From an uncultured Ruminococcus sp. (GTDB lineage Bacteria > Bacillota > Clostridia > Oscillospirales > Acutalibacteraceae), in contig CACWKD010000012.1 of NCBI GenBank assembly GCA_902761345.1, positions 1 to 32,684 on the forward strand: a stretch of 32,684 bases of DNA, in the 5' to 3' direction. This document shows, one piece after another, positions 1 through 32,684 of the stretch. Positions within the stretch are counted from its first letter, which is position 1. Every line of letters begins with the position of its first letter. Under the pieces are notes generated by a model. That model saw nothing but the letters and a program-made list of their open reading frames with translations, ran no database searches and was not told the origin of the DNA. The translations under genes and the position numbers were made by a program.

Positions 1-23
1 CTTTCATTTTGTGTATAATTCAT
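1..23 (-). CDS. Start of a gene running off the left edge
   Basis: Only seven codons are visible, reading MNYTQNE, so no function can be assigned. The call rests on an ATG at 23-21 preceded by a good ribosome site, GAGGTG at 36-31, with a 7-nt spacer. It also rests on a promoter-like pair about 200 bases upstream on the same strand. The ribosome site lies wholly inside a leader hairpin (28-93), so translation is probably controlled. The gene lies downstream of the YesL-like gene on the same strand, but a terminator at 278-308 separates them. Confidence 0.55.
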
Positions 24-204
24 TTTAGAGCACCTCTTTAGTTTGTTTTACCAACGGTTCGGGTCGGTATTTACATTCTACTATGAGGTGTTCTTTTTTT
101 TTTTTTTTTCATTTTGTTGTTTACAGGAAGCTCCATATAATTATTTTCATAATTTTGTAAAACATTATCCGCAATAAAGATTTTTTATAAAATTTAACTA
201 AGAT
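24..204 (-). promoter_or_regulatory. Structured 5' leader that sequesters a ribosome binding site
   Basis: Read on the minus strand, GAACACCTC (93-85) pairs with GAGGTGCTC (36-28), a 9-bp stem with one G-U pair. It buries the GAGGTG ribosome site of the gene starting at 23. Inside it a second stem, TACCGAC/GTTGGTA, has a CCGAACC loop, with asymmetric purine-rich internal loops between the two stems. A run of 16 A (109-94) lies just 5' of the outer stem. It follows an ATG at 112, so a short frame M-K-K-K-K-K-R-T-P-H-S-R-M-stop is possible, but it has no good ribosome site. I do not recognise the fold as a known riboswitch. On the plus strand the same bases read as a stem followed by 16 T, so a plus-strand terminator is the rival reading. 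Confidence 0.5.
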
Positions 205-210
205 CATCTT

Positions 211-239
211 ATTTTATCATACTTTCGTACAGTTTTCAA
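211..239 (-). promoter_or_regulatory. Sigma-A-type promoter for the gene at the left edge
   Basis: On the minus strand TTGAAA (239-234) and TAAAAT (216-211) are separated by 17 bases, with a TG one base before the -10 (extended -10). Transcription would start near 204, giving a leader of about 180 nt before the ATG at 23. It lies downstream of the terminator at 278-308, so the edge gene is probably transcribed on its own. Confidence 0.6.
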
Positions 240-277
240 GGTTAATATGAAATGTATTACAGAAATGATTTTTCAAA

Positions 278-308
278 TAAAAAGCAGCCAAGTCTTACCT
301 TAGCCGCT
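278..308 (-). terminator. Intrinsic terminator after the YesL-like gene
   Basis: On the minus strand AGCGGCTAAG (308-299) pairs with CTTGGCTGCT (292-283), 10 bp with two G-U pairs and a 6-nt loop. TTTTTAT follows. It starts about 10 bases after the stop of the gene at 318-1244. Confidence 0.75.
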
Positions 309-317
309 AAAAATCAT

Positions 318-1244
318 TTATTCGTCTTCCAACATATCGTTATTAAGCTGCTTTTCTACCTCGCTGCGTTTTAACATTCTGCCGTTGTGGAAAATATATT
401 CGTCATCAGAACCGCTTACTGCGTTTGATATCTCCTCTGCCTCGTTTTTTTCTATAACAGTTCTCGTTTTCTTTTTCTCGTTATCTGTATCTCTTTTCCT
501 CGACGCATCAAGAATATCTATCATACCGTCATATACATAAAATGTAATTATATATTGCAGCGTTGAGGGTACTATCAACAATGAAAACAATCCTATCATC
601 ACCGCAGTGTATATCGGATTGAATACTATTACGGAAAGTGCAAATATCACAGCTGATAATATCAGTAATGCAATCGTTACAAGTATGTTGTTTTTCAGCT
701 CGCCAAACGAAAACAAAGCACAGTTTCTGTATAAGTCTTTCAGCTTTATATCCATAGTCACTGTCATTATATTCAGATAATAGGACGCAAACAGCATAAG
801 CAGAGATATAAGCCCCGTTATCACCAACGGAACCCAAAAAATCACGCTCGATTTTGTTCCGCTGTAATATAAAACAACCGATGAATAACACACAGCAAAC
901 AGCAAATAAAAAACTACTCCGTGAAGTAAAGTTTTTAAGAAGTTTTCCTTTATTCCGCCAAAAAACGCTTTAGATAACGAAAAGCTTTTTCCTGTGTAAA
1001 TATATCTGCAAACCTGAGCCATACCGCCCATTCCGACATTCAGAGGTATTACCGCAGCAGCACTGATAAGTACAGAAAAACCTCCCACGAGTTTATAGGT
1101 CATATAGATATACCCTGCTGCAATTATCGTAAATATTGAAAACATAAGGTTTGACAGGATTATATATTTAAATTTTGAGAAATAAATATTAAAAAAATCC
1201 ACAGTCCTCATAGTTTTCCTGATTCCGCTTTGATTTTCCGCCAC
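318..1244 (-). CDS. YesL/DUF624-like polytopic membrane protein
   Basis: A 308-aa membrane protein with about six hydrophobic segments, roughly residues 27-50, 52-78, 102-129, 133-162 and two between 187 and 240. A hydrophilic, acidic/basic tail covers the last 65 residues (KKKTRTVIEKNEAEE and onward). The N-terminal segment and the pattern of an even membrane core with a charged tail resemble YesL-type (DUF624) proteins, whose role is poorly defined. The gene follows the SpoIIM-like gene by about 30 bases and was probably co-transcribed with it, ending at the hairpin at 278-308. I see no catalytic motif. The family call is by overall look only and could be wrong; an unrelated membrane protein is the alternative. 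Confidence 0.55.
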   Translation of the reverse strand: MAENQSGIRKTMRTVDFFNIYFSKFKYIILSNLMFSIFTIIAAGYIYMTYKLVGGFSVLISAAAVIPLNVGMGGMAQVCRYIYTGKSFSLSKAFFGGIKENFLKTLLHGVVFYLLFAVCYSSVVLYYSGTKSSVIFWVPLVITGLISLLMLFASYYLNIMTVTMDIKLKDLYRNCALFSFGELKNNILVTIALLILSAVIFALSVIVFNPIYTAVMIGLFSLLIVPSTLQYIITFYVYDGMIDILDASRKRDTDNEKKKTRTVIEKNEAEEISNAVSGSDDEYIFHNGRMLKRSEVEKQLNNDMLEDE

Positions 1245-1273
1245 GCTTATACCTCCGAAATTCTTTTATTTTC

Positions 1274-1957
1274 CTAAAAACCAAATAATCCTCCAAGCAG
1301 AAAAAACAGCACCGTATCAGCCAAAGACGCAAATCCTATAAGTATGAGCATATATGATGTATTCAGTATCATTATACCAAGCTTGTTTCGCAGTGTATCG
1401 CCTGTGTACAGATTTTTGCAAAATATTCCTCTGAACACCGAAAAAGAAAAATCCATACAATACTGCGACACATATACAAGCGCAAGCGACGATATAAATG
1501 TTCCTATCAGCATAACGCATATATAATACGCAAGTCCCTTTAATCCGTATGTTACACAAAGATAACCTGATATTATTCCGCAGCATACTCCCCTTGCAAG
1601 CATTACTGTCGGGATAGTAATAATACCGAACGGCGACATTGCCATTAATATCATAGCCGCTGCAAAAACAAATGAAACCGTAAACGAATCGGCAAACACT
1701 CCTATTGCTGTCGAGTTTCTGTTGACTGTAATATGCTCTGTTACAGCCTCTACTGCCCTACTCATAAGTTCGCCGTGCTTTATCCCCGCACAGGATGCGC
1801 CTATTACCATTCCCGAAAGCAGTACAGTAACAAAAAATGCCGCCATTCCGTACTTTCTAAAAAAATATCTAAGTAACGCTGCGGCTCTTCTGTATCTGTT
1901 TCTTTGAAAATCACCGCTCTGTTCGGCAGGTCTTACCGCCAATACTATACTTTTCAT
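1274..1957 (-). CDS. Stage II sporulation protein M-like membrane protein
   Basis: A 227-aa membrane protein. After a basic N-terminus (QRNRYRRAAALLRYFFRKYG) come five or six hydrophobic segments from residue 38 to the C-terminal FFLLGGLFGF. The central stretch MSPFGIITIPTVMLARG, in which a glycine-rich helix leads into ARG, resembles the SpoIIM (DUF95) fold. SpoIIM works with SpoIID and SpoIIP in peptidoglycan remodelling during engulfment, but many non-sporulating bacteria carry SpoIIM-like proteins of other roles. No spoIID or spoIIP is nearby, so a sporulation role is not shown. The ATG at 1957 has GGAGG 8 bases upstream. It lies 75 bases after proC and just before the YesL-like gene, consistent with one transcript. 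Confidence 0.6.
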   Translation of the reverse strand: MKSIVLAVRPAEQSGDFQRNRYRRAAALLRYFFRKYGMAAFFVTVLLSGMVIGASCAGIKHGELMSRAVEAVTEHITVNRNSTAIGVFADSFTVSFVFAAAMILMAMSPFGIITIPTVMLARGVCCGIISGYLCVTYGLKGLAYYICVMLIGTFISSLALVYVSQYCMDFSFSVFRGIFCKNLYTGDTLRNKLGIMILNTSYMLILIGFASLADTVLFFLLGGLFGF

Positions 1958-2032
1958 AAAAACGTCCTCCGTCTGTTAATCTCACCACATTGTATGTTTT
2001 GAGATAACTTTTTATACACAGAGGACTTTATA

Positions 2033-2830
2033 TTATTTAGATAACTCGTTTGCTCTGTTTGTGCAGGCGTCCATAGCCTCTATTACTGCATTGTAGAAAT
2101 CTTTCTCCTCAAGCTTTTCAAGCGCTTTAAGAGTTGTGCCGCCGGGAGAAGATACCTTTTTGATGAGTACCTCGGCAGTATCGCCTGAGTGTTCGAGCAT
2201 TTCGGCGCTGCCTTTTAAAGTTGCACATACAAGCCTTAGCGCCTTATCCTCATCTATACCCTGCTGTTTTGCATAATCTATCATTGCCTTTGCGAAAAGG
2301 TAAACATAAGCCGGACTGCTGCCGTTTACTGCTATTACACTGTTCATCTGTGTTTCGTCAAGTATCTCGGCAACTCCGCCGTTCGCAAACATCTTATATA
2401 CATACCCAAAATCTTCATCGCTTATATTTCGTCTGCTGAGCGCCGACGCACCTACGCCAAGCAGAAGTGGAGTATTCGGCATAACTCTTACCATAGGGCA
2501 GTCACACTCTATCGTCTTTGCAATATAATCTGTGGATATTCCTGCGGCAATAGTTACTATAACCTTTTCTTTTGTTACTGCCTTTTTTACTTCTGCAAGC
2601 ACCTCGGCGTAATTCTGCGGCTTTACTGCAAGCACTATTATGTCACTTGCTCCTGTTACTTCAACAACCGAACCCGAAGTCTGTACGCCCTTATCTTTCA
2701 TAATATCGAGCTTTTCGGAAATTACGTCAAAGACAGTAATGTTTTTTGCGTTGTCGGGATCATTTCTGATAAGACCGTCTATTATAGCAGTAGCCATATT
2801 GCCCGCACCGATAAACCCTATTTTCTTCAT
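2033..2830 (-). CDS. proC: Pyrroline-5-carboxylate reductase
   Basis: Catalyses the last step of proline synthesis, reducing 1-pyrroline-5-carboxylate with NAD(P)H in the cytoplasm. The N-terminal Rossmann motif GFIGAGNMATAIIDGL is intact. The mid-protein VRVMPNTPLLLGVGASAL and the C-terminal SSPGGTT signature of ProC are also present. I start it at the ATG at 2830 (265 aa, normal for the family), which has AAGGTG 8 bases upstream. An in-frame GTG at 2839 would start inside that ribosome site. The upstream gene's stop (2836-2838) sits within the same ribosome site, so translation of the two is probably coupled. No proA or proB is in the window. Confidence 0.93.
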   Translation of the reverse strand: MKKIGFIGAGNMATAIIDGLIRNDPDNAKNITVFDVISEKLDIMKDKGVQTSGSVVEVTGASDIIVLAVKPQNYAEVLAEVKKAVTKEKVIVTIAAGISTDYIAKTIECDCPMVRVMPNTPLLLGVGASALSRRNISDEDFGYVYKMFANGGVAEILDETQMNSVIAVNGSSPAYVYLFAKAMIDYAKQQGIDEDKALRLVCATLKGSAEMLEHSGDTAEVLIKKVSSPGGTTLKALEKLEEKDFYNAVIEAMDACTNRANELSK

Positions 2831-2835
2831 ATAAG

Positions 2836-3369
2836 TCACCTTTTCATCTTTTGTATATATTTCTTAAACTTTATTTTATACAGTTTTTTCATTACATCTA
2901 AAGTGTAATCATAAATGACAAAAAGTATATTCGCCATTATCAAAATTACCCACGGCAAATACATATCTCCTATCATAAAGCTGTCCCGCGGAACTGCAAG
3001 AAGATAAATACTTGTAAAATACGACACCAAACAAGCCGCATTAAACACGAGCATTTTGATTACCCATGAAAAAACCGTTTTGCACTTTTTCAGCAAAAAC
3101 TCCTTTAAAACAGGATAATACCCGAAAAACACAACGTAGAGTATTACAGACTCCTTATCGGGTACAAGTACGGCAGATAGAATACAAACGGCTGTATATG
3201 CGCATAAAGCGTACTTTCCGTCTATCTCCTCTGCTATAATCGCCGTACACAGTCCCGTAAGCATTACGCAGGAATAAGCCGCAACAGGCAGCACAGCCGT
3301 TATCAGCATTATAACTACCGCCACCGCTGTAATCACCGAGCATAATGCTATGGGGAAGCTGTTTTTCAT
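2836..3369 (-). CDS. Small polytopic membrane protein of unknown function
   Basis: A 177-aa protein with about five hydrophobic segments (roughly residues 5-30, 33-50, 53-85, 100-125 and 133-155) and a strongly basic tail ending KKLYKIKFKKYIQKMKR. I do not recognise a family. It sits between the trpB2-like gene (its stop is 19 bases upstream of this start) and proC, whose ribosome site overlaps its stop codon, so all three are likely on one transcript. Nothing in it suggests an enzyme. Confidence 0.7.
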   Translation of the reverse strand: MKNSFPIALCSVITAVAVVIMLITAVLPVAAYSCVMLTGLCTAIIAEEIDGKYALCAYTAVCILSAVLVPDKESVILYVVFFGYYPVLKEFLLKKCKTVFSWVIKMLVFNAACLVSYFTSIYLLAVPRDSFMIGDMYLPWVILIMANILFVIYDYTLDVMKKLYKIKFKKYIQKMKR

Positions 3370-3387
3370 TTTATATCACCTGTTATA

Positions 3388-4758
3388 TTAATCTACTTTC
3401 GGCAGACTGTCAAAACTCTTCTGAAGTTCCTCGTCTGTCGGGATATAATCAGTCATAACACCGTCATTATACTTCTGATATGCAACCATATCAAAATATC
3501 CCGTTCCCGTAAGACCGAAGAGAATTGTCTTTTCCTCGCCTGTTTCCTTGCATTTGAGCGCCTCGTCGATAGCTGCGCGAATAGCATGGCTGCTTTCGGG
3601 CGCAGGGAGTATTCCCTCTACTCTTGCAAACTGCTGAGCGGCTTCAAATACAGCTGTCTGCTCAACAGATACTGCTCTCATATATCCGTCATGGTAAAGC
3701 TGAGAAAGAATTGAACTCATTCCGTGGAACCTCAGACCGCCTGCATGGTTTGCGGACGGAATAAAGCCGCTGCCTAAAGTGTACATCTTAGCAAGAGGGC
3801 AAACCATTCCCGTATCACAGAAATCATAAGCAAATTTACCTCTTGTAAAGCTCGGGCATGACGCAGGCTCTACCGCTACAATATCGTAATCTTTTTCACC
3901 TCTGAGTTTCTCTCCCATAAACGGCGAGATAAGTCCGCCTAAGTTCGAGCCGCCGCCTGCACAGCCTATAATTATATCGGGAGTTATATTATACTTGTCA
4001 AGAGCAGCTTTTGCCTCAAGACCGATAACAGACTGGTGCAAAAGTACTTGATTAAGCACGCTTCCCAAAACATAGCGGTAACCCTCGTTTTCAGTCGCAA
4101 CCTCTACCGCCTCGGAAATCGCACAGCCAAGACTGCCTGTTGTGCCGGGATATTTCTCCAGTATCTGACGGCCTACCTTTGTTGTATCTGACGGAGAGGG
4201 GGTTACAGACGCACCGTAGGTTCTCATAACTTCTCTTCTGAACGGTTTTTGCTCATAAGATACTTTTACCATATATACCTTGCAGTCAAGGTCAAAGTAA
4301 GAGCAAGCCATTGAAAGCGCTGTTCCCCACTGACCTGCGCCTGTTTCGGTAGTTACACCCTTTAAGCCCTGCTTTTTTGCATAGTATGCCTGCGCAATAG
4401 CAGAATTAAGCTTATGACTGCCGCTTGTGTTGTTGCCTTCAAACTTGTAGTAGATCTTTGCGGGAGTCTGGAGCTTCTCTTCAAGACAGTATGCGCGAAC
4501 GAGAGGCGAGGGACGATACATCTTGTAAAAATTGTATATCTCCTCGGGAATATCAAAATATGCCGTATTATCGTCAAGCTCCTGCTTAACAAGCTCGTCA
4601 CAGAAAACAGGACGCAGCTCCTCAAAAGTCATCGGCTTATGTGTGCCGGGATTTAAAAGCGGCGCAGGCTTATTCTTCATATCTGCACGGACGTTATACC
4701 ACTGCTTCGGTATCTCGTCCTCCTTTAGATATATTTTATACGGGATTTTTTTCTCCAT
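3388..4758 (-). CDS. trpB: TrpB2-type tryptophan synthase beta-like PLP enzyme
   Basis: A PLP-dependent fold-type II enzyme of 456 aa, longer than the roughly 400-aa TrpB1 that pairs with TrpA. The PLP lysine is in NNTSGSHKLNSA, the substrate loop in ETGAGQWGTALS, and the phosphate-binding glycines in CAGGGSNLGG. These and the N-terminal extension (IPYKIYLKEDEIPKQWYN) fit the TrpB2 group, which condenses indole with serine, or acts on phosphoserine, without TrpA. The start is the ATG at 4758, with AGGAGG in its leader; the longer reading frame upstream has no ribosome site. No trpA or other trp genes are in the window, so it probably salvages indole. It is first in its operon, behind a consensus promoter. 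Confidence 0.88.
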   Translation of the reverse strand: MEKKIPYKIYLKEDEIPKQWYNVRADMKNKPAPLLNPGTHKPMTFEELRPVFCDELVKQELDDNTAYFDIPEEIYNFYKMYRPSPLVRAYCLEEKLQTPAKIYYKFEGNNTSGSHKLNSAIAQAYYAKKQGLKGVTTETGAGQWGTALSMACSYFDLDCKVYMVKVSYEQKPFRREVMRTYGASVTPSPSDTTKVGRQILEKYPGTTGSLGCAISEAVEVATENEGYRYVLGSVLNQVLLHQSVIGLEAKAALDKYNITPDIIIGCAGGGSNLGGLISPFMGEKLRGEKDYDIVAVEPASCPSFTRGKFAYDFCDTGMVCPLAKMYTLGSGFIPSANHAGGLRFHGMSSILSQLYHDGYMRAVSVEQTAVFEAAQQFARVEGILPAPESSHAIRAAIDEALKCKETGEEKTILFGLTGTGYFDMVAYQKYNDGVMTDYIPTDEELQKSFDSLPKVD

Positions 4759-4842
4759 AACAATCAACCTCCTATGTGTAATCATATAAATGTAACAGCA
4801 GCAAAAGCATAACAAATAAAAACAATTCGCCGCTAATAATTT

Positions 4843-4871
4843 ATTATATACATTTTTCAGTAATCAGTCAA
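4843..4871 (-). promoter_or_regulatory. Sigma-A promoter of the trpB2-proC run
   Basis: On the minus strand TTGACT (4871-4866) and TATAAT (4848-4843) are 17 bases apart. The predicted start, near 4836, leaves a leader of about 80 nt with no room for a T-box. Confidence 0.8.
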
Positions 4872-4984
4872 TGAAAACAGTAAATTTTGTAGACTTGCAC
4901 AATTTAAATCACTAAAATTTAGTACAAATAAAGAGCAGTATATGTTGGATTTGTTTTTTTTGCTAATCTGTATTCATAATTGCA

Positions 4985-5023
4985 AAAAGAAACAGCACGG
5001 AATAATAACTAACTCGTGCTGTT
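4985..5023 (-). terminator. Terminator after the zinc-ribbon gene
   Basis: AACAGCACG (4991-4999) and CGTGCTGTT (5015-5023) form a 9-bp stem. On the minus strand it is followed by TCTTTTTG. On the plus strand TTTTTATT follows, so it could stop both directions. It ends the transcript of the gene at 5041-6579. Confidence 0.75.
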
Positions 5024-5040
5024 TTTATTATTTAATTTGA

Positions 5041-6579
5041 TCAATCAAGTTTATGCAGTTCCGTCCAGCCGTAAGGTACGTCTGCCGCTGCCGACGCTCC
5101 CACTATCTGTGACGGGTCGTTAGTATTCTGGAAAACTCTGTCTGCCGTTACAGGCGCTTCGATATTTACGCCGTCTGTTCGTGTATATGTGTTTACACCC
5201 ATTATCATTTCGTGATTTCTTCTTACACTCCTGTCAAACCTTGCATTGTCACTTGCTATCCTTTGCTGCATAATACTATCGCGAGTATCATTTAATGAAC
5301 ATATAGCAGCCTGACTTCTTTCAAAGCTTGCCTGTTGATTTCTGAGCATATTCTGGTTTGCGTTAAATATTGCCTGCTGAGTTTGCATATTCTGTGAAAT
5401 TATCGCACACTGTACCTGCTCAATACGCGCATTAAGGCTGTCGCTTATTCTTACGGTATTTACAAAGCGGAAAAAGTCCTCTATCTCCTGCTCTGTCGGC
5501 ATTGTTGGTGACAGAAAACCCGAATAAGATATTATCTGCCATTCTGCTACTGCCGTTGAAAGTCCGTCTGCACGATGTCTGCCAAAAGGTGTATTTGGGT
5601 CTGTATCGATCTGTACATTTGTATTCATCTGCTGAGGCTGCTGAAAATTCGGAAAATATCCGCCGCCATATCCTCTGTTTACCATACCCATTATATTATT
5701 CAGAAGCTGCTGGTTTCTTGCCTGCATTTGGTTGCTCATAGGGCTGTATGTGCCGTACTCGGAACCCATTATCAGCGTATATAACAGCGCATACCTCTTT
5801 TCGCCGTTCACATCTGCTTCGTACAGTCTGCCGCCCTCTCCTGCGTACAAAGACTGTACCACAAACTGCATCATATCTCCGTGAGATAGTTTCTCCAACT
5901 GCTCACGCTTGCTTCTTAATCTGTTTCTGAGATTTTCTTCCTCGGCTCGGCTTATCGGAAATGTTCTGATTAGCCTTATTTTGTCCGTCTTTAACAGAGC
6001 AACAGCATTTGTATCAAGATATTCTTCAAACTCACGGAAACGGTTTTCCTCGGTCATATTCGATTTAGACACACTGTAAGGCTGAATGATCCTTTTGAAC
6101 ATCTCTTTACCGCTGTCATTTTTAGCATAAGCCCAAACAATTACCGGGAAATCAGCGTTGCCTGACTTTCCGTCTACTTTTACAGAAGTCTTATACCCGT
6201 TCGGTACCCAACCGTCGCAGCAGTGTGTATTTGCACTGTCCATAAACTTTGCGTTACTCTCTGCTTGCGGGTAAATACACTGTGTAACTGTTTTTGTTTC
6301 TTTCTTCTCCGGAGCATTCTTATTTTCAGCCGCTGTTTCTTTCGGCACTTCCTTCGGCTCTTCTTTCTGTACCTCTCTCCTGTTCCTTTGCGGTCTTGGC
6401 GGCAGTTTCATCTTAATAGGCGTATGTTCATCGGTTACAGTATGATTTTCTACTGTTTCTTTTGTTTCAAGAGTTACTTTTTCCGCGCAGAACGGACAAT
6501 ACTTTATCTGCTTGTCGTTTTCCGTTTCAAGGCGTATCCTGCTTTGACAGCTTTTACACATAATATCAAAAGATGACAT
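5041..6579 (-). CDS. Zinc-ribbon protein of unknown function
   Basis: A 512-aa soluble protein. Residues 8-31 hold a zinc ribbon (CKSC, then CPFC 16 residues later). Residues about 55-105 are a charged, proline-rich linker, and the rest is a large unknown region. Part of it is rich in Q, N, M and G (GYGGGYFPNFQQPQQMNTN), and a later stretch is Q/N-rich and probably helical (SQNMQTQQAIFNANQNMLRNQ). There is no signal peptide or membrane segment. The ATG at 6579 has AGGAGGTG five bases upstream, favouring it over an in-frame start at 6600. It follows the 76-aa gene by 24 bases. The function is unknown; the domain order suggests a scaffold or sensor, but that is a guess. Confidence 0.75.
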   Translation of the reverse strand: MSSFDIMCKSCQSRIRLETENDKQIKYCPFCAEKVTLETKETVENHTVTDEHTPIKMKLPPRPQRNRREVQKEEPKEVPKETAAENKNAPEKKETKTVTQCIYPQAESNAKFMDSANTHCCDGWVPNGYKTSVKVDGKSGNADFPVIVWAYAKNDSGKEMFKRIIQPYSVSKSNMTEENRFREFEEYLDTNAVALLKTDKIRLIRTFPISRAEEENLRNRLRSKREQLEKLSHGDMMQFVVQSLYAGEGGRLYEADVNGEKRYALLYTLIMGSEYGTYSPMSNQMQARNQQLLNNIMGMVNRGYGGGYFPNFQQPQQMNTNVQIDTDPNTPFGRHRADGLSTAVAEWQIISYSGFLSPTMPTEQEIEDFFRFVNTVRISDSLNARIEQVQCAIISQNMQTQQAIFNANQNMLRNQQASFERSQAAICSLNDTRDSIMQQRIASDNARFDRSVRRNHEMIMGVNTYTRTDGVNIEAPVTADRVFQNTNDPSQIVGASAAADVPYGWTELHKLD

Positions 6580-6603
6580 TTTAGCACCTCCTAAACTCAA
6601 CTG

Positions 6604-6834
6604 TTAGTTGAGAAATCTCCAAACTATGTATGGGTATTTTTTACCTGCGTCTTTGATATAACTCTCAATCAAAACAACAGACTCTTCTGTGAGATTTTCT
6701 CCGTCATGGTAATAACCGTACGAATCATAGTCATAAGGACTTATGTCGCCGTCTGCGAGCAGTTCGAGAAACTCGTCTATTGTAAAAACGTGCATAAGTA
6801 TATTCTCGTCCTGCACCTGTTTCAATGATTTCAT
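6604..6834 (-). CDS. Small acidic protein of unknown function
   Basis: A 76-aa acidic protein rich in aspartate and tyrosine (SPYDYDSYGYYHDGEN), with no signal peptide or membrane segment. It starts at an ATG with AGAGGTG upstream. It lies 17 bases after the lipoprotein gene and 24 bases before the zinc-ribbon gene, so it is the middle member of a three-gene unit. I do not recognise a family. Confidence 0.7.
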   Translation of the reverse strand: MKSLKQVQDENILMHVFTIDEFLELLADGDISPYDYDSYGYYHDGENLTEESVVLIESYIKDAGKKYPYIVWRFLN

Positions 6835-6851
6835 ATTTACACCTCTTATTA

Positions 6852-7667
6852 TCAGCTCAAAGTATATGAACCTGTCATTATACTTCCTGTTGAACCTCCT
6901 GCAAGAGTTGTTTCATCTCGCTCAACGTCCATTATTACATGGTCGCCCTCAAAGGTAAATATAAAACTCTTGAACTCAAATGAAATATCGTAACCATTGC
7001 CGTCTGTTACATCAAACACAATCAGTCTGTTCTGAGGATATGCCGCAGTATCAAGATTTATTGTATAAATATCCTCGACATAATCGGGCGAACCATACTG
7101 AAAAAAGCAATGGAGCTTAAAGCCGTCTTTTGTATCGAGGTAATATTTTATCTGTCCGTCATCAAGATAATACGCCATTCCGTCAAACGGTGCATACGGT
7201 GTTTCGTTATCTTCATCAGGCTCGGACGCAGGTTCTTCCGAGGGATAATCTTCCTGTGAAGAAGTTTCCTCACTTGATGTAGTTTCTTCTTTCGATGAAG
7301 TTTCTTCCTTTGACGAAGTTTCCTCCTTTGATGAATTTTCTTCTTTTGATGAAGTTTCTTCCTTTGATGATGTTTCCTTTTTTGATGAAGGTTTCTCCTT
7401 CGGAGGAGTTTTCTTCTTAGGTTTACTTTCATTCTCAGACGAGCTTTCATCGGCAGGAGAACTATTTTCATCAGATGAAGTACCGGGCAAGGATAAACTA
7501 TCCTTTATGTCATCGGGAATAGAACCTACCAAACTGCTTTGAGTTTGAGCAGGAGCAGAATCATCTGCATTTTTCGCAGGAGATGAACTTTCCGATACGT
7601 TCGCACTGCAGCCGCACAGCATAGCTGCTGTCAAAAGGGATACTATTATAACATTCTTTGCTTTCAT
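6852..7667 (-). CDS. Lipoprotein with an SSKEET-repeat stalk
   Basis: A 271-aa protein. Residues 1-20 form a lipoprotein signal peptide with lipobox LCGC (lipidated Cys at 20), so it should be anchored on the outer face of the membrane. Residues about 23-75 are Ser/Pro/Asp-rich. Residues about 84-140 are low-complexity KPKKK followed by some eight copies of SSKEET and variants, a charged spacer that could cross the cell wall. The last 115 residues form a compact domain that I do not recognise (PFDGMAYYLDDGQIKYYLD to the end). The start has GAGGAGG upstream. It is first in the unit with the 76-aa and zinc-ribbon genes. The repeat DNA (about 7255-7420) is a tandem array open to length change. 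Confidence 0.8.
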   Translation of the reverse strand: MKAKNVIIVSLLTAAMLCGCSANVSESSSPAKNADDSAPAQTQSSLVGSIPDDIKDSLSLPGTSSDENSSPADESSSENESKPKKKTPPKEKPSSKKETSSKEETSSKEENSSKEETSSKEETSSKEETTSSEETSSQEDYPSEEPASEPDEDNETPYAPFDGMAYYLDDGQIKYYLDTKDGFKLHCFFQYGSPDYVEDIYTINLDTAAYPQNRLIVFDVTDGNGYDISFEFKSFIFTFEGDHVIMDVERDETTLAGGSTGSIMTGSYTLS

Positions 7668-7698
7668 GGTGTTCCTCCTCGTATTTTATTTTTAATTA

Positions 7699-7727
7699 AT
7701 TATAGCAGATAACAGAATTTTTTTCAA
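7699..7727 (-). promoter_or_regulatory. Sigma-A promoter of the lipoprotein unit
   Basis: On the minus strand TTGAAA (7727-7722) and TATAAT (7704-7699) are 17 bases apart, with TG in the extended -10 position. It lies just upstream of the lipoprotein start at 7667. Confidence 0.8.
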
Positions 7728-7748
7728 CAGACTTATTGTTATTTTCAA

Positions 7749-7781
7749 TAAAAAAACTCTCTGTCGTTAATGACAAAGAGT
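7749..7781 (-). terminator. Minus-strand hairpin with U-tract
   Basis: The 5-bp plus 4-bp stem with a 6-nt loop is followed on the minus strand by seven T. No protein gene ends upstream of it on that strand, which is why I link it to the candidate small RNA. Confidence 0.6.
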
Positions 7782-7840
7782 AAATTTAACTGTTACTTGA
7801 AATTTCCAATACCAACAATCTTAAAGCAGCACGATCTATT
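7749..7840 (-). ncRNA. Candidate small RNA of about 90 nt
   Basis: On the minus strand a promoter-like pair, TTGACT (7875-7870), 17 bases, TATAAA (7852-7847), has an extended -10 TG. It would start RNA near 7840. A hairpin (7781-7756) with stems ACTCT/AGAGT and TGTC/GACA and one mismatch is followed by seven T (7756-7750) and would end it. No start codon in between opens a reading frame of note (the first ATG gives Met-Gln-Glu-stop). The RNA lies between the divergent lipoprotein and 99-aa genes. It matches no RNA family I know. Confidence 0.45.
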
Positions 7841-7869
7841 CTTGCATTTATAACAAAATTCATTTATTC

Positions 7870-7931
7870 AGTCAATATATATTTGTGAATATTTTTTGTT
7901 ATAAAATATTGACAGGGTGAATAATTTATGG
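7870..7931. other. Intergenic stretch 7668-7991, between divergent units
   Basis: The 324-base gap holds, from left to right, the lipoprotein promoter (7699-7727), the hairpin and body of the candidate small RNA (7749-7840), the small RNA promoter (7847-7875) and the plus-strand promoter of the 99-aa gene (7909-7937). I see nothing else in it. Confidence 0.5.
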
Positions 7932-7937
7932 TATAAT
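7909..7937 (+). promoter_or_regulatory. Perfect consensus promoter of the 99-aa gene
   Basis: TTGACA (7909-7914) and TATAAT (7932-7937) are both perfect and 17 bases apart, predicting strong constitutive transcription from about 7944 unless repressed. Confidence 0.85.
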
Positions 7938-7991
7938 TGATTTAGGTCAAGTGTCGATTTTAGCTATTTTTCAAGTAAGGAGAAAATTATA

Positions 7992-8291
7992 ATGAAGATG
8001 AATTATTATTATATAAACGCATACAGCACTACTAAACAGGGTAAAAGAGAAGAAATTTATCAAAAATATTACCCTGAATGGCATATCAGAGAATTAGGCA
8101 AAGGCAATGGCAATTGGATTTTAACTAAGCAGAGTAATGTAATTGTAAACGGAATAAGATGTCGTGAATTTGTCCTCGATCATTACGGCAAACAAAAGCT
8201 TACAGAAAATTTATCAAACAAATTTCGCCAAGACCTTGAGAACGGCAACATACAATTACAAGACATAGATAATTACTACAATAATTTATAA
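7992..8291 (+). CDS. 99-aa orphan protein of unknown function
   Basis: A soluble 99-aa protein, rich in Tyr, Asn and Gln, with no signal peptide, membrane segment or known motif. It begins MKMNYYYINAYSTTKQGKRE and ends NIQLQDIDNYYNNL. The ATG has AAGGAG 8 bases upstream. It is insulated, with a perfect sigma-A promoter in front and a strong terminator behind, and the neighbours on both sides are on the other strand. Its AT-rich codon use differs from the nearby metabolic genes, which hints at later acquisition. I cannot assign a function. Confidence 0.75.
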   Translation: MKMNYYYINAYSTTKQGKREEIYQKYYPEWHIRELGKGNGNWILTKQSNVIVNGIRCREFVLDHYGKQKLTENLSNKFRQDLENGNIQLQDIDNYYNNL

Positions 8292-8340
8292 TAAATAATA
8301 TAATAAATATAATATAAAATATTGACACTTAAACCTAACG

Positions 8341-8392
8341 GCATCGATTACTGCTCGAACATATTTCGAATGTAATCGATGCTGTTTTTTTT
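8341..8392 (+). terminator. Strong terminator after the 99-aa gene
   Basis: GCATCGATTAC (8341-8351) pairs perfectly with GTAATCGATGC (8372-8382). An inner TCGAA/TTCGA stem lies inside it, and TGTTTTTTTT follows. Confidence 0.85.
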
Positions 8393-8401
8393 ACTAAAAA
8401 A

Positions 8402-9331
8402 TCACTCAAAAAACAACTGTGTTGAAAAATACCTTTCCGCTGTATCGGGCAAAATCGTTACAACAGTCTTACCCTTACCCAGCTTTTTTGCAAGCTTTAT
8501 CGCCGCTGCTACATTTGAACCGCTCGATATACCGCACATCAAGCCCTCCTCACGGGCAAGTCGCTTTGATGTTTCGAGTGCTTCCTCGTCTGTTACAACA
8601 TATATATCATCATATATTTCTCTGTTGAGAATATCGGGAATAATACCGTCGCCTATACCCATTTGTATATGAGTTCCGATCGTACCTCCCTTTAGTATAG
8701 CGGCATTCTCAGGCTCTATCGCCCATATCTCTATATCGGGATACTGTGCTTTAAGCGCCTCGCCTATTCCGGTTATTGTGCCGCCCGTACCTATTCCGCT
8801 GCAAAATCCGTGAATAGGTTTTGCAGCCTGTGCCATTATTTCAAGTGCTGTATGACGTTTATGCGCAAGAGTATTATTAATGTTCGCAAACTGCTGCGGT
8901 ACAAACACCTTTGGATCTTGCTCTTTCATTCTAAGCGCCGTCTGTAAACATTCCTCTATGCACTTTCCTATATCGCCTGCGTCGTGTATCAGCATTACCT
9001 GCGCACCGTAATGTCTTACAAGCTTTCTTCTTTCCTCGCTTACCGAATCAGGCATTATAATTATCGTTCTGTAACCCTTTACAGCTCCTACAAGCGCAAG
9101 CCCTATTCCCTGATTACCGCTTGTAGGCTCTACGATAACTGTATCCTTATTAATAAGACCCTCTTTCTCAGCCTGTTCTATCATATTCAAGGCCGTGCGT
9201 GTTTTTATCGAACCGCCCACGTTTAGTGCCTCTACCTTTACAAGTATCTCTGCACTATCAGGCTCACAGATCCTGTTAAGCCTTATCATGGGGGTATTTC
9301 CGACAGCGTCCAATATATTATCGTATATCAT
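8402..9331 (-). CDS. cysK: Cysteine synthase (O-acetylserine sulfhydrylase) family
   Basis: A 309-aa fold-type II PLP enzyme, the usual CysK length. It opens with NILDAVGNTPMIRL. The PLP lysine lies in NVGGSIKTRTA, the substrate loop in EPTSGNQGIGLA, and the phosphate-binding loop in GIGTGGTITGIGE. Expected role: O-acetylserine plus sulfide to cysteine. The lysine is followed by TR where classical CysK has DR, and the loop reads SGNQG where classical CysK has SGNTG. These point to a divergent clostridial branch, so the acceptor or donor may differ. The ATG at 9331 has GGAGG upstream; a frame start at 9346 would overlap that site. It has its own promoter and no cysE next to it. Confidence 0.85.
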   Translation of the reverse strand: MIYDNILDAVGNTPMIRLNRICEPDSAEILVKVEALNVGGSIKTRTALNMIEQAEKEGLINKDTVIVEPTSGNQGIGLALVGAVKGYRTIIIMPDSVSEERRKLVRHYGAQVMLIHDAGDIGKCIEECLQTALRMKEQDPKVFVPQQFANINNTLAHKRHTALEIMAQAAKPIHGFCSGIGTGGTITGIGEALKAQYPDIEIWAIEPENAAILKGGTIGTHIQMGIGDGIIPDILNREIYDDIYVVTDEEALETSKRLAREEGLMCGISSGSNVAAAIKLAKKLGKGKTVVTILPDTAERYFSTQLFFE

Positions 9332-9363
9332 AATACAATCCTCCAAAAAAATCCGATAAAACC

Positions 9364-9392
9364 ATATTACATAATAAATTCAATTTTGTCAA
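9364..9392 (-). promoter_or_regulatory. Promoter of the cysteine synthase gene
   Basis: On the minus strand a perfect TTGACA (9392-9387) and TAATAT (9369-9364) are 17 bases apart. The -35 begins right after the U-tract of the preceding operon's terminator. Confidence 0.75.
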
Positions 9393-9393
9393 G

Positions 9394-9435
9394 AAAAACA
9401 TAACGCTCTGAAATTTTTCATCTCAGAGCGTTATG
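9394..9435 (-). terminator. Terminator of the aryl-acid operon
   Basis: CATAACGCTCTGA (9399-9411) and TCAGAGCGTTATG (9423-9435) form a perfect 13-bp stem with an 11-nt loop. On the minus strand TTTTTCTT follows. It ends the six-gene run 22 bases after its last stop codon. Confidence 0.85.
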
Positions 9436-9457
9436 AATTATTTATGATCCTGCGGAT

Positions 9458-9889
9458 TTACATTTCGATAACATCTTTCTCTTCAAGGAGCTTTACGCCG
9501 TTCTCTACCAGTATTTTCTCAGCAGCATCATTATCAGCTACTCGAAGAACTACCGATGCATTCTTCTTTGATACTGTAATGAACGCATACATATACTCAA
9601 TATTGATATTATGTCTTGCAAGAATATTTACTACCTTTGCAAGCGAACCCGGAACATCAGGTATAGATACGCCTACTACCTGTGTTATCGATACAAAACA
9701 GCCTGAGGATTCGAGGGCTGTCTTTGCTTTCTCGGGGTCTGTAACAATTAATCTGAATATACCGAAATCCTGTGTATCTGCAACGCTCATCGCACGAATG
9801 TCTATGTTAGCATTTGCGATAGAGTCTGTAATAGTTACAAGCTTGCCCTCTTTGTTTTCAACAAATATTGATAACTGCTTTACTGCCAT
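9458..9889 (-). CDS. Tandem ACT-domain protein
   Basis: A 143-aa protein made of two ACT domains, residues about 3-66 (QLSIFVENKEGKLVTITDSI) and 70-138 (VGVSIPDVPGSLAKVVNIL), and nothing else. ACT domains bind amino acids and pass the signal to a partner. Small tandem-ACT proteins often sit beside iorAB and paaK, where they are thought to sense aromatic or branched-chain amino acids. Here it is last in the operon, 18 bases after the first arylacetate-CoA ligase. A role as an allosteric subunit or sensor for the ligase or IorAB is inference; no DNA-binding domain is present. Confidence 0.85.
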   Translation of the reverse strand: MAVKQLSIFVENKEGKLVTITDSIANANIDIRAMSVADTQDFGIFRLIVTDPEKAKTALESSGCFVSITQVVGVSIPDVPGSLAKVVNILARHNINIEYMYAFITVSKKNASVVLRVADNDAAEKILVENGVKLLEEKDVIEM

Positions 9890-9907
9890 GACATAATCCT
9901 CCTTTTA

Positions 9908-11227
9908 TTAAACATTAATTCCAAGACGCTTACGTTTGTCAATTACTCTGACAGCTTTACCCTCTGAACGCTCTATACTCTTTGGCGGTACGAGATGTAT
10001 CTTCGGGTTAATGCCAAGCATTGTCTTCATAGCGCCCTGAAGCTCTTTCTCTTTGTTTGTAATACCCTTTGGTGTATCTGAGAAATCCTCTGACTTCATC
10101 TCAACATTTATATCAAATGTATCTGTGTTGTTTACTCTGTCAACTATGATCTGATAGTTCGGCGCATAGCCGTTATTGAGAAGAACTGCCTCTATCTGGC
10201 TCGGGAATACGTTTACACCTCTGATGATCATCATATCGTCAGAACGTCCGAGCGGCTTTGTCATCTTTACAAAAGTACGTCCGCAGGAGCATTTCTCACG
10301 AGAAAGTACGCAAATATCTCTTGTACGGTAACGAAGAAGCGGGAACGCCTCTTTGTCAAGAGATGTAAACACAAGCTCGCCCTTTGTACCAAGCGGAAGT
10401 ACCTCGCCCGTATCAGGGTCTATGATCTCTGCTATAAAGTGATCCTCGTTTATGTGCATACCTGTCTGCTCCTCGCACTCAAATGCAACGCCCGGACCGC
10501 TAAGCTCTGTCAAACCGTAAATATCGTACGCTTTTATACCGAGAGATTTCTCAATATCCCTTCTCATTTCCTCTGTCCAAGGCTCTGCTCCGAAAATACC
10601 TGCTTTGAGCTTGTTATCCTCGGGCTTGTAGCCCTTTTCTTTGAGTGTTTCTCCGATATAAGCCGCATAAGACGGAGTACAGCAGAGAATTGTGGATTCA
10701 AGATCCATCATAAACTGTATCTGTCTGTCGGTGTTGCCGCTTGACATAGGCAGCGTCAAACTTCCTACCTTGTGCGAACCGCCGTGAAGTCCCGCACCGC
10801 CTGTAAACAGTCCGTAACCGTAGCATACCTGACACACATCTTCATTTGTACAGCCTGCCGCAACTAATGCTCTTGCACAGCAGTCCTCCCACAAATCAAC
10901 ATCATGCTGTGTGTAGAATGCTACTACTCTCTTGCCTGTTGTACCCGATGTAGACTGAATACGCACACAGTTTTTCATATCGGTTGCAAGAAGTCCGTAC
11001 GGATACGCCTCACGCAAATCGTCCTTTTTCAAAAACGGTAACTTGTGAAGATCGTCTATACCGTGAATATCCTCGGGTTTTACACCCTTTTCGTCCATAA
11101 GATGACGGTAATACTCTACGTTATCGTAAACATACCTAACCTGCTTAACAAGCTTTTCGTCCTGAACTCTCTTGATCCAATCGGCTGACATTGTTTCAAT
11201 TTCAGGCTGAAAATATTTCCTCTGCAT
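9908..11227 (-). CDS. paaK: Arylacetate (phenylacetate)-CoA ligase, copy 1
   Basis: An AMP-forming ligase of 439 aa that interconverts an aryl-acetate, ATP and CoA with aryl-acetyl-CoA. Family motifs in order are the P-loop QSTSGTTGKRVVAFYT, YGLTELSGPG, YRTRDIC, a likely metal-binding Cys cluster (CVLSREKCSCGRTF), RGVNVFPSQIE, and the C-terminal SEGKAVRV with the catalytic lysine. The best start is the ATG at 11227, with AAAGGTG 8 bases upstream; a GTG at 11236 lies too close. It follows iorB by 27 bases. It is clearly not a recent duplicate of the ligase at 13603, so the two may differ in substrate (phenyl-, indole- or hydroxyphenyl-acetate). Confidence 0.93.
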   Translation of the reverse strand: MQRKYFQPEIETMSADWIKRVQDEKLVKQVRYVYDNVEYYRHLMDEKGVKPEDIHGIDDLHKLPFLKKDDLREAYPYGLLATDMKNCVRIQSTSGTTGKRVVAFYTQHDVDLWEDCCARALVAAGCTNEDVCQVCYGYGLFTGGAGLHGGSHKVGSLTLPMSSGNTDRQIQFMMDLESTILCCTPSYAAYIGETLKEKGYKPEDNKLKAGIFGAEPWTEEMRRDIEKSLGIKAYDIYGLTELSGPGVAFECEEQTGMHINEDHFIAEIIDPDTGEVLPLGTKGELVFTSLDKEAFPLLRYRTRDICVLSREKCSCGRTFVKMTKPLGRSDDMMIIRGVNVFPSQIEAVLLNNGYAPNYQIIVDRVNNTDTFDINVEMKSEDFSDTPKGITNKEKELQGAMKTMLGINPKIHLVPPKSIERSEGKAVRVIDKRKRLGINV

Positions 11228-11254
11228 TGTCATCACACCTTTGTCTTTTATAGT

Positions 11255-11827
11255 TTAATTGTTATAGCCTAAGCTGAACGCTTTCTTATTGATCTCGATA
11301 AAATTCGGCTTTACACACTTTTCTATTGCAGCTTCCCACTTCTCGTACGGAATATCGAAATACTTCGCAAGTCTGCCCATAAGCACGATATTGCAGGCTT
11401 TAGCAGAACCTGCTTGTGAAGCAAGTGACAAAGCGTCGATAGCGTCAACGTGAACGCCCTTGTTTGTCATCTCGTCAAGTATGCCCTCGGGGTATGTTTC
11501 ACTGCCGATTATAACAGGCATAGGGTCTATCTGCTGTGTGTTTACAATAACCGTGCCGTCTTTTTTGAGATCCTTAATGTATCTTGCCGCTTCAATTTTC
11601 TCAAAGCTTACTATAAAGTCTGCTTCGCCCTCCTCTATTATGGGGGAATAAACCTTATCGCCGAATTTTACATAAGTTACAACAGAACCGCCTCTTTGGC
11701 TCATTCCGTGAACTTCGCTTACCTTTACGTCATAGCCCTCATCTACAAGCAGTCTTCCAAGAAGCTTTGAAGCAAGCAGAGAGCCTTGACCGCCTACACC
11801 TACGATCATAATGTTTTTTGATGCCAT
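11255..11827 (-). CDS. iorB: Indolepyruvate:ferredoxin oxidoreductase, beta subunit
   Basis: A 190-aa gamma-type domain of the 2-oxoacid:ferredoxin oxidoreductases. Marks are the N-terminal nucleotide-like loop MIVGVGGQGSLLASKLL, the family signature SEVHGMSQRGGSV and FIVSFEKIEAARY. With IorA it converts aryl-pyruvates (indole-, phenyl-, hydroxyphenyl-pyruvate) to aryl-acetyl-CoA, reducing ferredoxin, or the reverse. Its ATG overlaps the last base of the iorA stop (TAATG), a sign of tight translational coupling that fits a fixed subunit ratio. Confidence 0.94.
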   Translation of the reverse strand: MASKNIMIVGVGGQGSLLASKLLGRLLVDEGYDVKVSEVHGMSQRGGSVVTYVKFGDKVYSPIIEEGEADFIVSFEKIEAARYIKDLKKDGTVIVNTQQIDPMPVIIGSETYPEGILDEMTNKGVHVDAIDALSLASQAGSAKACNIVLMGRLAKYFDIPYEKWEAAIEKCVKPNFIEINKKAFSLGYNN

Positions 11828-13569
11828 TATTCCTCTACCTCACTTTCAAATGCGTCAAACGGACACAATCCTGCACATACTCCGCAGCCTATGCAAAGAG
11901 TATTGTCTATTACTGCGTGCTTATCTCTGAACGATATTGCAGGACAACCAAACTTCATACATCTCTTACAGCCTCTGCACTTATCGGGATTAACTCTAAG
12001 CGGCTTTTTCGGCTTAACATACTTCAAAAGTACGCAAGGTCTGCGTGAAATAATAACAGACGGCTCGTTCTTTGCAAGCTCCTCTTTTACTACTCTCTCA
12101 CACTCTTCAAGGTTATACGGATCTACTACTCTTACAGAATTTATTCCGACAGATCTGCAAAGGCTTTCAAGATCGACCTTGCCTGCCGGATCACCCTTTA
12201 TATTATAGCCTGTTGTCGGGTTCTGCTGATGTCCTGTCATACCTGTAATGGAGTTATCGAGAATAATAACAGTCGAGTTTGACTGGTTATACGCTATGTT
12301 AATAAGTCCTGTTACACCTGAGTGCATAAACGTCGAATCGCCTATAACACAAACTGTCTTGCTCTCTGTTTCACCGTTGCCCGCTTTATTGTAGCCGTGA
12401 AGTCCCGATACAGACGCACCCATACAAAGCGTCATATCAAGTGCGTTGAGCGGCGGCATTGAGCCGAGCGTATAACAGCCTATATCGCCAAGTACGGTGA
12501 TTTTATTCTTTGCAAGAACATAATACATACCTCTGTGAGGACAGCCTGCGCACATCATTGGCGGTCTTACGGGAACATTTGTATCAAGACAGACATTATC
12601 CTTAGCTTTCATATCAAATGCCTGCGCAATAGTTTTCTGTGAAAACTCCCCTATAATAGAGAATTTCTCCTTGCCGACAACATCAACACCGATATTCTTA
12701 CAGTGTGTTTCGATTATCGGGTCAAGCTCTTCTATAACATAAACCTTGCTTACTTTTGCGGCAAACTCTTTTATAAGATTTACGGGAAGCGGATTTACCA
12801 TACCAAGCTTGAGTATCGCTGCGCCGTCGCCGAAAACTTCCTTTACATACTCGTATGATGTTGATGAAGTAATGATACCGAAATTATACTCGCCGCTGCC
12901 ATTCTCAACTCTGTTGAGCGGTGATGTTTCTGCATATTCTGTAAGCTTTCTTGTTCTTTCCTCTACAAACGGGTGACGTGCAATAGCATTAGCAGGAGCC
13001 ATAATATATTTCTTCGGGTTCTTTACATACTCCTTTTCATGCTCAACTCTTTCTCCCTTTTCAACAATACTCTGCGAATGCGCAACTCTTGTGCACATCT
13101 TTATAAATACGGGAGTATCGAACTGCTCCGAGATCTCAAATGCAAGCTTTGCAAAATCAAGCGCCTCCTGAGAATCGGACGGTTCAAGCATCGGTACTTT
13201 TGACGCAATAGCATAGTGACGTGAATCCTGCTCGTTCTGTGATGAATGCATTCCCGGATCGTCTGCCACACAAATAACCATACCTGCATTAACGCCTGTA
13301 TAAGACATTGTAAACAGAGGGTCTGCCGCTACGTTCAATCCAACGTGTTTCATACAGCAGGCTGAACGCTTGCCACGGAGCGATGCGCCAAACGCTGTTT
13401 CTGTCGCTACCTTTTCATTGGGAGCCCACTCGCTGTAAACATCACTGTACTTTGCGAACTCCTCTGTTATCTCGGTACTCGGTGTACCGGGATAGCTTGA
13501 TATAACGGAGCAGCCTGCCTCATAAAGCCCGCGGGCAAGGGCTGCGTTGCCGATCATAAGTTCTTTCAT
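11827..13569 (-). CDS. iorA: Indolepyruvate:ferredoxin oxidoreductase, alpha subunit
   Basis: A 580-aa subunit. The N-terminal pyrimidine-binding half starts MIGNAALARGLYEAGC and SYPGTPSTEI. The TPP half carries MCAGCPHRG, GDIGCYTLG and the TPP/Mg site GDSTFMHSGVTGLINIAYN. The end (about 530-575) is a two-cluster ferredoxin domain with CRGCKRCMKFGC and CIGCGVCAGLC. It decarboxylates aryl-pyruvates to aryl-acetyl-CoA and passes electrons to ferredoxin. It lies between the two arylacetate-CoA ligases and overlaps iorB by one base. All expected cysteines are present. Confidence 0.95.
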   Translation of the reverse strand: MKELMIGNAALARGLYEAGCSVISSYPGTPSTEITEEFAKYSDVYSEWAPNEKVATETAFGASLRGKRSACCMKHVGLNVAADPLFTMSYTGVNAGMVICVADDPGMHSSQNEQDSRHYAIASKVPMLEPSDSQEALDFAKLAFEISEQFDTPVFIKMCTRVAHSQSIVEKGERVEHEKEYVKNPKKYIMAPANAIARHPFVEERTRKLTEYAETSPLNRVENGSGEYNFGIITSSTSYEYVKEVFGDGAAILKLGMVNPLPVNLIKEFAAKVSKVYVIEELDPIIETHCKNIGVDVVGKEKFSIIGEFSQKTIAQAFDMKAKDNVCLDTNVPVRPPMMCAGCPHRGMYYVLAKNKITVLGDIGCYTLGSMPPLNALDMTLCMGASVSGLHGYNKAGNGETESKTVCVIGDSTFMHSGVTGLINIAYNQSNSTVIILDNSITGMTGHQQNPTTGYNIKGDPAGKVDLESLCRSVGINSVRVVDPYNLEECERVVKEELAKNEPSVIISRRPCVLLKYVKPKKPLRVNPDKCRGCKRCMKFGCPAISFRDKHAVIDNTLCIGCGVCAGLCPFDAFESEVEE

Positions 13570-13602
13570 TATTAAACCACCTTTTTATATACCTTTTTTA
13601 TA

Positions 13603-14904
13603 TCACTGATTTCTAAGATCTACTATTCTCTTTGCCTTACCCTGGAAACGCTCGATAGTTTTCGGCGCTACAAGTGTTACCTTAGTTCTAAGCCCGAGAA
13701 TAGACTGCATTTTAGCCTCGATATGCTTTTTAAGATCGCTCAATCTCTGATAATTCTCAAGCAGCTCAGCATTGTCAAGCTCTACCTTGATCTCAAGATT
13801 ATCTCTGAAATGCTCTCTTGTAATAACCAGCATATAGTGCGGCGCTATATCATTAATATTAATGAGGATATTCTCTATCTGTGTCGGGAATACATTTACG
13901 CCCTTGATAATCAGCATATCGTCTGTTCTTCCCATAGTTTTAGCCATTCTTGCGTGTGTTCTTCCGCACGGACACGGCTCGTATGTTATCTTTGTAATAT
14001 CCTTTGTTCTGTATCTGAGAACAGGCATACCTCTCCTTGTAAGTGTTGTAATAACAAGCTCGCCTACTTCGCCTTCGGGAAGTCTTTTGCCTGTTTCGGT
14101 ATCGATTATCTCCGGCAGGAAGTGATCCTCTGCAAAGTGCATACCGTTTCTTGCCTCGCAGTCGCCCGATACACCGGGGCCGCCCAACTCTGTCATACCG
14201 TAGTTATCCGATACACGGATATTGAAGTTTGACTCTATCTGAGATCTCATCGCAGGCGTACACGGCTCCGAACCGAGAATACCTAAACGCAGTGAGTAAT
14301 CGGACAGCGGATAGCCTGCCTCTTTAACACTTTCGGACAAATAAAGTGCATACGAGGGAGTTGCAACAAGTCCCGTAACACCGTAATCACGCATCATCAT
14401 AAGCTGCTTTTCTGTGTTGCCCGACGACGCAGGAATAACCGTTGCGCCGAGGTTTTCAAGTCCGTAATGCAGACCTAAAGCGCCTGTAAAAAGTCCGTAG
14501 CCAAAGCTTACCTGAATAATATCGTTCGATGTAACTCCGCCTGCAACTGCAACACGAGATACGCAGTCTGCCCAAAGCTTGATGTCGTCTTTTGTGTAAA
14601 CGCCTACTGTCGGCTTGCCTGTTGTACCCGATGAAGCGTGGATACGAACTATATCCTTCATAGGAGCAGCCATAAGTCCGAACGGGTAGTTATCTCTGAA
14701 ATCGTCCTTTGTAGTAAACGGAATGTACTCTATATCGGAGAGGGTTTTTATCTTAGAACCGTCGCCTATGCCGCATTCCGTAAGACGCTTATTATACAGA
14801 GGTACGTTGTCGTAGCAATACTTTACAGTCTGCTTTAATCTTTCAAGCTGGATCTCTTCAATTTTCTTTCTTGGGAGTGTTTCAATATCCTTCTGAAACA
14901 TCAT
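13603..14904 (-). CDS. paaK: Arylacetate (phenylacetate)-CoA ligase, copy 2
   Basis: A 433-aa AMP-forming ligase with the same motif order as copy 1. These are HASSGTTGKPTVGVYT, YGMTELGGPG, YRTKDIT, a Cys/His metal site (EPCPCGRTH), KGVNVFPTQIE and the terminal GKAKRIVDLR. The start is taken at the ATG at 14904, with AAGGA 10 bases upstream; the ATG at 14913 lies against the ribosome site. It follows the symporter by about 60 bases and precedes iorA by 33. The residues differing from copy 1 around the P-loop (HASSGTTGKPT against QSTSGTTGKRV) suggest a different aryl-acid preference, but the sequence alone does not show which. Confidence 0.93.
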   Translation of the reverse strand: MMFQKDIETLPRKKIEEIQLERLKQTVKYCYDNVPLYNKRLTECGIGDGSKIKTLSDIEYIPFTTKDDFRDNYPFGLMAAPMKDIVRIHASSGTTGKPTVGVYTKDDIKLWADCVSRVAVAGGVTSNDIIQVSFGYGLFTGALGLHYGLENLGATVIPASSGNTEKQLMMMRDYGVTGLVATPSYALYLSESVKEAGYPLSDYSLRLGILGSEPCTPAMRSQIESNFNIRVSDNYGMTELGGPGVSGDCEARNGMHFAEDHFLPEIIDTETGKRLPEGEVGELVITTLTRRGMPVLRYRTKDITKITYEPCPCGRTHARMAKTMGRTDDMLIIKGVNVFPTQIENILININDIAPHYMLVITREHFRDNLEIKVELDNAELLENYQRLSDLKKHIEAKMQSILGLRTKVTLVAPKTIERFQGKAKRIVDLRNQ

Positions 14905-14964
14905 TTCTATCATTTCCTTCTTTTATTTATTATTATATCCGATACAAACATTTGTACCTAATGA

Positions 14965-16572
14965 TTAAGCATTTTCAGTTGTTTCGTCCTCTGCAATAGA
15001 CTTCTTTGACGAAACTGTTACTTTCTTGTTATAACAAGAGAATATCTTATCTGTTCTGTCACTGTCCTTTGCAGGTGCAATAAGTGTTATCAGCGGTGTA
15101 ACAGCTATTCCAAGCAGCATGGCAAGCATACCTGCGTTAATGGGGGATTTGAAATATTCAAGTACGGGACTTGAAAACTTAACACCTGTAAGGTTGCATA
15201 CAAACGATGCGATCGAAATTCCTATTCCCATAACAAAGTTTACCCATACTGCAGCTTTCGGAACTTTCTTCATATAAAGTCCGTACATAAACGGCGCAAG
15301 GAATGATCCTGCAAGAGCGCCCCACGAAACACCCATCATCTGTGAAATAAAGAGTACGGGCGAGCTTGCCTGAATTATAGCGATTACAGCCGAAACTGCT
15401 ATAAAGAAAACAATGAAAATTCTCATACAAAGAACCTTTTTCTTTTCAGTCATTGCTTTTTTCTTACAGAACACAGGGTCAATAAAGTCAATCGTAAGCA
15501 CCGAACTTGATGTAAGCACCAGACTGGAAAGCGTACTCATAGAAGCGGAGAGTACAAGTATTACAACAATACCGATAATAACGGGAGAAAGATTTTCAAG
15601 CATTGTCGGGATAACGCTGTCGTAACCTCCCTCAGGCTTTACACCGTCTGCGCTCATTGTTCCGAACAATCTTCCGAAACCGCCGAGAAAATAACAGCCG
15701 CCTGCTACGATGATCGCAAATATTGTAGATACTATTGTACCCGTGCTGATCGACTTCTCGGATTTAATTGCATAGAATTTCTGTACCATCTGAGGAAGTC
15801 CCCATGTACCCAAAGACGTGAGTATTACAACTCCGATAAGTCCGAATATATCGGGGCCTAAGAATGATGTAAAAGCTCCCTTAAATTCTGTACCCGAAGC
15901 TGTTATAACGCTCTCCTGAGATAAAAGCGCTATCGTTTCTGTAAGTCCGCCGTGTACGTTCATTACAGCGGCAATTACTGCGACTATACCGCCAAGCATA
16001 ATGATACCCTGTATAAAATCGTTTATAGCCGTTGCCATATAGCCGCCAAGCACAACATATACGCCCGTAAGCACTGCCATTCCTATTACACAGTAAGTAT
16101 AGGGTATTCCGAATGCCATTTCAAAAAGTCTTGAAAGTCCGTTGTACAGTGACGCTGTATACGGAATAAGGAATATGAATATAATTACCGACGCTGTGAT
16201 TTTAAGCGACTGTGAATTATATCTTTTGCAGAAAAAGTCCGGCATTGTTGCCGAATCAAGGTGCTGCGTCATTACTCGTGTTCTTCTTCCGAGGATATTC
16301 CATGCAAGGAGCGAACCGATAAAAGCATTACCCAGTCCTATCCAAGTTGACGCAAGTCCAAATCTCCAGCCGAATTGTCCTGCATATCCTACAAAGATAA
16401 CGGCGGAAAAGTATGATGTACCAAAAGCAAACGCTGTAAGCCACGGACCTACCGAACGATTTCCGAGTACAAATCCGTTTACGTCTGTTGCCTGCTTGCG
16501 GCAGTATATTCCCACCCCTATCATTATAGCAAAAAAGACGACCAGAAACAAGAGTTTTATTAACATATCCAT
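14965..16572 (-). CDS. Sodium:solute symporter family transporter
   Basis: A 535-aa transporter with about 13 hydrophobic segments and the SSS-family pattern (GNRSVGPWLTAFAFGTSYFS near residue 37, then GGYMATAINDFIQG near 175). It should import a small organic molecule with sodium across the cell membrane. The substrate is not readable, but it is the first gene of the aryl-acid operon. It also shares the transcript with two arylacetate-CoA ligases, so an aryl-acetate or aromatic keto/amino acid is the natural candidate. Proline or pantothenate transport would be the default family reading. GGAGGA lies 8 bases upstream of the ATG. The last 30 residues are hydrophilic and cytoplasmic. Confidence 0.85.
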   Translation of the reverse strand: MDMLIKLLFLVVFFAIMIGVGIYCRKQATDVNGFVLGNRSVGPWLTAFAFGTSYFSAVIFVGYAGQFGWRFGLASTWIGLGNAFIGSLLAWNILGRRTRVMTQHLDSATMPDFFCKRYNSQSLKITASVIIFIFLIPYTASLYNGLSRLFEMAFGIPYTYCVIGMAVLTGVYVVLGGYMATAINDFIQGIIMLGGIVAVIAAVMNVHGGLTETIALLSQESVITASGTEFKGAFTSFLGPDIFGLIGVVILTSLGTWGLPQMVQKFYAIKSEKSISTGTIVSTIFAIIVAGGCYFLGGFGRLFGTMSADGVKPEGGYDSVIPTMLENLSPVIIGIVVILVLSASMSTLSSLVLTSSSVLTIDFIDPVFCKKKAMTEKKKVLCMRIFIVFFIAVSAVIAIIQASSPVLFISQMMGVSWGALAGSFLAPFMYGLYMKKVPKAAVWVNFVMGIGISIASFVCNLTGVKFSSPVLEYFKSPINAGMLAMLLGIAVTPLITLIAPAKDSDRTDKIFSCYNKKVTVSSKKSIAEDETTENA

Positions 16573-16610
16573 TTTATGTTTCCTCCAATTAATTCATTTA
16601 TGGAAATATT

Positions 16611-16640
16611 TTATCAATAATTTGTGCTATATTCTAAAAT
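16611..16640 (+). promoter_or_regulatory. Candidate promoter of the amidohydrolase gene
   Basis: TTATCA (16611-16616) and TAAAAT (16635-16640) are 18 bases apart. The left arm of the dyad ATAATTTGTG falls in the spacer. The minus-strand promoter of the symporter operon could not be placed with confidence. Confidence 0.4.
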
Positions 16641-16677
16641 GCCGCATAAAACGGCAGAAAGCTTTAACACAAATTAT
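16617..16677. promoter_or_regulatory. Nested dyad between divergent promoters, candidate operator
   Basis: ATAATTTGTG (16617-16626) and CACAAATTAT (16668-16677) are a perfect 10-bp inverted repeat. Centred within one base of it is TGCCG (16640-16644) and CGGCA (16652-16656). It lies between the symporter operon and the amidohydrolase, which are transcribed apart, so a regulator binding here could control both. No regulator gene adjoins it. Confidence 0.5.
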
Positions 16678-16703
16678 ATTTACATGATTGAGAGGGACGA
16701 AAC

Positions 16704-17534
16704 ATGGTAATTGATTTTCATACACATATTTACCCCGACAAAATCGCCGAGAAAACTATCAGCACCCTTATGACATCTGCACCCGATGTTAAAGTCTATA
16801 CAAAAGGTACGCTTAACGCGCTGCGTGACAGTATGAAAAAGTCGGGCATTGATAAATCGGTAGTTCTTCCCGTAGCAACACGCAAAGGTCAATTTGACAC
16901 TATTAACCGCTTTGCACTTGACATTAACAATACTTACAGCGACCTTGTATCGTTCGGCGGAATACACCCCGATGATGACGATATAGAGAACAAACTGCTT
17001 TACCTCAAAGAAAACGGTTTTAAAGGCGTCAAAATACACCCTGATTACACAGGAACATTTATCGACGATGAAAGATACATAAAGATAATCACCGAATGCG
17101 TAAAGCTCGGACTTACTGTTGTTACTCATGCGGGAGTTGATCCTGCTTTTGATGTGATACACTGTCCGCCCGAAAAAGCAAGAGCCGTACTCGACAGGAT
17201 CTCAGCCGAAACAAAAGCCGAAAAGCCGTTTCTGGTATTTGCTCATCTTGGCGGCATATACTGTCACAAAGAGGTTTTAAAATATCTTGCAGGAACAAAC
17301 TGTTACATAGATATAAGCTGTTCATTCGCCTCGCTCGGCAGTTACTGTGATACAACCGACGAGGAAGTTGTTGATATGATAAAAATGCATGGTGCAGACA
17401 AGGTGCTTTTCGCAACAGACAGCCCTTGGAATGATCAGACGGCTTATCTTGAAAAACTCAAATCCCTTGACGGTCTGTCCGACACAGAAAAAGATATGAT
17501 ACTCTATCAGAATGCCGAAAGACTGCTTTCATAA
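16704..17534 (+). CDS. Amidohydrolase (TIM-barrel metal-dependent hydrolase)
   Basis: A 276-aa amidohydrolase-2 type protein. The metal-binding HxH is near the N-terminus (VIDFHTHIYP). It continues with GGIHPDDDD, GVKIHPDYTG, VVTHAGVD (a further metal His), FAHLGG, and ATDSPWNDQ with the metal-binding Asp. The family includes hydrolases and decarboxylases acting on aromatic and carboxylic rings. The substrate is not readable here. The gene is alone on its strand, divergent from the aryl-acid operon across a shared dyad, which suggests a linked role, perhaps on an aryl-acid product. GAGAGGGA lies upstream of the ATG. A TatD-like nuclease is less likely given the overall motif pattern. Confidence 0.82.
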   Translation: MVIDFHTHIYPDKIAEKTISTLMTSAPDVKVYTKGTLNALRDSMKKSGIDKSVVLPVATRKGQFDTINRFALDINNTYSDLVSFGGIHPDDDDIENKLLYLKENGFKGVKIHPDYTGTFIDDERYIKIITECVKLGLTVVTHAGVDPAFDVIHCPPEKARAVLDRISAETKAEKPFLVFAHLGGIYCHKEVLKYLAGTNCYIDISCSFASLGSYCDTTDEEVVDMIKMHGADKVLFATDSPWNDQTAYLEKLKSLDGLSDTEKDMILYQNAERLLS

Positions 17535-17623
17535 TCTACAAAATTATTGCACTCAAGTCTAACTTTTTTATCGTCGCTTACTTATTATAAAACTTTAAAT
17601 CGTAAAAGTCAATAAAAAAATAC

Positions 17624-17711
17624 TGTTTCGACAGCATATTAACACTTAGTTACAATTTATGACTATTATTTTTGTACAATTTGCCGTCATATTTTGTTTA
17701 TTGTCGAAACA
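17624..17711. promoter_or_regulatory. Pair of candidate Spo0A boxes
   Basis: TTGTCGAAA at 17701-17709 and its reverse complement around 17625-17633 match the published 0A box TGTCGAA. They are arms of a 10-bp inverted repeat. No promoter or gene start is next to them, so function is open. Confidence 0.35.
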
Positions 17712-17748
17712 TCAAATATATAATCGGCTATACTGATACATTTACAAT

Positions 17749-17780
17749 AAAAAAGGGCATACGGAAATCATCTGTATGCC
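17749..17780 (-). terminator. Terminator after azlD
   Basis: GGCATAC (17756-17762) pairs with GTATGCC (17774-17780). On the minus strand six T follow. It lies about 113 bases beyond the azlD stop; no other gene needs it. Confidence 0.7.
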
Positions 17781-17892
17781 TGTTATTTTTATATGTTATA
17801 GTTTACTCGATCCACTTAATGCGATATGTTCGATTTTTCCCTGAACTCTGTTGTACGAAGTTTAAGCGTTGGTGTAAGGTCCGTAGCAACGC

Positions 17893-18219
17893 CTAAAACA
17901 CAAATTGTACAAGCAACATATAGCAGACTGTTCCACCCGCTACCGAAAGCAGCATATTTTTCCGCCATAAGTGAAGAATTATCACAACTGCAATTGCTAT
18001 AAACTCGGGCAGTCCGTGAGATCCGCCTAATATAGATACATCTTTCATACAATAAACAACCAGCATACCAAAAATCGAGGCAGGAAGTGCCTTTCCGAGA
18101 TAGTCTATATATTTCGGAACAGGCTTATCCGATTTAAAAACTAAAAATGGCAAAAATCTCGTTGCCATAGTTCCTATCACACATAATCCAATCGTTATTA
18201 TTTGTTGAGCAACAGTCAT
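17893..18219 (-). CDS. azlD: AzlD-family branched-chain amino-acid exporter subunit
   Basis: A 108-aa membrane protein with about four helices and the family pattern of small AzlD proteins ([43 protein letters not shown]). AzlD pairs with AzlC to export branched-chain amino acids across the cell membrane. Its ATG overlaps the azlC stop by four bases (ATGA), so the two are translated together. Length is typical. Confidence 0.88.
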
Positions 18220-18929
18220 TGTTTATCCTCACTATCCTTTCTCTCTATCGGCTTACGCAAAAGAGTAAGAATTAATGTTATGCAGATCATAGTCGGTATC
18301 ATAAAATTCTCCGCACCAAAAACAATAAGACACAGTACCGATGCTGATAAACCAACACAAGAAGAAATATGTTGTTTTTCCTTTAGCCACTGATCGAGAA
18401 AAATAACTACAAACATTGCTGTCATTACAAAAGACAATCCATATGTGTTAAACTTAATAAGTCCTCCGATTATTCCTCCGAGTGTTGAACCCGTAACCCA
18501 GTATACTCGATTTAACAGTGTTACAAAGAACATAAACCAGCCTTTATCTATATCATCGGGGATTTCTGTCGAATAGTTTATAGAAAAGCTTTCATCGCAC
18601 ATTCCAAATATAAGATACGGCTTTTTCCAACCTGTATCCTTGTATTTTTCCAGCATAGAGATACCATAAAACAAATGACGCGCCTGTATCATCAGTGCGG
18701 CTAACAGAGTTTGCAAAGGTGCAAATGTGCTTAAAAGCATAGAAGCGGCAACAAACTCAAGAGATCCTCCGAATATGGTCATACTCATAAGCATAGGATA
18801 GACAAAAGAAAAGCCGTTTACATTCATCAAAACTCCGTAGCTAAATCCTAAAAACCAAAATCCCGCAAAAATTGGTATTGTTTTTGGAAATGCAAATAGT
18901 AAAGCTTTAACAATACGATTTTTTCTCAT
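18216..18929 (-). CDS. azlC: AzlC-family branched-chain amino-acid exporter subunit
   Basis: A 237-aa membrane protein with about seven hydrophobic segments. The AzlC pattern is seen in [22 protein letters not shown] near the start, [31 protein letters not shown] and GMCDESFS. With AzlD it forms an LIV-E type exporter. The ATG has GAGGGGAAG upstream. It follows the enolase terminator and probably has its own promoter, which I could not place. Confidence 0.9.
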
Positions 18930-18960
18930 ACTTCCCCTCTTTTCAAATTTTCCTAAAATT

Positions 18961-19000
18961 AAAATCTCTCTGTACAGTCTTAACCGTACAGAGAGATTTT
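18961..19000. terminator. Terminator between enolase and azlC
   Basis: AAAATCTCTCTGTAC (18961-18975) and GTACAGAGAGATTTT (18986-19000) form a perfect 15-bp stem with a 10-nt loop. The stem itself supplies A and T runs on both sides. On the minus strand it ends the enolase message, 37 bases after the stop. Confidence 0.75.
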
Positions 19001-19036
19001 ATATGTTATGTTAGTTCTTAATCTGCCAACGGGGAA

Positions 19037-20389
<1,353 letters not shown>

Positions 20390-20442
20390 CTAAAAACTAA
20401 CTTGATTTATTAATTTCATTACACGTCCTTGTTCACACAAAT

Positions 20443-20512
20443 GGTATAAAATGCACAAATTCACAGTCAACCTATCCTATTTTATAATAGCACATATTTG
20501 ACAAAATTGCAA
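20443..20512 (-). promoter_or_regulatory. Enolase promoter region
   Basis: On the minus strand TTGCAA (20512-20507) and TATTAT (20489-20484) are 17 bases apart with an extended -10 TG. A second, weaker pair TTGACT (20470-20465) and TATACC (20448-20443) lies downstream with a 16-base spacer. The first is the better candidate. Confidence 0.6.
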
Positions 20513-20594
20513 GGGTATTTTTTCCTTGTTATACGTTTTTTTACAAATAATTCTTACGCTTGCAAAATCCCCTTTGCATTCATAAATAAACAAC

Positions 20595-21149
20595 TCACTC
20601 AACGTCAACTACAAAAGGGTATTTTAATTTCATAATTATCGAAATATCCTTTGTTTTTGAATCCTCCGAAATACTGCTGTCAAGCTTTCCGAAACAATTT
20701 TGGAACCTCGAAAACTTCTCCATTCTCTCCCTAAAGGTTTTTCCGTTGGAGCTTACATAACCGCTAAAATCATATGATACAGGATTATCGGGGATAATAT
20801 ACTCCCCCACAACATAAGCCTGATATTTTGTGCCCTTCGTATAAGTAACCTGACTGATGTCGGGAGAGATCATCTGCTCCGCATTATCCCATTTCATTTT
20901 TACAGCAACAGCAACAGTTTTTTCTCCTTTAGGATCTTTTGCCTTAGGATTAACTCTGCAAAGAACATATACTTCATCATTCTCCGACAGCTTGCGAACC
21001 TCATCTATACAAGGCTTATTTATCTTAGCCGTCCACAAGCTATAAGTATTTTTCTCTAAATCAGCAGCTTTTCTCTCGATTATCTGTTGCGGAGTTTCAT
21101 TCATATGTTTGCCGATAATATGATAAAAAATATTTTGATACTTAATCAT
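20595..21149 (-). CDS. Protein of unknown function
   Basis: A 184-aa soluble protein with no signal peptide, membrane segment or motif I recognise. Charged, with mixed strand and helix character (DEVYVLCRVNPKAKDPKGEK and later DISIIMKLKYPFVVDVE). The ATG at 21149 has GGGAG upstream. It starts 22 bases after the truncated YitT-family gene, in the same direction, so the two share a transcript. It occupies the place where the rest of a YitT protein would be encoded, which suggests a rearrangement joined them. Confidence 0.65.
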   Translation of the reverse strand: MIKYQNIFYHIIGKHMNETPQQIIERKAADLEKNTYSLWTAKINKPCIDEVRKLSENDEVYVLCRVNPKAKDPKGEKTVAVAVKMKWDNAEQMISPDISQVTYTKGTKYQAYVVGEYIIPDNPVSYDFSGYVSSNGKTFRERMEKFSRFQNCFGKLDSSISEDSKTKDISIIMKLKYPFVVDVE

Positions 21150-21171
21150 ATCTTCACTCCCGTTCTTTTAG

Positions 21172-21525
21172 TTATTCATTATTTATGTCATTACAAGCCT
21201 CATTCTCTAATAAATCTCTGAAAATAAATGCAAAGAGCGAATATACCACAATCGCATAAACCGACTTTATTACAAATCTTTTGCCGACTTTTTTTACTGC
21301 CAGCAGATAGAACGGAATGTTAAGCACAAGCAAAAACAAGCTCATTGTAAAAATTGGAGGAGTTACCACATCAAGCAAATACGCAGTACCCGATATACCG
21401 CTGTCGAAAAGATTTACAGGGGCAAGAACAAGGGATACTCCAAAAGCATTTATTATTCCTGCGGCGGTTAGAGCCAATAATTTAAGCAGTTTCTTTATTG
21501 TTAGTTTTTCCTTTATTTTCTTCAT
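21172..21525 (-). CDS. YitT-family membrane protein, C-terminally truncated
   Basis: A 117-aa protein whose residues about 10-100 match the start of the YitT family. After a basic N-terminus come KLLALTAAGIINAFGVSLVLAP and SLFLLVLNIPFYLLAVKKVGK, then a third hydrophobic stretch ending FAFIFRDLL. Full-length members are about 280 aa with further helices and a cytoplasmic DUF2179 domain, all missing here. The last 14 residues (ENEACNDINNE) look like an unrelated tail. The start is intact (GGGGGA upstream), so the piece may be expressed, but it is probably the remains of a broken gene. I see no missing half in another frame next to it. Confidence 0.7.
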   Translation of the reverse strand: MKKIKEKLTIKKLLKLLALTAAGIINAFGVSLVLAPVNLFDSGISGTAYLLDVVTPPIFTMSLFLLVLNIPFYLLAVKKVGKRFVIKSVYAIVVYSLFAFIFRDLLENEACNDINNE

Positions 21526-21544
21526 TATATTCCCCCTGCGATTT

Positions 21545-21582
21545 ATAAAATTAAGTGTGAGAACAGTCGCCCATTCTCACAC
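21545..21582 (-). terminator. Terminator after lysA
   Basis: GTGTGAGAA (21555-21563) pairs perfectly with TTCTCACAC (21574-21582). On the minus strand TTAATTTTAT follows. The stem starts 10 bases after the lysA stop. Confidence 0.7.
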
Positions 21583-21591
21583 ATAGTGAAT

Positions 21592-22887
21592 TTATATTTC
21601 GTTAGAGATCATATCTGCATAAGTTTCTCTCTTAATAACAATATGATCCTCTCCGTTTGTAAGCATTACAACAGCGGGCTTCGGAACTTTGTTATAATGC
21701 GACGCCATAGCATAGTTATACGCACCTGTTGTGAGTACGGCAACAATATCTCCCCTGCACGGTCTTGGCATCATAACATCCTCCTGAATAATATCTCCGC
21801 TTTCGCAGCATCTTCCTGCAACCGTACACTTGTAATCACAAGCGTCTTCCATTCTGTTTGCAAGCAGTACCGTATAAGGCGACTGATACAGAGTAAATCT
21901 CGGGTTATCCGTCATACCGCCGTCTATCGAGATATAGTTCTTAAGACCTGTTATCTCCTTTAAGTAACCTGCCGTATAGAGCGTCAAACCTGCGTCTGCC
22001 ACTATACTTCTGCCGGGTTCCATAAGAATTTTCGGAATTTCAAGAGAATACTCACCGCAAAGCGAACGTACTATTTCAGCTATTCCCTTGATATTGTTTC
22101 TGTAATCTATCTCGGGATCATCTTCCGTATAGCGTACGCCCATACCTCCGCCGAGGTTTAACACCTTTGCGGTAAAACCAAACATATCCCTTGTATCCGC
22201 GATAAACTTTATCATTATTCTTGCGGCGTCGCAGAATGGATCATACTCGAAAATCTGCGAACCTATGTGGCAGTGGTATCCTACAAGCTCGATATTTTCA
22301 AGAGTAAGCGTCTTTTTTACAAGCTCGTATGCCTGATTTGTTTCAATCGCAACACCAAACTTCGAATCAACGCTTCCCGTTGATATTTTCTTATGAGTAT
22401 GAGGATCAATTCCCGGGGTAATTCTCAAAAGTATCTTCTGTGTAACGCCCATATTCCTTGCAATTTCATCTATTACGGATACTTCCTCAATACTGTCACA
22501 CACAAAATGTCCGACGCCGCTTTCTATCGCGTAACGTATCTCGTTTTCTGTTTTGCTGTTGCCGTGGAAGTACGCTTTTTCCATAGGAAACCCTGCCTGT
22601 ACAGCCGTATATATTTCGCCTGCCGAAACACAGTCGATACCTATATTTTCACTCTTTGCTATCTTGTAAATATACTTAAAGCTCAAAGCCTTGCTTGCAA
22701 AAAGCGGCATAGAGTCACCTGTAAAAAACTCTTTCATAGCTTCTCTGTATATAGTCATCTTTTCTCTTATCTTTGCTTCGTCCATAAGCATAAGAGGAGT
22801 ACCGTATTTTTGTGCAAGCGTTACAACATCAGCACCTGCAAAAGTAAGATGTCCCTCTCCGTTCACCGATAAATTATTACATATCAT
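21592..22887 (-). CDS. lysA: Diaminopimelate decarboxylase
   Basis: The last step of lysine synthesis, removing the carboxyl of meso-diaminopimelate with PLP. A 431-aa protein with the PLP lysine at 66 in FASKALSFKY. Other marks are FHGNSKTENE, GYHCHIGSQI, the glycine loop LNLGGGMGVRY, MEPGRSIVADAG and the active-site Cys in GRCCESGD. The ATG at 22887 has GAGGGG in its leader and is preferred to an in-frame TTG at 22896. It lies 61 bases downstream of dapA and should share its lysine-riboswitch control, giving feedback over the first and last steps of the branch. A terminator follows. Confidence 0.95.
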   Translation of the reverse strand: MICNNLSVNGEGHLTFAGADVVTLAQKYGTPLMLMDEAKIREKMTIYREAMKEFFTGDSMPLFASKALSFKYIYKIAKSENIGIDCVSAGEIYTAVQAGFPMEKAYFHGNSKTENEIRYAIESGVGHFVCDSIEEVSVIDEIARNMGVTQKILLRITPGIDPHTHKKISTGSVDSKFGVAIETNQAYELVKKTLTLENIELVGYHCHIGSQIFEYDPFCDAARIMIKFIADTRDMFGFTAKVLNLGGGMGVRYTEDDPEIDYRNNIKGIAEIVRSLCGEYSLEIPKILMEPGRSIVADAGLTLYTAGYLKEITGLKNYISIDGGMTDNPRFTLYQSPYTVLLANRMEDACDYKCTVAGRCCESGDIIQEDVMMPRPCRGDIVAVLTTGAYNYAMASHYNKVPKPAVVMLTNGEDHIVIKRETYADMISNEI

Positions 22888-22910
22888 TTTCAACAATCCC
22901 CTCTTTTTAT

Positions 22911-22937
22911 GCGGAGAGCAAAGATAACACTCTCCGC
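22911..22937. other. Hairpin between dapA and lysA
   Basis: GCGGAGAG (22911-22918) pairs with CTCTCCGC (22930-22937). On the minus strand it is followed by A-rich sequence, not U, so it is unlikely to terminate the message and may instead stabilise the dapA 3' end or set the dapA to lysA ratio. Confidence 0.5.
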
Positions 22938-22948
22938 CGTTTTCCTGT

Positions 22949-23839
22949 TTATATATCAGCGCCCATTTTCTTCATTTCGCTGTAAAGCACCTCTGCGTGA
23001 GCGTCCTCCATAGGAGTAAGCGGCAAACGCACATAGTTTTCGCCAAATCCCATTTTTGCCATAGCAGCCTTTACGGGAATAGGATTAACCTCTGAGAAAA
23101 GCGCGTTAATAAGCGGCAAATAGTCAAGCTGCATTTTTGCGCTTCCCTCTACATCGCCTGCGAAGAACTTATCGCAAAGCTCGACTGTTTCTTTCGGGAA
23201 CACGTTCGACAAAACAGAAATAACTCCCTTTCCGCCGATAGACATAAGCGGAACTATCTGATCATCGTTACCGCTGTACATATCAAGCTTATCGCCTACA
23301 AGCTGCATGATTTTCACGCACTGGCTGATATTTCCGCTTGCCTCCTTGATACCTGCTATCATCGGGTGATCTGCAAGCTTTACAAAAGTTTCGGGGGCAA
23401 TATTTACGCCTGTTCTCGACGGAATATTATACAGTATCAGCGGAACTGTTGAAGCGTCTGCAATAGTTGTAAACATCTTTACAAGTCCGTTCTGCGTAGC
23501 CTTATTGTAGTAAGGTGTTACCACGAGGCAGGCGTCTGCGCCGACTTCGCAAGCAAACTTTGTAAGAGATACGGCATAAGCAGTATCGTTTGCGCCAGTA
23601 CCCGCAATTATCGGTACTCTCTTGTTTGCTCTCTTAACGGCAAACTCGATAGCCTTTCTGTGTTCCTCATCTGTAAGAGTAGAAGCCTCTCCTGTTGTTC
23701 CGCATATAACAAGTGCGTTGATCCCCTGCTCGATCTGCCAGTCAATCAAGCGTCCGAAATTCTCGTAATCAATTCCGTTTTCATTCAGAGGTGTAATAAG
23801 CGCAGTAGCCACACCTTTAAAGATAGTATTCTTACTCAT
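22949..23839 (-). CDS. dapA: 4-hydroxy-tetrahydrodipicolinate synthase
   Basis: The first committed step of lysine and diaminopimelate synthesis, condensing pyruvate with aspartate semialdehyde in the cytoplasm. A 296-aa TIM-barrel protein. GTTGEASTL holds the pyruvate pocket. Y137 and R142 lie in YNIPSRTG, and the Schiff-base lysine is K165 in AGIKEASGN. The ATG at 23839 has AAAGGAG 9 bases upstream. The message begins about 280 bases upstream with a lysine riboswitch and terminator, so lysine should shut it down. lysA follows as the second gene. Confidence 0.96.
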   Translation of the reverse strand: MSKNTIFKGVATALITPLNENGIDYENFGRLIDWQIEQGINALVICGTTGEASTLTDEEHRKAIEFAVKRANKRVPIIAGTGANDTAYAVSLTKFACEVGADACLVVTPYYNKATQNGLVKMFTTIADASTVPLILYNIPSRTGVNIAPETFVKLADHPMIAGIKEASGNISQCVKIMQLVGDKLDMYSGNDDQIVPLMSIGGKGVISVLSNVFPKETVELCDKFFAGDVEGSAKMQLDYLPLINALFSEVNPIPVKAAMAKMGFGENYVRLPLTPMEDAHAEVLYSEMKKMGADI

Positions 23840-23882
23840 AATAACAAACTCCTTTTGATAATTTGATTTCTGCAATAAAAAG

Positions 23883-23906
23883 AAAAAAAGCCGATAAACA
23901 TCGGCT
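23883..23906 (-). terminator. Riboswitch-controlled terminator before dapA
   Basis: AGCCGAT/ATCGGCT (7 bp, 4-nt loop) is followed on the minus strand by seven T. It sits between the lysine aptamer and the dapA ribosome site, as expected of a transcriptional OFF switch. Confidence 0.85.
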
Positions 23907-23947
23907 ACCCAAATTACTCAAAACAGGTTCTACGAATAGTTTTTCAT

Positions 23948-24113
23948 AATTAAGATAGCACTCCGCATCTGCGACAGTAGAACGGATATTGTCCGCACTC
24001 CCAGAAAACCTTTCGCCTCGGTTTCTTCGGCAAATACTCCTTTCATTTGTGCCATAGCTTTGCGAAAGCCCTCGTCACACATTACTGATAGTATTCGCAC
24101 CTCTATCATAATT
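23948..24113 (-). promoter_or_regulatory. Lysine riboswitch aptamer (L box)
   Basis: On the minus strand the conserved L-box elements appear in order. They are AGAGGTGCGAATACTATC, then AGTA, then AAAGGAGTATTTGCCGAAG, then CTGGGAGTGCGGACA. The closing stem pairs AATTATGATAG (24113-24103) with CTATCTTAATT (23958-23948), 10 of 11 matched. It is followed by the terminator at 23883-23906 and then dapA. Lysine binding should favour the terminator. GTTCTAC inside the aptamer can also pair with GTAGAAC downstream of it, a possible antiterminator piece. Confidence 0.92.
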
Positions 24114-24124
24114 GCAGTAATTTT

Positions 24125-24153
24125 ATGATAACACTTATTTTATTATATGTCAA
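24125..24153 (-). promoter_or_regulatory. Promoter of the lysine-riboswitch dapA-lysA unit
   Basis: On the minus strand a perfect TTGACA (24153-24148) and TATCAT (24130-24125) are 17 bases apart. Transcription from about 24118 would begin just before the aptamer's closing stem. Confidence 0.8.
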
Positions 24154-24287
24154 TAGAATATGCAGATACTGCTTTAATTTTTCCGAATTTTTTACTTTTT
24201 ATTTTTAATTGTTTGCAAATGTATGTCAAACCGTAAATTAAAAAATTACCCTGCAAAAAATAAATTTAAAAAAATTAAATTTTGTTA

Positions 24288-24316
24288 TTGACAACTCCCT
24301 CTCGCTGTGCTATAAT
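24288..24316 (+). promoter_or_regulatory. Perfect consensus promoter of the tRNA cluster
   Basis: TTGACA (24288-24293) and TATAAT (24311-24316), both perfect, are 17 bases apart with an extended -10 TG. It is preceded by an A+T-rich block that could act as an UP element, as expected of stable RNA. Confidence 0.9.
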
Positions 24317-24378
24317 ATCTATCGTTGGGTTGAGACACAGCAAAACAAAATGAATGTCTTGTCTTAATCATAATATAT

Positions 24379-24456
24379 GGTGGGTATAGCTTAGTTGGTT
24401 AAAGCGCCAGTTTGTGGCACTGGAGACCGTCGGTTCGAATCCGACTATCCACCCCA
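24379..24456 (+). tRNA. tRNA-His (GTG)
   Basis: Full cloverleaf with anticodon GTG in the loop tttGTGgca, T-arm GTCGG-TTCGAAT-CCGAC, and acceptor stem GTGGGTA/TATCCAC. The extra G at 24379 opposite C73 is the histidine identity mark. The 3' CCA is encoded. Confidence 0.95.
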
Positions 24457-24459
24457 TTT

Positions 24460-24535
24460 GATCCATTAGCTCAGTTGGCAGAGCACTTGACTTTTAATCA
24501 AGGTGTCCGGAGTTCGAATCTCCGATGGGTCACCA
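24460..24535 (+). tRNA. tRNA-Lys (TTT)
   Basis: Acceptor GATCCAT/ATGGGTC, anticodon TTT, T-loop TTCGAAT, CCA encoded. It starts 3 bases after tRNA-His and lies on the same transcript. Confidence 0.95.
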
Positions 24536-24566
24536 TAAGCTGTTCATTGTAACAGCTTATTTTTTT
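24536..24566 (+). terminator. Terminator-like hairpin between tRNA-Lys and tRNA-Gln
   Basis: TAAGCTGTT (24536-24544) pairs perfectly with AACAGCTTA (24551-24559). Seven T follow. It begins right at the tRNA-Lys CCA and ends three bases before tRNA-Gln. Confidence 0.75.
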
Positions 24567-24568
24567 AT

Positions 24569-24641
24569 TGGGCTGTCGCCAAGCGGTAAGGCAACGGACT
24601 TTGACTCCGTCATCCCGTGGGTTCGAATCCCGCCAGCCCAG
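24569..24641 (+). tRNA. tRNA-Gln (TTG)
   Basis: Acceptor TGGGCTG/CAGCCCA with discriminator G, anticodon TTG, T-arm GTGGG-TTCGAAT-CCCGC. Unlike its neighbours it has no encoded CCA. It lies just after a terminator-like hairpin and has no promoter of its own that I can see. Confidence 0.95.
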
Positions 24642-24645
24642 CTTT

Positions 24646-24696
24646 AAACGCTGCATAGATACTGTAAATGTATTTATGCAGCGTTTTTGTTTTTAC
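24646..24696 (+). terminator. Terminator of the tRNA cluster
   Basis: AAACGCTGCATA (24646-24657) pairs perfectly with TATGCAGCGTTT (24675-24686), followed by T-rich sequence to 24696. Confidence 0.85.
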
Positions 24697-24705
24697 TATT
24701 TTTTA

Positions 24706-25671
24706 TTATTCCGAAAGCCTTACTGTGACTTCTCCGCTTGTGAGCGTTGTAACAGTACCGTCACCGAGCATTACTATTAGTCCGCCGTTTTGGTCTATAT
24801 TCATAGCCTTGGCAGTCTGCTTTACATTATTCCTGTAAAAATCTATTTTCTTTCCGATGACCATTGAACAGCGTCTGTAATCGTCAATATACGATTTATC
24901 CGAGAGATTACAAAAAATCCTGCACAGCTCGTTTGCGGTTTCGGCTATAAGGTCATTTCTGTGCAGACCGTCTGCGTTTACAGCGCCTGCCCTATCCCTT
25001 ATATCATCGGGAAAATCCTCTGTGGTTATGTTTATTCCTATACCTATAATAACAGTCTGAGCCGTACCCTGTTCAAATCCGCTCATTCCCTCCGTAAGAA
25101 TACCGCAGATTTTTTTGTCGCTGATATAGACATCGTTTACCCATTTTATTACGGGAGTTATGGGAGTGAGCTTTTCTATCGCCCTCACAACCGATACTGC
25201 GGCGGCGGTAGTAACTGCTACTGCGTCTGATAATTCAAGCTGAGTATGCAAAAGAAACGACATATATATACCTGTATTTTTCGGAGAATAAAAACTCCTG
25301 CCGAGCCTTCCTCTGCCGCCTGTCTGCTCATTTGCTATGATAAGAGTATCTCTGTCACAGCCGTTTGCCGTCATTCGTTTAGCCTCGTTATTTGTAGAAT
25401 CAACACTGTCAAGCACTATAACATTTAATTCCTCAGCCTCGCCGTGAAGCTTGCTTTTAATATGATTGCCCGACAATACGTCACTCTTTGCCGAAAGTCG
25501 GTATCCCCTGTTGCTTACCGAATCGACTGTATAGCCGTCAGCCTTTATCTGATTAACTGCTTTCCAAACAGAGTTTCTTGATACGCCGAAGTTCTCCGCA
25601 AGCTGCTGCCCCGAAATATATGTATCTGTATTTTCAAGAAGAAATTTCAGTATATTTTCTTTAAGTGACAT
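24706..25671 (-). CDS. birA: Biotin--protein ligase with repressor domain
   Basis: A 321-aa bifunctional BirA. Residues about 3-60 are a winged helix-turn-helix (SGQQLAENFGVSRNSVWKAV). The catalytic domain follows with DSTN (91-94), the biotinyl-AMP loop GGRGRLGR (118-125) and KWVNDVY. The C-terminal SH3-like domain ends LTSGEVTVRLSE. It activates biotin with ATP, attaches it to carboxylase subunits, and in the DNA-bound form represses biotin genes. No bio genes are nearby, so its targets lie elsewhere. The ATG has AAGGAGGG upstream. It is a single gene convergent with the tRNA cluster. Confidence 0.93.
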   Translation of the reverse strand: MSLKENILKFLLENTDTYISGQQLAENFGVSRNSVWKAVNQIKADGYTVDSVSNRGYRLSAKSDVLSGNHIKSKLHGEAEELNVIVLDSVDSTNNEAKRMTANGCDRDTLIIANEQTGGRGRLGRSFYSPKNTGIYMSFLLHTQLELSDAVAVTTAAAVSVVRAIEKLTPITPVIKWVNDVYISDKKICGILTEGMSGFEQGTAQTVIIGIGINITTEDFPDDIRDRAGAVNADGLHRNDLIAETANELCRIFCNLSDKSYIDDYRRCSMVIGKKIDFYRNNVKQTAKAMNIDQNGGLIVMLGDGTVTTLTSGEVTVRLSE

Positions 25672-25783
25672 TATAACAGTCCCTCCTTTATGCTATATCC
25701 ATTATCGGACTAAATTCTTTTTTTGTCAACCCGTTGAAAACAGTTTCTTGTTTTGATCGGCTTAACCATTCTCAACCCTATAC

Positions 25784-25819
25784 ATTCAAATACCCGAACA
25801 TATAAAGTTCGGGCACTTG
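25784..25819. other. Hairpin of unknown role upstream of the RHH gene
   Basis: CCCGAAC (25793-25799) pairs perfectly with GTTCGGG (25807-25813). An outer TTCAA/TTGAA lies beyond small bulges. No U-run follows on either strand, so it is not an obvious terminator. It is about 130 bases from both birA and the RHH gene. The rest of the gap 25680-25860 shows nothing I can name. Confidence 0.45.
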
Positions 25820-25860
25820 AAGTATTGCAGAAAAGTAATGATTATTTATACAATTTTACG

Positions 25861-25930
25861 ATATGTTATCTCTTATCACATTAATTATAACATATATATT
25901 TGTTAAATTCAAGCATAAAATATGTTATAA
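25861..25930. promoter_or_regulatory. Three-copy box, candidate operator of the RHH regulator
   Basis: ATATGTTAT (25861-25869), TTATAACATAT (25885-25895, inverted) and ATATGTTATAA (25920-25930) are the same box three times. The second and third make an 11-bp perfect inverted repeat, and the third abuts the ribosome site of the RHH gene. This layout is typical of an autorepressed small regulator. A weak promoter (TTATCA 25873-25878, TATATT 25895-25900) overlaps it. Confidence 0.55.
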
Positions 25931-25941
25931 GGAGTGATTAT

Positions 25942-26136
25942 ATGGATAACGAAAAACTTATCATTACACCGAAACGTCCAAAGGGCGATGACGGCTATAA
26001 AACTTTTTCTATACGCATAAAGGAAGAAACCGTTGCTAAGATAGAGGATATTTCATCTCAAACAGGCCGCAGCCGCAATGAACTTATAGGGTTATTTCTT
26101 GATTACGCTGTGGACAGATGTGAAATAAAAAAGTAA
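25942..26136 (+). CDS. Ribbon-helix-helix DNA-binding protein
   Basis: A 64-aa protein whose core, TFSIRIKEETVAKIEDISSQ then TGRSRNELIGLFLDYAVD, fits the ribbon-helix-helix (CopG/Arc/MetJ) fold. A short strand contacts DNA and two helices form the dimer. Such proteins are often antitoxins or small autorepressors. No toxin-like gene follows: a terminator and the convergent prfC come next. The start is the ATG at 25942, with AAGGAG 8 bases upstream, not the ATG at 25900. Three copies of a box lie just upstream and could be its own binding sites. Confidence 0.8.
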   Translation: MDNEKLIITPKRPKGDDGYKTFSIRIKEETVAKIEDISSQTGRSRNELIGLFLDYAVDRCEIKK

Positions 26137-26172
26137 AAGGGAACGTCTATTCGCTCCCTTCCTTTTTATTTT
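26137..26172. terminator. Bidirectional terminator between the RHH gene and prfC
   Basis: AAGGGA (26137-26142) pairs with TCCCTT (26155-26160). On the plus strand CCTTTTTATTTT follows. On the minus strand TTTTACTTTTTT follows. The two convergent genes end within 30 bases of each other. Confidence 0.7.
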
Positions 26173-27755
26173 GTAGAAAATTCCTCCAGGATAAGTCCCT
26201 TGTTATGCTCCAAAGCCCAGTTTATGCTCCACTGGCTTGTAAACAGCAAAAGGTAATTTCCTTTAAGATCCTGTATTCTCTTTGTATCGGACGCAAGGTC
26301 AAGTTTTTTGGGGTCAATTACGGTGTTTCCTATCCAGCGTATGAACTGGTACGGCAAACCCTCCATAATTATCTCTACGTTATATTCATTTGTAAGCCTG
26401 TATTTGAGAACGTCAAACTGGAGAGTTCCTACAACTCCTACAATAACCTCCTCCATACCTGAGCCTAACTCCTGGAATATCTGTATCGCACCCTCCTGAG
26501 CGATCTGCGTTGTTCCTTTTACAAACTGCTTACGCTTCATTGTATCCTTTTGTCTTATCACAGCAAAATGCTCCGGGGCAAATGTCGGTATTCCCTTAAA
26601 CTTTATTTTATTACCGGGTGTGCATATAGTATCGCCTATTGAGAATATACCCGGATCAAAAACTCCTATTATATCTCCTGCATACGCTTCGTCAACTATC
26701 TCTCTGTCCTGAGCCATTATCTGCTGCGGCTGAGATAATCTGAGTTTCTTTCCCCCCTGAACATGGTAAACCTCCATATTCTTATCAAACTTACCCGAGC
26801 ATATACGCATAAATGCTATTCTGTCACGGTGCGCTTTATTCATATTAGCCTGAATTTTAAACACAAACGCAGAGAAACAATCCGATACAGGTTCGACTAT
26901 ATCTGTTTCTGTTTCTCGTGGGAGAGGCGGAGTAGTGATTTTCAAAAACTCCTCCAAAAACGGCTCTACACCAAAGTTTGTAAGTGCCGAACCAAAGAAT
27001 ACGGGTGTTAGTCTGCCCGATCTTACCTCGTCAAGATCAAAGCTGTCGCCTGCTCCGTCAAGCAGTTCTATCTCGTCAAGCAGATCTTTCTTGTGATACA
27101 CGCCTATCAGCTCTTCAAGCTCGGGAGAATCAAGTTTAGCCGTTACTTTCTCCGCTTCCTTCTGTCCGTTGCGGTTCTGAGTAAAGACAAGCACCTCTTC
27201 GTTTTTTCTGTCATAAACGCCCTTAAACTCCTTGCCGCTTCCGATAGGCCAGTTCATAGGGCAGGTATTTATGCCGAGTACGGTTTCTATATCCTCAAGC
27301 AAATCAAACGGACTTTGTGCTTCTCTGTCCATTTTGTTTATAAATGTAATTATCGGAATATGACGCATTACACATACTTTAAACAGCTTCTTTGTCTGGT
27401 TCTCAACACCCTTTGAAGCGTCTATTACCATGACAGCCGAGTCTGCCGCCATAAGTGTTCTGTAAGTATCCTCAGAGAAATCCTGATGTCCGGGCGTATC
27501 AAGAATATTTATACAACAGTCGTTATACTTGAACTGCAGTACAGACGATGTAACGGAAATACCTCTTTGTTTCTCTATCTCCATCCAGTCCGATACGGCA
27601 TGCTTTGACGAGTGTTTTCCCTTTACAGAGCCTGCGGAATTGATTGCTCCTCCGTACAAAAGCAGTTTTTCGGTGAGCGTGGTTTTACCTGCGTCGGGGT
27701 GCGATATTATCGCAAATGTTCGCCTTTTGTTGATCTCGGTCTTTAAATCAGCCAA
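26166..27755 (-). CDS. prfC: Peptide chain release factor 3
   Basis: A 529-aa GTPase that recycles RF1/RF2 from the ribosome after termination. G motifs are ISHPDAGKTTLTEKLL (G1), DTPGHQDFSEDTYRTL (G3) and NKMDRE (G4). The length and the insertion after G4 match RF3 rather than EF-G. The start is a TTG codon at 27755, with AAGGAGG 8 bases upstream, giving MADLKTEINKRRTF. It has its own promoter and a leader of about 110 nt that contains a CACAAT/ATTGTG hairpin. It stands alone. Confidence 0.95.
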   Translation of the reverse strand: MADLKTEINKRRTFAIISHPDAGKTTLTEKLLLYGGAINSAGSVKGKHSSKHAVSDWMEIEKQRGISVTSSVLQFKYNDCCINILDTPGHQDFSEDTYRTLMAADSAVMVIDASKGVENQTKKLFKVCVMRHIPIITFINKMDREAQSPFDLLEDIETVLGINTCPMNWPIGSGKEFKGVYDRKNEEVLVFTQNRNGQKEAEKVTAKLDSPELEELIGVYHKKDLLDEIELLDGAGDSFDLDEVRSGRLTPVFFGSALTNFGVEPFLEEFLKITTPPLPRETETDIVEPVSDCFSAFVFKIQANMNKAHRDRIAFMRICSGKFDKNMEVYHVQGGKKLRLSQPQQIMAQDREIVDEAYAGDIIGVFDPGIFSIGDTICTPGNKIKFKGIPTFAPEHFAVIRQKDTMKRKQFVKGTTQIAQEGAIQIFQELGSGMEEVIVGVVGTLQFDVLKYRLTNEYNVEIIMEGLPYQFIRWIGNTVIDPKKLDLASDTKRIQDLKGNYLLLFTSQWSINWALEHNKGLILEEFSTK

Positions 27756-27869
27756 GTGAACAACCTCCTTATATTAATTAAGTATTCGTTATCATATTAT
27801 CTAAAATACACAATCAAAATTACAGTAATTGTGAACTTAGATCTTCTAAAAAAAATCTCTGCCATATCA

Positions 27870-27897
27870 ATTCTACTATTTTTCAGAAATTTGTCAA
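27870..27897 (-). promoter_or_regulatory. Promoter of prfC
   Basis: On the minus strand a perfect TTGACA (27897-27892) and TAGAAT (27875-27870) are 16 bases apart. RNA would start near 27863. Confidence 0.7.
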
Positions 27898-28050
27898 TAC
27901 AAAACATGACATTATTATAGGATAAAATCTAAAGAAATTCTCACTTTGTTCATTTTGTATAATAATGTATTCGTCTGAGAAAGAATTTGCGAAAATGTTC
28001 CGAATTTCATATTTTTTGAATTTGTTCATATTTTCGTAACAATTAAATTA

Positions 28051-28056
28051 TATAAT
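28051..28056 (+). promoter_or_regulatory. Candidate -10 box upstream of hemW
   Basis: A perfect TATAAT, but the -35 region is poor (TTTTCG at 28031 with a short spacer, TTGTTC at 28022 with a long one). If used, RNA would start near 28063. Confidence 0.4.
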
Positions 28057-28105
28057 ATAGTCAAATCAATTAAGCGTTCTACTAATTTTCATATACCTTC
28101 CAAAC

Positions 28106-28143
28106 TGACCCGGGGCAGAAATGCTTCGGGTCATCCCCTTTTT
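28106..28143 (+). terminator. Terminator-like leader hairpin in front of hemW
   Basis: TGACCCG (28106-28112) pairs with CGGGTCA (28127-28133). Two G-U pairs join it to GCA/TGC closed by a GAAA tetraloop, a continuous 12-bp stem. TCCCCTTTTT follows. It ends just before the hemW ribosome site (AAAGGAG at 28148-28154). Confidence 0.7.
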
Positions 28144-28161
28144 ATGCAAAGGAGCAATAAA

Positions 28162-29253
28162 ATGAAAACTATCGGCTTATACATACATATACCATTCTGT
28201 ACGGCAAAATGTCCATACTGTGATTTTTATTCTGTTAAAGCAGACAGCGAGGCACTTGACCGCTACACCTGTATTATTACAGACCGTATTAATTCGTACA
28301 AAGGAAAATATCCGGCAGACACTGTATACATCGGCGGCGGTACTCCGAGTATTCTCGGCACAAAAAGACTGTGTGACATATTAAACGCTGTGAACGGCTC
28401 ATTCGGTACAAACTCCCTTGAAACAACTATCGAGGTAAACCCATGTTCGGCACAGCAGCTTGATTTTTCATTGCTGCACGACTTCGGAATAAACAGGGTA
28501 TCTATGGGTTTACAATCGAGTGACCCACAGGAACTCAGACTTCTCGGCAGACGTCACACCTGTGAAGATGTAATGTATTCTGCCGAAAAGATAAGAAAAG
28601 GCGGTATCGACAATATTTCCCTCGACCTGATGCTCGGAATATCACATCAGACAATCGACAGTCTTAGAAAAAGTATCGAATTCTGCAGCGATCTTGACGT
28701 AAACCATATATCTGCATATATTCTCAAAATTGAGGAGAGGACGCCTTATTTCAAAACGGCAGATACGCTTGACCTGCCTGATGATGACGCCGTATGCGAT
28801 CTGTACGAATTTGCAGTCGAAAAACTAAAATCTCTGGGATATGATCAGTACGAAATATCAAACTTCTGTAAAAACGGTTTTGAGAGCAGGCATAATTTAA
28901 AATACTGGCATTGCGAAGAATACCTCGGAATAGGCCCTGCCGCACATTCGTTCATTGATAAAAGGCGATTTTATTATAACAGGAGTATAGAGGAGTTTAA
29001 ACAAGGAATTATAATAGACGACGGCACAGGCGGCGACATTGAGGAGTACATCGCTATGACATTAAGGTTAAACGAGGGATTAAAGTACAGTAAATTTGAG
29101 GAATATTTCGGTACGCCTTTCCCGATTATGTACAGAAAAAAAGCAGAGCAGCTTGCCAAAACAAAACTGCTCATATGCGACGATAACGGCATACGTCTGA
29201 ATACAAAAGGCTTTTTGTGTTCCAATTCCATAATTACGGGAATACTTTACTAA
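28162..29253 (+). CDS. hemW: Heme chaperone HemW (radical SAM)
   Basis: A 363-aa radical SAM protein with CxxxCxxC at 13, 17 and 20 (FCTAKCPYCDFYS), the Gly-rich IGGGTPSIL, EVNPCSAQQ and QSSDPQELRLLGRRH. The C-terminal HemN_C-type region follows. Such proteins were once called oxygen-independent coproporphyrinogen oxidase. HemW is now known to bind heme and deliver it to apo-cytochromes. The second conserved Cys region of true HemN is not seen. The ATG at 28162 has AAAGGAG 7 bases upstream; a start at 28144 would overlap that site. It stands alone behind a terminator-like leader. Confidence 0.9.
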   Translation: MKTIGLYIHIPFCTAKCPYCDFYSVKADSEALDRYTCIITDRINSYKGKYPADTVYIGGGTPSILGTKRLCDILNAVNGSFGTNSLETTIEVNPCSAQQLDFSLLHDFGINRVSMGLQSSDPQELRLLGRRHTCEDVMYSAEKIRKGGIDNISLDLMLGISHQTIDSLRKSIEFCSDLDVNHISAYILKIEERTPYFKTADTLDLPDDDAVCDLYEFAVEKLKSLGYDQYEISNFCKNGFESRHNLKYWHCEEYLGIGPAAHSFIDKRRFYYNRSIEEFKQGIIIDDGTGGDIEEYIAMTLRLNEGLKYSKFEEYFGTPFPIMYRKKAEQLAKTKLLICDDNGIRLNTKGFLCSNSIITGILY

Positions 29254-29312
29254 AAGGCACATTTTTTACTTATTTATATAATATAATAAACAATTCAAGT
29301 TGCGGGCAGCGT

Positions 29313-29741
29313 TTATTTATCTCCCAACCTTGAACGTATCTGTTCTGCAAACGAAAGAAATCCCTCCGACTTCATTATAGCGATCCCCTGTCCCTCTTCA
29401 CCGAGAACTACAAGCTCATCGCCCGGTTTTATCGAAAACACCTTCCTCGCCTTTGCAGGTATAACTATCTGTCCCTTTTCACCAACCGTCACAATACCAA
29501 ACAGATGTTTTCCTTTTGGCGGCGGTGCAAGACCGTAATTATTATCACTGCTGTAATTTGCAAGGTCATCAAGCGTTACACCAAAAATATCTGCTATCTG
29601 CTTACACCTCTCAATATCGGGTAAGGTTTCCCCTGCCTCCCACTTTGCAACAGCCTGTCGGGATACTCCTATCTTCTCCGCTATATCCTCCTGTGTAAGC
29701 TTATTTAATTTTCTTAGCTGAACAAGATTTTCATTGAACAT
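29313..29741 (-). CDS. XRE-type HTH fused to an AbrB/SpoVT domain
   Basis: A 142-aa regulator with two DNA-binding modules. Residues about 6-60 are an XRE/Cro helix-turn-helix (LVQLRKLNKLTQEDIAEKIG then SRQAVAKWEAGETLPD). Residues about 82-128 are an AbrB-type swapped-hairpin barrel (GIVTVGEKGQIVIPAKARKV then SIKPGDELVVLGEEGQG). The fusion could bind two sites at once or bind as an oligomer. Its ATG overlaps the end of the acyltransferase gene by 11 bases, with AAGGAG inside that gene, so it is translationally coupled. It may regulate its own operon; the targets are unknown. Confidence 0.88.
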   Translation of the reverse strand: MFNENLVQLRKLNKLTQEDIAEKIGVSRQAVAKWEAGETLPDIERCKQIADIFGVTLDDLANYSSDNNYGLAPPPKGKHLFGIVTVGEKGQIVIPAKARKVFSIKPGDELVVLGEEGQGIAIMKSEGFLSFAEQIRSRLGDK

Positions 29742-30822
29742 TGTTTTTCTCCTTTTTCTTGCCTTTTATTCCGAGCAAACACCAACGGAGTACGGGTATT
29801 CTCGAAAAGATTTCATAGAGCAAAAATCCGCCTGCAAATGTAGCTATTGCCGTAATAATGTATGACGGTAATGCAGGCATTTGTGTATAAGTATGCAAAA
29901 GATATGCAGATGCCGACATCGGAAGATAGTGGAACACATAAAAGCCAAAGCTGCTTTTTGTCATATACTGCGTAAGCTTTGATGATTTGTTTCCCCACTT
30001 CTTAAATCCTGCAAATACTGCAAGACACATAGCCCACGCAAAAGCTACTGCCGATACACAATTATAGCACGGAGCCTCGCCATAATTATCTCCGAAATGA
30101 AGTACCGTATATACAACACCCAATGCAGCTGCTGCCGCAATCAATATATATCTGTACTTTATAAGGCGGTCTGTGACTTCATCGTGTGCAAATACAAAGT
30201 ATCCCAGTAAAAAGCCCATTCCGTAATAACCGAAACGATAAACTGTTACCATCGGAGCATTTAAAACAAGTCCCGACAGAAATACGGGTATAACAAGCAA
30301 TACAAGAACTATAATATTTGTTTTCTTTGTAAGTTCATACAGCTTGCCTTTTTCGAGCTTTTTGATAAGCGCAAGCACAAGTGAAAAGAACCACAAAAGC
30401 TGTGCAAACCAAAGTACGCCTATGCCCGACAAACACATAATTATAAATTGTATGGGCGCAGGAATACCTTCGGGAATACCTTCAAATGCGTTTGAAATTT
30501 TCATACTGACATATCCCTGTGCCCAGCCGAACACCAATACTCCTATGGTAGAGGGAACTAAAAGCTTTGTCGTTCTTGATTTGATAAATTCCTTTACAGT
30601 GTGCTTTTCAAGATAAAGTCTTGAACTTATTCCCGATACTATAAACAGCAATAGCATAAACCACGGGTAACATAAATACAGGAAAGAATCCTGATACTGT
30701 ACCTCTTTGAACGGTCCTATAACTCCGAATGTAGCTACACCGTTAAAAATATAAATTACGTGATAAAGTCCTACAAGCAACACCGTTGTCCACCTGATGT
30801 TGTCTAAGTAATGTTTTCTCAT
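29731..30822 (-). CDS. Acyltransferase-3 family membrane protein
   Basis: A 363-aa protein with about ten hydrophobic segments and the acyltransferase-3 opening. LDNIRW leads into VLLVGLYHVIY, with the likely catalytic His at 21. The family transfers acetyl or other acyl groups to sugars or lipids of the cell surface. The start is the ATG at 30822, with AAGGTGGGA upstream; the frame open to 30885 has no ribosome site. It ends inside the start of the XRE-AbrB gene, an unusual pairing of a surface-modifying enzyme with a dual-domain regulator. Confidence 0.85.
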   Translation of the reverse strand: MRKHYLDNIRWTTVLLVGLYHVIYIFNGVATFGVIGPFKEVQYQDSFLYLCYPWFMLLLFIVSGISSRLYLEKHTVKEFIKSRTTKLLVPSTIGVLVFGWAQGYVSMKISNAFEGIPEGIPAPIQFIIMCLSGIGVLWFAQLLWFFSLVLALIKKLEKGKLYELTKKTNIIVLVLLVIPVFLSGLVLNAPMVTVYRFGYYGMGFLLGYFVFAHDEVTDRLIKYRYILIAAAAALGVVYTVLHFGDNYGEAPCYNCVSAVAFAWAMCLAVFAGFKKWGNKSSKLTQYMTKSSFGFYVFHYLPMSASAYLLHTYTQMPALPSYIITAIATFAGGFLLYEIFSRIPVLRWCLLGIKGKKKEKNNVQ

Positions 30823-30852
30823 ACAAATCCCACCTTTGCAACTTTTGTATAT

Positions 30853-30881
30853 ATTATAATATACGTTTTTATCTCCGTCCA
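30853..30881 (-). promoter_or_regulatory. Promoter of the acyltransferase-regulator pair
   Basis: On the minus strand TATAAT (30858-30853) has a TGGACG-like -35 17 bases upstream. The stretch from 30882 to 31090 shows no gene and no clear plus-strand promoter. Confidence 0.5.
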
Positions 30882-31108
30882 CCAATCAAAGATTACATTT
30901 TTATTTTTTTTGGTTATATGTAATTGCTTTTTGCTGAAATTGAAGCTTTTATGTCATTTGTGTGATTATTATATGAAACTTTATTTATTGAAGATTTTTT
31001 TAGATTACTTAAACAAAACTTCAATCAAAATTTTTAAAATACAAATTGTAAACGTTAGGTAATATTTACTTCGACATCAAAATTACATTCAGGAAGGACA
31101 GAGTTTTT

Positions 31109-32684
31109 ATGAAACCTATGACTAAAAGACTTTTCGCCTCGGCAATAGCAATATCGCTGCTCAGTGCTTCATATACAGCACTTGCCGCAGAAACCAATCA
31201 GACATCTGCACAATCAACTAACGCTATCGTATCGGGTGCAAGCGTAACGTATTCGGGGGCTAAAACAATAACCTCCGCCGCAACAGAAAACGACGGCACA
31301 TACAGTTCGGTCACAGCAGACCAAAACGCACTTCTTATCAACACATCTGAAAATGTTACTGTAACTGACCCCACCGTTACAAAATCAGGCGACTCGAGCG
31401 GCGGAGATAACTGCAACTTCTACGGCATTAACTCGGCTATTATGGCACTTGGCGGCACTACCGTTACTATAAAAGGCGGTACTGTTACGGCAACCGCTAA
31501 AGGTGCAAACGGAGTATTCTCCTACGGCGGCAACGGCGGCAAAAACGGTGCGGCAGGCGACGGCACTACTGTCAATATCTCCGATACTGTAATCAATACA
31601 ACAGGCGATAACGGCGGCGGTATTATGACAACAGGCAGCGGTATTACTGTTGCAAACAACCTTACGGTTACTACAACAGGTCAATCCTCCGCTCCTATCA
31701 GAACAGACAGAGGCGGCGGAACTGTTACAGTAAACGGCGGCAGCTTTACGTCAAGCGGCTTAGGCTCGCCTGCTATTTACAGCACGGCAGACATTACAGT
31801 AAACGACGCAAACCTTATTTCTAAGCTTTCTGAGGGCGTTTGCATTGAGGGCAAAAACTCCGTTACCCTTAACAACTGCTCTCTTACCGCTAATAACACA
31901 AAAACTAACGGCAACGCTACTTTCCTCGACTCTATTATGATCTATCAGTCACAGTCGGGCGACGCCGCAAGCGGTACGTCATACTTTAATATGACAGGCG
32001 GTACTCTGACAAGCCAAAGCGGACATATCTTCCACGTTACCAATACTAACGCTGTTATCAATCTTTCGGGAGTTTCTCTCGTCAACTCCGACAGTTCCAA
32101 TGTTCTGCTTTCTGTTTGTGACGACGGCTGGAGCGGTGCTTCAAATATAGCAACTCTCAACGCAAACGGTCAAACTATGAACGGCAATATCTTAGTCGGC
32201 GATGACTCCACACTTACTCTTAATATAGCTGAGGGTTCTGATTTTACAGGAGCAATCAGCGGAAACATTACAAACGCAAAGGGCAGTACCGTTTCAAGCC
32301 AAACAGGTACAGTTAATGTAACGCTCGACTCTACAAGTAAGTGGACTTTGACAGCAGACACATATATAACTTCTTTCTCGGGCAGTGCTTCCAATGTTGT
32401 TACTAACGGATATAATCTCTATGTAAACGGAACTTCTATCACAAAAATCTCCGACACAGATGTTGTACTCCCCGACTCCGATACACAGAACGTATCTTCC
32501 GACAATACCGATACTAATACACCACCCGAAAGACCCGACGGAAGTTCCGACACAAACACTCCTCCCGAAAGACCTGACGGAAGTCCCGACACAAACACTC
32601 CTCCCGAAAGACCCGACGGAAGTTCCGACACAAACACTCCTCCCGAAAGACCCGACGGAAGTTCCGACACAAACACTCCTCCCG
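31109..32684 (+). CDS. Secreted repeat protein, partial (runs off the right edge)
   Basis: At least 525 codons with no stop. Residues 1-26 are a Sec signal peptide (MKPMTKRLFASAIAISLLSA then SYTALA). The body is rich in Thr, Asn, Gly and Ser, in short strand-turn units such as TTVTIKGGTVTATAKG and GTVTVNGGSFTSSG, as in right-handed beta-helix (pectate-lyase-like) folds. Near the end comes a proline-rich stretch of 13-residue repeats, DTNTPPERPDGSS, cut by the window edge. A likely extracellular or wall-anchored adhesin or carbohydrate-active protein; no enzyme site is seen. AGGAAGGA lies 10 bases upstream of the ATG. An antisense reading frame at 32419-32676 is only the shadow of the repeats. 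Confidence 0.85.
   Translation, partial: MKPMTKRLFASAIAISLLSASYTALAAETNQTSAQSTNAIVSGASVTYSGAKTITSAATENDGTYSSVTADQNALLINTSENVTVTDPTVTKSGDSSGGDNCNFYGINSAIMALGGTTVTIKGGTVTATAKGANGVFSYGGNGGKNGAAGDGTTVNISDTVINTTGDNGGGIMTTGSGITVANNLTVTTTGQSSAPIRTDRGGGTVTVNGGSFTSSGLGSPAIYSTADITVNDANLISKLSEGVCIEGKNSVTLNNCSLTANNTKTNGNATFLDSIMIYQSQSGDAASGTSYFNMTGGTLTSQSGHIFHVTNTNAVINLSGVSLVNSDSSNVLLSVCDDGWSGASNIATLNANGQTMNGNILVGDDSTLTLNIAEGSDFTGAISGNITNAKGSTVSSQTGTVNVTLDSTSKWTLTADTYITSFSGSASNVVTNGYNLYVNGTSITKISDTDVVLPDSDTQNVSSDNTDTNTPPERPDGSSDTNTPPERPDGSPDTNTPPERPDGSSDTNTPPERPDGSSDTNTPP
32510..32684 (+). repeat. 39-nt tandem repeats encoding DTNTPPERPDGSS
   Basis: Four full copies (32510-32548, 32549-32587, 32588-32626, 32627-32665) and a partial one reach the window edge. 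They are in frame, so copy-number change keeps the protein open. Copies 3 and 4 appear identical; copy 2 differs at a few bases and gives SP in place of SS; copy 1 is the most diverged. Confidence 0.9.

Follow-up and report, generated by a model that had tools for sequence, protein, structure and literature searches.

The DNA analysed here, referred to as the window, is the whole stretch of 32,684 nt and not the operon alone. The ORF calls place six genes, all read from the minus strand, between 9458 and 16572, arranged in the order SSS symporter, PaaK-like ligase 1, IorA, IorB, PaaK-like ligase 2 and tandem-ACT protein, and followed by a terminator. The operon and its surroundings comprise the following features:

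14965-16572, minus strand: SSS symporter gene, first in the operon (PF00474, 177 bits (176.9))
13603-14913, minus strand: ligase 1, PaaK-like and AMP-forming, upstream of iorA (PF00501 and PF14535)
11827-13569, minus strand: IorA, alpha subunit of indolepyruvate (arylpyruvate):ferredoxin oxidoreductase, IOR (TIGR03336)
11255-11827, minus strand: IorB, beta subunit, with a 1-base overlap with iorA (NF005325)
9908-11236, minus strand: ligase 2, PaaK-like and AMP-forming (PF14535 and PF00501)
9458-9889, minus strand: tandem-ACT protein, ACT_8 (PF19571, 104 bits)
9435-9399, minus strand: intrinsic terminator at the operon end, a 16-pair stem followed by a T run, TTTTTCTT
8402-9346: cysK, downstream of the operon and behind a promoter-like site
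16704-17534, plus strand: divergent amidohydrolase, a recurrent neighbour (PF04909, 91.5 bits)
3388-4815, minus strand: stand-alone TrpB2, outside the operon (NF009057, 685 bits against a cut-off of 366)

The intergenic gaps, in operon order, are 51, 33, -1 (overlap), 18 and 18 nt. In a scan of the window 13 sites resembled terminators, where shuffled sequence would give 6.9, and the stem at the operon end is the longest by far. An earlier note on this DNA had described a tightly spaced six-gene operon closed by a terminator, with a stand-alone TrpB2 nearby; the coordinates, gaps, stem and TrpB2 profile score bear out both descriptions.

The comparison of gene order among relatives, proposed in the same note, was run on 80 named relatives (for the window's lineage, mostly gut and rumen MAGs) and on a family sample of 113 loci, of which 94 belong to the window's IorA lineage and 19 to a sister IorA lineage. 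The recognised genes occur in the window's exact order in 7 of the 80 named relatives as well as in 11 of the 94 family loci of the same lineage, the latter test having ignored unrecognised ORFs; in eight of these 11 loci the symporter is of a more distant type (35-41% identical). Because the exact order recurs in both sets, the six-gene arrangement is, as judged from these sequences, not a product of chance. Furthermore, 26 of the 80 named relatives have a BLAST relative of the amidohydrolase within the stretch.

By both curated profile cut-offs, IorAB is assigned as an indolepyruvate:ferredoxin oxidoreductase: IorA scores 717.1 bits with TIGR03336 (cut-off 650.9) and IorB 280.1 bits with NF005325 (cut-off 230), while IorB remains below the older IOR_beta model TIGR03334 (185.1 against 205.8). 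IorA carries PF02775, PF01855 and Fer4 families, with a TPP domain and two 4Fe-4S motifs, and two cysteine motifs are visible in its C-terminal region. The gene is single copy in the window's own genome and widespread in the family, where 97 of 150 genomes have a match above the cut-off. A tree of 125 IorA leaves, restricted to ORFs of 540-700 aa, separates a sister clade of 19 leaves (support 1.0) from a clade of 106 leaves that includes the window. Among the named relatives, eight of 80 loci have a YerC/TrpR-related gene immediately upstream of iorA.

The two ligases, which had been called unlike, are indeed only 46% identical. Both are PaaK-like by their domains (PF14535 and PF00501) and are not assignable as the PaaK equivalog, since they score 508.3 and 490.1 against the cut-off of 646.3 of NCBIfam TIGR02155. 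In the ligase tree, ligase 1 falls in a clade of its own (43 leaves, support 0.998) and ligase 2 in a PaaK2 clade (65 leaves, support 0.92). The nearest solved structures to ligase 2 (4r1l and 2y27) are phenylacetate-CoA ligases, and in L028, L052 and L178 the ligase encoded immediately downstream of a Phe (UUC) T-box shares 79-81% identity with it; the predicted substrate of ligase 2 is probably phenylacetate, and that of ligase 1 probably 4-hydroxyphenylacetate. The window thereby links IOR genes with AMP-forming, arylacetate-type CoA ligase genes, as expected of an aryl-acid pathway. AMP-forming ligases lie within the stretch in 69 of the 80 named loci and in the gene run of 75/94 window-lineage and 14/19 sister-lineage family loci; in 21 of the 94 loci of the window's IorA lineage, a FadD-like AMP ligase is present in the gene run instead.

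The symporter belongs to the SSS family by its PF00474 domain and reaches no NCBIfam substrate-level cut-off. We propose that it is a putative aryl-acid importer, as suggested by its gene context. That it serves some other metabolite and stands in the operon by accident is unlikely: its best NCBIfam scores, far below cut-off, are to proline and pantothenate symporters, and 64 of the 94 loci of the window's IorA lineage have no SSS gene in the gene run, but two SSS types recur at the same operon place, one sharing about 60-85% and the other 35-41% identity with the window's symporter. SSS genes are found in the gene run of 30/94 window-lineage loci as compared to 0/19 sister-lineage loci. The tandem-ACT protein, which has a solved relative (2f06), follows a similar distribution (62/94 against 0/19 loci of the Trp-type lineage) and is probably an amino-acid sensor.

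T-box leaders are induced by uncharged tRNA. In relatives, leaders matching RF00230 precede these genes. The specifier is aromatic at every one of the 13 loci concerned (13/13) and differs by IorA lineage, with UAC/Tyr (4) and UUC/Phe (4) in the window's lineage and UGG/Trp (5) in the sister lineage:

UAC, window's IorA lineage: L061 (127 bits), L070 (107 bits), L174 (125 bits), L219 (105 bits)
UUC, window's IorA lineage: L028 (114 bits), L052 (108 bits), L178 (107 bits), L039 (102.5 bits)
UGG, sister IorA lineage: L132 (96 bits), L173 (94 bits), L118 (84 bits), L122 (81 bits), L145 (73 bits)

The IorA tree splits these specifiers completely, with UGG in 5/5 cases in the 19-leaf clade and UAC or UUC in 8/8 cases in the 106-leaf clade. 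Specifier reading was calibrated on family genomes, where pheS gave UUC (3/3 scanned), tyrS UAC (4/4 scanned), cysS UGC (1) and a trp operon UGG (1). Operon T-boxes occur at 8 of the 113 family loci, against 0.08 expected from T-box density, while 105/113 family and 75/80 named loci showed none in the scan; these counts are lower bounds. A strict T-box pattern matched none of the 113 loci because these leaders vary, and a looser pattern together with Rfam did find them. The operon T-box counts exclude matches that fall within a coding sequence or are not oriented towards the operon (L055, L071, L216, one of the two in L145, L110 on the plus strand, L120, L159, L161, L162 and L199), and shorter and longer versions of the same stretch (L085/L118, L089/L122, L098/L132 and L110/L145) were counted once. 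In the window, no RF00230 match reaches the gathering score, none appears at an E of 0.1 or better over 4600-17000, and the pattern scan was also empty; T-box control of the window's own operon was therefore rejected, although its genome holds six T-boxes elsewhere. The region upstream of the symporter aligns poorly between the window and its relatives and yielded no nameable shared element. With regard to composition, the proposed module of the window's lineage (A) would combine Phe/Tyr T-boxes, a putative SSS importer, two ligases and a putative ACT sensor, and that of the sister lineage (B) Trp T-boxes, accompanied at some loci by an MFS transporter, an aminotransferase or TrpB2.

The earlier note had regarded carboxylation and the opposite, energy-yielding direction as equally allowed, with Phe, Tyr or Trp as products. 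Comparison supports the operon, the aryl-acid chemistry and the carboxylation, but not the equality: it favours the biosynthetic (carboxylating) direction over amino-acid breakdown, because Phe/Tyr/Trp T-boxes precede the same genes in relatives and because AMP-forming ligases are the usual partners. As for the products, the window's operon is more likely to serve Phe and Tyr than Trp, since the Trp-type IOR lineage was not found in its own genome (one IorA); indoleacetate and Trp seem to belong to the separate, UGG-specified IOR lineage in the family. We consider it likely, on this comparative evidence, that the operon serves aryl-acid assimilation, in which arylacetates would be taken up and turned into Phe and Tyr.

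In the oxidative alternative, IorAB turns aryl-pyruvates derived from amino acids into aryl-acetyl-CoA with a gain of reduced ferredoxin, the ligases run in reverse or hydrolysis cleaves the CoA ester, while the symporter handles amino acids or acid export. Precedents are told in PMC13285125, in whose account IOR is reversible and fermentative in Pyrococcus, the Bacteroides IOR is linked to phenylacetate formation, and many IOR-type enzymes of Peptostreptococcales lie near a phosphate acyltransferase and kinase or an ADP-forming ligase. Moreover, a PaaI-like (hydroxyphenylacetyl-CoA-thioesterase-like) gene, which fits acid release, adjoins iorAB in 4/80 named loci. Against this, the window's ligases are of AMP-forming families, which, according to the same account, favour CoA-ester synthesis, and the T-boxes of the relatives would turn degradation on exactly at amino-acid shortage. 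The window itself, by ORF calls and Pfam, has neither a kinase with phosphate acyltransferase nor an ADP-forming ligase beside the oxidoreductase. Of the 144 unrecognised gene-run ORFs of relatives, 94 were scanned; among the 25 of 109 families listed, neither an acyl kinase nor a phosphate acyltransferase nor an ADP-forming ligase family has at least two members, though single cases could be hidden. The oxidative direction is improbable. Less probable still is a bidirectional redox or CO2 valve, its direction set by the ferredoxin state and Phe/Tyr supply being part of its role: it would suit the classical Phe/Tyr branch of the own genome, where supply need not be the sole benefit, and the frequency of IorA in the family, also beside prephenate dehydratase (PDT), but it leaves unexplained both the match of specifiers to IorA lineages and the operons in genomes without the classical pathway.

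The window's own genome (89% complete) encodes chorismate synthase, PDT and prephenate dehydrogenase (PDH) and therefore has no need of an IOR route for Phe or Tyr. Profile searches of the same genome found no TrpA or IGPS (controls 14/14), and a trp-operon DNA search, which had no positive control of its own, was also empty; the role earlier suggested for TrpB2, salvage of indole to Trp, is thus left plausible. In six genomes with a completeness of 90% or more, IorA is retained while PDT and TrpA are absent. Two of these (G058 and G144) also lack chorismate synthase and prephenate dehydrogenase, and G058 holds the Tyr-T-box operon L174; another (G074, 100% complete) is without PDT, PDH and TrpA and has a window-like operon, L189. 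Across the 114 genomes that reach 90% completeness, IorA goes with the presence of PDT (p 0.0017), and this co-presence, along with the classical branch of the own genome, led us to reject IOR as a plain replacement of a lost Phe/Tyr pathway. A link of IorA with TrpA loss was likewise rejected (p 0.53). For this cross-table, a TrpA match had to exceed the Pfam cut-off (50/51 matches did), IorA was accepted from an E of 1e-45 downwards, so that fragments at contig edges are included, and the PDT-negative status of G129, G140, G144 and G146 was obtained by subtraction.

In the assimilation that we prefer, the SSS symporter would import arylacetates made by other microbes, and the two AMP-forming ligases would convert them, at ATP cost, to aryl-acetyl-CoA, ligase 2 probably acting on phenylacetate and ligase 1 on 4-hydroxyphenylacetate. 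IorAB would then combine aryl-acetyl-CoA, CO2 and reduced ferredoxin into aryl-pyruvate, a step that follows the chemistry of the family, with its direction suggested by regulation and partners. An aminotransferase encoded elsewhere would yield Phe and Tyr, again by family chemistry, and the tandem-ACT protein would probably sense the amino acid. At the level of sequence, the T-boxes of relatives indicate that Tyr or Phe shortage would induce the same genes, and Trp shortage the sister IOR-ligase module. Assimilation is opposed by the missing T-box on the window's operon and on most relatives' loci, by the own classical Phe/Tyr branch, by the tracking of PDT by IorA and the lack of association with TrpA loss, by the thioesterase-like gene and by the reported part of the Bacteroides thetaiotaomicron IOR in forming phenylacetate from Phe. 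A wider proposal, for which we see roughly even chances, is that gut and rumen Firmicutes of this family carry two tRNA-sensed reductive carboxylation modules, one for Phe/Tyr (A) and one for Trp (B), and that some species free of the classical pathway would depend on arylacetates and indoleacetate from others, microbial aryl-acids then being traded nutrients and not waste alone.

Published accounts disagree on which way IOR runs in gut anaerobes, casting it as phenylacetate maker or as amino-acid maker (discussed in PMC13285125). For this lineage, T-box specifiers offer a sequence-level answer and link each IOR lineage with either Phe/Tyr or Trp. If the reading is true, phenylacetate, hydroxyphenylacetate and indoleacetate, which reach host blood, would be consumed by these bacteria, and annotation of their IOR as phenylacetate-producing would have the wrong sign.

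Amongst known systems, Methanococcus maripaludis has an IOR-dependent aryl-acid pathway to aromatic amino acids beside the classical pathway (PMC4162585, PMC3462420), and an anabolic IOR of Methanobacterium is told in PMC13285125. The window would share with the methanogens the formation of aromatic amino acids from aryl-acids via IOR, but is bacterial, gathers a symporter, two ligases and an ACT protein in one operon, and has relatives under T-box control. In rumen cultures, phenylacetate and phenylpyruvate can also give rise to Phe (PMC7356843); the overall conversion is the same, and while the excerpt of that report names no genes, the operon provides candidates for the conversion of phenylacetate to phenylalanine. 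For Bacteroides, Jiang et al. 2026 (PMC13285125) proposed a biosynthetic role for IOR with an AMP-forming arylacetate-CoA ligase, and cite Zhu et al. for participation of the Bacteroides thetaiotaomicron IOR in the conversion of Phe to phenylacetate. This pair is common to both systems, whereas the sections of PMC13285125 dealing with it mention no second ligase, symporter, ACT protein or T-box, unlike the window's lineage. The oxidative aryl-pyruvate pathways of Clostridium scatologenes (HpdDEFG-HpdJ-HpdK) and gut acetogens, as outlined in PMC13285125 and PMC13290082, share 2-oxoacid:ferredoxin oxidoreductase chemistry on aryl-pyruvates with the window, but are energy-yielding, and C. scatologenes has a kinase and phosphate transferase in place of AMP-forming ligases, together with a VOR-related enzyme. 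The aryl-acid pathway itself has thus been described before, in methanogens and as an activity of the rumen, whereas no description of tRNA-sensed Phe/Tyr and Trp modules was found in the literature searched.

The six-gene operon proposed in the earlier note is borne out by its gene content, intergenic gaps, profile matches and terminator. The window is an entire contig (G000:C12) of the organism's own genome, which is 89% complete in 99 contigs, and it carries the following features.

16572 down to 9458, minus strand: six-gene operon, in the order SSS symporter, PaaK-like ligase (ligase 1), IorA, IorB, PaaK-like ligase (ligase 2), tandem-ACT protein
9435-9399, minus strand: terminator with a 16-pair stem, at the end of the operon
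16704-17534, divergent from the operon: amidohydrolase (PF04909)
3388-4815: stand-alone TrpB2

The gaps along the operon, 5' to 3', are 51, 33, -1, 18 and 18 nt. IorA and IorB (together IOR, arylpyruvate:ferredoxin oxidoreductase) pass curated profile cut-offs; both ligases are AMP-forming enzymes of the PaaK-like group, share 46% identity and fall short of the PaaK equivalog cut-off. The amidohydrolase might perhaps, as a guess, release aryl-acids from conjugates. Elsewhere in the window, two minus-strand membrane ORFs (17893-18929) resemble, by eye, an AzlD/AzlC-type branched-chain amino-acid exporter pair; a lysine riboswitch (23948-24113, minus strand, 91.4 bits) lies upstream of dapA-like (22949-23875) and lysA-like (21592-22896) genes, named by eye; and an ORF cut by the window end (31109-32683) holds tandem PPERPDGSSDTNT repeats.

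Among the 80 loci with the closest IorA, whose record titles are mostly of gut or rumen MAGs, contig ends cut many stretches and the counts that follow are lower bounds. Within the stretch, at least 69 loci have an AMP-forming ligase; ligases of the PaaK2 type occur in 59 and those of the FadD-like AMP type in 35. ACT pairs are present in 47, SSS genes in 26 and amidohydrolase relatives in 26, and the exact six-gene order recurs in 7. In 150 genomes drawn evenly from the window's own family, Acutalibacteraceae, IorA is above cut-off in 97; the 113 IorA places retrieved comprise 94 of the window's lineage (lineage A) and 19 of a sister lineage (lineage B), whose IorA shares about 36-41% identity with that of the window. 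The gene runs of lineage A include an AMP-forming ligase (75/94), ACT (62/94), SSS (30/94), both PaaK types (26/94) or a FadD-like ligase (21/94), with the exact window order in 11/94; those of lineage B include a ligase in 14/19, ACT in 0/19 and SSS in 0/19.

T-box leaders turn genes on when the cognate tRNA is uncharged; such control therefore suits amino-acid supply rather than breakdown. Leaders of this family (RF00230) precede IOR operons in relatives. The eight in lineage A, at 102.5-127.3 bits, all exceed the gathering score of 93; four have the Tyr specifier UAC (stretches L061, L070, L174 and L219) and four the Phe specifier UUC (L028, L052, L178 and L039). L039 gives the least secure reading among them, as its codon, preceded by two extra bases, was read by distance to the following GAG. 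Five lineage B leaders carry the Trp specifier UGG: L132 (95.8, UGG assigned by distance) and L173 (93.7) lie above the gathering score, and L118 (83.6), L122 (81.4) and L145 (73.1) below it, where the leader of a genuine trp operon from the family also scores (78.5). Specifier reading was calibrated on leaders from nine family genomes, which gave UUC for pheS (3/3 scanned), UAC for tyrS (4/4), UGC for cysS and UGG before trpG-D-C-FB-A. These genomes hold 93 T-boxes in about 19.2 Mb; on the right strand within 300 nt before the 113 loci, 8 were observed against 0.08 expected, a figure that is if anything raised, seven of the nine genomes having been picked for having such a leader. The pairing of T-box and operon is beyond chance.

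Specifiers agree with lineage. In an IorA tree of 125 leaves, all five Trp leaders fall within the lineage B clade (19 leaves, support 1.0) and all eight Phe/Tyr leaders within lineage A (106 leaves, window included). The ligases likewise form one clade each for lineage B (13 ligases, support 1.0), the upstream slot (43, including ligase 1; 0.998) and the downstream slot (65, including ligase 2; 0.92). Phe T-boxes stand directly 5' of a ligase 79-81% identical to ligase 2 (L028, L052, L178), and Tyr T-boxes precede an operon-head FadD-like ligase (L061, L174, L219) or symporter (L070). From this placement it may be guessed that ligase 2 acts on phenylacetate and the upstream ligase on 4-hydroxyphenylacetate. 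The tryptophan branch that the earlier note had assigned to the window operon probably belongs to the sister lineage, where the UGG leaders lie. There, tandem T-boxes (L173:7863-10063), UGG then UUC-like (97.6), precede an MFS-IorAB-ligase run with TrpB2 downstream, possibly giving dual Trp and Phe control; a UGG pattern T-box below the Rfam gathering score (L162:11147-12847) precedes a TrpB2 gene that lies upstream of a lineage B IOR operon and whose product shares 84% identity with the window's TrpB2. Just upstream in four lineage B loci (two profile-scanned) is an oxalate/lactate-type MFS gene, and L145 has a PF12897 aminotransferase downstream. A YerC/TrpR-related gene (TIGR02531 in 3/3 scanned, PF01371 in 2/2) stands immediately before iorA in 8 of the 80 loci (L018, L019, L020, L026, L039, L058, L063, L076) and elsewhere nearby in a ninth; it could be a Trp- or aryl-acid-responsive operon repressor.

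The organism's own genome retains chorismate synthase, prephenate dehydratase (PDT) and prephenate dehydrogenase; TrpA and IGPS were not found in it, an absence that is not proof at 89% completeness, and a trp operon is present in a same-genus genome. A leader with a Trp specifier also lies in this genome.

G000:C57:8871-9111 (L245): UGG T-box, preceding a TrpX-like substrate-binding transporter gene (235 bits, below the cut-off of 390)

Across 114 family genomes at least 90% complete, IorA shows no association with TrpA (IorA+: 29 TrpA+, 48 TrpA-; IorA-: 11 and 26; p 0.53) and goes with PDT (IorA+: 71 PDT+, 6 PDT-; IorA-: 25 and 12; p 0.0017), which rules out IOR as a general substitute for the classical pathway; auxotrophs often lack both. 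Six genomes at least 90% complete nevertheless keep IorA without PDT and TrpA (G004, G022, G058, G074, G088, G144): IGPS is found in 0/6, chorismate synthase is missing in G058 and G144, and prephenate dehydrogenase in all but G088. The G058 operon (L174) reads T-box(Tyr)-FadD-like-SSS-IorA-IorB-ligase 2-ACT, and that of G074 (L189) has the window's gene order, with IorA 82% identical and one extra ORF, M48 peptidase-like, separating the symporter from ligase 1 (L189:9103-10743).

The earlier note had left both directions equally open. The oxidative one draws support from a PaaI-like thioesterase after iorB in 4 of the 80 loci, which counts against biosynthesis, and is treated for gut acetogens (PMC13290082); the leaders in relatives make it the less favoured. 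The biosynthetic direction is favoured on these sequence grounds, and for the window's own organism we infer it, along with substrates, transport and the role of the ACT protein.

The novelty of T-boxes on IOR or arylacetate-ligase genes is provisional: no report was recognised in a search of openly readable literature, and the main text of the 2008 T-box survey (PMC2494555) contains none of the terms ferredoxin, indole, phenylacet, oxidoreductase and paaK. Among known systems, Bacteroides IOR adjoins an AMP-forming arylacetate-CoA ligase and may act in biosynthesis, as in methanogens; the same source cites work in which this enzyme participates in the conversion of Phe to phenylacetate (PMC13285125). 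Formation of Phe from phenylacetate in the rumen is mentioned (PMC7356843), and in M. maripaludis aryl-acids feed a second aromatic amino-acid pathway via IOR (PMC4162585, PMC3462420).
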